This document shows, piece after piece, positions 1-64,000 of a DNA stretch of 64,000 nt. The DNA lies in the NCBI RefSeq assembly GCF_003050785.1, contig NZ_QAOH01000002.1:186001-250000 (forward strand), written 5' to 3'. Under the pieces are notes generated by a model. The model did not search any database, had not been told where the DNA came from, and was given only the letters and a program-made list of their open reading frames with translations. The stretch is from Celeribacter persicus. Its GTDB lineage: Bacteria; Pseudomonadota; Alphaproteobacteria; Rhodobacterales; Rhodobacteraceae. How positions within the stretch are numbered: position 1 is the first letter of the stretch; each line of letters begins with the position of its first letter. A program made the position numbers and the translations under genes.

Positions 1-124
1 AGCCCTACGGGCGCGCATTGCCGGGTGATCTCATCGCGCCCGGAATTTGCCCTGAAATTTACGGGGGATGAGCCAAATTAACGCTTGCCCCTGCTACGGA
101 AATCACTATGTAAGGGGTCCACGT

Positions 125-201
125 CGGGCTATAGCGCAGCCTGGTAGCGCGTCCGTCTGGGGGACGGAAGGTCGCAGGTTCAAGTCCTGCTAGCCCGACC
201 A
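125..201 (+). tRNA. tRNA-Pro (anticodon GGG)
   Basis: A complete 77-nt tRNA with an encoded CCA end. The acceptor arms CGGGCTA (125-131) and TAGCCCG (191-197) pair perfectly and are followed by discriminator A and CCA. The anticodon stem TCCGT/ACGGA encloses the loop CTGGGGG, giving anticodon GGG, which reads the proline codon CCC. The T-arm contains GGTTCAAGTCC. A hairpin terminator follows within 10 bases. It is a single tRNA, not part of a cluster in this window. Confidence 0.97.
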
Positions 202-210
202 AAACACCTC

Positions 211-248
211 AAAACCGCTCGCAGCCTCTGGGCTTGCGGGCGGTTTTG
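211..248 (+). terminator. Rho-independent terminator of tRNA-Pro
   Basis: AAAACCGC at the 5' side pairs with GCGGTTTT at the 3' side, with further pairing inside (CGCA with TGCG, CC with GG) around a TCTG loop. The 3' arm itself supplies the T-run. It lies just after the CCA end of the tRNA and ends about 50 bases before the next gene, so it most likely ends the tRNA transcript. Confidence 0.75.
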
Positions 249-300
249 CGTTAAAGCTTTCGGATCGGAAACAAGGGTTTGAGGACCCGGGGAGGACGAC

Positions 301-1380
301 ATGGGTGTTTTGGCCGATCATGCCATTCGGGACATGCTGACACGCGGCGAGATCACGGCCAGCCCGGCGGTGATCGACGCACAGGTGCAGCCCGCCTCCC
401 TCGATCTGCGCCTTGGCACGCGCGCCTGGCGGGTGCGGGCCTCGTTTCTGGCGGGCGAAGGCCGCACGGTCTCCGAACGCCTCTCCGAGTTCGAAATGCA
501 TCAGATCGACCTGACCGATGGTGCTGTTTTGGAAAAGGGCTGTGTCTATGTCGTGCCGCTGATGGAACGCCTCGCCCTGCCCGAGGGCATTCAGGCCGTC
601 GCCAATGCCAAAAGCTCGACCGGGCGGCTCGATCTTCTGACCCGACTGATCACCGACGAGGGCGTCGAATTCGACCGCATCGCGCCCGGTTACGATGGCC
701 CGCTTTATGCCGAGATTTGCCCCCGCTCCTTCTCCGCTCTCGTCCGCCCCGGCATGCGGCTCAATCAGGTGCGGTTCCGTGCCGGACAATCGGTGCTGAA
801 CGACGCAGAGCTTGAGGCGCTGCACAAAGAGAGCCCTCTGGTGAACGGTCATGCGGTGATTGATCAGGGCCTTGGCTTTTCCGTCGATCTCAAACCCGCT
901 GAAGGCACGCTCGTCGGTTATCGCGCCAAGCCGCACACCGGGGTGATCGACCTCGACAACATCGGCTTTTACGACCCGGCGGAATATTGGGAACCGATCT
1001 ATTCCAAAACCGGCCAGATCATCCTCGATCCCGGCGCCTTCTACATCCTCGTGAGCCGTGAAGCGGTGCACATTCCGCCCGATTACGCCGCCGAAATGGC
1101 CCCCTATCTGGCCATGGTCGGCGAGTTCCGGGTGCATTACGCGGGCTTCTTCGATCCGGGGTTCGGCCATGCCGGGGCTGGCGGCGCGGGTGCGCGCGGC
1201 GTACTCGAAGTGCGCTGTCACGAAGCGCCTTTCGTGCTCGAACATGGGCAGATCGTCGGGCGTCTGGTCTACGAGCGGATGGAAAGCCGCCCCGACCGGC
1301 TTTACGGTGCCGATCTGGCGTCGAATTATCAGGGGCAGGGGTTGAAATTGTCGAAGCATTTCGCCTCTTCAACAAAATGA
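301..1380 (+). CDS. dcd: 2'-deoxycytidine 5'-triphosphate deaminase, double-domain type
   Basis: This 359-residue protein is twice the length of the usual Dcd subunit (about 190 residues) and matches the alphaproteobacterial form in which two dUTPase-fold halves are joined. The first half (about 1-180) has the nucleotide-binding signature NAKSSTGRLDLL followed by the catalytic-region motif PGYDGPLYAEI. The second half (about 185-350) repeats the plan with FYDPAEYWEP and HAGAGGAGARGVLEVR. The enzyme is expected to convert dCTP to dUTP in the cytoplasm for dTMP synthesis. GGGGAGG lies 6 bases before the ATG, which supports this start. It stands alone between the tRNA terminator and a secreted-protein gene. 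The deaminase assignment is from family knowledge; which half is catalytic cannot be told by eye. Confidence 0.9.
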   Translation: MGVLADHAIRDMLTRGEITASPAVIDAQVQPASLDLRLGTRAWRVRASFLAGEGRTVSERLSEFEMHQIDLTDGAVLEKGCVYVVPLMERLALPEGIQAVANAKSSTGRLDLLTRLITDEGVEFDRIAPGYDGPLYAEICPRSFSALVRPGMRLNQVRFRAGQSVLNDAELEALHKESPLVNGHAVIDQGLGFSVDLKPAEGTLVGYRAKPHTGVIDLDNIGFYDPAEYWEPIYSKTGQIILDPGAFYILVSREAVHIPPDYAAEMAPYLAMVGEFRVHYAGFFDPGFGHAGAGGAGARGVLEVRCHEAPFVLEHGQIVGRLVYERMESRPDRLYGADLASNYQGQGLKLSKHFASSTK

Positions 1381-1567
1381 AATGCAAATCCGTGTCATTG
1401 CCGTTGGAAAAGCGCTCAGGCGATCCATCGGCTAAAACATGCCACATATGGTAGTCACCCTGCCCCTGCGCACAAAAATTTGCTCGTGCCAAGGAACATT
1501 CGGACACACTGGTTTGTTGATACTCCGTACTGCGCAGCATGGCTGTGCGATGAAACAGGAGTAAAAC

Positions 1568-2233
1568 ATGACTTTCAAACTCAAGACGCTTGTCACCGCC
1601 ACCACCACCGCGGCTCTGCTGTCGGCTCCGGCCTTCGCCGCGATGACGGCGACCGCGACGACGGATCTGAACTTCCGTGCGGGTCCGGGCGCCCAATACA
1701 AGACGCTCGGCACGATCGGTGCCGATGAAAGCGTGACTGTGGAAGGCTGCATCGGTGCGGGTGACTGGTGTAAAGTCGAAGTCAATGGCCAAAGCGGCTG
1801 GGCCTATTCGCCCTACCTGACGACCCCGGTGAACGATGAGCCGGTATTGATCTACCAGAACCAGAAACAGCTCGATATCGAGACCGTGACCTATGACGAA
1901 ACCTCCACCGGCGAGGCCGCTCTGGCAGGCGGCACTTTCGGCGCGCTGGCCGGGTCTCTGATCGTGGGTGGTCCCGCTGCGATTGCCGCCGGTGCCGTCC
2001 TTGGCATGGCGGGCGGAGCCGCCGCCGACCCCGATCCGGTGACCGTGACCTATGTCACCGAACACCCGGTTGAGCCGGTCTGGCTCGACGGTGAAGTCGT
2101 GGTGGGCGCCGGCATTCCGGACAACATCGAGACCTACGAGATTCCGGACAGCGATTTCCAGTACATCAATGTGAACTCGGAAACCGTGATCGTGAACCCG
2201 GAAGACCGTCGCATCGTGAAAATCATCCGCTGA
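1568..2233 (+). CDS. secreted SH3b-domain / DUF1236-type protein
   Basis: A 221-residue exported protein. A cleavable signal peptide (MTFKLKTLVTATTTAALL, ending near APAFA-AMT) is followed by a bacterial SH3 domain (about 25-85) with TTDLNFRAGPG at its start and GWAYSPYL at its end. A glycine/alanine-rich stretch (about 110-140) resembles a small membrane-associating or linker segment. The C-terminal 60 residues, ending VNPEDRRIVKIIR, resemble the DUF1236 module that commonly follows SH3b in these bacteria. Its role is probably at the cell envelope, but no enzymatic motif is visible. The start has CAGGAG about 5 bases upstream. It is monocistronic and followed by a clear terminator. Confidence 0.85.
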   Translation: MTFKLKTLVTATTTAALLSAPAFAAMTATATTDLNFRAGPGAQYKTLGTIGADESVTVEGCIGAGDWCKVEVNGQSGWAYSPYLTTPVNDEPVLIYQNQKQLDIETVTYDETSTGEAALAGGTFGALAGSLIVGGPAAIAAGAVLGMAGGAAADPDPVTVTYVTEHPVEPVWLDGEVVVGAGIPDNIETYEIPDSDFQYINVNSETVIVNPEDRRIVKIIR

Positions 2234-2260
2234 TACAACCCTCAGCGTTTCTCTGATCAC

Positions 2261-2293
2261 GGGCCCCTCGCACTGGCGGGGGGCCTTATTATA
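2261..2293 (+). terminator. Rho-independent terminator of the SH3 protein gene
   Basis: GGGCCCCTCG and CGGGGGGCC form a strong stem around CACTGG, followed by TTATTATATT. It lies 28 bases after the stop codon of the SH3b gene. Confidence 0.8.
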
Positions 2294-2305
2294 TTGTCAC
2301 AGCCG

Positions 2306-2333
2306 TAAAAACCGGGCTTCGGGCCCCCGAAGC
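2306..2333 (-). terminator. Rho-independent terminator of the small minus-strand gene
   Basis: Read on the minus strand, GCTTCGGG and its complement form a near-perfect hairpin followed by CCGGTTTTT. It lies downstream of the 84-codon gene at 2407-2661 and faces the terminator of the SH3 gene, so the two converge. Confidence 0.7.
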
Positions 2334-2406
2334 GGAAGGTCCTTATGAGGTGTTCTTACAATGAACACGTCGTCAGACTGTGAAAGACCAAAATCCGAGC
2401 AAGGGA

Positions 2407-2661
2407 TCAGAACCGCCCGATCCGGCGCGACAGGCGGGAGATTTTGCGCGCATTCTGCACGGTCTTCTTTGCCTGTCCCGCTAGGCGCTTTTGCGCTTGC
2501 TGCTCTTCTTCGGGCGTCAGCTTCGCATCCTGCCCGGTCTTGGCAGAGCGTCGCTTTGCAAGGTGTTTGGTTCCTGCATCTATCCCCACGTCGACACCCT
2601 TGTTCACAAAGGTGCGGATCGTGCGATTGATGATCATCGAGATCAATCTGTCCAAATTCAT
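2407..2661 (-). CDS. small conserved-looking basic protein of unknown function
   Basis: An 84-residue, strongly basic protein. Its N-terminus (MNLDRLISMIINRTIRTFVNKG) is amphipathic. A lysine/glutamine/arginine-rich helical tail follows, with TPEEEQQAQKRL and QNARKISRLSRRIGRF. I recognise no domain. It has its own downstream terminator and its composition looks coding, so I treat it as a real gene. Overlapping frames on the other strand have less convincing sequences. The helical tail could bind membrane or nucleic acid, but that is only an inference from charge. Confidence 0.6.
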   Translation of the reverse strand: MNLDRLISMIINRTIRTFVNKGVDVGIDAGTKHLAKRRSAKTGQDAKLTPEEEQQAQKRLAGQAKKTVQNARKISRLSRRIGRF

Positions 2662-2786
2662 GACGGCAGGCCTTCCGATTGTGGTCTCTATGTCATTTGC
2701 GATGTGTCATTCGCGATCCCGGTTACTCCCGGAATAAGGTCATTCCACGGCGCGCATGAGGAAACATGAGGAAAGAGGTGGTTTTC

Positions 2787-3425
2787 TTAAGCCTCATCCT
2801 CGAACAGGTCGTCCTGTTCCTCGTCCTCGTCGCGTTCCTCATCGAGGCCCGGCATCGGACGGCTTTCCAGAAGCCCCGCTGCCCGCAACTCCTTGACCCC
2901 CGGAAGATCGCGTGCCGTCTCCAGACCGAAATGATCGAGAAACGTCGGCGTCACCACATAGGTCACCGGACGTCCCGGCGACATGCGCCGCCGCCCGAAG
3001 CGAATCCATTCCAGCTCGATGAGCTGATCCAGCGTGCCGCGCGAAACGGACACGCCGCGGATTTCCTCGATCTCGGCGCGGGTGCAGGGCTGATGGTAGG
3101 CGATGATCGCCAGAGTTTCAATCGCCGCCCGGCTGAGTTTGCGGGTCTCGACCGTCTCTTTTTGCATCAAAAAACCGAGATCGGGCGCCGTGCGGATCGC
3201 CCAGGCATCCCCCACGCGCACCACACGCACGCCACGCCCCTCATAGCGCTTCTGCAACAGTTCGAGGGCCGCTTTCGGATCGCAGCCATGCGGCATCCGC
3301 CCCGCAAGATCGGTCAGGCTCACCGGATCGGTGGAGGCGAAAAGTACGGCCTCGACCATGCGCTCCTGTTCGGCCAAAGGCGGTGCCTCGAACAGGCTCT
3401 CCTCCTGATACTGCTCTTCAGCCAT
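2787..3425 (-). CDS. scpB: segregation and condensation protein B
   Basis: A 212-residue winged-helix protein that partners ScpA and the SMC ATPase in chromosome condensation and segregation. The motif AEQERMVEAVLFAS opens the first winged helix, and the conserved RKLSRAAIETLAIIAYHQP with GVSVSRGTLDQLIE marks the second. The C-terminus is acidic (DEERDEDEEQDD), as is common for this family. I chose the ATG at 3425 (MAEEQYQEE) because it overlaps the scpA stop by 8 bases. A longer frame starting at 3521 would be buried inside scpA. The tight overlap implies translational coupling with scpA. Confidence 0.93.
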   Translation of the reverse strand: MAEEQYQEESLFEAPPLAEQERMVEAVLFASTDPVSLTDLAGRMPHGCDPKAALELLQKRYEGRGVRVVRVGDAWAIRTAPDLGFLMQKETVETRKLSRAAIETLAIIAYHQPCTRAEIEEIRGVSVSRGTLDQLIELEWIRFGRRRMSPGRPVTYVVTPTFLDHFGLETARDLPGVKELRAAGLLESRPMPGLDEERDEDEEQDDLFEDEA

Positions 3426-4218
3426 GGTCTCTCCGTCTTGCTTTGATCTGGATCGGCGCAAAGGTTCCGCCCTGTCGAATCTCGATCTGCCCCTGTTTGA
3501 CGAGTTCCAGCGAGGCCGCAAAGGTCGCCGCCGTCGCTGAGCGGCGTTTCTTCGGGTCGAGCTCCCACCCCTCTGGCAGATAAGACGACAGGTCCGCCCA
3601 TTCGACCGCGTATGGGATCAGGTAACGCAGCTTTTCCAGCGCCTGTTCCATCGACAGGATCGCCTCGCGATCAAGCACGAAGGGGCGGAACTCGTCCTTG
3701 GTTCTGACCCGCGCATAGGCCTGCATCAGATCGAGCAGGCTCGCCGTATAAGTGACATTGCGCAGGCGTTGTACCTCTTCGGGAATGCCGCGCACGAAGA
3801 AATCCCGGCCCTTCTGATCACGCGCCATGAGTTTCGCCGCCGACTCGCGCATCGCCTCCAATCGCTGAAGCTGGAAGGCCAGGTGCGCGGCCAGTTCCTC
3901 GCCGGACGGCCCCTCGTCCGTTGGATCGGGTGGCAGCAGCAGGCGCGATTTCAGAAACGCCAGCCAGGCCGCCATCACCAGATAATCGGCAGCCAGTTCG
4001 ATCCTGAGTTCCTTCGCCTTCTCGACGAAGAGCAAATACTGCTGCGCCAGATGCAGGATCGAGATTTTCATCAGATCGACCTTCTGCGTGCGCGACAATT
4101 GCAGCAAAAGATCGAGCGGCCCCTCGAACCCGTCGACATCCACGATCAAAGCCTCGGCGGCGAGGCGTTCCTCGACCGTCAGGATGTCGGTGATGTCGAA
4201 TTGATCGGGATCGGCCAT
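3418..4218 (-). CDS. scpA: segregation and condensation protein A
   Basis: A 266-residue kleisin that bridges SMC heads with ScpB. The N-terminal signature VDGFEGPLDLLLQLSRTQKVD and ISILHLAQQYLLF (about 25-65) and the following helix LAADYLVMAAWLAFLKSRLLL are typical ScpA. The C-terminal winged helix (about 190-260) binds the SMC head. It overlaps scpB downstream by 8 bases and follows nagZ by 20 bases, so nagZ-scpA-scpB is probably one transcript, a common order in Rhodobacterales. Confidence 0.94.
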   Translation of the reverse strand: MADPDQFDITDILTVEERLAAEALIVDVDGFEGPLDLLLQLSRTQKVDLMKISILHLAQQYLLFVEKAKELRIELAADYLVMAAWLAFLKSRLLLPPDPTDEGPSGEELAAHLAFQLQRLEAMRESAAKLMARDQKGRDFFVRGIPEEVQRLRNVTYTASLLDLMQAYARVRTKDEFRPFVLDREAILSMEQALEKLRYLIPYAVEWADLSSYLPEGWELDPKKRRSATAATFAASLELVKQGQIEIRQGGTFAPIQIKARRRDHG

Positions 4219-4238
4219 AAGGGCCCCTTACTCTGGGC

Positions 4239-5216
4239 TTACAAAGTTAAAAACTCTTCTGCCAGCGCGTCCGTGTCAATGGGCACATAGGTGGGACGGC
4301 TGTCCACCGCCCGCTCGGCACGCGCCTGCGCCCGCGGATTCATCTCTCCGAGCGCCGCGATCTCTTCCATCTCCGCGAGATCGCCGTTGCAATGCAGCAC
4401 GAGATCGCAACCCGCACTCAATGCCCTCTCTCCGCGCTCGCGCAGCGTGCCTTCAAGTGCCCCCATGGAAATGTCGTCGGTCATCAGGAGCCCCTGAAAA
4501 CCGATTTCTTCACGGATCAGCCGGATCGCCGCCGGGCTTTGTGTCGCCGGGCGCTCGGGGTCAATCGCCTCCATGATGATATGCGCGGACATGCCCATGC
4601 TCAGATCGTTCAGCGCCTTGAAAGGCGCGAAATCCGGCTCAAGATCCGCCAGAGAAGCCGTTACCCGTGGCAGGCCCTTATGGCTGTCCACCGTGCCCCG
4701 CCCGTGCCCCGGCAGGTGTTTCATCACCGGCGCCACACCGCCCGCCGCCATGCCTTCGACCAAAGCGCGCCCCATACAGGCGACCACTTCGGGGTCTTCG
4801 GAAAAACACCGGTTGCGCAGAAAAGGATGGGTCTCGGCACGGGCCACGTCGAGACCCGGCACGCAATTCACATCAATGCCGACTCTGTGCAGATCCTCCG
4901 CCAGAAGCCGCCCGCGCAGCCACATGGTCCGCCCCGGATCGCGCGCCTGTTGCACCTGATCCATGGGCGGCAGGAATTCGCGCCAGTGAGGCGCGCGCAT
5001 CCGTTGCACCCGCCCACCTTCCTGGTCGATCAGGATCGGCGCATCACGCCCAACCGCCTCTCGCAAAGCGCTCGTGAGAGCGCAAAGCTGTTCCGGCGTG
5101 TCAACATTGCGCGCAAAAAGTATAAATCCCCATGGGTTAGAGGCCTTAAAGAAAGAAACTTCGGAAGATGTAAGGGCAAGTCCCTCACATCCAAGAATAA
5201 AAGCGCCCTGCCCCAT
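4239..5216 (-). CDS. nagZ: beta-N-acetylhexosaminidase, family GH3
   Basis: A 325-residue single-domain GH3 enzyme that removes N-acetylglucosamine from anhydromuropeptides during cytoplasmic cell-wall recycling. Diagnostic motifs are LIDQEGGRVQRM near residue 62, the loop motif KHLPGHGRGTVDSHKGLP carrying the catalytic-dyad histidine, and LMTDDISMGAL with the nucleophile aspartate. There is no signal peptide, as expected for a cytosolic enzyme. GGAAA precedes the start. It follows the SPOR-domain gene by 15 bases and precedes scpA, so the cluster joins cell-wall and segregation functions. Confidence 0.94.
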   Translation of the reverse strand: MGQGAFILGCEGLALTSSEVSFFKASNPWGFILFARNVDTPEQLCALTSALREAVGRDAPILIDQEGGRVQRMRAPHWREFLPPMDQVQQARDPGRTMWLRGRLLAEDLHRVGIDVNCVPGLDVARAETHPFLRNRCFSEDPEVVACMGRALVEGMAAGGVAPVMKHLPGHGRGTVDSHKGLPRVTASLADLEPDFAPFKALNDLSMGMSAHIIMEAIDPERPATQSPAAIRLIREEIGFQGLLMTDDISMGALEGTLRERGERALSAGCDLVLHCNGDLAEMEEIAALGEMNPRAQARAERAVDSRPTYVPIDTDALAEEFLTL

Positions 5217-5231
5217 GGGTGTTTCCAGCGC

Positions 5232-6419
5232 TTAACGCTGAACCGTCGGCGTACAGGCCGCGTTCATCGAGGTCATCGCCGCACAGAACCGGTTGGCATC
5301 AGAAGCATCGGCAAACCCATAGGCACGCAGGCGGTAGAACGTCTTGCCCCCGCTTTCCGCCCGTTCGATCACCCGCGTCTTGCCGTCCATCAGATCGCTG
5401 AAACGCCCGGTCAGACGCTCCCATTCGGAACGCGCAATATCTTCGGACTGGTAAGCGCCGAATTGCACCAGACGACTGCCCACGGGCACTTCTTCCGGGG
5501 CCATTTCCGCACTCTCGGCGGCCCCAAGGGCGGCGAGAATATCACCGGCCACACCGTCGAGGCTCGCGCTACTTTGCTCCGTAGCCAGAGAGGCCAGACG
5601 CACCGGGCGCGGTTTCGGCATCGGCACGGCCTTCGCGTCGGCAACCGATGCCTCATCAAGCATCTCCGGCTCGGCCGCCGCCACCTCTTCGACACCTTCG
5701 AGTTCGAGCGGGTCTTCCTCCACCGCCACCTGTTCGAGTGGCGCAGAGCCCGGTTGCACAGCATAAGCGGAACCGGACGGCTCATAGGAACTCAGCACCG
5801 GCTGAATATTGGCCATCGGCTGATCCTCCTCGGTCAGCGCCGCGGTAGCGGGGGCCAGAACATAGCGGTCGGCGGGTGGCGCGGCAGACCCGTCCGCGGT
5901 CACGGAATTGACCGCAAGCCCTTGGTGCATCGCCAGTTGCCCCCCCGGATCGTCAGGCAGAAGGCGTGCAGCCCCTTCCATGGCACGGATCACCGGCACA
6001 CCGGTCACATCGCGCACCATGAGCTTGTAACCCCAGATGCCAAGCCCAAGGATCAGCACCAGCGAGACAATGGCACCGCCCCATTGTGCCGGGCCAAGAT
6101 GAGGCCGCTCGGAAACTTCGTCAGACAACATCTCCGTGGTGTCGTAGACATAGGCGGGACCGGCATCGTAAGAGGCGCGCGGGTCCTGAAACCCGGTCGC
6201 GGTATGACGCGGTGACTGTTGCTCAAAATGCACATGTCCATCGGCGAAAAGACGATCCGCATCCGGTCTTTGGCGCAGTCCGGGGTGCTCATAAGCGGTG
6301 TGCGGCGCACCGCGCGTCACCTGCGGCTCCGGTCGCTGCCAGTGATTTTCATGGGAAGAATATTCGTCCGCCTGCGGCGACGCATAGCCCATACGAGGGC
6401 CGTTCGGCACGTCCTGCAT
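5232..6419 (-). CDS. SPOR-domain inner-membrane protein
   Basis: A 395-residue bitopic protein. About 120 cytoplasmic residues precede one transmembrane helix (GGAIVSLVLILGLGIWGY, near 135-152). A long acidic, alanine-rich periplasmic linker follows, and the last 80 residues form a SPOR domain starting at SRLVQFGAYQSEDIARSEW. SPOR domains bind denuded peptidoglycan at division sites. The layout is FtsN-like in outline, but the short FtsN N-terminal essential motif is not evident, so I do not use that name. It lies between argS and nagZ on the same strand. Confidence 0.85.
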   Translation of the reverse strand: MQDVPNGPRMGYASPQADEYSSHENHWQRPEPQVTRGAPHTAYEHPGLRQRPDADRLFADGHVHFEQQSPRHTATGFQDPRASYDAGPAYVYDTTEMLSDEVSERPHLGPAQWGGAIVSLVLILGLGIWGYKLMVRDVTGVPVIRAMEGAARLLPDDPGGQLAMHQGLAVNSVTADGSAAPPADRYVLAPATAALTEEDQPMANIQPVLSSYEPSGSAYAVQPGSAPLEQVAVEEDPLELEGVEEVAAAEPEMLDEASVADAKAVPMPKPRPVRLASLATEQSSASLDGVAGDILAALGAAESAEMAPEEVPVGSRLVQFGAYQSEDIARSEWERLTGRFSDLMDGKTRVIERAESGGKTFYRLRAYGFADASDANRFCAAMTSMNAACTPTVQR

Positions 6420-6561
6420 CCTTTTCGCCTCGCTCGTTTCCCGCTTTGTTTCCCACGGGTTATCATCTGCTCTTAAGGGGCCGCATGAGGATCTTTTGCC
6501 CTCGTTATCAAACGGCCCCTTTTGGGGGTTTTCGGTCTTTTTGAAAGCGCAGCCTGACGGT

Positions 6562-8280
6562 TCAGCGCATTTCTTCGGCCGGTGTCACCCCAAGGATACC
6601 AAGCCCTGCGGAAATCACAACGGCCACGGCACGCGGCAGGGCGATTTTTGCCGCCGACAGGTCCGCATCGTCCTGCAGGAAGCGCAGCGCCTCATTCTCG
6701 TTGCCCTTGTTCCAGAGTGCGTGGAAGTCGGAGGCCAACTCATAGAGGTAGAAGGCGATCCGGTGCGGTTCGTGGCCTTTCGCGGCGATCTCCACCTGAC
6801 GCGGGAAGTCGGCGAGCTTACGCGCCACGGCAATCTCCGCCGGATCATCGAACTTCGGCGTGTCGCTGAGCGTCACGCCCTGCTCCGCAGCCTTGCGCAG
6901 CACGGAACAGACCCGTGCATGGGCATATTGCACATAGAACACCGGGTTGTCTTTCGACTGTTCCAGAACCTTGTCGAAATCGAAATCCAGCGGCGCATCG
7001 TTCTTGCGGGTCAGCATGATGAAGCGGGTCACATCCTTGCCCGCCTGCTCGACCACATCGCGCAGGGTCACGAAGGTGCCTGCGCGTTTCGACATTTTGA
7101 ACGGCTCGCCGTTCTTGAACAGCTTCACCAACTGGATCAGCTTGATGTCGCAATCGACCTTGCCATCGGAGAGCGCCGACACCGCCGCTTTCATCCGTTT
7201 GACATAGCCGCCGTGATCGGCACCGAACACGTCGATGATGCCGTCATAACCGCGCTTCACCTTGTCATAGTGATAGGCGATGTCCGGCGCGAAATAGGTC
7301 CAGGAGCCGTCGGATTTTTTCACCGGACGGTCCACATCGTCGCCATGGGCGGTGGACTTGAACAACGTCTGCTCGCGCGGCTCCCAATCCTCCGGCGTCT
7401 TGCCTTTCGGCGGCTCAAGCACGCCTTCGTAGATCAGCCCCTTGTCGTCGAGCTCCTTCAAAGCGGCCTCGATCAGCCCGGTGCCGTAGAGCGATTTTTC
7501 CGAGAAGAAATTGTCCATGGTCACGCCGAGAGAGGCGAGATCGGCGCGGATCATCTTCATCATCTCGTCGGTCGCGAATTCGCGCACCTCGTCGATCCAC
7601 TGCTCTTCGGGCGTGTTCAGGAGCCGCTCACCGTATTTGGCCTTAAGGGCTTCGCCCACCGGTTTGAGGTAATCGCCCGGATACATGCCCTCTGCAATCT
7701 CCGGGTTCAGCCCGTTGGCCTCACGGTAGCGCTCAAAGGCGGAGCGGGCCAGCACATCGACCTGCGCACCGCCGTCGTTGATGTAATATTCCCGTGTCAC
7801 GTCAAAGCCCGCGAAATCCAACAGGGATGCGAGCGCATCGCCGAACACCGCGCCACGCGTGTGCCCGACATGCATCGGCCCCGTCGGGTTCGCCGACACG
7901 TATTCGACGTTGATCTTCTTGCCCGCACCCATGGTGGAGCGGCCATAATTCTCCGTGCTCAGCACGGTTTCCACGAGCCCGGACCAGACGCCTTGCACCA
8001 AACGCAGGTTGATGAACCCCGGCCCCGCCACATCGACCGTCTCGATACGGGGATCGGTGGCGAGTTGTGCGGCCAGCTTCTCGGCAATATCGCGCGGCTT
8101 CGCTTTCGCGGGTTTCGCAAGAACCATCGCGGCATTGGTCGCCATATCGCCATGCAGCGGATCGCGCGGCGGTTCCACCGCAACGTTGGCAAAATCGAGC
8201 CCCTCGGGCAGAACGCCCTCGGCGGTCAGCGCCGCAAGGCTGTCGATCACAAGGACACGGATATCGGCGAACAGGTTCAT
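6562..8280 (-). CDS. argS: arginyl-tRNA synthetase
   Basis: A 572-residue class I aminoacyl-tRNA synthetase that charges tRNA-Arg. The N-terminal additional domain (1-110) is followed by the HIGH-type signature [13 protein letters not shown], the KMSKS-type motif [15 protein letters not shown] in the second half, and the C-terminal anticodon-binding DALR domain ending [18 protein letters not shown]. Length and motif order are normal for bacterial ArgS. The start has only a modest GAGAG upstream. The long opposite-strand frame over the gene is a shadow. Confidence 0.97.
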
Positions 8281-8333
8281 GACGTCTCTCTAACTTATAG
8301 CTTGGCGCGGGTTTACCACGCGTATGGCGAAGG

Positions 8334-10322
8334 TCAACGGGATTGACCGTCCGCGGGCTTCTCGCTCCGTTCGTCACCCTGATCCTCGGCACGTTTGCTC
8401 TCGCTTTCCGGCGGTACCAGCGCTACAAGCTTGACACCCGCGCTCATCCGCCCCCGCGCCGCATTCAGCCGCAGATCGGTGCGCCGCCGCTTCAACGCCT
8501 CTCGCGCACTCTCGCGCTGCTCCTCCGGCAAGGCCTCGATCGCCGCCTCGGCCCGGCGCGGGAACAAAAGCTCCGCATCCTCCTGCAAAAAGCGCTTGAA
8601 CACACCGCCAGAGGCCAGACGCCCGATCAAAAGCGCATGCGGGCGCTCCTCTTTCCACTGATCGAAGCCGTAATCCTCCGTCAGAGGCGTGGCGGTGATG
8701 CGCCAGCCTTGTTTCATCAGATCTTCCAATTCGCCAAAGGTCTTGCCACCGCCGAAAGGCCGCCCACCCAGTTGCGAAGGTAGAGAATGCCGGGCCCGCG
8801 CGCCCTTTTCCCGCGCGATCTGCCAGACCTGATCCCGACCGAATTCCGACCCGAAATCGGTCGCGACCAGCGTGTTGTAGGCGTCATTTTCCGTCGCCGC
8901 GATCAGGGTTTCAAATGACAGGATTTCCAGACTGTCCTCCGCCGCCTCACCGAGAAGATCGCCATAAAACACCGGCAGGCCCGCCGTACGCGGGCGCAAC
9001 AGCCGGGCGTGGTTCGGATCGGCGATCAACACCGGCACCTCTTCGCGTTTCAAAAGCTCGCCCAAGGCGGTGGTGAACCGCGACCCGCCAAGGATCAACA
9101 CACCAGGACGGCCTTTGGACGCGAGGCCCAAAGCACGGGCCAGAGGGGCCAGCGTGAAGCCGTGCAGCACCACTGTCGCCAGCACCAGAACGAAAGCCAG
9201 AGGACCGATGACCGCCCCGTCGCTCACCCCCGCCGCCGCCAGACGCTCGCCGAAAAGCCCCGCCACGGCCACGAGAACGACACCGCGCGGACCGGTCAGG
9301 GCGATCAGTATTTTCTCATTGCGCGGCAAACCCGTCCCAAGCAACGAAATCAACACGGTCAAAGGCCGCGCGACAAGGATCACCAGCGCAACAAACAGCC
9401 CCGCGCGCCAGGTAAGCTGTCCGAGAGAGGCGAAATCCATCGAGGACGCGAGAAGGATGAACACGCCGGAGACCAGAAGCACCGTCGCGTGCTCTTTGAA
9501 CCGGCGCAATTCCTCGAAAGACGGCAGGTCGGCATTGGCGATGATCAACCCCATCACCGTCACCGCCAGCAACCCGCTTTCGTGCAGCATCATGTTGGGA
9601 AAGGCGAAGGTCGCCAGAAGCGTGGCGAACAACACAGGCACCTTCATATATTCCGGCACGAAAGCCCGGCGGAAGGCATAGGAAATCGCCGCCCCGGCGA
9701 CGATGCCCACCGCCATGGCTATGGCGATCCCGACGCCAAGCTGCGTGAGCGCCGCCGGCAGACTCTCCGCCTCACGCCCCACAAGCACAAACTCGAATGC
9801 GAGCACCGCCGCCAGTGCCCCCACCGGGTCATTGACGATGGCCTCCCATTGCAAAAGGTTCGCCGGGCGTTTCTGCAACTTGGCCTGCCGCAAAAGCGGC
9901 GCGATCACCGTCGGGCCGGTCACCACCATGATGCCACCGAACACCGTCGAGGCCTCCCAGCCCAGCCCCGCGCCCCAGTGCAGCGCCGCCGTGGACAGAA
10001 ACCATCCAAGAGGTGCGCCGATCACCACAAGCCGCATCACACCTTTTCGCGCATCGCCCAACTTGTGCAGATCGAGCGTCAGCCCGCCCTCGAACAGGAT
10101 CACCGCCACCGCGAGCGAAATCAAAGGCTGCACCAGCGTGCCCAGATCGCGCGCCGGGTCGAACACACCCAGCACAGGCCCCACGATCAGCCCGGCGGCC
10201 AGCATAAGAACGATGGCCGGCAATTTCAGCCGCCACGCCAGCCATTGCGCGCCCACGCCCAAGACGCCAACGAGGGCAAAGGCCTCCACTGCGCCAAGTC
10301 CCGTCACTGTTTCCGTGGCCAT
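8334..10322 (-). CDS. CPA1-type cation:proton antiporter with C-terminal RCK/TrkA-N-like domain
   Basis: About 662 residues. The N-terminal two-thirds hold about 12 hydrophobic segments with the Na+/H+ exchanger signature LISLAVAVILFEGGLTLDL and the loop motif VTGPTVIAPLLRQ. After about residue 400 comes a soluble nucleotide-binding-like domain (GVLILGGSRFTTALGELL, YGDLLGEAAEDSLEILSF), which in relatives senses NAD(H) or regulates K+/Na+ efflux. The ion specificity, sodium or potassium, cannot be read from sequence. I prefer the ATG at 10322 (MATETV), which has AAGGA 8 bases upstream, over one 8 codons earlier. Confidence 0.88.
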   Translation of the reverse strand: MATETVTGLGAVEAFALVGVLGVGAQWLAWRLKLPAIVLMLAAGLIVGPVLGVFDPARDLGTLVQPLISLAVAVILFEGGLTLDLHKLGDARKGVMRLVVIGAPLGWFLSTAALHWGAGLGWEASTVFGGIMVVTGPTVIAPLLRQAKLQKRPANLLQWEAIVNDPVGALAAVLAFEFVLVGREAESLPAALTQLGVGIAIAMAVGIVAGAAISYAFRRAFVPEYMKVPVLFATLLATFAFPNMMLHESGLLAVTVMGLIIANADLPSFEELRRFKEHATVLLVSGVFILLASSMDFASLGQLTWRAGLFVALVILVARPLTVLISLLGTGLPRNEKILIALTGPRGVVLVAVAGLFGERLAAAGVSDGAVIGPLAFVLVLATVVLHGFTLAPLARALGLASKGRPGVLILGGSRFTTALGELLKREEVPVLIADPNHARLLRPRTAGLPVFYGDLLGEAAEDSLEILSFETLIAATENDAYNTLVATDFGSEFGRDQVWQIAREKGARARHSLPSQLGGRPFGGGKTFGELEDLMKQGWRITATPLTEDYGFDQWKEERPHALLIGRLASGGVFKRFLQEDAELLFPRRAEAAIEALPEEQRESAREALKRRRTDLRLNAARGRMSAGVKLVALVPPESESKRAEDQGDERSEKPADGQSR

Positions 10323-10355
10323 GCCGCGTCCTTCTTCTTGGTCCAAATACTCAGA

Positions 10356-11528
10356 TCAGGTGCAGAGCCGTTCGTATTCCTGAATGGCGAAACGGTCGGT
10401 CATCCCGGCAACATAATCAAGAACAAGACGTGCGAGTTCCGTATCGCTTTGCACCCCGTCGACCTCATGGCGCCATTCCGCCGGTAAAAGTTCCGGCTTC
10501 TCCATGAACAGCGGGAAGAGCGCGTTGATCATTTCGGTCACGCGTTTACGTTCCTTCACCACGGAAGGCGCACGATACATCCGCTTGAACAGAAAGGACT
10601 TAATTGCCTTGAGATTCTGGAAGAACGGTTTCGAGAAACGGATGATGGTCCGGTCCATGTCGCGGATGTCTTGCGCGCATTCTGGCTGCGCGCTTTCCAG
10701 CCGGTTGGAGGCAATCGCGATCACATCCTCGACCATAAGCCCGAAAATTCGCCGCAAAGCCTCATGGTCGCGCCGATTGCGCTCAAGCCCCGGATAGAGC
10801 CGGTCAACCTCCTCATAAGCAGGCCCGGTGAGCGGCAATTCCATCAGGTCCTCGGCGGTGAACAGCCCGGCGCGCAACCCGTCATGCAGGTCATGATGGT
10901 TATAGGCCACATCGTCGGCAATCGCCGCCACCTGCGCCTCGGCAGAAGCGAAAGTATGCAACTCAAGATCGAACTGGTCGTTAACCTCCTTGAGCGCATA
11001 AGGCAGCGGCGCATCCTCGGGATGTTTCTTCTTGTCGGCATAGGGCCCGATGATCGGCCCGTTGTGCTTGGCGATGCCCTCAAGGCTCTCCCATGTGAGA
11101 TTCAGCCCGTCGAAGGTCGCATAATGGCGTTCCAGCTTGGTCACGATCCGAAGCGCCTGGGCGTTGTGATCGAAACCGCCGTAAGGTTTCATGAGAAGTT
11201 CCAGCGCGTCCTCGCCGGTGTGCCCAAAGGGCGAATGCCCGAGATCATGCGCCAGCGCCACCGCTTCCGCCAGCCCTTCGTTCAGCCCCAAAGCCCCCGC
11301 GAGCGTGCGCGCCACCTGCGCCACCTCAATGGAATGCGTGAGCCGGGTGCGGTAATAATCGCCCTCATGTTCGACAAAGACCTGCGTCTTGTGCTTGAGG
11401 CGACGGAAGGCCGAGGAATGGATGATCCGGTCGCGGTCGCGCTGAAACGGCGAGCGGAAGGTTGAAAGTTCTTCCGGGTAAAGCCGCCCGCGCGTTTCAA
11501 AAGGCTGGGTCGCATAGGGTTTCAACAT
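10356..11528 (-). CDS. dgt: deoxyguanosinetriphosphate triphosphohydrolase-like protein
   Basis: An HD-superfamily enzyme of about 390 residues expected to hydrolyse dNTPs to deoxynucleoside and triphosphate. Visible metal-site motifs are RLTHSIEVAQVAR, the HD box AHDLGHSPFGHTGE, and DDVAYNHHDLHDGL, followed by the usual all-helical C-terminus. I start it at 11528 (MLKPYATQ), the family's usual start region, with GGAAG upstream. An in-frame extension of 27 codons lacks family character. It is divergent from erpA with about 147 bases between, which should hold both promoters. Confidence 0.92.
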   Translation of the reverse strand: MLKPYATQPFETRGRLYPEELSTFRSPFQRDRDRIIHSSAFRRLKHKTQVFVEHEGDYYRTRLTHSIEVAQVARTLAGALGLNEGLAEAVALAHDLGHSPFGHTGEDALELLMKPYGGFDHNAQALRIVTKLERHYATFDGLNLTWESLEGIAKHNGPIIGPYADKKKHPEDAPLPYALKEVNDQFDLELHTFASAEAQVAAIADDVAYNHHDLHDGLRAGLFTAEDLMELPLTGPAYEEVDRLYPGLERNRRDHEALRRIFGLMVEDVIAIASNRLESAQPECAQDIRDMDRTIIRFSKPFFQNLKAIKSFLFKRMYRAPSVVKERKRVTEMINALFPLFMEKPELLPAEWRHEVDGVQSDTELARLVLDYVAGMTDRFAIQEYERLCT

Positions 11529-11675
11529 CTGTTCTTCCCGGAAGTCGCCGCTCCCGTCCTTGTCGCTGTTCCTTCCGAGGACTATATTGTGCCCAGCCCT
11601 CCGCGACAAACAGATGACGCGGGAAATTCACAATAACCGGCTGTTTTTTCAGCCTGAACGCCCGGGAAAGACACC

Positions 11676-12008
11676 ATGGCCCTGACCCTGCCGCCGAAAG
11701 TCACCGACCGCGCCTATGCACGGCTGGCTGAAATCAACGAAATGACCGGCGAGAACAAGGCGCTCCGCGTCGCCATTGAAGGCGGCGGCTGTTCCGGCTT
11801 TCAATATGACATCACGCTCGATGAGCCCGCCGATGACGATGTGGTTCTGAAAGGTGATGGCGGTATTGTGGTGATCGACCCGGTCTCCCTGCCCTTTCTG
11901 GAAAATGCCACCATCGACTTCACCGAAGAGCTGATCGGCGCACGTTTCGTGATCGACAACCCGAACGCCACCGCATCCTGCGGCTGTGGCGTGTCGTTTT
12001 CGATGTAA
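11676..12008 (+). CDS. erpA: A-type iron-sulfur cluster carrier
   Basis: A 110-residue HesB/IscA-type protein that inserts iron-sulfur clusters into apoproteins. The three cluster-binding cysteines are visible as GGGCSGFQY (first) and SCGCGVSF (second and third, near the C-terminus), with the family spacing. The symbol erpA is the closest of the A-type carriers (ErpA, IscA, SufA); with no isc or suf genes nearby this stand-alone form fits ErpA best. It is divergent from dgt. Confidence 0.88.
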   Translation: MALTLPPKVTDRAYARLAEINEMTGENKALRVAIEGGGCSGFQYDITLDEPADDDVVLKGDGGIVVIDPVSLPFLENATIDFTEELIGARFVIDNPNATASCGCGVSFSM

Positions 12009-12116
12009 ACGTCACCTCAACCGTATGTGTCTCCGCTTCGCTGCGGCCCTATGGTGGCCCCGCGCAGGATCTTTTCCCCGCTTGCATTAAGCCGCATGGC
12101 CTGATCAAACCCCGAC

Positions 12117-13301
12117 ATGGAACATGTCGACACGATCATTCTGGGCGCAGGCGCTGCAGGGCTGTTTTGCGCAGGCTTTGCCGCCGCCAAAGGCGCGTCG
12201 GTGCTCGTGGTCGATCACGCCAAACGCCCGGCGGAGAAGGTGCGCATTTCCGGCGGGGGGCGCTGCAATTTCACCAATCTTTATGCCGGGGCCGGGAATT
12301 ATATCTCCGGCAATCCGCATTTCGCCAAATCCGCGCTGGCGCGCTACACGCAATGGGATTTTATCGACCTCTTGGCCCGCCATGGCATCACATGGCATGA
12401 GAAAACTCTGGGGCAACTGTTTTGCGACGGCAAATCCGCGGCCATTGTCGAGATGCTTCTCGCGGAGGCCCGCGCCGCCGAAATCCGTCTGGAGACGACC
12501 GTCGATGAGATCGTGCATGACGGAAGCAGCTTTCGCCTAACGCTTTCGGGGCGTCCCGTCATCTGCCGCAACCTCGTCGTCGCCACCGGTGGCAAGTCGA
12601 TCCCGAAGATGGGCGCGACGGGTCTCGGCTATCAGATCGCTGCACAATTCGGCTTGCCGGTGACCGAAACCCGACCCGGCCTTGTCCCCCTGACCTTCGC
12701 CCCGCATGAGCTCGACTGGATCGCTCCACTGGCGGGCACGGCAGTCGAAGCACGGGTCTGTGCGAATGGCACATCGTTCGATGAGGCGCTTTTGTTCACC
12801 CATCGCGGGTTGTCCGGGCCTGCCGTCCTGCAAATCTCGAATTACTGGCGCGAAGGCGATGCGATCACCGTCGATCTCCTGCCGTCTCTCAATGCTTTCG
12901 AGGTCCTGAAAGCGGCCCGCACGGAGAACGGTCGTCGCCAGATTCAGACCGCGCTTGCCACACTGTTTCCCGCCAAACTTGCACAGGCACTCGCGGAGAA
13001 ATTCGCCCTCACCGGAAATCTTGCCGACCAGTCGGACAAGGCGCTGCAAGCGCTCGCCGAGCGGCTGCACGGCCTCACGCTCAAACCCACCGGGTCCGAA
13101 GGCTACCGCACCGCCGAGGTGACACTTGGCGGCGTGGATACCGATGCGCTGTCGTCCAAAACCATGGAAACGAGAACCGTTCCGGGTCTCTATTTCATCG
13201 GCGAGGTGGTCGATGTCACGGGCTGGCTCGGCGGCTACAATTTCCAATGGGCCTGGGCGTCCGCAGCCGCGGCCGGACGGGCCATTGCCGACAAGGGCTA
13301 A
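12117..13301 (+). CDS. HI0933/YhiN-family FAD-dependent flavoprotein
   Basis: A 394-residue flavoprotein with the dinucleotide-binding motif IILGAGAAGLFCA at the N-terminus, then the family motif KVRISGGGRCNFTN, then VATGGKSIPKMGATGLGY, and a C-terminal closing segment VVDVTGWLGGYNFQWAW that completes FAD binding. The family is widespread and annotated as an NAD(P)/FAD-dependent oxidoreductase; the substrate is unknown. It is transcribed with xth, 50 bases downstream. No strong ribosome site is visible before the ATG. Confidence 0.88.
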   Translation: MEHVDTIILGAGAAGLFCAGFAAAKGASVLVVDHAKRPAEKVRISGGGRCNFTNLYAGAGNYISGNPHFAKSALARYTQWDFIDLLARHGITWHEKTLGQLFCDGKSAAIVEMLLAEARAAEIRLETTVDEIVHDGSSFRLTLSGRPVICRNLVVATGGKSIPKMGATGLGYQIAAQFGLPVTETRPGLVPLTFAPHELDWIAPLAGTAVEARVCANGTSFDEALLFTHRGLSGPAVLQISNYWREGDAITVDLLPSLNAFEVLKAARTENGRRQIQTALATLFPAKLAQALAEKFALTGNLADQSDKALQALAERLHGLTLKPTGSEGYRTAEVTLGGVDTDALSSKTMETRTVPGLYFIGEVVDVTGWLGGYNFQWAWASAAAAGRAIADKG

Positions 13302-13351
13302 GCCCCCTACAAAGGGGCAAAAGAGGGAGAACCCCGAAAAAAGGAGACCTC

Positions 13352-14182
13352 ATGAAAATCGCCAGCTTCAACATCAACGGCATCAAGGCCCGCGTCGGCG
13401 CGCTCACGGATTGGCTGAAAGAGGCCGAACCGGATGTGGCGATCCTTCAGGAAATCAAATCCATGGACGAAAATTTCCCGCGCGAGATTTTCGAGGACAT
13501 GGGCTACAATGTGGAAACCCATGGTCAGAAGTCCTTCAACGGTGTGGCGCTCCTGTCCAAACTCCCGCTCGAAGATGTCACCCGCGGCCTGGCCGGTGCA
13601 GAAGGCAACGGGCGCGACGGCGGCGATGACGAAGAGGCGCGTTATATCGAAGCGACGGTGGTCGGCGACAAAGGCGCGATCCGCATCTGCGGGCTGTACC
13701 TGCCCAATGGCAACCCGGTCGATCTCGACAGCACTGGCCAACCCGTTCCGGGGTCGAAATACGACTATAAACTCAAATGGTTCGACCGCCTCACCGCTCG
13801 CGCGCAAGAGCTTCTGGCAGAGGAACAGCCCTTTCTCATGGCGGGCGATTACAACCTCATCCCGCAGCCGGAAGACGCCAAACGCCCCGAGGCGTGGAAG
13901 GACGACGCGCTGTTCCGTCTCGAAAGTCGCACGAAATTTCGCCGCCTCACGGCGCTCGGTCTCTATGACGCGCTGCGCCTGCGCAACAGCGCGCCGGAGA
14001 CCTTCACCTTCTGGGACTATCAGGCGGGCGCGTTCCAGAAAAACGACGGCATCCGCATCGACCATTTCCTGTTGTCGCCCCAAGCCGCCGATCTTCTGAC
14101 CGATTGCCAAATCGACGCCCATGTGCGGGCGAAGGACAAACCCTCGGATCACGTCCCGATCTGGGTTGACCTCGATCTGTAA
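13352..14182 (+). CDS. xth: exodeoxyribonuclease III
   Basis: A 276-residue EEP-family nuclease acting as AP endonuclease and 3'-5' exonuclease in base-excision repair. Key motifs are MKIASFNINGIKAR at the start, LQEIKSMDENFP with the metal-binding glutamate, CGLYLPNG, MAGDYNLIPQPEDAKR, and the catalytic DHVPIWVDL at the end. The ATG at 13352 has AAGGAG 6 bases upstream and gives the standard length; an earlier in-frame start at 13247 lies inside the preceding gene. Two hairpins follow its stop codon. Confidence 0.96.
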   Translation: MKIASFNINGIKARVGALTDWLKEAEPDVAILQEIKSMDENFPREIFEDMGYNVETHGQKSFNGVALLSKLPLEDVTRGLAGAEGNGRDGGDDEEARYIEATVVGDKGAIRICGLYLPNGNPVDLDSTGQPVPGSKYDYKLKWFDRLTARAQELLAEEQPFLMAGDYNLIPQPEDAKRPEAWKDDALFRLESRTKFRRLTALGLYDALRLRNSAPETFTFWDYQAGAFQKNDGIRIDHFLLSPQAADLLTDCQIDAHVRAKDKPSDHVPIWVDLDL

Positions 14183-14192
14183 TGCAAAAAGA

Positions 14193-14214
14193 GGGGCGCA
14201 ACGCCCCACTTCTT
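14193..14214 (+). terminator. hairpin after xth
   Basis: GGGGCG-CAA-CGCCCC is a perfect 6-bp stem with a short loop, followed by ACTTCTTTC. It is 10 bases past the xth stop codon. The T-run is interrupted, so termination strength is uncertain. Confidence 0.55.
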
Positions 14215-14241
14215 TCGTCTTCAAATATCCTCCGCGAAGCG

Positions 14242-14259
14242 AAGCGCGTCAGCGCTTTT
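14242..14259 (+). terminator. second hairpin in the xth/der convergent gap
   Basis: AAGCGC-GTCA-GCGCTT forms a perfect 6-bp stem, with the T-run at its 3' edge. It lies between the convergent xth and der genes and directly before the der stop codon, so it may also act on the der transcript in the opposite sense. Confidence 0.45.
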
Positions 14260-14260
14260 C

Positions 14261-15778
14261 TCACTTCTTCGGCGGTCGCTGCTTTTTGACCTTCGGCGCG
14301 TCTGCGCGGTCTTTGCCAAGGTGTTTACGCAACCGCGAGGGCGTGGATTTTGTCTTGTTCTTGTATGGGTTCTTGTCCGACTGCGAGCGGAAGAACAACC
14401 GGATCGGCGTGCCCGGCATGTCGAAATCTTCGCGCAAACCGTTGATCAGATAGCGTTTATAACTGTCGTTCAGCTCCTCGGGGTGCGAGCACATCACCAC
14501 GAATTGCGGCGGGCGGGCTTTCACCTGGGTCATGTAGCGCAGCTTGATGCGCCGACCGCCCGGTGCGGGCGGCGGGTGCGCTTCGGTCATTGCGCCCAGC
14601 CAGTTGTTCAGGCGCGAGGTCGACACGCGCCGGTTCCAGACCGCGTGCGCCTGAAGGATCGCTTCCTGCAACTTGTCCAAATTCTTGCCGGTCATCGCCG
14701 AGACGGTGACAAGCGGCGCACCACGCAGTTGTGGCAGGAGACGTGCGAACTCTTCGCGCAGCTCGCGCGCCTTATTCGACTTGTCGTCCTCAGTGTCCCA
14801 TTTGTTGACCGCAACCACCACCGCGCGACCTTCGCGCTCCGCGAGATCGGCAATGCGCAGGTCCTGTTGCTCGAACGGGATAGACACGTCGAGCAGAACT
14901 ACCACGACCTCGGCGAATTTCACCGCGCGCAGCCCGTCGGCGACGGAGAGCTTTTCGAGCTTTTCCTGCACCTTGGCCTTCTTGCGCATCCCTGCCGTGT
15001 CGAACACGCGCACCGGCGTGCCGTTCCAGTCCATGGTCACGGAAATCGAGTCACGAGTAATCCCGGCCTCTGGCCCGGTGAGCAACCGATCTTCGCCCAG
15101 AAGCTTGTTGATCAGCGTGGATTTGCCCGCGTTCGGACGTCCGACAACCGCGATTTGCAGCGGCTTGTCGCGGGTGAACTCGCGAGACGCACCGCCCACA
15201 TCTTCGCCCTCGCCCAGTTCCTGTTCTTCCTCGGTCAGTTCGACATCAACCTCCGGCGCTTCGGCGGCGGCCCGTTCGTCAAATTCTTCGGCCAACGGTT
15301 GCAGCACGGCATATAGCTCCGGCATGCCCTCGCCATGTTCGGCGGAGAGGCGCAGCGGTTCGCCAAGGCCCAGAGAGAAGGCTTCGAGAAGACCGGATTC
15401 CCCCGCCTGCCCCTCGGCCTTGTTCGCCGCGAGGATCACATGTTTCGCCCGCTTGCGCAGAATGTCGGCGAACACCTCATCGGCGGGCAACACACCCGCA
15501 CGCGCGTCGATCATAAACAGGCAAATGTCAGCCATATCCACGGCGCGCTCGGTCAGCTTGCGCATCCGGCCCTGAAGGCTCTCGTCGGTCGCCTCCTCAA
15601 GCCCCGCCGTGTCGATCACGGTAAAACGCAGATCGCCAAGGCGCGCCTCGCCTTCGCGCAGATCGCGCGTCACGCCGGGCTGGTCGTCGACAAGCGCCAG
15701 CTTCCGGCCAACCAGACGGTTGAACAAGGTCGATTTTCCCACGTTCGGGCGGCCGACGATGGCAAGTGAAAAAGACAT
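14261..15778 (-). CDS. der: ribosome biogenesis GTPase Der (EngA)
   Basis: A 505-residue protein with two tandem GTPase domains and a KH-like C-terminus, needed for 50S subunit assembly. The first P-loop is [16 protein letters not shown] (residue about 9) and the second [16 protein letters not shown] (about 215). Switch motifs GVTRD and GITRD and the NKWD guanine-specificity box are visible. The acidic linker between the two domains (residues about 170-205) is typical. The C-terminus ends in a lysine-rich tail. In relatives der is commonly close to bamB; here a glycosyltransferase separates them. Confidence 0.97.
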
Positions 15779-15865
15779 GAAACGCTCCGGAGTTGACCCT
15801 GCGGGGTATACCTTTTTGCATCCGCCTGTCCAGAGGAAACTCTGCGATGCGCCTTCCGACCGGCC

Positions 15866-17080
15866 TCAGCGCGCCTCGGACAGCGCCATGCGCTCGGCCA
15901 CTCCGATCAGGCGGATCTCATCGGGTTTCTGGCGCGGCGGCAGGTGATCGAGCGATGTCCCGGAGGTGCGTACCTCACACATATCGCAGCCAAGTTGCGC
16001 GCCAATGGCCCTGATCTGCGCCTCCCTCTCAGCCTCAGGCGTGTCCTGCCAGGCCTCGGGATGCGCAATCGCGCCAAGATCATGAAGCGCCCGCCCCGCC
16101 GCAGCAAAGGACAAGGTCCCGAACATCGACAGCGCCGCGCGACGCACGCCCGCCGGCGACCATGCGGTCTCGTCACAGGCCACAACCCCGACCCGCGCCG
16201 CGCCATATTGCGACAGTTGCCGGGCCTGCCACTCCGCCTCGATCGCGGGTCGGCGCTTGATGATCGCAACGGTCTTTTCGGAAAACCAACTCACCAGAGA
16301 CACCGCATGAAAGGCCGATCCATCAACCCCAACGATCACATCCGCCGCCTTGTATTGCCCGATCTGGTCGCGGAAACTGTGGTCCTGCGGGTGATAAATT
16401 TCAAAACCTTCCGCGACGAGCAGCCGTTCGAGCTTGTCCTCCTCGATCAGAGAGCCGTGGGCCGAGTCCAGACCGCTGCGGGAAATGTATATCTTTTTCG
16501 CCCCCTGCGCAGGCACATCCGCGGCAAAGCGACCGACAATCATGTCGCGATATTCCGGCGCTCCCAACATCAGATCGAGTGCCCCGCTGCCCTGTTGCGG
16601 CACGGTCAGCCGCGACAAGCGCACCGGTCCGTCGGGCCAGATCAGCGGTGGCAGTTCCAGCCCGCAAAGCTCGGCAAACTCCTGCAATTGCCGCTCCACG
16701 ATCTTTTCGTCGAGCTTGCGCGGTTTTAGCATCAGCGCCCCGGTAAAGGCCTTGTCCTGCATGCGCAGATGCCAGAGCCGGGCGGTGCTTTCGAGAAGGA
16801 AATGGCCGAAGCCTGCGGGATAATGGCCAAGATAAAGAAAATCCCCTTCCAGAGAGGGGATCTCTTCGGGCAGGGGATAGTCTTCGGGTATGATCGTCGC
16901 CCGGTCTTTCGGGTAGTGCCATCCCGTCGCATATGGGTGTTCGGAGCCATCAGCGCTACGCACTCCGCCCCAGTATCTCCAGGTGGCCTTGCGCCTTCGG
17001 TTCGGCAGAAACAACGCCCGTTCCAGAACGGCAACCTTATCCCTGATCGACTGGTCCGGTGGAAGATCGAGCTGTTTCAT
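15866..17080 (-). CDS. glycosyltransferase family 61-like protein
   Basis: A 404-residue protein resembling the GT61 family (DUF563). The segment GHYPAGFGHFLLESTARLWHL (about 98-118) matches the family's glycine-histidine-phenylalanine core, followed by KIYISRSGLDS and VDGSAFHAVSLVSWFS in the second half, where the family has a conserved aspartate-glycine-serine loop. No signal peptide is visible, so it should act in the cytoplasm, perhaps on a surface polysaccharide. It sits between der and bamB with gaps of 87 and 47 bases. The donor and acceptor are not predictable from this sequence. Confidence 0.75.
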   Translation of the reverse strand: MKQLDLPPDQSIRDKVAVLERALFLPNRRRKATWRYWGGVRSADGSEHPYATGWHYPKDRATIIPEDYPLPEEIPSLEGDFLYLGHYPAGFGHFLLESTARLWHLRMQDKAFTGALMLKPRKLDEKIVERQLQEFAELCGLELPPLIWPDGPVRLSRLTVPQQGSGALDLMLGAPEYRDMIVGRFAADVPAQGAKKIYISRSGLDSAHGSLIEEDKLERLLVAEGFEIYHPQDHSFRDQIGQYKAADVIVGVDGSAFHAVSLVSWFSEKTVAIIKRRPAIEAEWQARQLSQYGAARVGVVACDETAWSPAGVRRAALSMFGTLSFAAAGRALHDLGAIAHPEAWQDTPEAEREAQIRAIGAQLGCDMCEVRTSGTSLDHLPPRQKPDEIRLIGVAERMALSEAR

Positions 17081-17127
17081 TCCGTTACATTATTTACCGC
17101 ATCACCAATCAAACCGAACACAACCGC

Positions 17128-18459
17128 TCAACGCAATGCCGCAAGCGATCCGTCCTCAAGCAGAAGATACATCACCCCGTTCACCACGATCGGGTCGGAG
17201 GCTGCGCCTTTCGGCAAGTCGACACGCGAGACCAGCGCGCCAGAGACCGGATCGAACCCGCGCAAAACGCCATCATCCGAAGCCACCCACATCTTGCCAC
17301 CTGCAGCCACCGGGCCGTAATGGGCGAAGACCGCCTTGCGTTTGCGCGCCTTATCCGTGGTGTAATAGGGCAGTTGCACACCCCAGATGCGATCTCCCGA
17401 AGAGGCCGACAGGCGCACCAGCTCGTTGCGGTCGGTAACGATGAACACAGAGCCCCCCACCACCGAGGCCGGGCTGTAAGCCCCTTCATCTGCGGTCCAG
17501 ACGCGCTCGCCCGTTTCCATCGAGAAGGCCGCGTAACGCCCGGCCTGGTTCCCGACATAGAAGCGATTGCCGACAATCACCGGATCGGAGGTGATGTCGG
17601 AGACATTGGCATACACAACGCCCTTGCGTTGACCGGCAAGAGAAGCGGACCAGTAGCGCACGCCGCCCTGACGGAACACCCCGTAGAGATCGCCCGACGA
17701 GAACGGCAGCACTGCGAATTTGTCACCGATCGCAGGCGAGGTGGCACCCGCACGCGAGGTGATGGATTCGGGACCGGCAATCTGCCATTTCACACGACCG
17801 TCCGTGGTCTGCACCGCCCAGACCTGACCGTCGCCCGCAACCACATAGGCCAGACCGTCATAGACAGACAGCCCCGCCGCGCCCACAGCTTCGAGACGCT
17901 GACGCCAGCGCTCCCCCCCGGTCGCGACATCGAGGGCAACAAGGTCGCCATAACCCGTGGTGACGTAGAGCGTGTTGCCGGAAATCGCCAGAGCGCCGCC
18001 GAAAACCTTGCCACTCTTCTCGCCCGCAGGCGTCAGATCGACGGACCAGACCTGCCCGCCCGTGCTGGCGGAGACCGCCGTCACGCGTGCCGCCGAATCC
18101 ATCGCGAAGACAATGCCGGACGCGGCCACCGGATCGACCGTCAGGCGCGCCTTGCGGGTCTTGCCCTGCCCGATTTCCGCAGTCCAAAGGAGGCCCGGCG
18201 TACCAGAGGTAAACGCGTTATGGCCGGAAGCGTGCAAGCGCCCTGCCCCGGTCATCGTCCAGGCATCGCGCGCCACCGGCGTGCCCAGAGAAATCTTCTC
18301 GGCGCGGTTCACCACCGGCCCGGAGCTTGCAGACGACAGCACGGAACCATCCCGTGGATCGAGCCGGGTGCCCTGCAAAATCTGCTCCCGCCCGGCACCA
18401 CAGGCCGTCAGCGCCAGCATCGCCATGAAAAGCCCAGCCTTGCCCGTATGCCCGATCAT
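17128..18459 (-). CDS. bamB: outer-membrane assembly lipoprotein BamB
   Basis: A 443-residue PQQ-like beta-propeller lipoprotein of the BAM complex. The chosen ATG at 18459 gives a lipoprotein signal peptide (MIGHTGKAGLFMAMLALTAC) with the lipobox cysteine in LTAC. Repeated propeller blades are seen as GIVFAMDSAARVTAVSASTGGQVW, YVTTGYGDLVALDVATGGERW and GNRFYVGNQAGRYAAFSMETGERVW. A longer upstream frame would hide the lipobox. GGGAG precedes the start. The TPR gene ends 61 bases upstream, so the two are probably co-transcribed. Confidence 0.9.
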   Translation of the reverse strand: MIGHTGKAGLFMAMLALTACGAGREQILQGTRLDPRDGSVLSSASSGPVVNRAEKISLGTPVARDAWTMTGAGRLHASGHNAFTSGTPGLLWTAEIGQGKTRKARLTVDPVAASGIVFAMDSAARVTAVSASTGGQVWSVDLTPAGEKSGKVFGGALAISGNTLYVTTGYGDLVALDVATGGERWRQRLEAVGAAGLSVYDGLAYVVAGDGQVWAVQTTDGRVKWQIAGPESITSRAGATSPAIGDKFAVLPFSSGDLYGVFRQGGVRYWSASLAGQRKGVVYANVSDITSDPVIVGNRFYVGNQAGRYAAFSMETGERVWTADEGAYSPASVVGGSVFIVTDRNELVRLSASSGDRIWGVQLPYYTTDKARKRKAVFAHYGPVAAGGKMWVASDDGVLRGFDPVSGALVSRVDLPKGAASDPIVVNGVMYLLLEDGSLAALR

Positions 18460-18520
18460 CCCTGCACTCCCTGCTTTAACCCAACGCAATCCCGCATCCT
18501 GCACCTGATTGACGCAGCCG

Positions 18521-19171
18521 TTATTCGGCGGGATCGGCCCCAAGGGCCACCATCATCTGAGCGGCGCGCCGACGCAAGGCATTACTTGCATCCACATCCT
18601 GCGAGATCGCGCGATAACCGTCGATCGCCGCCTGTTTATCGCCCATCTCCGCCTGCGCTGCGGCGATCTGTTCCTCGGCCAGCAACCGATACGGCGCACC
18701 CGGACTGGCGATGCCCGCCAACTGGCTGATGCGGTCTTCCGGCGCAATCTCTCCGGCGCCGATCATGGCCGTCTTGAGCACCGCGAGATCGCGGTAGGCC
18801 GGATCGAGCATGTCATCGGCCGCCAGCGGCGCAAGAACGGCCAGCGCGCCCTTCACATCCCCCGCCGCATGCAACTCGCCAGCCCGCAGCATGGCGACGG
18901 CAATCCGCGCCTCACCCGTGGTCGCCACATTGGCCAGCGCCTCTGCCCGCGCTGCGGGCGTCTCAGCACCCAGAGCAGCAGTGATCGCATCGCCCGTAGC
19001 CTGTGCCGCCGCGCGCTCTTTCGCCTTGGAATATTCGGTCCAGGCCGCGCCACCCACCAGCGCCAGCACCGCCACGATGCCGATCCAGCCGTATTTCTTC
19101 AGGAAAGCATAGAACTTGTCGCGGCGGACCTCTTCGGTCACCTCCTCGATAAAACTATCGGTATGGCTCAC
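18521..19171 (-). CDS. YfgM-like membrane-anchored TPR protein
   Basis: A 216-residue protein with a single N-terminal transmembrane helix (WIGIVAVLALVGGAAW, about 29-44) and an alpha-helical, TPR-like periplasmic part (AALGAETPAARAEAL, ALAVLAPLAADDML). The pattern SFIEEVTEEVRRDKFYAFLKKYG before the helix is typical of alphaproteobacterial YfgM homologues, which act as ancillary periplasmic chaperones near BAM/SecYEG. I chose the GTG at 19171 (VSHTDSF), because the frame upstream has no family character. AGGGGG lies just upstream. Confidence 0.8.
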   Translation of the reverse strand: MSHTDSFIEEVTEEVRRDKFYAFLKKYGWIGIVAVLALVGGAAWTEYSKAKERAAAQATGDAITAALGAETPAARAEALANVATTGEARIAVAMLRAGELHAAGDVKGALAVLAPLAADDMLDPAYRDLAVLKTAMIGAGEIAPEDRISQLAGIASPGAPYRLLAEEQIAAAQAEMGDKQAAIDGYRAISQDVDASNALRRRAAQMMVALGADPAE

Positions 19172-19584
19172 TCTCGCCCCCTGACCGCGCCGTGCGGGAT
19201 GGTGTTTCAAACGTCTGCCCTCTCTTACCCCGAACTTCGCAGGAATGCCAAGACCCGCGCGCAACGCCTGTTTCACGATCCGGAAGGGCACACTGTGCAG
19301 GATTGCTCAGCTTTGGGCAAAAGTGGCCACACTTCGGCACGAAGATAGAAAAAAATCCCCTATTGGGCGTTTTTATCCATCCTCTCCCCTTGTGATAAGG
19401 CAAGGTCTTGCCCATCTTGGCCGCAATGTTAATCCTATTAACTCTCACGACTGTGATCCCGACAGTATCGCGCGCCGTCCTTTGTGATAAACTTGGTACG
19501 ACATGCGATCCGGGGCACGCCGAGAGGACGACAGGACCCAGGACAGCCCGCCCAGAAAGGGCGCCATAAGGACAGCAGAGACAC
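19172..19584. other. 413-bp non-coding gap, divergent promoter region
   Basis: This gap separates the minus-strand TPR gene from the plus-strand efflux operon, so it must hold both promoters. Its middle (19325-19450) is lower in GC than its neighbours and includes GTTAATCCTATTAACTC near 19429. Short frames here show no protein-like character. I see no tRNA, no clear repressor site and no convincing terminator. Confidence 0.6.
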
Positions 19585-20709
19585 ATGCGCATCGCCTCCC
19601 TTCTCATCGCCCTACTCGTGACCGCCGCGCTCTACCTGTTCATCTTCGAACGCGACCGGCTGAATAGCACCCCGGCGGACGCCCCCGGGACCGCGCAGTC
19701 CGAAGCCGAATTCGCGCCTCCCGCCGAAAAGGCCCGCTCGGAGGCCCATGCGGTTTCCGTCGTCGCCCGCCATTCACTTGCCGAGCCTCTCGACAGCACC
19801 GTGGTGCTGCGTGGTGAAACGGAAGCGGCACGCGAGGTCACGGTGACGGCGGAAACCACTGGCCGAGTGGTTAACGAGCCCCTGCGCAAGGGCGCACAGA
19901 TCGAGGCCGGGCAGCTTTTGTGCCAGATCGACCGGGGCACGCGCGACGCCACACTGGCACAGGCTCAGGCGGCGCTGGCTGAGGCAGAGGTTGCCCTGGG
20001 CAACGCCCGCAAACTCGCGGCGGGCGGCTATGCTTCCGAAACCCAGATCCTTTCCGCCGAAGCCGGTGTCGAAAGTGCCCGTGCCGCCCTCGCACAAGCC
20101 GAGCGCGACATCGAAAACCTTGAAATCAAAGCACCCTTCGGGGGACTTCTGGAAAGCGACACGGCGGAACTCGGGACGTTTTTGTCGGCGGGCGCGGCCT
20201 GTGCGACGGTGATCCAGCTCGATCCGATGAAGCTCGTGGGATATGCACCCGAGACCGAGGTCGATGAAATCAGGATCGGCGCGCTCGCCGGTGCCCGGCT
20301 GATCTCCGGCGAAACCGTCACTGGGCAGGTCACCTATCTCGCCCGCTCCGCCGATGCCGCCACCCGCACTTTCCGCGTCGAGGTCGAGGTGCCGAACCCC
20401 GATTTCGCCATTCGCGACGGCCAGACCGTCGAACTGGCGATCCGGGCCGAGGGCGAGAAGGCGCATCTGGTGGCGCAGTCTTCTCTGACGCTCAACGATG
20501 ACGGGCTGATCGGGTTGCGGCTTGTCGGGCCCGACAATCTTGTGATCTTCGCGCCCGTCAAGGTGCTGCGCGACACGCGAGAGGGCATCTGGGTCGCCGG
20601 GCTGCCCGAAGAGGCCGATATCATCACCGTCGGACAGGAATTCGTGCGCGAAGGCGTGCTGATCGAGCCGCATTTCGCGGACACCACCGAGACGGAGACC
20701 GAACAATGA
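19585..20709 (+). CDS. RND efflux periplasmic adaptor subunit
   Basis: A 374-residue membrane-fusion protein. An N-terminal anchor segment (SLLIALLVTAALYLFIF) is followed by the lipoyl-like half-motif TGRVVNEPLRKGAQIEAGQLLCQID, a coiled-coil hairpin rich in alanine and glutamate (ATLAQAQAALAEAEVAL to SARAALAQAERD, about 115-180), the second half-motif APFGGLLES, and a beta-barrel domain to the C-terminus. It links an inner-membrane RND pump to an outer-membrane channel. It overlaps the RND gene by 4 bases (ATGA), implying coupled translation. No TolC-type channel gene is present here. Confidence 0.93.
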   Translation: MRIASLLIALLVTAALYLFIFERDRLNSTPADAPGTAQSEAEFAPPAEKARSEAHAVSVVARHSLAEPLDSTVVLRGETEAAREVTVTAETTGRVVNEPLRKGAQIEAGQLLCQIDRGTRDATLAQAQAALAEAEVALGNARKLAAGGYASETQILSAEAGVESARAALAQAERDIENLEIKAPFGGLLESDTAELGTFLSAGAACATVIQLDPMKLVGYAPETEVDEIRIGALAGARLISGETVTGQVTYLARSADAATRTFRVEVEVPNPDFAIRDGQTVELAIRAEGEKAHLVAQSSLTLNDDGLIGLRLVGPDNLVIFAPVKVLRDTREGIWVAGLPEEADIITVGQEFVREGVLIEPHFADTTETETEQ

Positions 20710-23700
20710 CTGGCCTCGTCGACTGGGCCGGGCGTCACGCCCGGATGATCCTCGCCTTCGTGGCGCTCACCCTGATCGCGGGCGCTTACGCCTATGTCAG
20801 CCTGCCGAAAGAGGGCGAGCCGGACATTGAAATCCCCGGCCTCTATGTGTCGGTTCAATTCCCCGGAATTTCCGCCGAGGATGCCGAGAAGCTCTTGGTC
20901 AAACCGATGGAAACGGAGCTGTCCGATCTTGATGGGCTCGACACCATGTCGGCGACAGCGGCGGAGAATTACGCGGGCATCTGGCTCGAATTCGAATTCG
21001 GCTGGGACAAGACCAAGATCATCGCCGACGTGCGCGACCGCATGGGCCGGGTGCAGGCGGATTTCCCCGATGGGGCGGACAATTACATGATCTCGGAGGT
21101 CAATTTCTCCGAATTCCCGATCCTTATCGTCAACCTCACCGGCCCGGTGCCCGAACGCACGCTGGTGCAATATGCCAAGCAGATGCAAGACCGGCTCGAA
21201 GGGCTTGAGCCCGTGCTGGAGGCACAGCTTACCGGACATCGCGACGAGATGCTGGAGGTCGAAATCGACCCGCTGCGGCTTGAGAGCTACAATGTCACGG
21301 CGGGCGAGTTGATCAGCGTCGTCACCAACAACAACCAGCTTGTAGCGGCGGGCGAGATCGAGACCGATCAGGGCACCTTCTCGGTGAAAATCCCGTCGAG
21401 TTTCAGCGATCAGCGCGACGTCATGGCCCTGCCCGTCAAGGTCAATGGCGACCGGGTGGTGACGCTGGGCGATCTGGCGGACATTCGCCTGACCTTCGAG
21501 GATCGCGAGGGCACGGCACGCTTCAACGGCGAAACCACCGTGGCCTTGCAGATCGTCAAGCGCAAGGGCTACCCGGTGATCGACACCGTGGCCGTGGTGA
21601 AAGAGGCCGTGCAGGCCGAGTACGAGAGTTGGCCCGAGAGCCTGCAACAGGCGATCACGGTCGGCACCTCGAACGACCAGTCGACGCAAGTGTCTTCGAT
21701 GGTGAGCCAACTCGAAGGCTCGGTTCTGACCGCCATTGCTCTGGTGATGATCGTGGTGCTGGCCGCGCTTGGCATCCGTTCGTCGCTTCTGGTCGGCTTC
21801 GCAATCCCGACCTCTTTCCTTCTGTGTTTCATCCTTCTGGGGCTGATGGACATCACCATCTCCAACATCGTCATGTTCGGCCTGATCCTCGCCGTCGGCA
21901 TGCTGGTCGACGGGGCCATCGTCGTGGTGGAATATGCCGACCGCAAGATGGACGAGGGCGAAGGCCCGATGACCGCTTTCGTCGAGGCCGCGAAACGCAT
22001 GTTCTGGCCCATTGTCTCCTCCACCGCCACCACGCTCTGCGCCTTCCTGCCGATGCTGTTCTGGCCCGGGGTTGCGGGCGAATTCATGGGGATGCTGCCG
22101 GTCACGATCATCTTCGTGCTCTCCGCCTCCCTGATCGTGGCGCTGATCTACCTGCCGGTCATGGGCGGCGTCACCGGGCGTATTGCACGGTTCTATAGTC
22201 AGATTTCCGATCTGCTGCACGATCACACCTCGCGTGCGCTGCGGCTCAGCCTCGCCGCGGTCTCGCTTGCCCTTCTCGGCGCAGGCATGTTCCTATTCCT
22301 GCGCGAGATCTACCTCGCCGCGCTTGTGCTGATCTTCCTCGGCGGTTCGCTCAGTTCCATCACCCTCGGTTCGTTGCGCTGGCAGAAAGCACCGAAACGG
22401 GTCGATGCAGGCTACAAACGCACGCCCTTCGGCCATGTGATCCAGTTCATCACCGCTAATCCGGTCATGCCTCCCGTCACCATCTTCGCCGTGATCGCGG
22501 CAGTTGCATCGGTCTTTATCTATTACGGCTCGCACAATAAAGGCGTCGAGTTCTTCGCCGCTACCGAGCCCGAACAGGCGATCATCTATATCAAAGCCCG
22601 CGGCAACCTCTCAGTCGCGGAAAAGGACGCGCTGGTGCGTCAGGCCGAAAACATCGTGCTGAGCCAGCCGGGCGTCGACAACGCCTTTGTCTTCGCGGGC
22701 GACGGCGGGCTCAACGCCAACACCGGCGGGGGCGCCGCGCCGCGTGACACCATCGGACAGATTCAGGTCGAGCTAATCCCCTGGGACGACCGCCCGACTA
22801 CGACCGAGGACGGGTTTCTGTTTTTCGAGAACACCCATGTCAGCGCCGAATATGACGGCGATTACGTGTTGGCCCAGCTCGAAGAAAAACTGGCACAACT
22901 TCCCGGCATCTACACCGAGACGCTGAACCTCTCCATGGGACCGGCCTCCGCCAAACCCGTGCATCTGCGGCTCAAGGCCGACGATTTCGACACACTGGAA
23001 CAGGCGACCGAAATCGTGCGCGCCAAGTTCGAGGAGACGGCCGCACTGGCTGATATCGAAGACACCCGCCCCCTACCCGGCATCGACTGGCAGATCGACG
23101 TGGATGTCGAGAAAGCCGGTCGCTTCGGCGCCGATGTGGCGACCGTCGGCGGCATGATACAGCTCGTGACCCGCGGCATCCTTCTGGACACGATGCGGGT
23201 CGACAGTTCGGATGAGGAAATCGAGATTCGCGTGCGCCTGCCCGAGGAATTCCGGGTGCTCTCGACGCTGGACACGCTCAAGGTCCGCACCAACGACGGG
23301 CTGGTGCCCCTGTCGAACTTCATCACCCGCAAGCCGGTGGCAAAACTCGCCTCGATCTCCCGCGTCGATCAGCAGCGCTATTACGATGTGAAAGCGGCGG
23401 TGGACAGTGGTATGACCCGCGAGGACGGTGTGACGATCACCGCCACCGAGCGGATCGAGACCCTGACCGACTGGCTGGAAAGCGAAAACCCTCTGCCTCA
23501 GAGCATAAGTTGGGAATGGACCGGCGACGATGAAGAGCAAAAGGAAACCGGCGCGTTTCTCGGCAAGGCCTTCGGTGCCGCGCTGGCACTCATGTTCATC
23601 ATTCTGCTGGCGCAGTTCAACTCGCTCTACAACTCGGTTCTGGTGCTTCTCGCGGTCGTCATGTCCACGGCGGGCGTGCTCATCGGCCTCATGGTCATGG

Positions 23701-24377
23701 ACATGACCTTCGGCATGATCATGACCGGCACCGGCGTCGTGGCGCTGGCCGGGATCGTGGTGAACAACAACATCGTGCTGATCGACACCTATCAGGAATA
23801 CGCCCGCTACATGCCGAAGATCGAAGCGATCATCCGCACCGCCGAAGACCGCATCCGCCCGGTGCTTTTGACAACGATCACCACCATGGCGGGACTCACG
23901 CCGATGATGTTCGCGGTCTCGCTCGACTTTCTCGGCGGCGGTTACACGATCAACTCGCCCACCGCGCAGTTCTGGACCAACCTCGCCACCGCTGTCGTCT
24001 TCGGCCTCGGCATCGCCACCGTTCTGACGCTGGTCTTCACGCCTGCGATGCTGGCGGCACGGGTCTGGTTCTGGGTCTTCGTCCATCATGCCGTCATGCG
24101 CTTGATGACCCACATGGGCATCCAGAGTGCCGCCGCCGAAGATTACCGGCTGCGTCGCGAAGCCAAACGCGCAAAGAACCCGGAGTTCGTCTGGACCACC
24201 GGTGCCGACAGTTGGGCCGCCCCCGAAAGCTTCGATGCGGAACGCGTTTCGCAAACCGTTCAGAGACAGCGCCCGGTGGAGCAGCCTCCTGCGACACCCG
24301 AAAGTGTGATAGAGGTGGAACCCGAGCACCCGGAGACAGGGCGGATCGGGAAAGGCGGCAAGGACGCGGCGGAGTAA
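20706..24377 (+). CDS. RND efflux transporter permease, long variant
   Basis: A 1223-residue AcrB-family permease. TM1 is near residues 10-30. TM4 carries GMLVDGAIVVVEYADRK and TM10 carries LAGIVVNNNIVLIDTY. Two extra hydrophobic stretches (about residues 505-555, LRLSLAAVSLALLGAGMFLF and YLAALVLIFLGGSLSS) lie between TM6 and TM7. A soluble C-terminal tail of about 100 residues follows TM12. Compared with AcrB, the second aspartate of the TM4 pair is glycine (D402-G403) and the TM10 lysine is asparagine (N1020), so the proton relay differs. Typical HAE1 pumps are about 1040 residues. Substrate unknown. The stop converges on a methyltransferase 3 bases away. Confidence 0.92.
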   Translation: MTGLVDWAGRHARMILAFVALTLIAGAYAYVSLPKEGEPDIEIPGLYVSVQFPGISAEDAEKLLVKPMETELSDLDGLDTMSATAAENYAGIWLEFEFGWDKTKIIADVRDRMGRVQADFPDGADNYMISEVNFSEFPILIVNLTGPVPERTLVQYAKQMQDRLEGLEPVLEAQLTGHRDEMLEVEIDPLRLESYNVTAGELISVVTNNNQLVAAGEIETDQGTFSVKIPSSFSDQRDVMALPVKVNGDRVVTLGDLADIRLTFEDREGTARFNGETTVALQIVKRKGYPVIDTVAVVKEAVQAEYESWPESLQQAITVGTSNDQSTQVSSMVSQLEGSVLTAIALVMIVVLAALGIRSSLLVGFAIPTSFLLCFILLGLMDITISNIVMFGLILAVGMLVDGAIVVVEYADRKMDEGEGPMTAFVEAAKRMFWPIVSSTATTLCAFLPMLFWPGVAGEFMGMLPVTIIFVLSASLIVALIYLPVMGGVTGRIARFYSQISDLLHDHTSRALRLSLAAVSLALLGAGMFLFLREIYLAALVLIFLGGSLSSITLGSLRWQKAPKRVDAGYKRTPFGHVIQFITANPVMPPVTIFAVIAAVASVFIYYGSHNKGVEFFAATEPEQAIIYIKARGNLSVAEKDALVRQAENIVLSQPGVDNAFVFAGDGGLNANTGGGAAPRDTIGQIQVELIPWDDRPTTTEDGFLFFENTHVSAEYDGDYVLAQLEEKLAQLPGIYTETLNLSMGPASAKPVHLRLKADDFDTLEQATEIVRAKFEETAALADIEDTRPLPGIDWQIDVDVEKAGRFGADVATVGGMIQLVTRGILLDTMRVDSSDEEIEIRVRLPEEFRVLSTLDTLKVRTNDGLVPLSNFITRKPVAKLASISRVDQQRYYDVKAAVDSGMTREDGVTITATERIETLTDWLESENPLPQSISWEWTGDDEEQKETGAFLGKAFGAALALMFIILLAQFNSLYNSVLVLLAVVMSTAGVLIGLMVMDMTFGMIMTGTGVVALAGIVVNNNIVLIDTYQEYARYMPKIEAIIRTAEDRIRPVLLTTITTMAGLTPMMFAVSLDFLGGGYTINSPTAQFWTNLATAVVFGLGIATVLTLVFTPAMLAARVWFWVFVHHAVMRLMTHMGIQSAAAEDYRLRREAKRAKNPEFVWTTGADSWAAPESFDAERVSQTVQRQRPVEQPPATPESVIEVEPEHPETGRIGKGGKDAAE

Positions 24378-24380
24378 GGC

Positions 24381-25193
24381 TCAGACCTCGCGCGTCGCGG
24401 TCAGGATGAAACACATCGGAATCTGCGCCGCGCGACCGGCGTAGATGTCATATTCCGGCTCACGGTTGCTGTGCCCAAACTCTTGCAAGCTGTCGATCCG
24501 CACCCCCGCGCGGGCACAGGAGGTCACGATCTCCCCCATCGTGTGCAGGAACCAATAGCTCGTCGCCCCCGCGCCATGATCCTGCCCGTCATATGTGATT
24601 GCCGCGTCCTGCACCTGCGGCTCGGTCCGGAAATAGCTGAAGCTCGGCTCGTGCGGGCGCTCTGCATCCGGATCGAACATTTCCATCACCGGATGGGTCT
24701 CGTAGATCACAAGCTGCGCGCCGGGGGACATCAGGGAGGCGACGATCTCGAAAAACCGCGACAGATCGGGCATCCAGTTCAAAACGCCAATGGTGATCAG
24801 AACCAGATCGAAGGTCCCGATCCCCTCGGGCAGATCGTAAATATCGGCAGTGATGAGCGCGGGGGCCTGCCCCGCCGCCGCCGCAAGACGCCGCCCCTGA
24901 TCGAGGAACCGTTCCGACTGGTCGATCCCTGCCGCCGGGATCGCCCCGAAGGCCGCCAGAGACAAAAGTTCGCGGGCATTGTTGCACCCGATCTGCACCG
25001 CGCGCCTGCCCGTGAGATCGAGCGCGCCGAGCGCCTTCGTCATCGTCGCGTCAAACACCGAAAACCCCGGCTCTGCGGCGGCTTTCAGAAGCGCCTGCCA
25101 CTCCGGGCCGGTCTCATGGAAAGGTGCCGAGGCATCCCACGCAGCCTTGTTTGCGGCGGTCACGTCTTGGCGGGAAAGTCCTGACTTGTTCAT
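24381..25193 (-). CDS. class I SAM-dependent methyltransferase
   Basis: A 270-residue protein with a Rossmann-like methyltransferase core. Motif I is AVQIGCNNARELLSL (near residue 65), the acidic residue after strand beta2 is AAGIDQSERFLDQG, motif II is in ITADIYDLPEG, and motif III is FDLVLITIGVLNWM. The N-terminus NKAAWDASAPFHETGPEWQALL matches small-molecule methyltransferases of the UbiE/Tam class. The substrate is unknown. It is convergent with the RND gene and followed upstream by a 194-base gap with no gene. Confidence 0.85.
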   Translation of the reverse strand: MNKSGLSRQDVTAANKAAWDASAPFHETGPEWQALLKAAAEPGFSVFDATMTKALGALDLTGRRAVQIGCNNARELLSLAAFGAIPAAGIDQSERFLDQGRRLAAAAGQAPALITADIYDLPEGIGTFDLVLITIGVLNWMPDLSRFFEIVASLMSPGAQLVIYETHPVMEMFDPDAERPHEPSFSYFRTEPQVQDAAITYDGQDHGAGATSYWFLHTMGEIVTSCARAGVRIDSLQEFGHSNREPEYDIYAGRAAQIPMCFILTATREV

Positions 25194-25387
25194 CGGAGCC
25201 TCCAGTTTGCACCCGCATTGTAACCACGATTGTAAGAATCCATAGCGAGTATCGAGAGGAAAAGATCTTTGGAAATAGTCATTTAGAAATTCCTTCCCGT
25301 CTGTCCCGCAACGTTCGCCAGTCTATAAAATTACTCGGCATCAGCCGTTGCTCTTCTGTTTGTTCATCGCCGAATTCGGGTTGCTGT

Positions 25388-26008
25388 TCAGGCGGTGTGA
25401 TGTAGTTCGCATGGACAAGCCACCCCAATACCCCCCTCGACCACCCCCTCGGTCACCGGTTCCCGCGTCACTTCCACGGTCACTGCCTCAAGCGCGGAGC
25501 CCGCACCGAAGCTGGCGGCGAGATCATCCGGGTCGACCAGTGCCACGCTCGTCGGGTCGGCAATGTCGGAAAAGGTCACCAGCCGGGGCCACCGCGCGCG
25601 CGGCACGTCCAGCGGCCCGGTCTGATCCCGGGCGGCTTTGCTCAGCGCAAGCGCATAGCGGGGATAGCCTCCATCGCGGTCGTATTGCACCGCATCCGCA
25701 TCGGCCAAACTCCCGCGCAATATGGAGCTTTGCCCGTCGATCAGCGCGAAAAGATACCGCCCTTCGCCAAGCTCCGCGACGACGGCCTCTCCTTTCAGAT
25801 CGTTGTGCCAATTGTCGCCGCCGGGCACAAAACTCCGCATAACGTACTCCGGATGGCGCCAGGTCACATGCACCACACTCGACGCCGTCTTTGTGCCACC
25901 GGGCACCGAGAAATGCAGCGTCAGCTTCTGGTTCCATGACACATAGCGCTCACAGCCGGACAAGGTAAAACACATCAGGAGCAGGAGGAACGTGATCGGA
26001 CGGGTCAT
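25388..26008 (-). CDS. putative lipoprotein of unknown function
   Basis: A 206-residue protein from the ATG at 26008, with a lipoprotein signal peptide (MTRPITFLLLLMCFTLSGC) whose lipobox is LSGC. The rest is soluble and mixed alpha/beta, with HFSVPGGTKTASSVVHVTWRH and VVAELGEGRYLFALIDG. It has no motif I recognise. GAGAGG lies about 8 bases upstream, which favours this start over one 12 codons earlier. It stands alone between the methyltransferase and dusA. Confidence 0.65.
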   Translation of the reverse strand: MTRPITFLLLLMCFTLSGCERYVSWNQKLTLHFSVPGGTKTASSVVHVTWRHPEYVMRSFVPGGDNWHNDLKGEAVVAELGEGRYLFALIDGQSSILRGSLADADAVQYDRDGGYPRYALALSKAARDQTGPLDVPRARWPRLVTFSDIADPTSVALVDPDDLAASFGAGSALEAVTVEVTREPVTEGVVEGGIGVACPCELHHTA

Positions 26009-26231
26009 GAGACAGACCTCTCGCAAAGGCTCCTGCGGCACCACGTGCGGCGCACATGCGGGAGCGTCCCGAAGGGCGGAGTAACAACAGTGTTCAAAAC
26101 AAGATCGTCCATACCCGGACCTCGCAAAATAAACGTCACTATAACAGGGCGGAAAATCCGGCCAGACGATAACCGGATTACGGCATAAATCCCTATCCTG
26201 TTCAATGCATTATCGAAAAAACTGAAGTGCC

Positions 26232-27224
26232 TTAGCGCGGCAAAGCCTCGCGCACCAACCCGAACCCCGCGCCGTCCTTATGCGCGCCCTCGGAGAGCAC
26301 CCGTTTCCAGCGCCGCGCCCCCGGCTGGCCCGCGAAAAGCCCGAGCATATGCCGCGTCACCTGAGCAAGCTTGCCACCCGCCGCGATATGTCGCCCGATA
26401 TAGTCCTCCATCGCAAGGGCCACGTCGTGACGGCTGAGCGGGTCGGTCGTATGACCGAAAATCCGCTGATCGGCGGTGCCCAGAATATCATAAGGCTGAT
26501 GATAGGCCGCACGTCCGACCATCACGCCGTCCATAGAACGCAGTTCTTCTTCCACGGTTTCAAGACTTTGCACACCGCCATTGATCGACAGGTGCAATTC
26601 CGGGAAGGCGCGTTTCATCTCATGCACCAACTCGTAATCCAAAGGCGGAATGTCCCGGTTCTCCTTCGGAGACAGCCCTTCGAGCCAGGCCTTGCGCGCA
26701 TGTACCGTGATCCGGGTGACGCCCGCATCGCGCATTTTCGTGAGGAAGGCCGGCAGCACCTCGGACGGCTCCTGATCGTCCACCCCGATGCGGCATTTCA
26801 CCGTCACCGGCACCACCCCCGCCGCCTCTTGCATCGCCGTCACGCACGCCGCCACGAGATCGGGCGATTTCATCAGAACCGCCCCGAAACAGCCAGACTG
26901 CACCCGGTCCGACGGGCAACCGACATTGAGGTTCACCTCGTCATAGCCCTGCGCGACACAAAGCCTCGTCGCCTCCGCCAGTTCTTCGGGCTCCGATCCG
27001 CCAAGCTGCACCACCACGGGATGCTCCTCGGCATTATAGTCGAGCAAATGCAGCGCTCCACCGCGCACAAGCGCTGGCGCCGTGACCATTTCCGTGTAAA
27101 GCAAAACCTCCCGCGACATCAGCCGGTGAAAATACCGGCAATGACGATCCGTCCAGTCCATCATCGGGGCGACGGACAGGCGGGCGGCCGAGAGTGTGTC
27201 TTGTTTTGTATTTTTTTCAGCCAC
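26232..27224 (-). CDS. dusA: tRNA-dihydrouridine(20/20a) synthase DusA
   Basis: A 330-residue FMN-dependent enzyme that reduces uridine in tRNA D-loops. Motifs are SVAPMMDWTDRHCRYFHR at the N-terminus, LNVGCPSDRVQSGCFGAVLM with the catalytic cysteine (residue 103), KCRIGVDD, ITVHARKAWLEGLSPKENR and INGGVQS. The GTG at 27224 (VAEKNTKQ) has AGGTG upstream and gives family length; a frame extending to 27332 adds 36 residues without family character. DusA genes are a known integration target for phages and islands; a recombinase relic lies 80 bases beyond this gene's 5' end. Confidence 0.92.
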   Translation of the reverse strand: MAEKNTKQDTLSAARLSVAPMMDWTDRHCRYFHRLMSREVLLYTEMVTAPALVRGGALHLLDYNAEEHPVVVQLGGSEPEELAEATRLCVAQGYDEVNLNVGCPSDRVQSGCFGAVLMKSPDLVAACVTAMQEAAGVVPVTVKCRIGVDDQEPSEVLPAFLTKMRDAGVTRITVHARKAWLEGLSPKENRDIPPLDYELVHEMKRAFPELHLSINGGVQSLETVEEELRSMDGVMVGRAAYHQPYDILGTADQRIFGHTTDPLSRHDVALAMEDYIGRHIAAGGKLAQVTRHMLGLFAGQPGARRWKRVLSEGAHKDGAGFGLVREALPR

Positions 27225-27303
27225 TTCAAAGCACCTACAGTTCGTCTCGTTACCGCTCGTTATGGACCAAATACAATCTCGTGGACCAAACGGGGAGACC
27301 TTT

Positions 27304-27582
27304 ATGGACGCGATCACCACACGCAAACGCAAAGATAGATGTCATAGTTACAGGACACATGTACGAGTGATGCGCGAGGGCACCGTCTAGCACGACACGA
27401 AGACTTTTGACAGACGCCCCACTTCGACCGCCTGGATAAAGCAGCGCGAGGAAGAGTGTGCAAAGACTGCTGCGCAGGAAGAGCTGAACGCATTTGGTGA
27501 CCGCCAGTTGTTTTTTGTCGCCGGAGCAGATAGCACCAAACTGACTGAATGGCCTCCAGCAAAATCCGCGACAGCTCGGTGA
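27304..27582 (+). pseudogene. decayed tyrosine-recombinase (phage integrase) N-terminal fragment
   Basis: The frame starts at ATG 27304, behind GGGGAGACC, as MDAITTRKRKDRCHSYRTHV followed by RVMREGTV. It meets an in-frame amber codon at 27388-27390, then continues as HDTKTFDRRPTSTAWIKQRE. This order of TITTRKRKDG, a short beta strand, then TFDR and AWIK.RE is the arm-binding N-terminus of a common phage-integrase subfamily. Similarity fades after about 27490 and the frame ends at 27580-27582. No catalytic domain with its R-H-R-Y residues is present. It is therefore a relic with a nonsense mutation and a missing C-terminus. It reads away from dusA, the classic integration site. Confidence 0.72.
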
Positions 27583-27665
27583 TCGCAGAGCAGACAGCGC
27601 ACAGTTCTGACATAAGACATGTTCCGACCAACAAGGCACGTCTGTCGCCACGGATGTGAAAGCGA

Positions 27666-28694
27666 ATGCCCAAGCATATAGACTCACAGAACATCGTCGA
27701 AACCCCGTCCTTGCGGGCATTGGCACTTGCACCTCTACAGCGCCTCTTTAGCGCCAGACCGGAATTCATTGACACCTTAGAAAAGACGGATCTCGCGCAC
27801 GCGGCACATCTCGGGCCCTATGATCTGATCCCGCTTCTGAGCTTTTTAGAGCTTCTGGAGGAGCTCTCCAAACGGTTGCAAAACCCTGTCTTGGGCGCGG
27901 AATTGGGGCAAAGCCTGTCAGCCCCGGACCTCGGCCCCGCAGGGCTTCTGATGCTGCAGTCCGCCACCATGCGGCGTGGGATCAACCGCTACGTCCTCAG
28001 GCTATCCGCCCTGCAAAGTGCGTCCGATATGCGCTTTGAACCGATGGGGGATCTGTTTTCCCTGAGCTATCAGATTACCGGCCTCGGGCGCCAGATCTGG
28101 CCCCAGGATACGGAATTGTCGCTGTCATCGACCACACACCTGATCCGGCAGAGCTTTGATTCCCGCTGGGCACCGCTTGAGGTGCATCTCGCCCATGTGC
28201 CTCCTGTTGGCGTCGAGCGGCTGGAAAGGATCTTTCGTGCTCCGGTTCGGTTTGGACAAGCCGCGAACCGGCTTCTGTTCGCGCCCGAAGATTTGGATCT
28301 TCCCTATCGCGACGAAGACAAACCCCTCATCGCCGTCATCGAGCGCCACATCGAAGACCTACTTTTGTCGCAGGCTGCCGACGCCCCGATGCAAAGCCGG
28401 GTGGAAAGCGTCATCGCACATCAGTTGGGACAACAACCCTGCACGCTGGCCTCGGTCGCGGCCATGCTGGGCCTGTCGCCGCGCAAACTGCAACGGCACC
28501 TTGCCGCCGAAGGCACCAGCCTGCGCACAATCCTGCGGGACCAAAGGATGCGGATCGCTGAAACACAGCTCCAAGCCCCCGGCGCACGTATGTCCGATGT
28601 GGCCCATGCCCTAGGCTATGCAGACAACACCGCCTTCTGGCGTGCCTATCGCAGTTGGACGGGCGAGGCGCCCTCCACGCGTCGGTCGGGTTAA
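27666..28694 (+). CDS. AraC-family transcriptional regulator
   Basis: A 342-residue regulator. Residues 1-220 resemble the Arabinose_bd/OruR-type effector domain of AraC proteins, and residues about 240-335 hold the two helix-turn-helix motifs: TLASVAAMLGLSPRKLQRHLAAEGTSLR and MSDVAHALGYADNTAFWRAYRSWTG. It reads in the same direction as the copper amine oxidase gene 104 bases downstream, so it probably controls that gene. A pair of direct repeats lies between them. An OruR/ArgR-type sensor would fit an amine or amino-acid inducer, but the effector is not identifiable. Confidence 0.88.
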   Translation: MPKHIDSQNIVETPSLRALALAPLQRLFSARPEFIDTLEKTDLAHAAHLGPYDLIPLLSFLELLEELSKRLQNPVLGAELGQSLSAPDLGPAGLLMLQSATMRRGINRYVLRLSALQSASDMRFEPMGDLFSLSYQITGLGRQIWPQDTELSLSSTTHLIRQSFDSRWAPLEVHLAHVPPVGVERLERIFRAPVRFGQAANRLLFAPEDLDLPYRDEDKPLIAVIERHIEDLLLSQAADAPMQSRVESVIAHQLGQQPCTLASVAAMLGLSPRKLQRHLAAEGTSLRTILRDQRMRIAETQLQAPGARMSDVAHALGYADNTAFWRAYRSWTGEAPSTRRSG

Positions 28695-28734
28695 AACAAG
28701 ATGGCATAAATTATCGAATTTTTGTCGCTATCTG

Positions 28735-28776
28735 CAATTCCCAGAACAGCGCGCCCCGCGCACAATTCTGCGAAAG
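28735..28776 (+). promoter_or_regulatory. direct repeats CAATTCnnnGAA upstream of the amine oxidase gene
   Basis: CAATTC-CCA-GAA (28735-28746) and CAATTC-TGC-GAA (28763-28774) are direct repeats 28 bases apart in the gap between the AraC gene and the amine oxidase. Tandem direct repeats near a promoter are the usual target form for AraC activators. Spacing is longer than the 21 bases typical of the family, so this is tentative. Confidence 0.35.
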
Positions 28777-28798
28777 AACGATACGCACGAAAGATAAA

Positions 28799-30757
28799 AT
28801 GACCTACCTCTCCTCCCTCCCCGACTGGACCGTCAAACACCCGCTCGACCCGATCACGCCACAGGAAATTCTGCGCCTGAAAGAGATCCTTGCCGAGGCG
28901 GGTTTTGGCGGCGAGACGATGCGCTATTCCTACGTCATGCTGCGCGAGCCCACGCGCGAGACGGTCGACACTTTCCGCCCGGGCGCGCCAGTCCCGCGCG
29001 AAATCGGGGCGCTTCTGATGGATATGGAAAGTCAGGCCTTGACCGAGGTCGTGGTCGACATTCCGGCGGGCACGGTGATCTTTGAGCACGCGCTGGACCC
29101 GGCCAAAGACGGTTGGGGCCCCGTGCTCGATGAGGATTACGATGCCGCCGCCGAGATCTGCAAATCCGACCCCCGCTATGTCGAGGCCCTGGCCAAGCGC
29201 GGGATCACCAAGCTCAACAACGTCTTTTGCTGTCCGCTGTCGGCCGGTGTCTTTGATTACGGCGGCGAGACCGGCAGGCGCATGTTGCGAGTTCTGAGTT
29301 TTTACTATCCCGACGCAGACAAACGCCATGAGCTTTGGGGCCACCCTGTCGACGGCGTCGTTTGTCATGTCGATCTCGATACCCGAGAAGTGCTCCGGTT
29401 TATTGACACCGGCTATGAACACATCCCCGAGGAAAGCGGCGATTATATCGCCCCGTCGATTTCCCCGCGCGAGACGATGAAGCCGCTGAACATCCTGCAA
29501 CCCGAAGGCGCGTCCTTTACAATGAAGGACAATATTCTGCGCTGGGAAAACTGGTCGATCCGGACCGGTTTCAACGGGCGCGAGGGGCTGACGCTGCATG
29601 ACATCACCTTCCGCGATGGGGCCGAAGACCGCTCGATCCTGCGCCGCGCTTCTGTGTCGGAAATGGTGGTACCTTACGGCGAACCGACCCCGAGCCACGA
29701 GTGGCAGAACTATTTCGACGCCGGGGAATACCAATACGGGCGGCTTGCCAATTCGCTGGTTCTGGGCTGCGACTGTCTTGGGGAAATTCATTATCTCGAC
29801 GCCGTGGTGGTGGACGATTTCTGCAACCCGTTCGAGATCAAGAACGCCGTCTGCATTCATGAAGAGGATTACGGCACGCTTTGGAAACACAGTGATTTCA
29901 TCGCAAAACGATCCGATGTGCGCCGCCAGCGCCGACTTGTCGTGTCCTTCTTTGTCACTGTGGGCAATTACGATTACGGGTTCTACTGGTATTTCTACCT
30001 CGATGGCACGATCGAGCTGGAATGCAAGGCAACCGGCATCGTTTTCACCTCCGGACGCCCCGAAGGAGACTACGAATGGGCCACAGAAATGGCCCCGCGC
30101 CTCGGCGCGCCCCAGCACCAGCACCTGTTCTCGGCCCGACTCGATTTCGCCATCGATGGTCTCGACAATCTGGTCGAGGAAATCGATGTGGCCAGCGTTC
30201 CGATGGGCGACGGGAACCCCGTTGGCAACGCGTTCCGCCGCGTGATCACGCCGCTGGAAACCGAAGCCCAGGCGCAACGCGTTGCCAAGGGCGAGGTCGG
30301 GCGGATCTGGCGGATCAATTCGTCGCATCGCAAGAACCGGCTGGGCGATCCTACGGCGTATGTCATCGCACCAGAAAACTCGCCCCTTCTGATGGCAGAC
30401 CCGCGCTCCTCAATCGCAGGGCGTGCGGCATTCGCGACCAAGACGCTCTGGGTCACCGCCTTTGATCGAGATGAGATGTGGGCCGCGGGCTACACTCCGA
30501 ACCAGCATCCCGGAGGCGCGGGCCTGCCGTCTTACGCTGCGGCCAATCGCTCGGTAGAGAACACCGATCTTGTGGTCTGGCATACTTTCGGCATGACCCA
30601 TTTTCCGCGGATCGAGGACTGGCCGGTGATGCCGGTCGATTACACCGGTTTCCGAATGCGGCCCGAAAACTTCTTCGACCGCAACCCGACGCTGGATGTA
30701 CCGGCCGATCCGAACGGCGCGCAGTGCTGTCGGTCGAACAAGACCCGCTGTCACTAA
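28799..30757 (+). CDS. copper amine oxidase, cytosolic type
   Basis: A 652-residue copper/topaquinone amine oxidase that would oxidise primary amines to aldehyde, ammonia and hydrogen peroxide. The self-processed tyrosine is in TVGNYDYGFYW (Tyr391). The catalytic base aspartate is in YFDAGEYQYG (Asp307). The copper ligands are His440 and His442 in QHQHLFSARLDF and His601 in MTHFPRIEDWPVM. These spacings match the Arthrobacter globiformis enzyme with an offset of nine residues. No signal peptide is present, so it should be cytoplasmic, unlike periplasmic TynA. The start follows GAAAGA only. It reads on from an AraC gene, and a small membrane protein gene follows after 10 bases. Confidence 0.93.
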   Translation: MTYLSSLPDWTVKHPLDPITPQEILRLKEILAEAGFGGETMRYSYVMLREPTRETVDTFRPGAPVPREIGALLMDMESQALTEVVVDIPAGTVIFEHALDPAKDGWGPVLDEDYDAAAEICKSDPRYVEALAKRGITKLNNVFCCPLSAGVFDYGGETGRRMLRVLSFYYPDADKRHELWGHPVDGVVCHVDLDTREVLRFIDTGYEHIPEESGDYIAPSISPRETMKPLNILQPEGASFTMKDNILRWENWSIRTGFNGREGLTLHDITFRDGAEDRSILRRASVSEMVVPYGEPTPSHEWQNYFDAGEYQYGRLANSLVLGCDCLGEIHYLDAVVVDDFCNPFEIKNAVCIHEEDYGTLWKHSDFIAKRSDVRRQRRLVVSFFVTVGNYDYGFYWYFYLDGTIELECKATGIVFTSGRPEGDYEWATEMAPRLGAPQHQHLFSARLDFAIDGLDNLVEEIDVASVPMGDGNPVGNAFRRVITPLETEAQAQRVAKGEVGRIWRINSSHRKNRLGDPTAYVIAPENSPLLMADPRSSIAGRAAFATKTLWVTAFDRDEMWAAGYTPNQHPGGAGLPSYAAANRSVENTDLVVWHTFGMTHFPRIEDWPVMPVDYTGFRMRPENFFDRNPTLDVPADPNGAQCCRSNKTRCH

Positions 30758-30767
30758 GGCCACGACG

Positions 30768-31286
30768 ATGACCAGCTATCACATCGCCCTGCTGGCCCTG
30801 GCCTCTGTCGGAACGGCGGCCTGCGTCCTGACCCGGCAGGGTCGGGGCCGGATCGAGCCCTTGCTCGGGCTTGCCGCGATGACATTTGCGATGAGTGGCA
30901 GTCTGCCGCTCATCTGGCTGGGCATGGTGCTTTTGGTCGGTCTGACGGCGCACAGCTTTGTCGCAGCGACATCCGCGCTCGAAAGCTTTCATATGCTTTC
31001 ACATCTCTCGATGACACTTGTGATCGGCGCGCTTTTCCTTCTGAACGGCGCAGGGGTGTGCGGAGACACGGCCTTGCCCCTTCTGAGCCCTCAGGGGATC
31101 ACCCCCGCGCCTCTGAGCCTCTGGGCCGTGACTTTCGTGTACCTGACGCTCCTGACGCTGGCGATCTACGCCCTGCTCGCGCTTTTTCTGACCGTAAGCG
31201 CATTCCACATGCGCCAACGCCACATTCTTGCGGAAGTCGCACCGATGTGTCTGGCAACGGTCGGAATGGCTGTCGGGTTTTCCTGA
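30768..31286 (+). CDS. small membrane protein downstream of the amine oxidase
   Basis: A 172-residue hydrophobic protein with about five membrane segments: ALLALASVGTAACVL, PLLGLAAMTFAMSG, LIWLGMVLLVGLTAHSF, MTLVIGALFLLNGAGVC and TFVYLTLLTLAIYALLALFL. Histidines and methionines in FHMLSHLSM and FHMRQRH suggest a metal-binding or redox role in the membrane, but this is only an inference. I recognise no family. It starts 10 bases after the amine oxidase stop and is probably in the same transcript, so a role in copper supply, amine entry or oxidase maturation is possible. Confidence 0.7.
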   Translation: MTSYHIALLALASVGTAACVLTRQGRGRIEPLLGLAAMTFAMSGSLPLIWLGMVLLVGLTAHSFVAATSALESFHMLSHLSMTLVIGALFLLNGAGVCGDTALPLLSPQGITPAPLSLWAVTFVYLTLLTLAIYALLALFLTVSAFHMRQRHILAEVAPMCLATVGMAVGFS

Positions 31287-31368
31287 ACTCACCTCTACTG
31301 TGCACCATGCAAAATGCGCGTTTCCCTCCGGTATCGGGCATTTTTTGTGCAGCTCAAGTCCGCATGCG

Positions 31369-31393
31369 AGATTTCAGCAGAAAATCTTTGACT
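31369..31393 (+). promoter_or_regulatory. palindrome next to a possible -35 box of the Rieske operon
   Basis: AGATTT-CAGCAG-AAAATCT (31369-31387) is an imperfect 19-base inverted repeat immediately followed by TTGACT (31388-31393), a good -35 hexamer. A weak -10 candidate (TGAAAT) lies about 16 bases further. This is a plausible operator for the IclR regulator encoded in the same operon, but no binding consensus is known to me for it. Confidence 0.35.
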
Positions 31394-31457
31394 CCCGTAC
31401 AGCTTTTCCTGAAATGTCCATTTAAAGATAATAATGTTCACAATACGGACAAATCAC

Positions 31458-32768
31458 ATGCTCAGCACAAAAGACAATCAAGACCTCTCGCTCATCGGAC
31501 CCGGCACACTCATGGGCAATTTCATGCGCCAGTTCTGGATACCAGCCTGCGCCTCACGCGAGCTTGAACCCGATGCGGCGCCGATGCGGCTTATGCTGAT
31601 GGGAGAAAAGCTTGTCGCTTTTCGCGATAGCGAGGGGCGGGTCGGCGTGCTCGATCATCTCTGCCCGCACCGCTGCGCCTCGCTGTTCTTCGGGCGTAAC
31701 GAGAAAAGCGGCTTGCGCTGTGCCTATCACGGCTGGAAATTTGACGTCGAGGGCAATTGCCTTGAGATGCCGAACGTCCCGGACAAGTTCGATTTCTCCC
31801 CCAAAGTGAAGGCCAAAGCCTATCCGGTGCGCGAACGCAACGGGCTGGTCTATGTTTTCATGGGCGACCCGGCCAGCATCCCCCCCCTGCCCGAAATCGA
31901 CGCGCTGATGCTACCGGAAAACGAGGTGGACATCTTCCTCATGCAGCGCGAATGCAACTGGCTGCAATCGGCCGAGGGTGACATCGACACCTCGCATTTC
32001 GGCTTTCTGCACCTTGGTCTCGTGGATGACGAAGATGTCGATCACGACAACATTCACGCGGCCTCCGTGCTCGACCGTGCGCCGGAGTATTTCTGCAAGG
32101 ACGCCCAATGGGGCACCACCTATTGCGCCTTTCGTCCCGCGCCGCAGGACGATATGACCCATTACCGCTTTTCACACTTCCAGTTCCCGTTCTTCACCCT
32201 GTTCCCGGACGGCACCTTTGAAGACAACATGGTCGTGACCTGCAACGTCCCGATGGACGACACGCACACGATGGTCGTCGTTGTCACCTATAAGAAACGC
32301 GAAGAGGCCCTGCGCACCCGCAAGGATGGTTCGGCCATTCCGGGGCTTGAGATCGACGCCGCCGGCACTGGGGTTCCGATGATCCCCAATGACGCCGGTT
32401 GGTTTGGCCGGTTCCGTGGCGAACGCCGCGCCTCGAACGATTACCTCATCGACCGCGCAGCGCAGAAAAGCGACAATTGGAGCGGCATCGAAACCGTCGT
32501 CGGTCAAGACCAGGCCATGGTCGAAAGCATGGGGGCCCTCGTCCCGCGTGAATTCGAACATATGGCCCCGAGCGACATCATGGTCGCCCGGACACGCCGA
32601 CGGCTTTTGAAAGCTGCACGCGCCTATGCCGAAAAAGGCGTCCTGCCCGAGGTGCAAACCGATGTCGCCCTGAGCCACAACCTGCGCTCCGGCACCTTCC
32701 TTGCGCCGAAAAATCTCGATTGGGTGGCCGCCTATAAGGAAAAGGTCGCCGAGATGCAGAAAGTGTGA
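31458..32768 (+). CDS. Rieske non-heme iron oxygenase, phthalate-dioxygenase-like alpha subunit
   Basis: A 436-residue terminal oxygenase. The Rieske ligands are Cys69-Pro-His71 and Cys88-x2-His91 (LCPHRC and CAYHGW). The catalytic mononuclear iron site follows as EGDIDTSHFGFLH with His180 and His185. The start MLSTKDNQDLSLIGPGTLMG matches the N-terminus of phthalate 4,5-dioxygenase and vanillate demethylase-type enzymes; the ATG at 31458 has GGA upstream, while an ATG at 31434 lacks support. The substrate is probably an aromatic acid or N/O-methyl compound but cannot be named. Ferredoxin and reductase genes follow directly, making a complete three-component system. Confidence 0.9.
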   Translation: MLSTKDNQDLSLIGPGTLMGNFMRQFWIPACASRELEPDAAPMRLMLMGEKLVAFRDSEGRVGVLDHLCPHRCASLFFGRNEKSGLRCAYHGWKFDVEGNCLEMPNVPDKFDFSPKVKAKAYPVRERNGLVYVFMGDPASIPPLPEIDALMLPENEVDIFLMQRECNWLQSAEGDIDTSHFGFLHLGLVDDEDVDHDNIHAASVLDRAPEYFCKDAQWGTTYCAFRPAPQDDMTHYRFSHFQFPFFTLFPDGTFEDNMVVTCNVPMDDTHTMVVVVTYKKREEALRTRKDGSAIPGLEIDAAGTGVPMIPNDAGWFGRFRGERRASNDYLIDRAAQKSDNWSGIETVVGQDQAMVESMGALVPREFEHMAPSDIMVARTRRRLLKAARAYAEKGVLPEVQTDVALSHNLRSGTFLAPKNLDWVAAYKEKVAEMQKV

Positions 32769-32775
32769 GGCGATC

Positions 32776-33111
32776 ATGGTTCAGATCACAATCCAAGACA
32801 ACATGGGCGTCACCAAAGAGGTGCTTGACGCCGAGGACGGCACCAACCTGATGCGGTTTTTCGTCGAGAACGGCGTCGATGGCATCGATGGCGACTGTTC
32901 GGGCTGCATGTCCTGCGCCACCTGCCTTGTGCTGGTGGCCGAGGAACACCGCGATCTTCTGCCGCCTGCGTCCGAAGAAGAGGCGGCCACGATCGCGGCA
33001 CTGACGGAGCACACGGTCGCGGAGGGCTATCGCCTGTCCTGCCAGATCGACGCGCCGAAAGGTTTGGCCTCACTCACCCTCACCGTGACGGAGGATGAAG
33101 ATGTATTCTGA
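32776..33111 (+). CDS. putidaredoxin-type [2Fe-2S] ferredoxin
   Basis: A 111-residue ferredoxin of the adrenodoxin/putidaredoxin type. Cluster cysteines are Cys41, Cys47 and Cys50 (GDCSGCMSCATC, with an extra Cys44) and Cys89 (LSCQID), matching the family spacing. GAGG precedes the ATG by 5 bases. It lies 7 bases after the oxygenase gene and overlaps the reductase gene by 11 bases, so it should shuttle electrons between the two. Confidence 0.92.
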   Translation: MVQITIQDNMGVTKEVLDAEDGTNLMRFFVENGVDGIDGDCSGCMSCATCLVLVAEEHRDLLPPASEEEAATIAALTEHTVAEGYRLSCQIDAPKGLASLTLTVTEDEDVF

Positions 33112-34237
33112 CGGCTTCGTCATCGTCGGGGCCTCTTATGCGGGCGTGAGTTTTGCACTCCATGCCCGCAAACTCGGCTATACCGGCCCGATCACGATTT
33201 TCACCGAAGAGGCCAATGTCGCCTATGACGTGCCCTCGATCTCGAAAAAGCTTCTGCCAGGCACCGGCGACGTACCCGTGTTCAAAAGCCCGATCCTGTT
33301 GGAAAAAGCCGACATCACGGTCAGGGCCCAGACCAGCGTCACAGCCATCGACCGGGTCGACCGCGCCATCACTCTGAGCACAGGGGAACGGGTTCCCTTT
33401 GACTATCTCGTGCTTGCCACCGGAACGAAAGCCGTCGTTCCGCCGCTGTTCGACGGGCTTTCCGGGGTTTACGTTTTGAAAACGCTGGAAGACGGCGAAC
33501 GCCTGCTGGCCGCACTGGACGTCGCCACACGGATCGCTGTGATCGGCGGTGGCGTATTGGGCGTGGAAGCCGCCTATGGCCTGCGCCAGCGCGGGTTGGA
33601 AGTCGTCCTTTACGAACGAGCTCCGGCCTGTCTGGGCCGCCAGGTGAGCCCGGGGCTCTCGACCCGGATCGAGGACAAGCTCTCCGCAGAGGGCGTCGTG
33701 CTTTACCCTGGCACTTCGCCGGACACGGCCCGCACCGAGGGCAACGGGATTGTGCTGGGTACCATGGGTGTAGAAAGCCGGTTCGACGCCGTGCTGGTCT
33801 GCGCAGGTGCCCGACCGAACACCGATCTCGCCCTTCAGTCCCGGCTCCCGAGCGCGCAGGGAATCCTTATCGACCGTTGGTTCCGCACCGGCGACCATCA
33901 TATCCTTGCCGTTGGCGATTGCATCGAGCCGGAAGAGGACAGCACCTTTGAGATGAATTGTCTCTCCGTGCAACACGCGACCGAAACCGGCAAACAGGCC
34001 GCCGAGGCCCTGATCCGCGATATCCCTGCCCGTCCGGTCGTTCCCACTTTCTGGTCCGCTCTGGGCGAGGACATGATCAAGATGGCTGGATATTACGATC
34101 AGCGGACGTCGGTCGACCCCGCCCCCGACAGCCCCGGCCATGCGGCGACCCAGTCGCGTGACGGAACGCTGCGCTTTGTTGAAGCACTAAACGACAATAT
34201 GGCCTATGTAAAAGCCCTGAAAGATATGAAGACGTGA
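33101..34237 (+). CDS. FAD-dependent ferredoxin reductase
   Basis: A 378-residue pyridine-nucleotide-disulfide-type reductase that feeds the ferredoxin. The N-terminal FAD motif is FVIVGASYAGVSFALHARK and the NAD(P)H motif is IAVIGGGVLGVEAAYGL, with the middle signature LVLATGTKA and the closing VGDCIEPEED. I chose the second ATG (33101, MYSDGF), because GGAGG lies 6 bases before it and abuts the first ATG (33095). The ribosome site lies inside the ferredoxin gene. The small IclR gene starts 7 bases after its stop. Confidence 0.9.
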   Translation: MYSDGFVIVGASYAGVSFALHARKLGYTGPITIFTEEANVAYDVPSISKKLLPGTGDVPVFKSPILLEKADITVRAQTSVTAIDRVDRAITLSTGERVPFDYLVLATGTKAVVPPLFDGLSGVYVLKTLEDGERLLAALDVATRIAVIGGGVLGVEAAYGLRQRGLEVVLYERAPACLGRQVSPGLSTRIEDKLSAEGVVLYPGTSPDTARTEGNGIVLGTMGVESRFDAVLVCAGARPNTDLALQSRLPSAQGILIDRWFRTGDHHILAVGDCIEPEEDSTFEMNCLSVQHATETGKQAAEALIRDIPARPVVPTFWSALGEDMIKMAGYYDQRTSVDPAPDSPGHAATQSRDGTLRFVEALNDNMAYVKALKDMKT

Positions 34238-34244
34238 GGCGCAT

Positions 34245-34958
34245 ATGGCGGAAGTCAGTTCATTCATCAAGGGGCTCGACATATTGCGACAGCTCGCACC
34301 GGAACCCGAGGGTAAAACCGCCGCTGAAATCGGTGAGACCCTCGGCATTCCGCGCACGACGGCAATCCGGTTTCTGAACACGCTCTGCCGCCACAATTAT
34401 GCGACCAAACAGGGCTCGGCCTATTTCCTCGGACCGGCGGCGCTGACGATCAGCCTCAATTACATGCAACGCTCGGATCTTGTGCGCAGCGCGACCGAGG
34501 CCTGTCAGATCGCGGCCAGGGACATGGCCATGCCGATCTCCTTTTTCATCGCAGGTGAAGACGGGGTGGTGATGCTGGCGCGCGCCAATGAAACGGCGGG
34601 CAATCTGTACGATCTCTCGGTCGGCTCCAAACTCAACCTCGCGTCCAGTGCCGCCGGGGTGGCCGTCCTGATGGAGCGCCACCGCGACCTGTCGCCGGCC
34701 GGGATCGCCGAGCGCTATGGCGATCCCCGGCTGGAGTCCAAAATCGCGGCCGCCCGGGATCAGGGCTATGCGGTCAGTCAGGATGAGGTCACCGTGGGCT
34801 ATACCGCCCTTGCTCTGCCGGTGCGCTCGGACAACCGCCGCGGCCTTGGCGCTTTCCATGCCGTTTACCGGACCCTACCTGCGGGCGATCCGGACCCCTC
34901 CCGCGACGATATTCTTGCCGCGCTGCAACGGGCAAGAGACCTGTTTTTGGCGCTCTGA
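34245..34958 (+). CDS. IclR-family transcriptional regulator
   Basis: A 237-residue regulator. Residues 1-65 form the winged helix (TAAEIGETLGIPRTTAIRFLNTLCR), and residues about 80-235 the IclR effector domain (LNLASSAAGVAVLMERH, GYAVSQDEVTVGYTALALPVR). It is the fourth gene of the Rieske operon, 7 bases after the reductase, with GAGG before the ATG. Such regulators sense the pathway substrate. The palindrome upstream of the oxygenase is a candidate site. Confidence 0.9.
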   Translation: MAEVSSFIKGLDILRQLAPEPEGKTAAEIGETLGIPRTTAIRFLNTLCRHNYATKQGSAYFLGPAALTISLNYMQRSDLVRSATEACQIAARDMAMPISFFIAGEDGVVMLARANETAGNLYDLSVGSKLNLASSAAGVAVLMERHRDLSPAGIAERYGDPRLESKIAAARDQGYAVSQDEVTVGYTALALPVRSDNRRGLGAFHAVYRTLPAGDPDPSRDDILAALQRARDLFLAL

Positions 34959-34986
34959 CACACCCAGACTGAAAGAAAGACCCAAG

Positions 34987-36591
34987 ATGCTTGGCCTGAA
35001 ATCCGACCCGTGGTTCGAGAACGGACAGAAAAAGGCCGTTCTGGCCTCTGACGCGATGATCGTCGCGCCCAGCCCGCAAGCCACGCTTGCCGGTTACGAT
35101 ATGCTGCGTGCCGGCGGCTCGGCCATGGATGCGGCAATTGCCGCCATGGGCGTGACCAGCGTGGTCGAAGCTTCGCAGGCCGGACCGGGCGGCGATTGTT
35201 TTGCGCTCATTTTCGATCCGAAATCCGGGCTTCACGCCTATAACGGTTCGGGCCGGCCCCCCATGGCGCTGACCGCCGACGCCCTGCGCGCAGAAGGCCA
35301 TCAGGTGGTGCCCCGGGTCAGCCCCCATTCGGTGACGGTCCCCGGCGCAATCGAGGCCTGGTGCCGGCTGCACCGGGATTTCGGGCGCAAGGATCTGGCG
35401 GACGTTCTCGCCGCCGGGATCCATTATGCCGAAGACGGCTTTGTCCTTCATCCGCGCGTGGTGCGCGACTGGCACGAAAGCCGCGATCTTCTGATCGCCC
35501 GCCCAGAGACCGCCCGCCATTTTCTGAAAAACGGCCAGCCGCCACAGATCGGCGACCGCTGGGCCCTGCCCGGCTATGGCGCAGTTTTGCGTTCGGTGGC
35601 CCATCAGGGACCCGACGCTTTCTATCAGGGGGCCTTTGCCGAACGCCTGGTGGGCTTTCTGCGCGATCTTGGCGGTGCTCATACCCTTGCGGATTTTGCC
35701 GGTCATCAGGGCGAGTACGTTCCCCCGGCCTCGGTCGACGCCTATGGGCAAAGCTTTTATGAATGCCCACCGAACGGCCAGGGTCTGTCGGCCCTGGCAC
35801 TCATCCGCATGGTCGAGACTGCCCTGTCGGACACAACACTGAACAGTCTTGATGGTCATCACCTTTTGTCCGAGGCCAGCAAAATCGCCTTTGCCCTGCG
35901 CGACGATCTGATTGCTCAGCCCGAGGCCATGACCCGCTCCGTCGACGACATCCTCTCCGATGCTGCCCTTGCCCGGATGCTGAACCATGTGAGCAGCGAC
36001 ACGGTGCGCCCGCGACGCCCGGCCACCGATTACCTGCCCGAGCACAAAGATACCTCCTATGTCACCGTGGTGGATCGCGACGGCATGGCGGTCAGTCTGA
36101 TCTCTTCGGTTTTCACCGATTTCGGCAGCACATTGGTCGAACCGGAAAGTGGCATCATCCTGCAAAACCGCGGGGCCGGGTTCTCTTTGATCCCCGGTCA
36201 CCCGAACGAACTGGCCCCGGGCAAGCGCCCGCTGCACACGATCATCCCCGGAATGGCGCTCAAGGATGGCAAGCCCAGCCTCAGCTTCGGCGTGACAGGC
36301 GGAGATTATCAACCGGTGGGTCATGCTGTGCTGGCGCAGGGCATTTTCGCCGAAGGACTCGACCCGCAGGAAGCGCTGAACATGCCGCGCAGCCATTGCA
36401 TGAAAGACCAGATCAGTGTTGAAGAGGTGCTTGCCCCCGAGATCCGCACGGGCCTTGCCGAAAAGGGGCATAATCTTGCTCTCTCGACCCACCCGATCGG
36501 CGGCGGCCATGCGATTTTTGTCGATCAGACCCGTGGGGTTCTGGTCGGCGGCACGGACAGCCGCCGGGATGGGATCGTCGCGGGTTACTGA
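34987..36591 (+). CDS. gamma-glutamyltransferase-like Ntn hydrolase
   Basis: A 534-residue GGT-family protein. Self-cleavage would occur before Thr356 in DTSYVTVVDRDGMAVSLISSVF, where the family has the nucleophile threonine. The N-terminal part has ATLAGYDMLRAGGSAMDAAIAA and PGGDCFALIF, and the small subunit has GFSLIPGHPNELAPGKRPLHTI and a glycine-rich end (GGDYQPVGHAVLAQG). No signal peptide is visible, whereas classical GGT is periplasmic. Many relatives are cytosolic acylases or gamma-glutamyl hydrolases of unknown substrate. It follows the IclR gene by 28 bases and its stop overlaps the convergent oppF-type gene by 7 bases. Confidence 0.85.
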   Translation: MLGLKSDPWFENGQKKAVLASDAMIVAPSPQATLAGYDMLRAGGSAMDAAIAAMGVTSVVEASQAGPGGDCFALIFDPKSGLHAYNGSGRPPMALTADALRAEGHQVVPRVSPHSVTVPGAIEAWCRLHRDFGRKDLADVLAAGIHYAEDGFVLHPRVVRDWHESRDLLIARPETARHFLKNGQPPQIGDRWALPGYGAVLRSVAHQGPDAFYQGAFAERLVGFLRDLGGAHTLADFAGHQGEYVPPASVDAYGQSFYECPPNGQGLSALALIRMVETALSDTTLNSLDGHHLLSEASKIAFALRDDLIAQPEAMTRSVDDILSDAALARMLNHVSSDTVRPRRPATDYLPEHKDTSYVTVVDRDGMAVSLISSVFTDFGSTLVEPESGIILQNRGAGFSLIPGHPNELAPGKRPLHTIIPGMALKDGKPSLSFGVTGGDYQPVGHAVLAQGIFAEGLDPQEALNMPRSHCMKDQISVEEVLAPEIRTGLAEKGHNLALSTHPIGGGHAIFVDQTRGVLVGGTDSRRDGIVAGY

Positions 36592-37580
36592 GCCTCGACC
36601 ATGTGACAGGCCACCACTTGCCCACCCGTCTGAATTTTCGGCGGGCGGGTGCTCCGGCATAACTCGCTCGCCATCTGGCAGCGCGGCGCAAAAGGACAGC
36701 CGGTGCCGGCGTTGCGATCGAAACTGTCGGGCAGCACGATCTGCTCTTTTTCCATGCCCGGATGGCTGCGCGGGATCGCCGAGATCAGCGCCTTGGTATA
36801 GGGATGTTTCGGGGCGTGTATTACGTCGCGCGTCGGACCGATTTCGACGATCATCCCCGCATACATCACCGCCACGCGTTGGGAGACATATTCGACCACC
36901 GCCATGTCATGGGTCACGAAAAGCATGGCAAGTCCCAGATCGCGCTGCAAATCCAGAAACAGGTTCAGCACATCCGCCTGAACCGAGACATCCAGCGCAG
37001 ACACCGGTTCATCGCAGATCAAAAGATCGGGTTGCAGGGCGAGCGCTCTGGCGATGCCGATCCGCTGCCGCTGTCCACCCGAAAAATCGCGGGAGGTGCG
37101 GTCAAGCTGATCCGGGCGTAATCCGACCCGCGACACCAGATCGAGAATGCGTGCTTTCTGCTCTACCTTGGGCAGTCCGGCATTCGCCATCGGTTCGGCC
37201 AGAATATTGCGCACCGGCATCAAGGGATTGAGCGACGCATAGGGGTCCTGAAACACCATCTGCATATGTTCGCGGATCTTACGCAGATCGGCTCGGGTTG
37301 CATTGGTCAAACGGCGTCCGTTGACGAAAACTGTCCCGTCATCCACCTCGGTCAGCCCCATGATCGCACGTGACAGCGTGGTCTTGCCACAGCCGGATTC
37401 TCCTACAAGGCCAAGCACTTCGCCTTTTTCAACCGACAAAGACACATCGTCCAGCGCATGGACAAAACGCGTCTTGCGCGTCTCAGGGTCGCGGCCGGTC
37501 GCATAGGCTTTTTTGAGACCGACGACCTCAAGCGCCTTGGCTTGCAACGTCACGGCAGGCTTTGGGGCGGACTGGCTCAT
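36585..37580 (-). CDS. ABC importer ATPase, OppF/DppF type
   Basis: A 331-residue ATPase. Walker A is GLVGESGCGKTTLS, the signature is FSGGQRQRIGIARAL, Walker B is LLICDEPVSALD, and the H-loop is FVTHDMAVV. The C-terminal oligopeptide-transporter extension (CPFAPRCQMASELC) is present. It starts inside the end of the OppD-type gene with a 4-base overlap (ATGA) and is the last gene of the importer operon. Confidence 0.93.
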   Translation of the reverse strand: MSQSAPKPAVTLQAKALEVVGLKKAYATGRDPETRKTRFVHALDDVSLSVEKGEVLGLVGESGCGKTTLSRAIMGLTEVDDGTVFVNGRRLTNATRADLRKIREHMQMVFQDPYASLNPLMPVRNILAEPMANAGLPKVEQKARILDLVSRVGLRPDQLDRTSRDFSGGQRQRIGIARALALQPDLLICDEPVSALDVSVQADVLNLFLDLQRDLGLAMLFVTHDMAVVEYVSQRVAVMYAGMIVEIGPTRDVIHAPKHPYTKALISAIPRSHPGMEKEQIVLPDSFDRNAGTGCPFAPRCQMASELCRSTRPPKIQTGGQVVACHMVEAQ

Positions 37581-38572
37581 TCTGGCTCCTCGGAATTGTG
37601 ACAGGCCACGCTCTGGTTCTCGCTGGTGGTCGACAGCGGCGGCACATCCTTAAAGCAGAATTCGGTGGCGTGCTCGCAGCGACCGGAAAAGATGCAACCC
37701 CGTCGGCCTGGTTCAAAATGTTCGACAATGCCAGGAATGCCCGCGATCCGGACATGTTCGTCCTCTTGGCTTGCCGTCAGGCTCGTCCCCAGACGGGGCA
37801 TCGAGGCCAGCAGCGCCTTGGTATAGGGGTGGCGCGGACGATCGAAAATATCTTCGACACGCCCCTCCTCGACCTTATAGCCCGCATACATGACGACCAC
37901 CCGATGCGCGATCTCGGCCACGACACCGAAGTCATGCGTAATCAACAGGATCGCCGTGCCGTTTCTTTCATTGATCTCCCGCAAAACCGACAAAATCTGC
38001 GCCTGAACCGTCACATCGAGGGCCGTCGTGGGCTCATCAGCAATGATCAGCTGCGGTTCGGCGATCAGGGCTAGCGCGATCACCACCCTTTGCCTTTGCC
38101 CGCCCGACAACTGATGCGGATAGGCCCGCATCTTGTCCTCGGGATACGGCAGATTCACCTGACGCAGGATATCGAGTGCCCGCGCCCGGGCCACGCGGGG
38201 GCTGAGCCCATAGTGGATTTCCAACGGCTCGGCCACCTGGGCCCCGATAGTCATCGTCGGATTGAGCGCCGTCATGGGCTCTTGAAAAATCATCGAAATC
38301 TCGCGCCCGCGAATCTTGCGCATCTTGCGTTCCGGCAGGTTCTGAATCTCACGACCGTTGAGCTTGATCGTGCCTCCCTTCACGCGCCCGCGTCCCTCCG
38401 GCAACAGACCGGAAATGGAATAGGAGGTCGCGCTTTTCCCACAGCCGGATTCACCGACCAGCGCAACGATTTCCCCCGGCTGTATCTCCAGATTCAGCCC
38501 GTTGACCGCGCGCACAGCGGAGGCGCCGGAGCCGAATTCGGTCACAAGCCCATCAAGCGACAATAGCGACAT
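37577..38572 (-). CDS. ABC importer ATPase, OppD/DppD type
   Basis: A 331-residue ATPase. Walker A is LVGESGCGKSATSYS, the signature is LSGGQRQRVVIALAL, Walker B is LIIADEPTTALD, and the switch histidine is in LLITHDFGVVAEIA. It pairs with the following OppF-like gene as a heterodimer and has the oligopeptide-transporter C-terminal extension (FSGRCEHATEFC). It begins 11 bases after the permease stop. Confidence 0.93.
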   Translation of the reverse strand: MSLLSLDGLVTEFGSGASAVRAVNGLNLEIQPGEIVALVGESGCGKSATSYSISGLLPEGRGRVKGGTIKLNGREIQNLPERKMRKIRGREISMIFQEPMTALNPTMTIGAQVAEPLEIHYGLSPRVARARALDILRQVNLPYPEDKMRAYPHQLSGGQRQRVVIALALIAEPQLIIADEPTTALDVTVQAQILSVLREINERNGTAILLITHDFGVVAEIAHRVVVMYAGYKVEEGRVEDIFDRPRHPYTKALLASMPRLGTSLTASQEDEHVRIAGIPGIVEHFEPGRRGCIFSGRCEHATEFCFKDVPPLSTTSENQSVACHNSEEPE

Positions 38573-38583
38573 GACACACTCCT

Positions 38584-39414
38584 TTAGCGCGAAGACGCCA
38601 GAAAACGTCGGTTGAACCCGTTGCCAAGCAGGGTGATCCCCAGAACGGTCAGGCTCAGCAAAATGCCGGGAAAGAGGATCAGAGACGGGTGGATTTGAAA
38701 GAAAAGCTGGCCGTCGGCGATCACATTCCCCCAGCTCGGAATCTCAGGCGGAACGCCGGCGCCGAGGAAAGACAGCATGGATTCCGTGATCATTGCACTT
38801 GCCGCCACAAAGGTCAGCTGCACCATGACCGGGGCGATGATATTGGGCAGGATATGGCGCCACAGAAGCATCGGCAGCGTCGTGTTCATGGTGATCGCAG
38901 CCTCGACAAAGGGCTTTTCGCGCAGCGACAACACATGGGCGCGGACCACCCGGGTGACCCGCGGAATTTCGGTGATGGTGATTACGAACAGGATGTTCAT
39001 CAGGCTCGGCCCGGTCAACGCCATCATGGCAATCGCCAAAAGGATCGGCGGGATGGACATCAACCCGTCCATGACACGCATGATGACCCCGTCCGTGCCC
39101 CGCAGAAAGCTGGCAACCATGCCCAGAAACAGCCCCGCCACACCAGTAATGACAGCGACCGTCACCGCCACGATCAGCGAAATGCGCCCGCCATAGAGCG
39201 TCCGGCTCCAGACGTCCCGGCCCAGCATATCGGTGCCAAACCACGCCTCCGCCCCCGGAGCAAGCAGGCGTTTGGCCGGGTTTAGATGGGTCGGATCGAC
39301 CGTATGCCAGAGCGGCGCGCCTATGGCGGAAATTGCAATGAGGGTCAAAAGCAGCGCCCCGAGCCAGAGCGGAGGGTTGCGGCGGATTTCAGAAACCAGA
39401 CGGCGGAAAAACAT
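38584..39414 (-). CDS. ABC importer permease, DppC type
   Basis: A permease of about 276 residues with six predicted membrane segments and the EAA-type cytoplasmic loop (EAAITMNTTLPMLLWRHILPNI). The family motif FGTDMLGRDVWSRTLYGGR lies after the first loop. Two starts are possible: 39414 (MFFRRLV), 13 bases after the dppB-type stop with AGGGG upstream, and 39459 (MSSLTLASP), which overlaps that gene by 32 bases. I prefer the first. Confidence 0.9.
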   Translation of the reverse strand: MFFRRLVSEIRRNPPLWLGALLLTLIAISAIGAPLWHTVDPTHLNPAKRLLAPGAEAWFGTDMLGRDVWSRTLYGGRISLIVAVTVAVITGVAGLFLGMVASFLRGTDGVIMRVMDGLMSIPPILLAIAMMALTGPSLMNILFVITITEIPRVTRVVRAHVLSLREKPFVEAAITMNTTLPMLLWRHILPNIIAPVMVQLTFVAASAMITESMLSFLGAGVPPEIPSWGNVIADGQLFFQIHPSLILFPGILLSLTVLGITLLGNGFNRRFLASSR

Positions 39415-39427
39415 GCGATCGCCCCTG

Positions 39428-40369
39428 TTAATAGGTGATGCGAGGGTCAAAGACGACATAGCAGATATCCACCAGTAGATTGACGAGGATGTAGATCAGC
39501 GACATCAGGACAACGACGCCTTGAATGACGGGGTAATCCCGCTGAGAAATCGCATCGACGGTCAGCCGCCCCAGCCCCGGAATGGCAAAAACGGCTTCGG
39601 TCACGACAACCCCGCTGACCAGCGCGGCAAAGGTCATTCCGACCACCGTCACGATCGGCACGGCGGCATTGCGCATCACATGTCGGGCCACAAGGCGCGA
39701 CATGGACATGCCTTTGGAGCGTGCAGTGCGGATGTAATCCTGATCCAGCACATCGATCACCGCATCCCGGCTCACCCGGGCAATCCAACCGGCAAAGACC
39801 GGGGTCAGCGCGAGCGACGGTAGAAACATTTTCGACAGGAAAGGCCAAAGCCCTTCAGAGATCGGGGTGAATCCCATCACCGGCAGAAGATGCAGCTTGA
39901 GAGACAAGCCCCAGATCAGCAAATAGGCCAGCACGAAAACCGGCACGGAAAAGCCGAACACCGCCAGCCCTTCAACCAGCTTGTTCACAAGCCCACGCGG
40001 ACGCAGCCCGCCCCAGATGCCCAAAGGCAGACCAATCCCGACAGAGAGAACCATCGCACACACCGTGAGCGAAAGCGTCGCCTCAAGACGCTGTCCGATC
40101 AGCGTCACCACCGGCAGTTTGGTCAGGATCGAGGTGCCCAGATCTCCGGTCATGATCCCGCCGAGCCAGTGCAGATAGCGCAGGATGAACGGATCGTTCA
40201 GCCCCATCTGATCCCGGATCGCGTCGAGATCGGCAAGCGAGGCCTGATCCCCGGCAAGGACCCGCGCAGGATCGCCGCCCGCCAGCGCCATCAGGGAAAA
40301 AATGACAAAGGACACCACGAAAAGCGTAGGCACGGTCGCACCGATGCGTTTCAGAATGTAGGTTAGCAT
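39428..40369 (-). CDS. ABC importer permease, DppB type
   Basis: A 313-residue permease starting MLTYILKRIGATVPTLFVVS, which is the typical N-terminus. The EAA loop is DYIRTARSKGMSMSRLVARHVM and the periplasmic loop carries DPARVLAGDQASLAD. With the DppC-type gene it forms the membrane pore. It follows the substrate-binding gene after a gap that holds a strong hairpin. Confidence 0.93.
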   Translation of the reverse strand: MLTYILKRIGATVPTLFVVSFVIFSLMALAGGDPARVLAGDQASLADLDAIRDQMGLNDPFILRYLHWLGGIMTGDLGTSILTKLPVVTLIGQRLEATLSLTVCAMVLSVGIGLPLGIWGGLRPRGLVNKLVEGLAVFGFSVPVFVLAYLLIWGLSLKLHLLPVMGFTPISEGLWPFLSKMFLPSLALTPVFAGWIARVSRDAVIDVLDQDYIRTARSKGMSMSRLVARHVMRNAAVPIVTVVGMTFAALVSGVVVTEAVFAIPGLGRLTVDAISQRDYPVIQGVVVLMSLIYILVNLLVDICYVVFDPRITY

Positions 40370-40397
40370 GGATATGTCTTCCGTCGACCGTTTGGGT

Positions 40398-40425
40398 CTC
40401 CGGCGCGGCCGTCACCGCGCCGGAG
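40398..40425 (-). other. intercistronic hairpin between binding protein and permease genes
   Basis: CTCCGGCGCGG (40398-40408) and CCGCGCCGGAG (40415-40425) are perfectly complementary, giving an 11-bp stem with a 6-base loop and no T-run. Hairpins after a binding-protein gene often stabilise that message or reduce read-through, so the binding protein is made in excess over the permeases. It lies 12 bases after the binding-protein stop codon. Confidence 0.65.
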
Positions 40426-40437
40426 GATATCAGAGCA

Positions 40438-42024
40438 TCACTCTTTCGTGGCACCCCAGAAGACCGGTGTCGAGGTCTTGTAGTTGAAGCCGACAAGCGA
40501 GGTCCGCATCGCCACCGGCTGTGAGAACACGCCCCAGAGCAGCGTTGGCAGGCTTGCCTGCGCCAGCACGTTGATCTGATCGACCATGTCCTGGCGTTTT
40601 GCAGGGTCGGTTTCACTGGTGAAGGCATCCTGAAGGGCGCGCATCTCTTCGTCACAGGACCAGCCGGCGTAGTCCATGTTACAGTTGTTGTTCAGGTAAA
40701 GATGCGCCACCGGCGACGAGGTGTCCATCGCCGAAAGATAGGAAATAAAGGCCGACCAGCCCCCCTCAGATACCGGGGCTTTCGAGGCGCGGCGTTCAAA
40801 GAGCGTGTTCAGATCCATCACGTCGACACGCACGGGAATACCCGCCTCGCCCAGTTCCTGCTTGATCACCTGAGCGGCGTTCACCGCCAGATCGTCATCA
40901 CTGGTCAAAAGTACCATTTCCTCACCGGCATACCCGGATTCGGTCAAAAGCGCCTTGGCCTTGTCTAGATCGCGCACTTTATATTGTTCACCGCCTTTAT
41001 GGGCCTCGAATGGCGTGCCGCAGGAGAAGAACGACGTACAATCAGGATCCTGATCCTCCGGAGACACACCTGCCCCGGTCATGATTTCACCACGGTCCAG
41101 CGCATAGGCCACGGCCTGACGCACCTTCGGATTGTCGAACGGCGGCTGCAAATGGTTGAAGCGCATCAGGCCGATGTTCCCGGCATTGGGGCCCGGATCA
41201 AGCACGTCGATATCGGGATTGGCACGCAGCACCGGCAAGAGATCGAAGGGCGGATATTGCAGGAAGTCGAGCTCGCCGGTTTGAATCCCCGCAATCTGCG
41301 AGGCGGCATCGGAGACCGACACCAGTTCGATCGGCGTCACAGCGGTCTTGTCTCCGAACATGCCCGACGGCGCCTCATCGCGTGAGACAAAATTCGGGTT
41401 CGGTTTGAAGACGGCCTTGCTGCCCGGCGCGAATTCGTCTGCGATGAAAAGATACGGGCCAGAGCCCAGAACCTCGGTATTCGCTTCGGTCACGGGCTTG
41501 TCGGCCAGCGCTTTCGGCATGATAAAGGGCACCGGCGAGCCTTCTTTCGAGAGGGCATCCAGAACCATGCTGAACGGCTTGGCCAGTTTCAGCTCGACAG
41601 TCAGAGGATCGAGCGCCGTCAGGCTTTCTGCCGCCGCCATCATCTGACCGCCCAGCCCGTCGCGCTGGCTCCAGCGGGTGATAGACGCCACGACATCGTC
41701 CGAGGTCACCGGCGTCTCATCCGACCAGATCAGCCCGTCGCGCAACACGAACGTATAGATCAGCCCATCGTCGGACACGGTGTAGCTGTCCAGCATCTGT
41801 GGCTTGATTTCGCCTTCGCCATCGCGGGCAAACAACGTGTCATAGACCATAAAACCAAAGGTTCGGGTGGCATAGGAAGACGAAGAGATCGGATCGAGCA
41901 CCTGCAGGTCACCCCCCAGGACCGCCCGGATCTCATCGGCGCGCGCCGCGCCGCTCAACGCCAATGTGGTCACCGCCATGGCAACCGACGCAGTCAACGT
42001 CTTTTTCAGTGTGTGCATGGTCAT
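40438..42024 (-). CDS. ABC importer periplasmic substrate-binding protein, family 5
   Basis: A 528-residue periplasmic binding protein with signal peptide (MTMHTLKKTLTASVAMAV, cleavage after SGAARA). The SBP family 5 markers are LGGDLQVLDPISSSSYATRTF, TLFARDGEGEIKPQMLDSY and YTFVLRDGLIWSDETPVTSDDVV. The first of two nearby ATGs has AGGAG 8 bases upstream. Relatives bind dipeptides, glutathione, opines and nickel chelates, so the ligand cannot be assigned. One of the three palindromic operators lies 87-105 bases before the start. Confidence 0.92.
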   Translation of the reverse strand: MTMHTLKKTLTASVAMAVTTLALSGAARADEIRAVLGGDLQVLDPISSSSYATRTFGFMVYDTLFARDGEGEIKPQMLDSYTVSDDGLIYTFVLRDGLIWSDETPVTSDDVVASITRWSQRDGLGGQMMAAAESLTALDPLTVELKLAKPFSMVLDALSKEGSPVPFIMPKALADKPVTEANTEVLGSGPYLFIADEFAPGSKAVFKPNPNFVSRDEAPSGMFGDKTAVTPIELVSVSDAASQIAGIQTGELDFLQYPPFDLLPVLRANPDIDVLDPGPNAGNIGLMRFNHLQPPFDNPKVRQAVAYALDRGEIMTGAGVSPEDQDPDCTSFFSCGTPFEAHKGGEQYKVRDLDKAKALLTESGYAGEEMVLLTSDDDLAVNAAQVIKQELGEAGIPVRVDVMDLNTLFERRASKAPVSEGGWSAFISYLSAMDTSSPVAHLYLNNNCNMDYAGWSCDEEMRALQDAFTSETDPAKRQDMVDQINVLAQASLPTLLWGVFSQPVAMRTSLVGFNYKTSTPVFWGATKE

Positions 42025-42110
42025 TTCTTATCTCCTGTTGGATGGATATACGGCGGTTTTTCCCGCCAGGTCTTTTCCTGCAGTCTACACTTTTCTTTTT
42101 GTTTTGCGTA

Positions 42111-42128
42111 TTTTTCTTATAGGAAATT
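42111..42128 (-). promoter_or_regulatory. palindromic operator A, upstream of the ABC importer operon
   Basis: TTTTTC-TTATAG-GAAATT on the plus strand; the core TTTCTTATAGGAAA (42113-42126) is a 12-of-14 palindrome. The same core occurs at 48368-48381 and 51675-51688. It lies about 90 bases upstream of the binding-protein start. Confidence 0.7.
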
Positions 42129-42180
42129 TATCATCATTCCGTGAAACCCCTCATTTTGACCAAAGGGGCACGGTCTGCGA

Positions 42181-43323
42181 TCAAAATAGGGGCAGTGGCT
42201 GTTCCTCCAGACCGGCCGCCCATGTGGCGACCTCAGCGGTTGGACGATCCTCAAGCACCGCCTGCACCACACCTGAAGCGATCAGGGGGGCCAGCTTGAA
42301 ACCGTGACCGGAACAGGCCGAAATCGCAAAGCCGCGGGCACCGGGTTGAACAAGTCGGAATGTTTCATCATCCGTCACAGTGTAAAAACAGGCTTTCGGA
42401 TCGATGATCCGGTAGTCGTCCACATTGCGATAGGCCTTTTGCATCGCAGCCCAGATCGGCGCGATATCGTCATCGGTCGCCATCCGGTCCTCATCGGGAT
42501 TCCCCGTCAGCGAAAAGCGATGATCCCCGATTTTAAGCCGTGTCCCGCAACGCGGCGGCAGACAGTAAAGCCCCGCCTCCTTTTCCCGGACCACGACGAC
42601 GGGGGCGCTCTGCCAGCTCTTCATCAGCGTCGGCGGCGGTGCCAGATAGAGGACGGCCTGACGCGAGGGGACGGCGACACCGTCAAGCTCGGGCACCAGA
42701 CGACTGATCCACGCGCCCGCTGCGACAATCACCTTATCGGCCTCCTCAACCCCTTTGTCAGTCGTGATTTTCCCAGCTTCGGGGTCTACGGACTGCACTG
42801 GGGTAAAAGCGTTGAGCTCGACGCCCATCAGGGTCAGATGCACCACCAGATCAGTCAGAATCCGACGCGGAAACAACAGGCCCGAACCACCCACCTCAAC
42901 CGCACGGAAAATGCCATCGGGGTTCAGCACCGGTAAACGATCCGCCACCTCAGTCGCGCTCAGCTCCTTGCAGGGGACCCCCAGTTCAGCCAGCTGGCGG
43001 GTGGTGTTGTCATACCAGTCGTCTTCGTGCCGCAGCACATAAATACCGCCTGTCTCTTCGTAATGTCTGACACCCAGATCGGCCCAAAGCGCATCCCAAG
43101 CGCGAAACGCATCCGGCATCAACCGGGCATAACCATTGAGCTTGCCATAGGCATGGCGGTTGATCCGGTGTTCATCGAAGGACGAAGACACCGGGTTGGG
43201 GATCGGCCCCTGATCAAAAAGGCGGACTTTCACGCCACGCTTCGCCAGCGCCCAGGAGAGGCTCAGCCCCATGATCCCGGCGCCGACAACGATCACGGTT
43301 TCGACAGACGTTTTGCCCGACAT
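42181..43323 (-). CDS. sarcosine-oxidase-like FAD-dependent amino acid oxidase
   Basis: A 380-residue DAO-family flavoprotein close to monomeric sarcosine oxidase and N-methyltryptophan oxidase. The N-terminal FAD motif is VIVVGAGIMGLSLSWALAKRG. The cysteine that carries covalent FAD in this family is seen as Cys312 in DPKACFYTVTDDE, and the closing motif is ISACSGHGFKLAPL. It would oxidise an N-methyl or secondary/primary amino acid to an imine with hydrogen peroxide. The ATG abuts the HyuB stop codon (TGAATG), so it is the last gene of the lyase/HyuAB operon. Confidence 0.87.
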   Translation of the reverse strand: MSGKTSVETVIVVGAGIMGLSLSWALAKRGVKVRLFDQGPIPNPVSSSFDEHRINRHAYGKLNGYARLMPDAFRAWDALWADLGVRHYEETGGIYVLRHEDDWYDNTTRQLAELGVPCKELSATEVADRLPVLNPDGIFRAVEVGGSGLLFPRRILTDLVVHLTLMGVELNAFTPVQSVDPEAGKITTDKGVEEADKVIVAAGAWISRLVPELDGVAVPSRQAVLYLAPPPTLMKSWQSAPVVVVREKEAGLYCLPPRCGTRLKIGDHRFSLTGNPDEDRMATDDDIAPIWAAMQKAYRNVDDYRIIDPKACFYTVTDDETFRLVQPGARGFAISACSGHGFKLAPLIASGVVQAVLEDRPTAEVATWAAGLEEQPLPLF

Positions 43324-45057
43324 TCAGGCCTCCTTCACTTGCGGGTAATGGGCGCGGAGATAGTCCGCCGTATATTTTCCTGAGGTGCGGTCCCCCTCGA
43401 TGGCCAAAGCGTCGCGCTGCTCCGGCGCGCCATAGCCTCCGGCTCCGGCGGTTTCGACGGTCACCGCCTGTTCTGGCGAAACCCCGGTCAGGCCGGGTTT
43501 GGTGTCCATCGGCTGACGACCGGCATCACTGTCCAAAAAGAACCCGCCCTTGCCGCCTTCCGCCCCACCGAACACGCCCCATGGCGCGTTCAGAAAGCGT
43601 TCGCCCTGCCCGGTGAAAACCGCAGTATGACCGACCGGACGGATCGTCCGGCGCAAACCCAAGCCACCGCGATACATCCCCGCCCCACCGGAGTTTTCAA
43701 CGAATTCATAGGATTCGACCAGCAAGGGATATTCCGTCTCGATCGCTTCGACAGGCAGGTTCGACGTGTTGATCAGATGGACCTGAACCCCATCCTTGCC
43801 GTCTTTTGCAGCCCGGCCACCAAAGCCGCCGCCAACCGTTTCGAGATAGACGTAATCCTTGCCGGTCTCGGGATCGCGCCCAGAAAACACCACCATGGTA
43901 TTGGCCCCGTTAGCCGCCCCCACCGCTTTGTCGGGCAGCGCCGGCGCCAAGGCGCCCAGCACCACATCGATGACTCGCTGACAGGTATTGGCCCGCCCCG
44001 CCACCGCCGCCGGGAAAGCGGCACGCAACATAGACCCTTCGGGAGCCTCGATCTCGATCGCATCCAACATCCCCTGGTTCGAAGGAATATTCGGATCGAG
44101 AAGCGCCCGCATCGCGTAGACGACCGACGATTGCAGCGCCCGGAACGGCACGTTGATATTACCACGCACCATCGGGTTCGAGCCCTCGAAATCACATTGA
44201 ATCCGGCCTTCATGGGCCGGATCGCCCACGGTGACCGCCAGACGGATCGGTATATTCATCGCCCCGAACCCGTCATCATCCATGACGTCCTCGAAAACAT
44301 AGCGACCCGGCGGAATCTGCGAGATGGCATCGGTCATCCGGGTATAGGTTCGCGCAAGGATCTGTTCGAAAGCCTGCTCCAGCGCCGAGATCCCGTGGCG
44401 TTCGGCCAATTCATGAATGCGGCGCTCCCCCAATCGGCAGGCTGCAATCTGGGCGTTGTAATCGCCGCGCCGCTCTTCCGGCACACGGGCATTCAGAAGC
44501 ACCAGATCGAAAATGTCCTCATTCACCCGATAATCCGTCAACAACCGCACCGGCGGGATACGAAGACCTTCCTGATAGATTTCGGTCATGCCCCCCGACA
44601 TCGACCCCGGCGCCATACCACCAATATCGGCATGATGGGCGATGTTGCACATGAAGCACAAAAGCTTGCCATCCACGAAAACCGGCATGGAAAAATTCAC
44701 GTCCGGCAGGTGAGAGCCGTCTGCAACATAGGGATCGTTCGAAATGAAAACATCCCCGGGCCTGAACGCGTCGAGCGGATATTTCCGCAACAGCGCCCCG
44801 GTCAGCCCCAGCATGGAGGACAGGTGGATCGGCTGTGAACGTTCGCACAGGCTGATCATCCGCCCCTTGGGGTCGATCAGCGCCGTGGAATGGTCATTGC
44901 GCTCCTTGATGTTGGTCGAGAAGGCGCTTTTCATCAGGGCGATATAGGTCTCGTCCGCCACGGAACGCAGGCCGGACAGGATGATTTCCAGCGTCACGGC
45001 GTCCAATTCGGACGCATCGGCAAAGACGGGAGAGGTGATATAATCGGGTGCGGTCAT
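43324..45057 (-). CDS. hyuB: hydantoinase B / oxoprolinase family protein
   Basis: A 577-residue HyuB-family subunit. Characteristic motifs are SVADETYIALMKSAFSTNIKERNDHSTALID, FISNDPYVADGSHLPDVNFSMPVF, FMCNIAHHADIGGMAPGS and RANTCQRVIDVVLGALAP. HyuA and HyuB together open cyclic imides such as N-methylhydantoin or 5-oxoproline with ATP. It overlaps the HyuA stop by 4 bases (ATGA) and abuts the sarcosine-oxidase-like gene. Confidence 0.9.
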   Translation of the reverse strand: MTAPDYITSPVFADASELDAVTLEIILSGLRSVADETYIALMKSAFSTNIKERNDHSTALIDPKGRMISLCERSQPIHLSSMLGLTGALLRKYPLDAFRPGDVFISNDPYVADGSHLPDVNFSMPVFVDGKLLCFMCNIAHHADIGGMAPGSMSGGMTEIYQEGLRIPPVRLLTDYRVNEDIFDLVLLNARVPEERRGDYNAQIAACRLGERRIHELAERHGISALEQAFEQILARTYTRMTDAISQIPPGRYVFEDVMDDDGFGAMNIPIRLAVTVGDPAHEGRIQCDFEGSNPMVRGNINVPFRALQSSVVYAMRALLDPNIPSNQGMLDAIEIEAPEGSMLRAAFPAAVAGRANTCQRVIDVVLGALAPALPDKAVGAANGANTMVVFSGRDPETGKDYVYLETVGGGFGGRAAKDGKDGVQVHLINTSNLPVEAIETEYPLLVESYEFVENSGGAGMYRGGLGLRRTIRPVGHTAVFTGQGERFLNAPWGVFGGAEGGKGGFFLDSDAGRQPMDTKPGLTGVSPEQAVTVETAGAGGYGAPEQRDALAIEGDRTSGKYTADYLRAHYPQVKEA

Positions 45058-47099
45058 TGGTCGATCTCAATGATGAGGGACGCGTCTTCGGTCACCCGGG
45101 CGTGATCCCCCGGGAACAGAACCGTCGTTGTGTCGAGCTGTTCGATGATGGCGGGGCCCGCGATTTCCTGCCCGGCCTGGAAGCCGGTGCGGTCATAGAC
45201 TGGCGTGTCCACGGCACCGGATCGGTCGAACCAGACGTCGCGGCGCTCAAAGGGGTCCGGCACGCCACCCTCACCCGCCTCAAGCATACCGAACCGTGCG
45301 GCCGCATTGTGCCGCCCCGACGCAGCAAGCTGGACCGAAGTCACTTCGATCTCCGCCGTCTTATTATCGAAACCATAGGTCTGGCGATGCGCCTCGGAGA
45401 AGGCGTCGCGCAAGGCGCCGAGATCGAAAGGTGCCTCAGGATCGAAGGCCACCGGGATCTCAAAATTCTGACCTGCATAGCGCATGTCGAGCCGCGCTCG
45501 GATCACCCGCCCCTCTGTGCGCACCTCCTGTGAGGTGAACCAGCCATCGGCCTCTGCCGAGAGCACCGCCCAGGCGGGCATCAGCCGATCAGGCAAGGAC
45601 GCATCCAGCGCGCAGTGCAGCGGACGCACGAAATGTTCCAACTGATCGGCAACGATCAGCCCCTGCGCGCAGAGAATCCCCGGATGCGGCGGCACGACCA
45701 CACGCGGAATACTCAGCGCCCGCGCCACCGCCGAAGCGTGCAGCGGGCCCGCGCCGCCATAGGCGATCAGCGTCAGATTGCGCGGATCATAGCCCTTCTC
45801 GACCGAAATCGCCCGAATGCCACGCACCATGTTCACCACCGCGATGTCGATGATCCCAAGCGCTGTCCAGATGTGCGACAGACCGATCTTTTCGGCCAGA
45901 TCCGTAACCACGGCCTCGGCCAGATCCCGACGCATCGGCATATCACCGGCCAGAAGCCCCCTCGATGACAACCGCCCCAGGATGACATTGGCATCCGAGA
46001 CCGTTGGCAAATCGCCGCCCCGGTCGTAACAGGCCGGTCCGGGGAAGGCCCCGGCACTTTGCGGCCCGACTTTCAAAAGCCCGTCACTATCCACCCAGGC
46101 AATCGAGCCGCCGCCCGCACCGATGGCGTCGATATCGACCGAGGGCATCCGCACCGGATAGCCTTCGACCCAGCGTTCATTCACCGTGCGCGTCTGATAC
46201 TCCCAGATCAAAGCCACATCCGAACTTGTCCCGCCGATGTCGAGGCTGATGGCCGCCGGCTCGCCCGCGGCCTTCAGCTCATGCACCGCACCGGCCACCC
46301 CGGCGGCGGGACCGGACAAGGCGGTCCGGATCGGGAATTCGCGCGCCCGCGCAGCGGTGATCAGCCCACCGGAGGATTGGTTGATCCCAAGCGGTGTCTC
46401 TCCCGCAAGGTCGCGCACCCCGGTCTCCAGACTTTCGAGATAGGCATCGAGCACCGGTTGCAGACAGGCGTTCAGCACCGTGGTCGACAGCCGCTCATAT
46501 TCACGAAACTCCGGGCGCACCTCGCTCGACAGGGATACGGGAACCCCGGGCATCGCCGCTTTCAGCGCAGCCCCCAGAGCCTGTTCATGCGAGGGGTCGA
46601 GATGCGAAAATAGCAGACAGACCGCCACGGCATCGGGTTTGCTTGCCGCCACCTCTGTGACCACCCGGGCGATTTCCTCCGCCCCCAGCGGGGTCACAAT
46701 ACGACCGCCCCGGGTAATCCGTTCTGTCACTTCGAAACGCCGCTCCCGCGGCACCAGAGGCATTGGGAAATCTTTCTGAAGATCGTAAATCTCCGGTCGC
46801 ACCTGTCGCCCGATCTCCAGAAGATCACGGAACCCTTTGGTGACGATCAGACTGACACGACCGCCCTTGTTCTCGATCAGCGCATTGGTTGCGACCGTGG
46901 TGCCATGGGCGATCCGGTCGAACGCCATGGGATCGAGCCCGAATTTCTCGCAAAGCTCCATGATCCCGGCAAGAATGGCCTGCGACGGATTATGCGGCGT
47001 CGAGGGACGTTTGTGATAACAGGTCCGCCCTTCGTCAGGATTATGTGCGCAAAGGTCGGTAAAGGTTCCGCCGACGTCAATGCCAAGTGTCCAGCTCAT
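45054..47099 (-). CDS. hyuA: hydantoinase A / oxoprolinase family protein
   Basis: A 681-residue subunit with an actin-like ATPase fold: LGIDVGGTFTDLCAHN at the N-terminus, AHGTTVATNALIE, AGVAGAVHELKA and SLDIGGTSSDVALI in the middle, and the HyuA C-terminal domain ending LIIEIDQ. I start it at 47099 (MSWTLGI), with AGGAAAG upstream; a frame reaching 47180 adds 27 unlikely residues. It lies 14 bases after the ammonia-lyase gene. The target ring may be a hydantoin, oxoproline, or acetophenone-like compound in other members. Confidence 0.92.
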   Translation of the reverse strand: MSWTLGIDVGGTFTDLCAHNPDEGRTCYHKRPSTPHNPSQAILAGIMELCEKFGLDPMAFDRIAHGTTVATNALIENKGGRVSLIVTKGFRDLLEIGRQVRPEIYDLQKDFPMPLVPRERRFEVTERITRGGRIVTPLGAEEIARVVTEVAASKPDAVAVCLLFSHLDPSHEQALGAALKAAMPGVPVSLSSEVRPEFREYERLSTTVLNACLQPVLDAYLESLETGVRDLAGETPLGINQSSGGLITAARAREFPIRTALSGPAAGVAGAVHELKAAGEPAAISLDIGGTSSDVALIWEYQTRTVNERWVEGYPVRMPSVDIDAIGAGGGSIAWVDSDGLLKVGPQSAGAFPGPACYDRGGDLPTVSDANVILGRLSSRGLLAGDMPMRRDLAEAVVTDLAEKIGLSHIWTALGIIDIAVVNMVRGIRAISVEKGYDPRNLTLIAYGGAGPLHASAVARALSIPRVVVPPHPGILCAQGLIVADQLEHFVRPLHCALDASLPDRLMPAWAVLSAEADGWFTSQEVRTEGRVIRARLDMRYAGQNFEIPVAFDPEAPFDLGALRDAFSEAHRQTYGFDNKTAEIEVTSVQLAASGRHNAAARFGMLEAGEGGVPDPFERRDVWFDRSGAVDTPVYDRTGFQAGQEIAGPAIIEQLDTTTVLFPGDHARVTEDASLIIEIDQ

Positions 47100-47113
47100 C
47101 TTTCCTATCCCGC

Positions 47114-48307
47114 TTATACCGAAACGGCGCCGAAGTCGGCAAAATCCGGCAGGCCCGCGTCCGACAGATCCCGCGAGCACAACGCATCGTAACTGATGCG
47201 GTCCACCGGCCCTTCCGTCGCGATGACCAGAACCCGCGATTGTGACGTCAGCCCGATCCTGGCGCGTCGCTCCTCATCACGGCTCACCGCAACCAGACCG
47301 GCGAGCCCCGCGATCCCACTGTCACCGATCTCGACCGGCGCATCACCGAATGCGCCCTCACGGACGCCCTGCATGGTCCAGATCGCCATCGTGTCGGGGA
47401 TCGACATATAAGCATCCGTGCCGAAAGCAATGACCGGCCAGGCCACGCCCGAGACCTCGCCCACGGACAGGCCGGACATGATGGTATCAAGGTCTCCCCC
47501 GATCAGAACCGGCGAACCGGCGCGTGCGGATGCGATCAGACAGGCGGCCTCGACCGGCTCCACAATGATGAATTTCGGCGCATCAGTGCTGTTATCTCGC
47601 TCGCGCAGCCAACCTACCACCGCAGCCGCCAGACCGCCGCATCCCCCCTGAATGAACACATGGGTCGGCATATCGCACTGAGGCTTCGCCCCGAACATCT
47701 CTTCGAGCATCACACCGTATCCCGCCATGACATTGATCGGGTTTGGATTTTCGTTATTGGCCGTGTCAGGCACCAGCAACCAGCCGTTTTCGCGGGCCAT
47801 TTTATCCGCCGTCGCGGTGCTGAGATCGTAGTTTCCGTCAACCCGCACCACCTCGGCACCCTGTGCTTCGATCAACTCCTGTCGGTTCTGCGACACTCCG
47901 GCATGTAAAAAGACGATGCAGCGCACCCCCGCCTGTTTCGCCCCCCAGGCTAAAGACAACCCGTGGTTCCCGTCCGATGCCGTCACAGCGACCAGATCGT
48001 TCAGAGGTCCTTCATGTGCCTCCAATGCACGTTGCAGCGCATAGGCACCGCCAAGCGCTTTGAAACTGCCGATCTCAAAGCGATCCCCTTCGTATTTACA
48101 GAGAATCTCCTGCACGCCGCAGCGTTCGGCAAGTCCGGCGAAATCCAGAACAGGGGTCGGCCTATACCCGTCCCACTCGGTGATCCGTTCGACCGCCTCG
48201 CCTGCCAGACCATGCCCAACAATACGCTGAAGCGCTACGGGATAGGGCTGCCCTTTCTGCCGCAGGGTGCTGATATGGATATCGGGGCAAGGCAAACGAT
48301 TGGCCAC
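47114..48307 (-). CDS. PLP-dependent diaminopropionate ammonia-lyase-like protein
   Basis: A 397-residue fold-type II PLP enzyme of the DpaL/threonine dehydratase group. The PLP lysine is Lys83 in GSFKALGGAYA, the phosphate loop is in QGGCGGLAAAVVGWL, and VTASDGNHGLSLAWGAKQAG follows the family pattern. It would release ammonia from a hydroxy- or amino-substituted amino acid such as 2,3-diaminopropionate or 3-hydroxyaspartate. GTG start, with AGGAGAG upstream. It is the first gene of the HyuAB operon and has operator B 58-78 bases upstream. Confidence 0.83.
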   Translation of the reverse strand: MANRLPCPDIHISTLRQKGQPYPVALQRIVGHGLAGEAVERITEWDGYRPTPVLDFAGLAERCGVQEILCKYEGDRFEIGSFKALGGAYALQRALEAHEGPLNDLVAVTASDGNHGLSLAWGAKQAGVRCIVFLHAGVSQNRQELIEAQGAEVVRVDGNYDLSTATADKMARENGWLLVPDTANNENPNPINVMAGYGVMLEEMFGAKPQCDMPTHVFIQGGCGGLAAAVVGWLRERDNSTDAPKFIIVEPVEAACLIASARAGSPVLIGGDLDTIMSGLSVGEVSGVAWPVIAFGTDAYMSIPDTMAIWTMQGVREGAFGDAPVEIGDSGIAGLAGLVAVSRDEERRARIGLTSQSRVLVIATEGPVDRISYDALCSRDLSDAGLPDFADFGAVSV

Positions 48308-48365
48308 TGGATTCTCTCCTGATTAACTTTCTTATGCTTTAAGCGTTTTTTTCGATTTTGAAAGA

Positions 48366-48386
48366 TTTTTCTTATAGGAAAATTAT
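48366..48386. promoter_or_regulatory. palindromic operator B, between the lyase operon and the XRE-cupin gene
   Basis: TTTTTC-TTATAG-GAAAATTA on the plus strand, the best of the three palindromes (core 48368-48381, with flanking TTTT/AAAA symmetry). A second TATAGAAA lies 11 bases further (48385-48392), one helical turn away, so two dimers could bind. The regulator gene starts 180 bases to the right and the lyase operon 59 bases to the left. Confidence 0.75.
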
Positions 48387-48563
48387 AGAAATTCATTTGG
48401 TTGCATTTTCACTTGGAAAAAAATATCTTTCTGCGTGAAATTTCAGCAAAGTCGGCCAATTCACCCGGCCTGCGTCGGGAAGCCCCCGCTTTGCGATCAA
48501 TTGTGTTAAGACAGGAAGTGCCCTGCACGCGACAGGCATCGGGCAAGAACAGGCGACAAGACG

Positions 48564-49196
48564 ATGAGCAATAAAGAACTGACAGAAAAGCTCGGCACCC
48601 GGCTTCGTGAATGGCGGACCGTCCGAGGGCTCACCCTTTCGCAGGTCAGCGAGTCCACAGGGGTGGCCCCCTCCTCGCTTTCAAAGATCGAAAACGGTCT
48701 GGTTTCAGTCTCTTACCATACGCTCAAGCGTATCTGTGACGGGCTTGGAATGCCGATCGAGGACATCATCAACCCGCAACACCGCACCATCGCACCCGGG
48801 CGCCGCACCGTGACGCGCGATCAGGACGTGTCCTATTTCTCCTGCCCGCAATACATCTACGGTGTCCACGGCACCGATATCTCCCGAAAGGAAATGATTC
48901 CTTTGGAAATGGAAGTTCTGGCGCGCAGCCCGGATGATTTTGACGCCTGGAACCGCCACGAGGGAGAGGAATTGATCTATGTCCTCTCCGGCGAGATCGA
49001 AGCCCATACCGAATTCTATGCGCCAACCCGGCTCAAGGCGGGGGAGAGCATGTATTTCGACAGTTCCATGGGCCATATGTATGTTTCGGTCGGCGATCAA
49101 AACGCCCGCATCCTGTCGGTCTGTTATGATCCCAGGGCAGCTCAGGACAATCTGGACGACTTCCTGAAGGCCACCCCAATGGAAAATAAAGATTAG
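48564..49196 (+). CDS. XRE-family regulator with C-terminal cupin domain
   Basis: A 210-residue regulator. Residues about 10-65 form an XRE helix-turn-helix (TLSQVSESTGVAPSSLSKIENG), and residues about 105-195 a cupin sensor (RHEGEELIYVLSGEIEAHTEF, LKAGESMYFDSSMGHMY). The cupin carries histidine and glutamate (H-x-G-E-E) typical of metal or small-molecule binding. The gene is divergent from the lyase operon and convergent with the GMC gene, 22 bases away. Three copies of one palindrome near surrounding operons are the likely targets. No strong ribosome site is seen. Confidence 0.88.
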   Translation: MSNKELTEKLGTRLREWRTVRGLTLSQVSESTGVAPSSLSKIENGLVSVSYHTLKRICDGLGMPIEDIINPQHRTIAPGRRTVTRDQDVSYFSCPQYIYGVHGTDISRKEMIPLEMEVLARSPDDFDAWNRHEGEELIYVLSGEIEAHTEFYAPTRLKAGESMYFDSSMGHMYVSVGDQNARILSVCYDPRAAQDNLDDFLKATPMENKD

Positions 49197-49218
49197 AACT
49201 GAGGCCGCGCCCGCAGGG

Positions 49219-50838
49219 TCACAGACCCGGGCGCTCCGGTTTGGGCAGGCGATCAGGGTCTCCGTAGCGGATCGCCGCCGCGCCACGTTCCCCGATCATC
49301 ATCGCCGGCGCATTGGTATTGCCAGAAACGATAGAGGGCATCACCGAACAATCGACCACCCTGAGCCCGTCGAGCCCACGCACCCGCAGATGTTGGTCGA
49401 CCACCGCCATCTCGTCCGTCCCCATTTTACAAGTGCCGACCGGGTGGTAATCAGTCTTGGCCATGTCTTTGACATAGCGTGCAACAGCATCGAAGCCCTG
49501 TGCTTCGGGACCCGGAAACACCTCGCCGTCATGGAGATCCGCAAAAGACGGCGCGTTCATGATCGCCCGCCCCAGCTCGATCGCGGCAACGTTGTGGGCG
49601 ATGTCGTCCGGGTGAGAGAAAAAGTTAGGATCCACCTTCGGCGCGTCTTTCGGATCGGTCGAGGCCAGCCGCACCTCGCCGCGGCTTTTGGGCCGCACAT
49701 AGGAACAGAGCACGGTGACCGCATGTCCCTCAATCCCCTGATGCGAATCAAGCGCAACCGGCATGAAATGCAGCTGGACATCCGGCCAGTCCTCGTTCCC
49801 TTCGGAGCTGTAAAACGCCCCGCCTTCGCAGGCATTCGACGTGGCAGGACCGGTTTTAAACATCATGTATTCAAGCCCGTGCACCGCCATATGCAGGCCT
49901 TTGTCATGCCCGGTGTAAGAGATCGGCTCTTTGATTTTCACGCAGACATAGGCATCGACATGGTCATGGAGATTCTTGCCCACCCCCGGCAGATGATGCA
50001 CCGGCTCGACCCCATCGGAAGCCAGCTCCGCACGGTCTCCAACCCCGGACAGCATCAGAAGTTTTGCGGTGTTGATCGCGCCAGCTGAAAGAACCACTTC
50101 CTTCTTCGCAAGGATGCGCTCCACCCCCTGATCCGTAACGATCTCGACCCCGATGGCACGCGTCCCCTCGAAGATCACCCGCTTGACCAGCGTCTCCGTC
50201 CGCAGCGTCAGGTTCCTACGCCCCGCCATCGCCGGATAAAGATAAGCATGTGCCGAAGAACAGCGCTCGGCATTGCGCTGCGTCACCTGATAGAGCCCGG
50301 CCCCGCTTTGCGTTTCACCATTGAAATCAGTATTGTATCTAAGCCCCGCCTCTTGCGCTGCACGCACGAAAAGCCGCGATAGCGGACTGGGAGAAATCTG
50401 ATCGGACACACCAAGCGGACCACCGGCGCTGTGAAACGCATCGACAAGCCGCTCGTTATCTTCGCAGGCCTTGAAAAAAGGCAGAACATGATCCCAGGAC
50501 CACAAATCGTTGCCCGCTTCGGCCCATGCGTCATAATCGCGCCGATTGCCACGGATATAAACCATGCCGTTCACGGCGCTGCCGCCCCCGACCATTTTGC
50601 CCTGCGCCATCGGCACGGAACGACCGTCCGCCGCGCCCTGCGGTTCGGTCATCCATTCCCAGCGGTGCTTGTCACTTTGCAGCTTGGCAAACCCCGCGGG
50701 CCAGCGCACGAAAATGGAATCGTTGTGACGACCGGCTTCAATGATCAGAACCGACGTCTCCGGATCTTCGCTCAACCTTGAGGCGACGACACAGCCAGCA
50801 GACCCTGCGCCAATCACGATATAGTCGAAGTCTTTCAT
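49219..50838 (-). CDS. GMC-family FAD-dependent alcohol dehydrogenase/oxidase
   Basis: A 539-residue choline dehydrogenase-like flavoenzyme. The N-terminal motif is DYIVIGAGSAGCVVASRLSEDP, GMC signature 1 is in MAQGKMVGGGSAVNGMVYIRG, and the second signature is VLSAGAINTAKLLMLSGVG. The catalytic histidine lies in DYHPVGTCKMG and the asparagine in VSGNTNAPAMMIGE. The ATG at 50838 (MKDFDY) has AAGG upstream. It starts 20 bases after the SDR gene, forming a two-gene operon. Confidence 0.9.
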   Translation of the reverse strand: MKDFDYIVIGAGSAGCVVASRLSEDPETSVLIIEAGRHNDSIFVRWPAGFAKLQSDKHRWEWMTEPQGAADGRSVPMAQGKMVGGGSAVNGMVYIRGNRRDYDAWAEAGNDLWSWDHVLPFFKACEDNERLVDAFHSAGGPLGVSDQISPSPLSRLFVRAAQEAGLRYNTDFNGETQSGAGLYQVTQRNAERCSSAHAYLYPAMAGRRNLTLRTETLVKRVIFEGTRAIGVEIVTDQGVERILAKKEVVLSAGAINTAKLLMLSGVGDRAELASDGVEPVHHLPGVGKNLHDHVDAYVCVKIKEPISYTGHDKGLHMAVHGLEYMMFKTGPATSNACEGGAFYSSEGNEDWPDVQLHFMPVALDSHQGIEGHAVTVLCSYVRPKSRGEVRLASTDPKDAPKVDPNFFSHPDDIAHNVAAIELGRAIMNAPSFADLHDGEVFPGPEAQGFDAVARYVKDMAKTDYHPVGTCKMGTDEMAVVDQHLRVRGLDGLRVVDCSVMPSIVSGNTNAPAMMIGERGAAAIRYGDPDRLPKPERPGL

Positions 50839-50858
50839 TGGCTCGGCCTTCCCTATTG

Positions 50859-51611
50859 TCATACCAGACAGACACCGCCGGTCGTATTGACGGCTTGTCC
50901 CGTCATGAACCCTGCCCCATCGGAACAGAGAAACAGTGCCACCGGCACCACATCCTCAACGCTTTCCAACCGCCCCATCGGGGTCATCGCGACGTATTCT
51001 TCGCGGATATGATCGGCAGAGACGCCGCGCCGCGCCATGTCCCAGCCGATTTCCCGGACCTGCATACCCGTCTCGGTAAAGCCCGGACAGATCACATTGG
51101 CGCGCACGCCCATCGGCGCCACTTCTCTGGCCAAAGACTGGGTCCAGCCGATCACCCCCGCCTTCGAAGCCGCATAGGCGCCGAACAACGGCGGACCGAT
51201 CTTGCCAGCCATCGCAGAGATATTCAGAACACAGCCATGCCCCTGCGCCGCAAAACGTTTCATCGCCTCAGCATTGGTCAGCCAGACCCCTCGCAAGTTG
51301 GTGTCGATCGCAGCATCCCAATCCGTCTCGGTGATCTCAAGCACGCCGCCCATCGACGACACCGCCGCAGAACAGACAAGAATGTCGAGCACCCCGATCC
51401 CGGCGAAGCCTGCCGAGACACTCTCCTTGTTGCGCACATCCATGAGAATTTTGCGCTCCGTCGCCAAAGGCGCGGCCTGAAGTGCCTCCGCGTCGATATC
51501 CGCGATATAGGTCTCAGCGCCTTGTGCCTCGAACGCCCGCGCAAGAGCAAGGCCGATTCCGGCTGCGCCGCCAGTCACAAGGACAGTTTTCCCACCAAAT
51601 TCACAAGTCAT
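50859..51611 (-). CDS. short-chain dehydrogenase/reductase
   Basis: A 250-residue classical SDR. The cofactor motif is TVLVTGGAAGIGLALARAF, the acidic residue IADID after strand beta2 favours NAD, the catalytic serine and YxxxK appear in NISAMAGKIGPPLFGAYAASKAG, and the C-terminus is GFMTGQAVNTTGG. I take the ATG at 51611 (MTCEFGGK), the family's usual start; another ATG (51629) is possible and no strong ribosome site decides. With the GMC gene it likely oxidises an alcohol in two steps. Operator C lies 60-80 bases upstream. Confidence 0.88.
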   Translation of the reverse strand: MTCEFGGKTVLVTGGAAGIGLALARAFEAQGAETYIADIDAEALQAAPLATERKILMDVRNKESVSAGFAGIGVLDILVCSAAVSSMGGVLEITETDWDAAIDTNLRGVWLTNAEAMKRFAAQGHGCVLNISAMAGKIGPPLFGAYAASKAGVIGWTQSLAREVAPMGVRANVICPGFTETGMQVREIGWDMARRGVSADHIREEYVAMTPMGRLESVEDVVPVALFLCSDGAGFMTGQAVNTTGGVCLV

Positions 51612-51672
51612 CAAAGTGCCAATCTGCATGATTTTCGGCAATATGATATTGTCATTCAAAAATTTGCAAGTT

Positions 51673-51690
51673 TTTTTCGTATAGGAAAAA
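51673..51690 (-). promoter_or_regulatory. palindromic operator C, upstream of the SDR/GMC operon
   Basis: TTTTTC-GTATAG-GAAAAA on the plus strand, core TTTCGTATAGGAAA at 51675-51688. It shares the TATAGGAAA half with operators A and B exactly. GGAAAAATATTTCC (51684-51697) adds a second overlapping inverted repeat. Confidence 0.7.
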
Positions 51691-51838
51691 TATTTCCCAA
51701 GATAAATACAAGCTCTTATCCGAACAAATGGCTTGAAGGTGCTCAAGGGAGGTTTTCAACTATGCGCGGCCCGCCCCTGCCACAAGGCGGCAGGAACAGA
51801 CCTGAAACGCAAAGGCAGGCCGATCAGAGACGCATGGT

Positions 51839-52435
51839 TCAACCCAGATGACGCCGCACCAGCGTCTGAACACGGGCAAAGGCGGTCTCGGCAGCGGCAA
51901 TCGCGCGGACCTCTTCCGCCTCGTTCAGCACGACCCCGTTCAGCGTCTCCTTGAAGGCCTTCCAATAGGGTGCGCGCCCCTCGGGCGGCTCGGCCAGATG
52001 CCGCGCGCCATGGGCTTCGGACAGCCCCATCTTCTTGGCGTATTTAAGCAGGAAAGCCGCGCCGAGGTTCGATCCCTCGACCACGTAGAGCCAACCCAGA
52101 GCTTCGGGGACGCCAAGGCCTTCCGGGCTGGCTGTCGCGGGGGCTTCGTCATAGTCCGGGGCCTTCAACCCGAGATCGGCCAGATCCTGGCCCACCGCCT
52201 CAAGGCGACAACGTCCTGTCAGCCCCGGAAAAAGACCCGCCAGATCGGATTGCTCATAGAGCGGCGCGACATCGCGGTGAATGCCGTGTTGAACCGCGAG
52301 AAAGCGACCGTAGTTCTCGACGCTCTCGAATGGTTTGGCTGCCATGATCGACTGATCGAGCTGCTCATGTGTCGGATGCGTCGCCGCGCGCAGACGGTCG
52401 GAAAGGAGTGCGGGGATGGTGGTTTGTGTGTTCAT
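51839..52435 (-). CDS. biliverdin-producing heme oxygenase
   Basis: A 198-residue heme oxygenase that cleaves imported heme to biliverdin, carbon monoxide and iron. The proximal histidine is His23 in RAATHPTHEQLD, and the distal helix with its glycine kink is GWLYVVEGSNLGAAFLLK. It is most like bacterial HemO/PigA-type proteins. It is the last gene of the FecI-FecR-receptor operon, 57 bases after the receptor stop, which fits iron recovery from heme. Confidence 0.9.
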   Translation of the reverse strand: MNTQTTIPALLSDRLRAATHPTHEQLDQSIMAAKPFESVENYGRFLAVQHGIHRDVAPLYEQSDLAGLFPGLTGRCRLEAVGQDLADLGLKAPDYDEAPATASPEGLGVPEALGWLYVVEGSNLGAAFLLKYAKKMGLSEAHGARHLAEPPEGRAPYWKAFKETLNGVVLNEAEEVRAIAAAETAFARVQTLVRRHLG

Positions 52436-52492
52436 GTCGAGCCTGTGAGAAAGGAAAAGAAACCGGGCGCGGCGACACGCCCGGCCATGGGA

Positions 52493-55105
52493 TCAGAAGG
52501 TGGTCGTCAGACCGACGCGGAAGGTCCGACCGGGCGCAGGAACGGCATTGGCATATCCGCTGCCGATATCGAGATAGTATTGGTCGGTCACATTCTCGAC
52601 GCTGAAGTCGATGCTGAATGTCTCATTCACCTCATAACTGCCGAAAAGATCGACCGTCGAATATGGAACATTGATGTATTCCACATAGTTGTAAGGTTCG
52701 CCGTTCATCCAGTAAGCCGTGTCGAAAGCGCTTTCGGTCACCTTGGTGTAACGCACGCCCAGATCCAGCTTTTCTTGCATGAAGCGCGCACCAAGCGTCA
52801 GCACATGCATGAATTCCGGGGCGCTCGGGATACCATAGGCATCATTGATGCCTCCGGAGAAGCCGGGATGGCAGCCGACGATATCGTTTCTGGAAGGCGA
52901 GAGCGGGGAGCCGCACAATTCCGCTTTGGTGTAGTGGGTCAGGCTGTACTCCGTATAGACCCGGCCCATATCGTAATTCAGCGCCAGTTCGATCCCGCGA
53001 TAGGTCAGGCTCGGCATATTGGCAAACCCCGGAAAATAGCCGTTACCGCTGATGTAGTCCGTATATTCCTTGTCGAAGTAGCTGATCTTGGCGCCAAGGA
53101 AATCCCCGCTGCGCCACAGATCACTGCCACTATAGGTCAGGCCGATTTCCCAACTGCGCAGTTTCTCCGGTCGGATTGCCGCGCCATCAGCATTCGAGTT
53201 GCGCAACAGCTCCTCGCGCGCAGTCGGCGCGCGCCAGCCGTCCGCGAAACTGGCGAAAGCCTGTGCACCCTGCCAGGGCAGAGATGCCGTCAGGGCGAAA
53301 TTATAGCTATTGCCCGAACCATCGGAATTCATCACCGAAGACGCATTTGTGCCCAAGGTCGATGACGGGTCCCTCTCCAGTTCATAGCGGTCATGACGCA
53401 CCCCGGCCTGAGCGGAGAGCCAGGGAGTAATATCCGTGTTCAGATTTGCGTACAGACCAGTTGTTTCCCGCGTCGAACCGGTCACATCGCGCGACCCATC
53501 GGAACCACCGCCACTGGCCGTTACCCTGTCCCGCATGAATTGTGCGCCGAAGGTCAGGCTGCTGCTGCGTGAAAAGAGATCGAAACGGCTGGTATTTTCC
53601 ACTCGAATCCCGGTCGTCTCCGTTTCCGAATCCTGACCGATTGCAGCCCGGTACTCGTCAATCGTGCCACGCCAGACATCCACGCTCAGATCAATCAGAA
53701 GACTGTCCTGCGGAACCCAGTTCCAATGCAACCCGTAGGTTTCCTGATCCGTCGTGCTCGGAGCGTAATAGGGCGTGTAGCGCGCAATTTCGTAATTGGT
53801 TGCCCGGAAGCTGCCATACCAGCTGTCGTATTTGCTGTATTTCAGTTCCAGCGTCTGATCGTAGCCAAGATCAATTTCCGATTTGACCAGATAGCTTTCC
53901 GTTTTACTGAATGTCCCGAAGGCCTCGCTGTCGGGATGGAAAATCGTCAGGTCGTCATACCCATACATGTACGACCCATCCGCGAAATAATACGTCCGGG
54001 GAATTTCACCATTCGAACCGGTTTCGTAATTGCCGTTTTCGCGACGAGCATACCCGAAGGTAAAGGCCAGCCGATCGTTCGGCTGCCATCCGGCCAGGAG
54101 CGAGGCGGCATAGTCGTGTCCCGGAACACCTTCCCGATAGGCCGGATCAAAAGCGGCATATGCTCTTCTGTGGGCTTCCCCGAGGCAATAATCCGGCGCC
54201 GTGTCCGTTCCGTCACAAGAATCGAACCGGCTTCCGTCACCATCGGCCTGCCCGAAGGACAGCCGGGTTCTGATCCCCCAGGCCTTGCCCTCTTTGATCA
54301 GATCATCCGCGGAATATGTTGCCATCGCGATCCGCCCACCGATGGCGCTGCCCCCGGTCATGGCGGTGGATTTGTTGACCTCGTAGCCCGCTATGAAATC
54401 GGGATCGAGATAGAATTGCGTCGAAGTCCCCCCGTAACCTTTGTAGACCGAGGAGGAGTTTTCCATTCCGTCCACGGTCAGGCTCACCCGCCCCATGCCC
54501 TGAGCGCCGCGAATGTTCGGGTCGACGGACATGGTCGAGTGGTTGTTTCCCGCAATGACCCCCGGCACGCCGTCGAGAATATCCCCGGTGCTGCTCGGAG
54601 CGACCCGTCCCAGCATTTCGCCGTCCACGGTGAATGTCGCGCCGGGCTCGGAATAGGTGGCCTCAGAGGAAAAGCCCCCGTGGACCGTGATCGGATCGAG
54701 CATGATACCATCGACGGGAAGATCGGCGCTCCCGGCCTGTCCCGTCGCGCCACCGGTGATGCTGACCGTGTTGGCATTGGTGAAGCGATAGCTCAGCCCG
54801 GTGCCGGAAAGCAGGCGGCTCAGCGCCGCGCGCGCGCTCAGAGGTCCGTTCACCGCCGGGCTTTGCAGCCCTTCTGTGATCCGGTCGTCAACGAACACCT
54901 GCAACCCGCTGATGCGCGAAAACTGTACCAGCGCGCGCGAAAGCGGCTGGGCGGGAATGGCATAGCTTTGTTGTGCGGCAACATCTTGCGCCATGGCGGG
55001 CTGGATGGCCACGGGGCCAGCCAGCGCCGTACTCAGCAACAGGATTGTCGCGATACGGCAGGTCTGCCCATGTCGCGTGCCGTCTTTCTTTCGGGGGCCT
55101 CTCAT
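52493..55105 (-). CDS. TonB-dependent heme/hemoprotein receptor with STN signalling domain
   Basis: An 870-residue outer-membrane receptor. Signal peptide to about residue 41 (QPAMAQ), STN domain about 48-95 (AQPLSRALVQFSRISGLQV), plug about 150-260 with VPGVIAGNNHSTMSVDPNIRG, then a 22-strand barrel ending in FRVGLTTTF. The heme-receptor FRAP-like box appears as WRAPTAREEL and the NPNL-like box as IRPEKLRSWEIGL, but I see no histidine between them, unlike HemR-type receptors. I prefer the ATG at 55105, which has AGGAAGGA upstream, over one 8 codons earlier. It follows fecR and precedes the heme oxygenase. Confidence 0.88.
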   Translation of the reverse strand: MRGPRKKDGTRHGQTCRIATILLLSTALAGPVAIQPAMAQDVAAQQSYAIPAQPLSRALVQFSRISGLQVFVDDRITEGLQSPAVNGPLSARAALSRLLSGTGLSYRFTNANTVSITGGATGQAGSADLPVDGIMLDPITVHGGFSSEATYSEPGATFTVDGEMLGRVAPSSTGDILDGVPGVIAGNNHSTMSVDPNIRGAQGMGRVSLTVDGMENSSSVYKGYGGTSTQFYLDPDFIAGYEVNKSTAMTGGSAIGGRIAMATYSADDLIKEGKAWGIRTRLSFGQADGDGSRFDSCDGTDTAPDYCLGEAHRRAYAAFDPAYREGVPGHDYAASLLAGWQPNDRLAFTFGYARRENGNYETGSNGEIPRTYYFADGSYMYGYDDLTIFHPDSEAFGTFSKTESYLVKSEIDLGYDQTLELKYSKYDSWYGSFRATNYEIARYTPYYAPSTTDQETYGLHWNWVPQDSLLIDLSVDVWRGTIDEYRAAIGQDSETETTGIRVENTSRFDLFSRSSSLTFGAQFMRDRVTASGGGSDGSRDVTGSTRETTGLYANLNTDITPWLSAQAGVRHDRYELERDPSSTLGTNASSVMNSDGSGNSYNFALTASLPWQGAQAFASFADGWRAPTAREELLRNSNADGAAIRPEKLRSWEIGLTYSGSDLWRSGDFLGAKISYFDKEYTDYISGNGYFPGFANMPSLTYRGIELALNYDMGRVYTEYSLTHYTKAELCGSPLSPSRNDIVGCHPGFSGGINDAYGIPSAPEFMHVLTLGARFMQEKLDLGVRYTKVTESAFDTAYWMNGEPYNYVEYINVPYSTVDLFGSYEVNETFSIDFSVENVTDQYYLDIGSGYANAVPAPGRTFRVGLTTTF

Positions 55106-55214
55106 CCGATGGTCCTTCCTCGTTTTCATTCTGTCCCACGAGGCGCTTCACGCGCCTTCACAAGGTCTGACCCGCGAGAAAAGAAAGGTAATTAATAATT
55201 TCTTATATTTTTTA

Positions 55215-56147
55215 TCAGCTATAGAGAACAGAGAGGCCGGCCGGCAGGTCGACCCGCTTCAGTCCCAATGTTTCGGTGATGGTCTCAAGCGCCGCTTCCG
55301 GCGCTTTGGCATTGAACACGGCGGTGACGGGAATCTCTGCAGTCGCCGCGTTCCACACAGAAATCTTCCCGCCGCGATAACGCGCGATCTGATCGAGCAC
55401 GTCGCGCAAAGGCGTGGCACGGAAGACCAGCCTGCCCTGTCGCCACGCACCGATGTCGGCGCTTTCGACTTCCGCAGCCGGATAGAGCCGCTCTGCATCG
55501 AACCTCGCCTGCCAGCCCTGCTCCAGTCGGATCTCCCCCCGCCGATAAACACGCACGGACACCGCATGTTCGGCCACGGCGACCTGCCCCCCGCCTGTCC
55601 CGATGTTCACGTTGAAAGCGGTGCCGAGCGCGGTGATCTGCACCCCCGACGCCTCGACGACAAAGGGCCGTTCCCTCTCCCCGGCCACGGTGAAATAGGC
55701 CTCGCCCGCCAACAGGTGTACGCGGCGGGATTCCTCGCCGAAGTCCACCCCTAGCGCCGAACGTCCACCGAGATTGACACGCGATCCGTCCGCCAGAGTG
55801 ATGTCGCGCATTTCTCCGGCAGTGGTTTTGTAATCGGCACCGAATTCCGGTCGCGTGACATGCCGGCCCGCCGCCCCGGCCATCCCTGCCCCGACAAGCA
55901 CCCCCAGAGCGTTGCGCCGCGTGATCCGCCTGTCACGCTGCCGGAGCGCGGCAATCTCCGTGCTGACCGGATCGAAACTGTCCCACAGGGCTTCGGCCTC
56001 CGCCCAGGCCGCACGATGCTGCGGCCCCTGCCCGAGCCAATGCGCGAAGGCGGCACGATCCGTTGCGTTGCAATGTTCGTCGCCCAAACGGACAAGCCAT
56101 TCCAACGCCTCGCGCAACAAGGGATTTTCACTGGTTTCCTGTGTCAT
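55215..56147 (-). CDS. FecR-family anti-sigma regulator
   Basis: A 310-residue transmembrane regulator. The N-terminal cytoplasmic part has EALEWLVRLGDEHCNATDRAAFAHWLGQGPQHRAAW (the usual FecR cytoplasmic domain), the membrane segment is about 80-95 (RNALGVLVGAGMAGAAG), and the periplasmic FecR domain begins EMRDITLADGSRVNLGGRS. The C-terminal STN-like half contacts the receptor. It should control the FecI-type sigma factor in response to the receptor at 52493-55105. It follows fecI by 81 bases. Confidence 0.9.
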   Translation of the reverse strand: MTQETSENPLLREALEWLVRLGDEHCNATDRAAFAHWLGQGPQHRAAWAEAEALWDSFDPVSTEIAALRQRDRRITRRNALGVLVGAGMAGAAGRHVTRPEFGADYKTTAGEMRDITLADGSRVNLGGRSALGVDFGEESRRVHLLAGEAYFTVAGERERPFVVEASGVQITALGTAFNVNIGTGGGQVAVAEHAVSVRVYRRGEIRLEQGWQARFDAERLYPAAEVESADIGAWRQGRLVFRATPLRDVLDQIARYRGGKISVWNAATAEIPVTAVFNAKAPEAALETITETLGLKRVDLPAGLSVLYS

Positions 56148-56228
56148 GGTGTTTCAGGCGTATGGTCTCTACCGATACAGACACGCCAGATTTCAGACCT
56201 CATTAAAAGTTTTCCACATTTCGCAAAA

Positions 56229-56738
56229 TCATTTCATCGCCCGGCGCAGGTCTGCCAGCGCGTTGACGATCTGCACCATCACGGTGTTTCGGGAAATCTC
56301 CAGCTTTGCGGCGATCTGGTCATAGGTCAGACCTTCGAAACGGTGCAGGATGAATATCTGTCGCCGCCGGGGAGGCAGGGCGATGATCGCTTTCAGGATG
56401 TCGTGAAGCGTTTGTCGCGAGATCAGGGCGATTTCGGGGCTGGGATGGTCGTCTCCGATCGCCTCGATCACATCCCGCTCAAACGCGATTTCAATACCCT
56501 GGCGTTGGTGACGCAAATGGTTCAGCGCCAGATTGCGCGCGATCCGCGTCAGATAAGCTTCATATGAGGCGATCCCCCCGCCCGACCTCGCGCCCGTTTC
56601 GCTGGCCAACAGGCGCAGGAAAGTATCCTGCACCAGTTCGTCGGCCGTGGCATGGTTCCCCGTCAAACGCATGATCAGACGCCACAAGCGTCCTCGCTCG
56701 GCGACATAGATCTTGTCGAGATGAGAGGTTGTCACCAT
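56229..56738 (-). CDS. FecI-type ECF sigma factor
   Basis: A 169-residue ECF sigma factor. Region 2 is ERGRLWRLIMRLTGNHATADELVQDTFLRLL and region 4 is LPPRRRQIFILHRFEGLTYDQIAAKLEISRNTVMVQIVNAL. The chosen ATG at 56738 (MVTTSHL) fits the family; an upstream frame to 56879 has no family character. A 238-base gap before it should hold its promoter. With FecR and the receptor it makes a trans-envelope heme-responsive switch. Confidence 0.9.
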   Translation of the reverse strand: MVTTSHLDKIYVAERGRLWRLIMRLTGNHATADELVQDTFLRLLASETGARSGGGIASYEAYLTRIARNLALNHLRHQRQGIEIAFERDVIEAIGDDHPSPEIALISRQTLHDILKAIIALPPRRRQIFILHRFEGLTYDQIAAKLEISRNTVMVQIVNALADLRRAMK

Positions 56739-56976
56739 CGGTCCGAAAGCCAAAAGGGGAAAGAGATCGGGCTGTCGGAGAAAGATGGCTGCCAAGGCCC
56801 CTAGTGCATGTGACCTGCGATAGCAAGATTCTTGTGATGGCTCGCGTGATATGTGGTCTTGGCTGAGGTGCCATTGCAACGTCTGAAAATCTGCGCAAAT
56901 GCGAGATCAACACAATTTCGCTGCACCGATCAACAGACCGGCGCAGCGATCATTTTGATAGCCAGGGCAGACTCTA

Positions 56977-57423
56977 TCAAAACTCGCGTTTACGGCTCTG
57001 AATCTCGCCTTCGGGCCGCACATCGTCATCCGGCGCCGCAGCAAAACCATGTGCAGGCATAAGGATTCCGAGGTGGCGATAGGGAATATCCGAAAGGACG
57101 GTAAAACGCAGTTGATCACCCTTGTCGAGCATGTAGGCGTCGCCCGGCTCGGCAATGAATTTGCCACTGACCCAATCGCCCATACTGTAAGAAGACCAGT
57201 ATTCCACCTGAATCTTACCCTTCAGGGCGATATGGAGGCCTGTCGCCCAGACGCCATAGCGCGGGGTGACGGATCCGGCCGCGTAGTCTTCGACCAGCAC
57301 ATGACAGGCCGGATCCCACAGCTTGCGCTTGATCGCGAGATCAATACCGAAACCAGCCGAAGGCTGCATCAGCTTGCTCATTTCGTCTTCGTCGACCTCA
57401 AAGACGCTTCTCATCAACTTCAT
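56977..57423 (-). CDS. cupin-like protein of unknown function
   Basis: A 148-residue soluble protein with a beta-rich cupin-like core: DPACHVLVEDYAAGSVTPRYGVWATGLHIALKGKIQVEYW, then GDWVSGKFIAEPGDAYMLDKGDQLRFTVLSD. The metal-binding histidine/glutamate pattern of classic cupins is incomplete. GGAG lies 8 bases before the start. It lies alone between the fecI promoter region and an unidentified gap. The substrate is unknown. Confidence 0.6.
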   Translation of the reverse strand: MKLMRSVFEVDEDEMSKLMQPSAGFGIDLAIKRKLWDPACHVLVEDYAAGSVTPRYGVWATGLHIALKGKIQVEYWSSYSMGDWVSGKFIAEPGDAYMLDKGDQLRFTVLSDIPYRHLGILMPAHGFAAAPDDDVRPEGEIQSRKREF

Positions 57424-57873
57424 GGAATGGACTCCTTTTCATTCATTTCGTTTGGGGAGCAGGCACAGACCTCGACGTGGAAAAGCATCCGGATCGACCG
57501 CGACCCGGTCAGAAGAGTTTCCTGTCAAAGCCCTTAACCCATCGAAAATGCGTGGTTTTCGCGACTTAAGAACCAAGCGTATCGCTTCAGCCTTTCGATG
57601 CTGTGTCCCTTGAGATCACTATAACGAGGGGCGGCCAATCCGACGTTTGATGAATCGGGAAACCAGCTTTACGACCACCGTTCACATGCACGCCTGACAA
57701 GGGCTTGTATCGTTCGGACTCTCTCCATAACGCATACGTTGCACCAATCATCTCAAGCGAAATTCCTGCATGTCGACAGACATACAAAAGGACCGGAACC
57801 GATTTGCCGGCTCCGATCCCATCATGTTGGCAGCGTTTCAGACGTGGTCGTCTTGTTCCCGCTCAGAGAACCG
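57424..57873. other. 450-bp gap with no recognised gene
   Basis: The region between the cupin-like gene and the MalY-type gene (both minus strand). Short frames exist (for example 57587-57787 minus) but none shows a family or a good ribosome site, so I do not call a gene. A promoter for the cupin-like gene is expected at its left edge. Fragments such as a minus-strand reading ending in SIERLKRYAWFLS might be decayed coding sequence. Confidence 0.5.
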
Positions 57874-59058
57874 TCAGCCCCCTGCTGTTTCGAGGCAAGC
57901 CGCACGCAGGCGTGTAAGCATCTCGCCCAGAATGTCGGGAGCGGTCGAAAAATTCAGACGTATCCACCCTTCGTAGCCTTTGGCAAAGCCCTCTCCCTCA
58001 CTGAAGCCCACTCGCGCAGTGTCGAGAAAATGCGCTGAGGCAGGTCGGTCGAGCCCAAGCCCACGGCAATCTATGAAAGCCAGATACGTGGATTCAGGCA
58101 GGTGCAACGACAGGCCGGGCATCGCGGCAACGGCTTCGGCCACCGTTTTCCGGGCGGTTCCGAGATAGCTCATCGTGGTGTCGAACCATTCATCTCCATC
58201 GGTCCAAGCGGCCGTGCTGGCGTCGATCGCCGTGATGGCGGGCTTGCCCATGAGCGCCTTGGGAATGGTTTTCTCGAAACGGTCACGCAGGGCCGGAGCC
58301 CCGAAATGCATCAGTGCGAGACGCAAGGCCGGGGTCGTGAAGGATTTCGTCGCCGAAGTTGCCGTGACGGTCCGTGCCGCAGCCCCCGACGACAGGGTGG
58401 CAAGCGGGATATGCCGAAAGCCCGGATAGACAATATCGGCATGAATCTCGTCGACGAAAACGATGAGATCGTGCTTCTCCGCAAGTTCGGCAACGGCGGA
58501 CAATTCCTCGACCGTCATCACCCGACCTGTCGGATTGTGCGGGTTGCACAAAAGGATCATCCGGGTGCTGTCGTCAATCGCGGCCTCCATCGCCTCGAAA
58601 TCGAACCGAAACCCTTCGGGAGTCTCACTCATGGGACAGTCGATCAGCCTGCGGCGGCTGTCCGTGATGCAGGAGCGAAAAGGCGGGTAGCACGGGGTCG
58701 GCAGAAGGATTCCGTCCCCCTCCTCCGAAAAGCTCAACAGGGCTGCGACACAGGCCTGCATGACATCGGTCGCCACCACCACATCCGCAGGATCGACCTC
58801 CCAGCCATGACGGCGCGCGGCCCACCCGACCCAGGCCTCCGCGGCGATCCGTTCCGCCGGGATCGCATGACGTCTGGGATAGCCGTAATCGCGCTGACGC
58901 ACAGTTGCCTCGATGGCCTCCTGAACCACATCGGCGGCTTTCAGGTCCATATCCGCGATCCACGCGGGCACCACCGTGTCCGGAAAGCGTTTCCACTTGG
59001 AATTGCGGCGCGAACGCAGGAATTCGGCATCGAGAAAGAGATCGTCTTGCAGGTTCAT
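57874..59058 (-). CDS. MalY/PatB-type PLP-dependent C-S lyase / aminotransferase
   Basis: A 394-residue fold-type I PLP enzyme of the MalY/PatB branch of class I/II aminotransferases. The PLP lysine is Lys238 in TATSATKSFTTPALRL, the aspartate in FVDEIHADIV (203-210), CNPHNPTGR (171-179) binds the substrate phosphate/cofactor, and RLNFS near 372 carries the carboxylate-binding arginine. Members are cystathionine beta-lyases or C-S lyases. It follows the truncated binding-protein gene by 67 bases on the same strand, so it may once have been coupled with a peptide or sulfur-compound importer. Confidence 0.85.
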   Translation of the reverse strand: MNLQDDLFLDAEFLRSRRNSKWKRFPDTVVPAWIADMDLKAADVVQEAIEATVRQRDYGYPRRHAIPAERIAAEAWVGWAARRHGWEVDPADVVVATDVMQACVAALLSFSEEGDGILLPTPCYPPFRSCITDSRRRLIDCPMSETPEGFRFDFEAMEAAIDDSTRMILLCNPHNPTGRVMTVEELSAVAELAEKHDLIVFVDEIHADIVYPGFRHIPLATLSSGAAARTVTATSATKSFTTPALRLALMHFGAPALRDRFEKTIPKALMGKPAITAIDASTAAWTDGDEWFDTTMSYLGTARKTVAEAVAAMPGLSLHLPESTYLAFIDCRGLGLDRPASAHFLDTARVGFSEGEGFAKGYEGWIRLNFSTAPDILGEMLTRLRAACLETAGG

Positions 59059-59125
59059 CGGGAAGCTTCCGGAAATAGGGAATGAAAATACAGGGGGCCG
59101 CGCCCGGCAGCCCCCGGAACAACCG

Positions 59126-59840
59126 TCACTCAGCCGGTTTCATGTCGAACGCACGGAGCCAGTCGTCCGGACGCGCTTTCCAGTCGACCCCCTTGCGCAC
59201 CGCATAAGTCGTCGGCTGGGAGTAGAGCCACAGCATCGGCGCGTAATCCCGCATATGCACGGTGATTTCCTTGACCAGCGCGGCTTTCTCTTCCTCGGTT
59301 TCCGCGGCGAGATAGGCTTCGTAGAGCTTGTCGTAGTCCGGGTCCTTGGCCTGGTTGGAGGCCCCGGCGGAGCGGAAATAGATCAGGAAACCACGCGCCG
59401 ACATGTCATAGGCGGCATAGCCCAGAAAGCGCATCGGCCCGGCTGTCTCGGCATTGTTGCCAAGTTGGATCAGCGTCTGAATCGGCATCTGTTCGATCTC
59501 GACCTTGATCCCGACCTGACCGAGCTGCGCCGCCACGACCTGAGCGATCTGATCGCCGGCGACATAGGCACCCGTCGGAACCTGAAGGGTGGTGGAGAAC
59601 CCATCGGGATAGCCCGCTTCCGCCAACAGCTCTTTCGCCTTTTCCGGGTCGTAGGGATAAGGGTCCAGATCCGGGTTGTAGCCGGTATAGATCGGGCTGA
59701 AGACCTGCCCGTTCAACACAGAGCCATAGCCGCGCAGCAGGGCCTTGACGATGACCTCCTTGTCGACCGCATAGTTCATGGCCTGACGCACAAGCTTGTT
59801 GTCGATGCCTGGTGTGGTGGTGTTGAACCACAGGAACACA
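59126..59840 (-). pseudogene. truncated ABC substrate-binding protein, family 5 (C-terminal part only)
   Basis: From about residue FLWFNTTTPGIDNKLVRQAMNYAVDK to the stop, about 235 codons match the C-lobe of dipeptide-type binding proteins (KAKELLAEAGYPDG, LRAFDMKPAE at the end). The usual N-terminal 280 residues and signal peptide are absent; upstream in frame the reading becomes the antisense of the fatty-acid gene. The break lies near 59826-59850, where the ribosome site and ATG of the next gene begin. It is a deletion or recombination relic and unlikely to be exported. Confidence 0.8.
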
Positions 59841-59849
59841 GGACATAAC

Positions 59850-61868
59850 ATGCAACGCAGCGACAGTGCCGTTTCGGACGGGATTTTCGAAATCGTCATC
59901 GACAATCCCCCCGTCAACGCCGGAACGCAGGCGGTTCGCGCCTTCGTACTTGAGGCCTTGCAAGACGCGGCAAAGAGCGCGGCACAGGCGGTGGTGATCC
60001 GTGGGAAAGGCGGTAATTTCGTTGCAGGCTCGGACCTGCGGGAATTTTCCGGTCCTCTCGCCGCCCCGCAATGGCCCGAGGTCTTCACAGCCATTGCCAA
60101 CCTGCCCATGCCGGTGATTGCCACCATCGAAGGCGCCGCCTTTGGCGGTGGTTATGAGCTTGCACTGGCCTGCGATGGCCGGATCGCAAGCCCGGACGCC
60201 ATACTGGGACTGCCGGAAGTGGCTCTGGGCATCGTGCCCGGCGCTGGGGGCACCCAGCGCCTGCCCCGCCTGACAGGACGCTCTGAGGCGATCCGGCTGA
60301 TCTGTGGCGCGGTCCGGGTTCCGGCCGAGGAAGCGCTCAGACTCGGGATGATCGACCGGCTGGCTTCGGAAGACCTGCTGTCAGAGGCAAAAGATTTCGC
60401 CCTGTCCCTGCCCGGCAAGCAACCGCTCGATGCAAAGCCCGTTCCCGAGGAGCCAGATCAACAGATTGAAGAGGCCGCAGCGCTTGCATTGAAGAAAGCG
60501 CGCAGCAACCGTGTGGTTCGGGAGGCGATTGCACTGATCCGCAGCGCCGGTCAGGGCGATGTTACGGAAAACCTCGCCCGGGAACGCGAGGTTTTCCAGA
60601 CCCTGCGCACCGGCGACGAAGCCGCAGCGCTGCGCTATCAGTTTTTCGCCGAACGCACCGCCGCCAAAAGCCTGCCCAAAGCCAGCCGGGCCGCGCGCCT
60701 GTCCCGCGTCGGTGTCCTAGGCGCGGGAACGATGGGGGCGGGGCTAACCGCAAGCTTGCTGGCGGCAGGGAAATCCGTGACGCTGGTCGATATTGCAGAA
60801 ACCGCACTGGAAAAAGGGCGCGAAACGGCAGTTTCCGCGCTCAATCGTCTTCTGGCCCCCGATGACATGGCCGAAGCGATGGCCCAGCTCCGAACCAGTT
60901 CAGAACTCGGCGCGCTCTCCGAGTGCGAAATGGTTATCGAGGCCGTGATCGAAGATGCCGGGGTGAAAACAGCCGTGCTTCAGCAGCTTGGCACGGCCCT
61001 GTCCCCCTCTGCGGTTCTGGCGTCCAACACCTCCTATCTCGACATCGCAACCCTCGCCAAGGCAAGCGGTCGCCCGGACCGCTTCCTCGGGTTGCATTTC
61101 TTTGCGCCCGTCCCTCAGATGGCGTTGGTCGAAATCGTGCCGCTCCCCGAAACCCTACCGGAGGTATGCGCAACAGCTGCCCGGCTGGTACGAGATATGG
61201 GCAAGATCGCCGTCAAGGCCGGTCCTTGCGAAGGGTTTCTCGGCAACCGGATTTATGCCGCCTATCGCGCCCAATGCGAATTTTTGGTCGATGAGGGGGC
61301 GATGCCATGGGACGTCGATGCAGTGCTCCGGGCTCAAGGGTTTCGCATGGGTGTGTTTCAGGTCGGCGACCTGTCCGGGCTCGACATCGGCTGGGCGTTG
61401 CGCCGCAAGCGCGATGCGACCCGCGATCCGGCGGAGCGCTATGTCGATATGCCCGACACGCTCTATGACATGGGCCGGCTCGGGCGCAAGACCGATGCCG
61501 GATGGTATCTCTACAACGCGGACAATCCGCACGGCGCGCCCGATCCCGAAATCGAGGCTCTGATCCGCGCGCGGCGTCGCGCCGGACAGAGCGTCCCTGA
61601 TGCTGAGACGATCCGACGTCGCGCGATGGGGGCGATCCTGAACGAAGCCGCGCTGGCCTTTGCCGATGGCACCGCGAGTGCCGCCTCCGATATCGACGTG
61701 GTTCTGGTCAACGGCTACGGCTTTGCCCGCGACAAAGGCGGTCCGCTCTGGCAGGCCGCCCGTCTTTGCGCGACCGAACGCATGGCGATGATCGACGCGG
61801 TTGCCGTGGCCAACGGCCCCACCTTCCGACGCGGCCCGGTCGAAGATTTGATCGCCGCCCTCCATTGA
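59850..61868 (+). CDS. bifunctional enoyl-CoA hydratase / 3-hydroxyacyl-CoA dehydrogenase
   Basis: A 672-residue FadB-like fusion. The N-terminal crotonase half has VVIRGKGGNFVAGSDLREF and IEGAAFGGGYELALACDGRIA with the oxyanion-hole glycines, and PGAGGTQRLPRLTGR. The dehydrogenase half begins RVGVLGAGTMGAGLTASLLAAG, then SNTSYLDIATLA and FLGLHFFAPVPQMALVEIVP, with the C-terminal domain GPCEGFLGNRIYAAYR. It catalyses two steps of beta-oxidation. AGGA precedes the ATG at 59850, which is right at the deletion joint with the binding-protein relic. The 256-residue hydratase gene follows. Confidence 0.92.
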   Translation: MQRSDSAVSDGIFEIVIDNPPVNAGTQAVRAFVLEALQDAAKSAAQAVVIRGKGGNFVAGSDLREFSGPLAAPQWPEVFTAIANLPMPVIATIEGAAFGGGYELALACDGRIASPDAILGLPEVALGIVPGAGGTQRLPRLTGRSEAIRLICGAVRVPAEEALRLGMIDRLASEDLLSEAKDFALSLPGKQPLDAKPVPEEPDQQIEEAAALALKKARSNRVVREAIALIRSAGQGDVTENLAREREVFQTLRTGDEAAALRYQFFAERTAAKSLPKASRAARLSRVGVLGAGTMGAGLTASLLAAGKSVTLVDIAETALEKGRETAVSALNRLLAPDDMAEAMAQLRTSSELGALSECEMVIEAVIEDAGVKTAVLQQLGTALSPSAVLASNTSYLDIATLAKASGRPDRFLGLHFFAPVPQMALVEIVPLPETLPEVCATAARLVRDMGKIAVKAGPCEGFLGNRIYAAYRAQCEFLVDEGAMPWDVDAVLRAQGFRMGVFQVGDLSGLDIGWALRRKRDATRDPAERYVDMPDTLYDMGRLGRKTDAGWYLYNADNPHGAPDPEIEALIRARRRAGQSVPDAETIRRRAMGAILNEAALAFADGTASAASDIDVVLVNGYGFARDKGGPLWQAARLCATERMAMIDAVAVANGPTFRRGPVEDLIAALH

Positions 61869-61901
61869 CCCTGCCTTTCGCTTTCATCAAGGAACAGCCA
61901 G

Positions 61902-62672
61902 ATGGCCAAATTTCACAGCACCGAGATCGCCGATTTCATCGCGACCGTGACCATCGACCGACCGCCGGTCAACGCACAGAACCGGGAGATGCGCGAAGAG
62001 CTCATCGCCAGTTTCGACGCTCTGGGAGAGCGGGAAGACGTGCGTGTGGTGATCCTCACGGCCTCCGGCAAATTCTTTTCCGCCGGTGCGGATTTGAAAG
62101 AACGACAGACCTTCACAGGAGCACCGGGGGAATATACCGCGCACAACCGGATGACGCGCGAATTCTTCTATGCCGTCCGGGACTGTGCCAAACAGGTGAT
62201 CGCCGCCGTGAATGGTCCCGCGATCGGGGCGGGGTTTGCACTGATGCTGGCTTGCGACATTATGTATGCTACCGAAGACGCGTTCTTTTCCATGCCCGAG
62301 ATCGACGTGGGTCTGGCCGGTGGCGTCAAATTCATCTCCGAGCATTTCGGCAAATCGCGGACCAATGCCATGTATATGACCGGGCGCCGCTACCCGGCCT
62401 CCGAGCTTTACCGGCTTGGGATCATCGAGGCCGCCCTTCCCGCCGATGAAATGTGGCAGGAGGTCCGCAAGACCGCTGCGAGCATTGCCGCCAAAAGCCC
62501 CTATGCCATGGGCCGGATCAAGGTCTCCCTCGGAGTGATAGATGAAATGCCTGTGCGGGAGGCCTATCGCTACGAACAGTCGATCACCGTCGATCTGGCG
62601 AAAAGCGAAGATGCCAATGAGGCGCAACGCGCCTTTCTCGAAAAACGCAAACCGGTCTTCAAGGGGCGCTGA
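61902..62672 (+). CDS. enoyl-CoA hydratase/isomerase family protein
   Basis: A 256-residue crotonase-fold protein. Oxyanion-hole motifs are VVILTASGKFFSAGADLKERQ and AAVNGPAIGAGFALMLACDIMYA, followed by FFSMPEIDVGLAGGVKFISEHFG. It probably hydrates or isomerises an acyl-CoA in the same pathway as the preceding fusion gene, 33 bases upstream. AAGGA precedes the start. The specific acyl chain is not predictable. Confidence 0.9.
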   Translation: MAKFHSTEIADFIATVTIDRPPVNAQNREMREELIASFDALGEREDVRVVILTASGKFFSAGADLKERQTFTGAPGEYTAHNRMTREFFYAVRDCAKQVIAAVNGPAIGAGFALMLACDIMYATEDAFFSMPEIDVGLAGGVKFISEHFGKSRTNAMYMTGRRYPASELYRLGIIEAALPADEMWQEVRKTAASIAAKSPYAMGRIKVSLGVIDEMPVREAYRYEQSITVDLAKSEDANEAQRAFLEKRKPVFKGR

Positions 62673-63239
62673 GGATCAGGGCGGGTCGCAAAACTCCGCG
62701 CGCTCCCTCCGGACTTGCCCCGTCCCGTCACAAAGGCGACATGGCGATCCCAGACAAGTAGAATCGTGGCGCAGCGTCTCGTCTATGTTGTGTTGCGCCG
62801 CCATGAAATTCGCCTATTCCAGTCCTTTCAACACGCACGTTGCAATAGCGTGTGTCGGGGGCAGACCTTGTTTCCGACGAAGGGCTTCACGTTACGGATG
62901 TGTGATGCCGGTTTATCAGGACACGTTGCGACGGCAGCACGATTCGATCCGCCCGGAGCCGCATATCCACGCGGCGCAACTGACGATGTATTTCCCGGAA
63001 ACGCGCACCCCGAATCCTATTCGGCCTAAATTTCATTTATGATCCGGATAAATCATATTGAGAATCCCCAAACAGCATAAAATTAAACCTTCGAAAAAAG
63101 AAATATTAATGCTTTGTTATTTATGAATTTTATAAGAATCCCCACAAAACAAACAAGTCAAAACTCACGATCTTCACAAAAAATCCTTGCACTATTTATT
63201 TTATATTTAAAAGTATACCAAGAAACATAAGAGGGCACC
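62673..63239. other. 567-bp gap, AT-rich right half
   Basis: No gene is convincing here. The left half is GC-rich and may hold decayed coding sequence. From about 63030 to 63238 the sequence is strongly AT-rich relative to the rest of the window, which may mark transferred DNA or a strong promoter region for the GntR gene. Confidence 0.55.
63213..63222 (+). promoter_or_regulatory. possible GntR/FCD operator (GTATAC palindrome)
   Basis: AGTATACCAAG contains the GTATAC palindrome with a TACCAA arm, the form often bound by FCD-type GntR regulators. It is 18 bases upstream of the GntR ATG, so it would allow autoregulation. The left arm is poor, so the call is tentative. Confidence 0.35.
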
Positions 63240-63962
63240 ATGCCACGCCGAAGCCGCACAAGCTCCCCCTTGGCCGACCGGGTTTACGACGGTCTGCTCG
63301 ACGATCTGACCAGCCGCCGTCGCGGAGCCGGGGATCGTCTGGTCGAAGCCGAGATCGCCCGCGAGATGGACGTATCCCGCACACCGGTGCGCGAGGCGCT
63401 TTCGCGGCTTGAAAACGACGGGCTGATCACCGGAACACGACCGGGCGGCTATGCCATCATCACCCCATCCATCGACGACATCCGCGAGATTTTCGACATC
63501 CGTCGGGCGCTCGAACCCATGGCCTTCGCCAGTGTGGTGCGCGGCGGCGATGCGAGCGGAGATATTGCGATCACCGAGGCCCTCGCCACACTGCGTCAAG
63601 CCCGCACGATGCCGGAAGCGATCCACGCCAATATCGGCTTTCGTGGTTTCTGGATCGAACGCATCGCCAACCGGCGGCTGCGCGAAACACTCAGACGTTT
63701 CGACATGCAGGTACAGATCGTCCGCGCCGCGACGCTCTACACCGAAGAGGCCCGCACCACTGCCCGTGACGGCGCCGCCCGTCTCGCACAAACCTATCTC
63801 GACCGCGACGCAGAGGCCGCAGAGACCGCAATGCGCGCCTTCGTCGAAGACGCCTTTCGCTATTTCGAACGGGCCGATGCGGAAAACCTTCTGCATACCC
63901 GCACCGAAGACCGTCCCGTTCCGGGACCAAATCAACCCAAACAACAATCGGCCAACGATTGA
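63240..63962 (+). CDS. GntR-family regulator, FCD type
   Basis: A 240-residue regulator. The winged helix (about 10-75) has GDRLVEAEIAREMDVSRTPVREALSRLENDGLI, and the FCD effector domain (about 90-220) has DIREIFDIRRALEPMAF and DAEAAETAMRAFVEDAF. These regulators respond to small organic acids. It is the first gene after the AT-rich gap and its partner genes probably lie beyond the window. Confidence 0.9.
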   Translation: MPRRSRTSSPLADRVYDGLLDDLTSRRRGAGDRLVEAEIAREMDVSRTPVREALSRLENDGLITGTRPGGYAIITPSIDDIREIFDIRRALEPMAFASVVRGGDASGDIAITEALATLRQARTMPEAIHANIGFRGFWIERIANRRLRETLRRFDMQVQIVRAATLYTEEARTTARDGAARLAQTYLDRDAEAAETAMRAFVEDAFRYFERADAENLLHTRTEDRPVPGPNQPKQQSAND

Positions 63963-63996
63963 CCCCCTGCCCACGCAGAGCAACAGAGAGGATACC

Positions 63997-64000
63997 ATGT
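63997..64000 (+). CDS. start of a gene cut by the window end
   Basis: An ATG at 63997, with AGAGAGG 5 bases upstream and 34 bases after the GntR stop, is a likely gene start. Only the first codon and one base are present, so the product cannot be identified. Confidence 0.5.

Follow-up and report, generated by a model that had tools for sequence, protein, structure and literature searches.

A fourteen-base palindrome joins three operons of Celeribacter persicus in a candidate XRE-cupin regulon

A putative XRE-cupin regulon was identified in Celeribacter persicus, where three copies of a single 14-base palindrome precede three operons encoding an ABC importer and apparently unrelated enzymes. 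The palindromes very probably serve as operators of the XRE-cupin transcription regulator encoded at 48564–49196, which would repress the three operons until a ligand releases it. The identity, uniqueness, and position of the sites, along with their joint conservation with the regulator in other genera, are read directly from the genomes compared. All coordinates refer to the window, which is the whole 64,000-nucleotide stretch that was analyzed.

The copies share the pattern TTTC(T/G)TATAGGAAA and lie on the plus strand at 42113–42126 and 48368–48381 (sites 1 and 2, both TTTCTTATAGGAAA) and at 51675–51688 (site 3, TTTCGTATAGGAAA), exactly where the first-pass annotation had placed them, although the motif length of 16 bases given there shortens to a core of 14. 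That annotation had also reported no further copy in the window, and a window scan found none other at 0 or 1 mismatch. Rather than the many unrelated genomic copies that would speak against a regulon, a search of the assembly (4,299,547 bases, 94 contigs) with TTTCNTATAGGAAA returned three matches, 3/3 at this locus and identical with the window sites; the reversed control returned 0. The symmetric form TTTCNTATANGAAA matched the genome without mismatch only at the same three sites and with 1 mismatch at eight scattered places, 5/8 of which fall within mechanically picked ORFs ≥440 aa long, and tblastn found genes of the unit absent from the 3.2–3.6 kb around all eight. With ≤2 mismatches allowed, the motif matched the genome 75 times and its reversed control 59 times, which leaves specificity to the strict form alone. 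By that strict form, the candidate sites are few and local, numbering three exact copies genome-wide, with weaker sites possible. A 2-mismatch match at 32284 was rejected as a further site, as it falls within a Rieske gene. The 14-mer palindrome, searched in five forms, was not found in the open-access literature.

Each site lies upstream of a minus-strand operon, as the first-pass annotation described, at 45–88 bases from the start codon instead of the claimed 60–105 or so. Site 1 lies 88 bases before the importer operon, counted from the ATG at 42024 of the family 5 solute-binding protein (40438–42024, Pfam SBP_bac_5), which is followed by two permeases (39428–40369 and 38584–39459, both Pfam BPD_transp_1) and two oligo_HPY ATPases (37577–38572 and 36585–37580). 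Site 2 lies 60 bases before the GTG at 48307 that opens the PALP-HyuAB-DAO operon, comprising a PLP-dependent lyase of the diaminopropionate ammonia-lyase family (47114–48307, Pfam PALP), HyuA (hydantoinase/oxoprolinase A, 45054–47180) and HyuB (hydantoinase/oxoprolinase B, 43324–45057), both assigned by Pfam domain, and a DAO-family flavoenzyme (42181–43323) whose best NCBIfam model, N-methyl-L-tryptophan oxidase, is below cut-off. The same site is 182 bases before the divergent, plus-strand XRE-cupin gene, placing a predicted palindromic site in the intergenic region next to the regulator's own gene. Site 3 precedes the SDR-GMC operon by 45 or 63 bases, depending on whether ATG 51629 or 51611 is taken as the start of the SDR dehydrogenase (50859–51629; the listed ORF begins at a TTG upstream of site 3), and a choline-dehydrogenase-like GMC oxidoreductase is encoded at 49219–50862. 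The domain content earlier ascribed to the three operons and the divergent gene was recovered throughout. A gamma-glutamyltransferase-family gene (34987–36588, plus strand) is without its own site in the window, and a scan of its upstream region found no fourth copy.

The 210-aa regulator, P0001, combines an N-terminal XRE-type helix-turn-helix with a C-terminal cupin domain (Pfam HTH_31, 5.6e-14; HTH_3, 2.9e-11; Cupin_2, 6.1e-13). Its best-scoring NCBIfam model is PuuR, and because it reaches 44.0 bits vs a cut-off of 211 for the equivalog NF007408, it was not filed as PuuR. Residues H132, E136, and H171 are invariant in 11/11 aligned homologs and align with hydroxypropylphosphonic acid epoxidase residues of the same types (His, Glu, and His), taken here as its iron ligands; given this alignment, ligand sensing by the regulator might involve a bound metal. 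An AlphaFold model (mean pLDDT 63, pTM 0.44, from a 3-row alignment) was too poor for use. Among the enzymes, the PALP protein passes the diaminopropionate ammonia-lyase model NF006058 (345.5 bits, cut-off 276) and misses the stricter TIGR03528 (245.0 vs 532.25) and TIGR01747 (219.9 vs 274). HyuA and HyuB were rejected as caprolactamase CapAB (NF050156/NF050157), scoring 500.4 and 251.8 vs a cut-off of 1000. The gamma-glutamyltransferase-family protein matches Pfam G_glu_transpept strongly despite missing the TIGR00066 cut-off of 357.85 both in the window (309.8) and in Afifella (351.5).

We infer that the XRE-cupin protein binds the palindromes. Each copy, close to its operon's promoter, would be occupied by a dimer or by two monomers, and the bound protein would repress all three operons. 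The pathway substrate or an early intermediate may then fill the cupin domain, upon which the regulator would let go of the DNA and the importer, lyase, HyuAB, flavoenzyme, SDR, and GMC genes would be made together; site 2 may also mediate autoregulation of the XRE-cupin gene. There is a small chance that the palindromes are operators at which the XRE-cupin instead activates, or acts differently from site to site, since the sign of regulation is not readable from sequence. A promoter scan yielded seven promoter-like matches in 12 kb vs 4.0 (sd 2.1) in shuffles, with none at site 1 and none over sites 2 or 3 on the operon strand. A minus-strand match at 51655–51628 lies downstream of site 3, overlapping the possible SDR start at 51629, and the distance of site 1 from the solute-binding protein start would also fit an upstream activator. 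On the other hand, a plus-strand match at 48358–48386 spans site 2 in the direction of the regulator gene, an arrangement that would suit repression at this site at any rate, although promoter-like matches of this kind do not demonstrate function. In the sections of PMC7901475 drawn on here, every P. aeruginosa XRE-cupin whose regulon has been determined is a repressor.

The comparison was extended to other genomes, where regulator orthologs at 61–69% identity occur in 3/397 sampled genomes of Afifella's order and HyuB at 77–82% in the same 3/397. A relaxed motif, TTTCNNATANGAAA, chosen with the help of the Afifella gamma-glutamyltransferase (GGT) site, gives one or two genome-wide matches per ortholog genome, one of them before a gene of the unit. 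In Propylenella (regulator 61%), the sole match lies 62 bases before TRAP DctP, followed on the same strand by DctM, GMC (76%), PALP (66%), HyuA (73%), HyuB (82%), and DAO (76%); this gene run behind a single motif match links GMC to the Hyu genes independently of the window. In G1018 (regulator 69%), one of two matches precedes DctP by about 40 bases and lies 13 kb away from the regulator. In Afifella (regulator 69%), one of two falls 41 bases ahead of the GGT gene, which adjoins an orthologous PALP-HyuA-HyuB-DAO operon. Each of the four genomes has a gamma-glutamyltransferase gene alongside the unit, the window protein being 66% identical to that of Propylenella and 55% to that of Afifella.

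Sites were scored with a matrix built from the window sites only, against 2000 Markov resamples per region. The scores of the Afifella GGT, G1018 DctP, and Propylenella DctP sites were reached by 0/2000 resamples and that of the G1018 GGT site by 1/2000. The PALP/XRE intergenic region, where site 2 lies in the window, had degenerate matches only (28/2000 resamples as good in Afifella, 12/2000 in G1018), matches upstream of Propylenella XRE (38/2000) and GGT (19/2000) were weak, and this scoring gave no site at the Afifella DctP (325/2000) or G1018 GMC (1716/2000) promoters. The Propylenella DAO2/AraC region, outside the resample test, contained no scoring site. Motif loss alongside a retained regulator, which the first-pass annotation named as counterevidence, is thus partial: a strong site persists in 3/3 ortholog genomes, whereas the PALP/XRE region has only degenerate sites in Afifella and G1018 and the Afifella DctP and G1018 GMC promoters are without a site. 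Co-occurrence of regulator, enzymes, and palindrome in these relatives supports an XRE-cupin regulon and argues that the unit is real and of a known kind. The earlier proposal of three operons as one candidate system gains support from where the sites lie, from their being unique in the genome, and from their conservation with the regulator.

Among more distant relatives, a related palindrome, TTTCCTATACGAAA, lies just upstream of the L005 and L077 XRE-cupin genes (47%), and two copies of TTTCGTATCGGAAA just upstream of the L033 gene (37%); L107, a 47% relative, has no upstream site (761/2000 resamples). Among 34 more distant homolog loci, all from the window's own family, TTTC-N6-GAAA occurred within 400 bases upstream at only one. 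When 12 relatives' genomes were scanned with the relaxed pattern, G267, G363, and G091 matched, none near a regulator homolog, and G106, G843, and G1010 gave no match. The C. persicus paralog (G000:C2:67384, 39%) has no site at ≤1 mismatch in the 3.6 kb examined (L122). No close regulator ortholog was found in the window's own family (best reported 43% at E ≤ 1e-42, among the candidates scored from 393 other sampled genomes); in a class-level draw of 385 genomes, the window itself aside, the top match was 47%, and the best HyuB match reported from 19 other genomes of the genus was 42%. Plasmid records matching the regulator (140) or lyase (147) were rejected as orthologs, all being <60% identical (best among the matches listed, 44.8% and 43.5%), and none at the Afifella or Propylenella level was seen.

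That another protein binds the palindromes, whether the AraC-type (27666–28694) or IclR-type (34245–34958) regulator or a distant factor, is improbable. An AraC-type homolog (49%) does adjoin the XRE-cupin gene in Propylenella, but no AraC or IclR homolog (E ≤ 1e-4) occurs in the stretches read of Afifella and G1018 despite their strong sites, and the related palindromes noted above accompany some distant XRE-cupin genes. The motif is also missing from three HyuAB/TRAP clusters that have no XRE-cupin homolog, a weak control because PALP, DAO, and GMC are missing there as well. Chance copies or a dispersed repeat of no regulatory role can be practically dismissed: AT-rich intergenic DNA (GC 0.43 in the three site-bearing regions) favors T/A runs, yet three exact copies were found, all within 9.6 kb, vs 0.012 expected in 4.3 Mb on both strands from the window's dinucleotide composition, three relatives have sites before genes belonging to this unit, and the flanks of the copies, by eye, are AT-rich but otherwise unlike each other.

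The conserved unit combines a HyuAB-type hydrolase with a PLP lyase, a DAO flavoenzyme, and a gamma-glutamyltransferase. From this enzyme content, a small nitrogen compound is the probable substrate, either an amine or an amino acid, which may be gamma-glutamyl-linked and processed via a cyclic amide. More speculatively, the unit could encode an undescribed catabolic pathway, patchily shared between bacterial families, that degrades a single compound. The enzymes proposed for it are the gamma-glutamyltransferase-family, HyuAB, diaminopropionate-lyase-like, DAO, and GMC proteins, with a copper amine oxidase in some genomes. The trio of gamma-glutamyltransferase, hydantoinase, and diaminopropionate ammonia-lyase was not found together in the open-access literature, nor was an alphaproteobacterial XRE-cupin regulon. 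Three operons of apparently unrelated enzymes can now be treated as one pathway open to testing, for which a candidate regulator, a defined 14-base site, and four comparable genomes are available, and the regulon could be used for substrate finding by screening compounds for regulator release or operon induction.

Several known systems invite comparison. PuuR and PauR belong to polyamine catabolism via gamma-glutamylation. P0001 shares their domain architecture and has a gamma-glutamyltransferase-family gene nearby in the window, but its score is far under the PuuR cut-off. The HyuA and HyuB Pfam domains likewise recall the HyuAB/caprolactamase/5-oxoprolinase family, with both proteins well short of the caprolactamase cut-off. 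The Pseudomonas XRE-cupins, as characterized in those sections of PMC7901475, repress locally, acting on few and mostly neighboring targets, and their motifs are palindromic where determined. PsdR, ErfA, PA0535, PA1359, PA1884, and PA4987 of P. aeruginosa resemble the predicted P0001 system in pairing an XRE helix-turn-helix with a cupin and in their palindromic motif, in having few targets, metabolic genes beside the regulator gene, and in forming a local unit that may move by horizontal transfer (PMC7901475). From this likeness, the C. persicus regulator is probably a local, ligand-released repressor. It differs in that three separate operons, by sequence, appear to fall under one motif, and in its predicted targets, which are HyuAB, a PLP lyase, DAO, SDR, and GMC enzymes.

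The palindromic core TTTC(T/G)TATAGGAAA occurs, as the first-pass annotation had read, once ahead of each of three minus-strand operons, which are grouped by strand and spacing. Site 1 (42113–42126), in the 156-base gap that separates the flavoenzyme (DAO) gene from the ABC importer operon, is 88 bases upstream of the solute-binding-protein start; site 2 (48368–48381) is 60 bases upstream of the GTG that starts the PALP-HyuA-HyuB-DAO operon and, on its other side, 182 bases upstream of the divergent XRE-cupin gene; and site 3 (51675–51688) lies 45 or 63 bases upstream of the SDR-GMC pair. Domain matches identify a family-5 solute-binding protein, two permeases, and two ATPases in the importer operon, HyuA, HyuB, and DAO behind site 2, SDR and GMC behind site 3, and an XRE HTH plus a cupin in the regulator, while the PLP-dependent lyase (PALP) scores above the NF006058 diaminopropionate ammonia-lyase cut-off. 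A gamma-glutamyltransferase-family (GGT) gene (34987–36588, plus strand) is convergent with the importer operon, and heme oxygenase and TonB-dependent receptor genes are located beyond the SDR gene (51839–55129, minus strand).

The genome scan proposed in the same annotation confines exact cores to these three intergenic sites (3/3 matches in 4,299,547 bases and 94 contigs, with 0.012 copies expected from the window's dinucleotide composition), and the reversed control pattern gives none. The symmetric pattern TTTCNTATANGAAA fits without mismatch at sites 1–3 only and with one mismatch at eight scattered places, five of them within ORFs (440 aa or longer) that were picked mechanically; tblastn found no unit genes around these eight. 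Since four of the eight also fit the relaxed pattern TTTCNNATANGAAA (from the match list), the latter has seven places in the genome, three in the unit. Allowing up to two mismatches yields 75 matches versus 59 for the reversed control, a small excess.

A genome-contig scan for the regulator retrieved Afifella sp. IM 167 (L034, 69%) and Propylenella binzhouense (L035, 61%), members of two different families of Hyphomicrobiales (NCBI taxonomy), and a distant homolog in a Niveispirillum MAG (L036, 36%). Among 397 genomes of Afifella's order, genome G1018 was added at 69%, the next best being 48%; HyuB singles out the same three genomes in this order at 77–82% before dropping to 60%. The best reported matches closer to home were 42% for HyuB (19 other genomes of the genus) and 43% for the regulator (393 other sampled genomes of the family). 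These searches show a patchily distributed unit whose regulator and enzymes occur together, which horizontal transfer would most simply explain.

TTTCNNATANGAAA matches twice in Afifella, once in Propylenella, and twice in G1018 genome-wide, and one match per genome precedes a unit gene: TTTCGCATAGGAAA 41 bases upstream of Afifella GGT, TTTCTCATAGGAAA 62 bases upstream of the Propylenella TRAP transporter gene DctP (whose strand continues with DctM, GMC (76%), PALP (66%), HyuA (73%), HyuB (82%), and DAO (76%)), and TTTCTCATAAGAAA about 40 bases upstream of G1018 DctP. Because the pattern was relaxed once the Afifella match was known, the independent tests are Propylenella and G1018, not Afifella. 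Were the matches of these two genomes placed at random, the joint chance of one match per genome would be roughly 3.5e-4 inside a 60-kb stretch around the regulator and roughly 2.2e-7 inside five 300-base promoters, which were listed with the gene set already known.

With a matrix built only from the window sites, 10 upstream regions of the three genomes were scored. They had been selected following a first look whose matrix also took in the relatives' own sites, and in which an eleventh region, Propylenella DAO2/AraC, showed no site. Four of the 10 carry strong sites (of 2000 Markov resamples, 0 scored as well for Afifella GGT, G1018 DctP, and Propylenella DctP, and 1 for G1018 GGT), and four carry weak ones (G1018 PALP/XRE, 12; Propylenella GGT, 19; Afifella PALP/XRE, 28; Propylenella XRE, 38). 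Motif conservation at orthologous loci, on which the first-pass annotation had staked its proposal, thus holds in part: each genome has a strong site before a unit gene, but the PALP/XRE sites are weak and Afifella DctP (325) and G1018 GMC (1716) have none. The regulator-motif-pathway association is thus conserved, while single promoters gained or lost sites. The PALP-XRE intergenic regions of Afifella and G1018 (L103) share a degenerate TTTCC(A/T)ATACGCTAAA and a second block, ATTTTTC then ATGCAATATG. The Propylenella XRE-cupin gene is immediately preceded by an integrase-core (transposase-like) ORF (L035:9061–9759), which may explain the missing clear site there.

Three HyuAB/TRAP clusters (HyuB 58–60%), over the 19.9 kb covered of each, contain neither an XRE-cupin homolog nor TTTCNNATANGAAA, a weak control because PALP, DAO, and GMC are also absent at the threshold used; the HyuAB/TRAP cluster L135 has one TTTC-N6-GAAA with a different centre. 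Upstream of four distant XRE-cupin genes, 0 (L077, 47%), 2 (L108, 44%), 4 (L106, 48%), and 761 (L107, 47%) of 2000 resamples scored as well, and twin palindromes with an altered centre occur at loci L033 and L006. Among the 43 homolog loci from L005 to L047, 5 have TTTC-N6-GAAA no more than 400 bases upstream of the stretch that matched; the 34 loci from the window's own family, whose homologs (36–43% identical) look like a different regulator group, account for 1 of these. Scanning 12 relatives' genomes placed TTTCNNATANGAAA within 20 kb on the regulator homolog's contig in six (G792, G793, G1018, G145, G799, G057), elsewhere only in three (G267, G363, G091), and nowhere in three (G106, G843, G1010). 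In G145 and G267, genomes of another family with XRE-cupin homologs, the TTTC-N6-GAAA palindromes TTTCTTATTGGAAA (L083:12518), TTTCCTATCGGAAA (L084:9108), TTTCCTATGGGAAA (L085:11737), and TTTCCTATGTGAAA (L086:1445) sit immediately upstream of family-5 solute-binding-protein genes 34–38% identical to the window's. At L108, a DAO-family gene (10766–11902), preceded by a degenerate TTTCCAATAGTAAA at 10658, is divergent from the XRE-cupin homolog, possibly another XRE-cupin/DAO pair.

An AraC-type regulator and, after it, a copper amine oxidase (27666–30757, plus strand) may belong to the same pathway, as homologs sit within the relatives' clusters: the oxidase (43%) between GGT and DAO in G1018 (L103:1654–3552) and AraC (49%) adjoining the Propylenella XRE-cupin gene. 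GGT is directly preceded by genes for a LigXa_C-like Rieske oxygenase, a flavoprotein of the pyridine-nucleotide-disulphide-oxidoreductase family, and an IclR regulator (31434–34958, plus strand), for which the stretches covered in the relatives show no homologs.

Residues H132, E136, and H171 of the regulator are invariant in 11/11 aligned homologs and align with the His, Glu, and His that hold iron in hydroxypropylphosphonic acid epoxidase, making a metal-binding sensor possible; the predicted structure model is of poor quality. The unit's genes point to a nitrogen compound as substrate. Its handling would involve, in some order, transfer or hydrolysis of a gamma-glutamyl group, ring opening of a cyclic amide, elimination by the PLP enzyme, and oxidation of an amine or alcohol. 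On sequence grounds, this is a real, specific local regulon that three other genomes conserve along with the regulator; its kind is ordinary, its membership new. Direct binding, the sign of regulation, and the ligand we infer. According to PMC7901475, the P. aeruginosa XRE-cupins with determined regulons all repress one or two neighbouring targets, with the exception of PauR; three of them have yielded palindromic motifs, and release of DNA upon sensing a metabolite is thought to occur. The unit matches this pattern as far as sequence can show.
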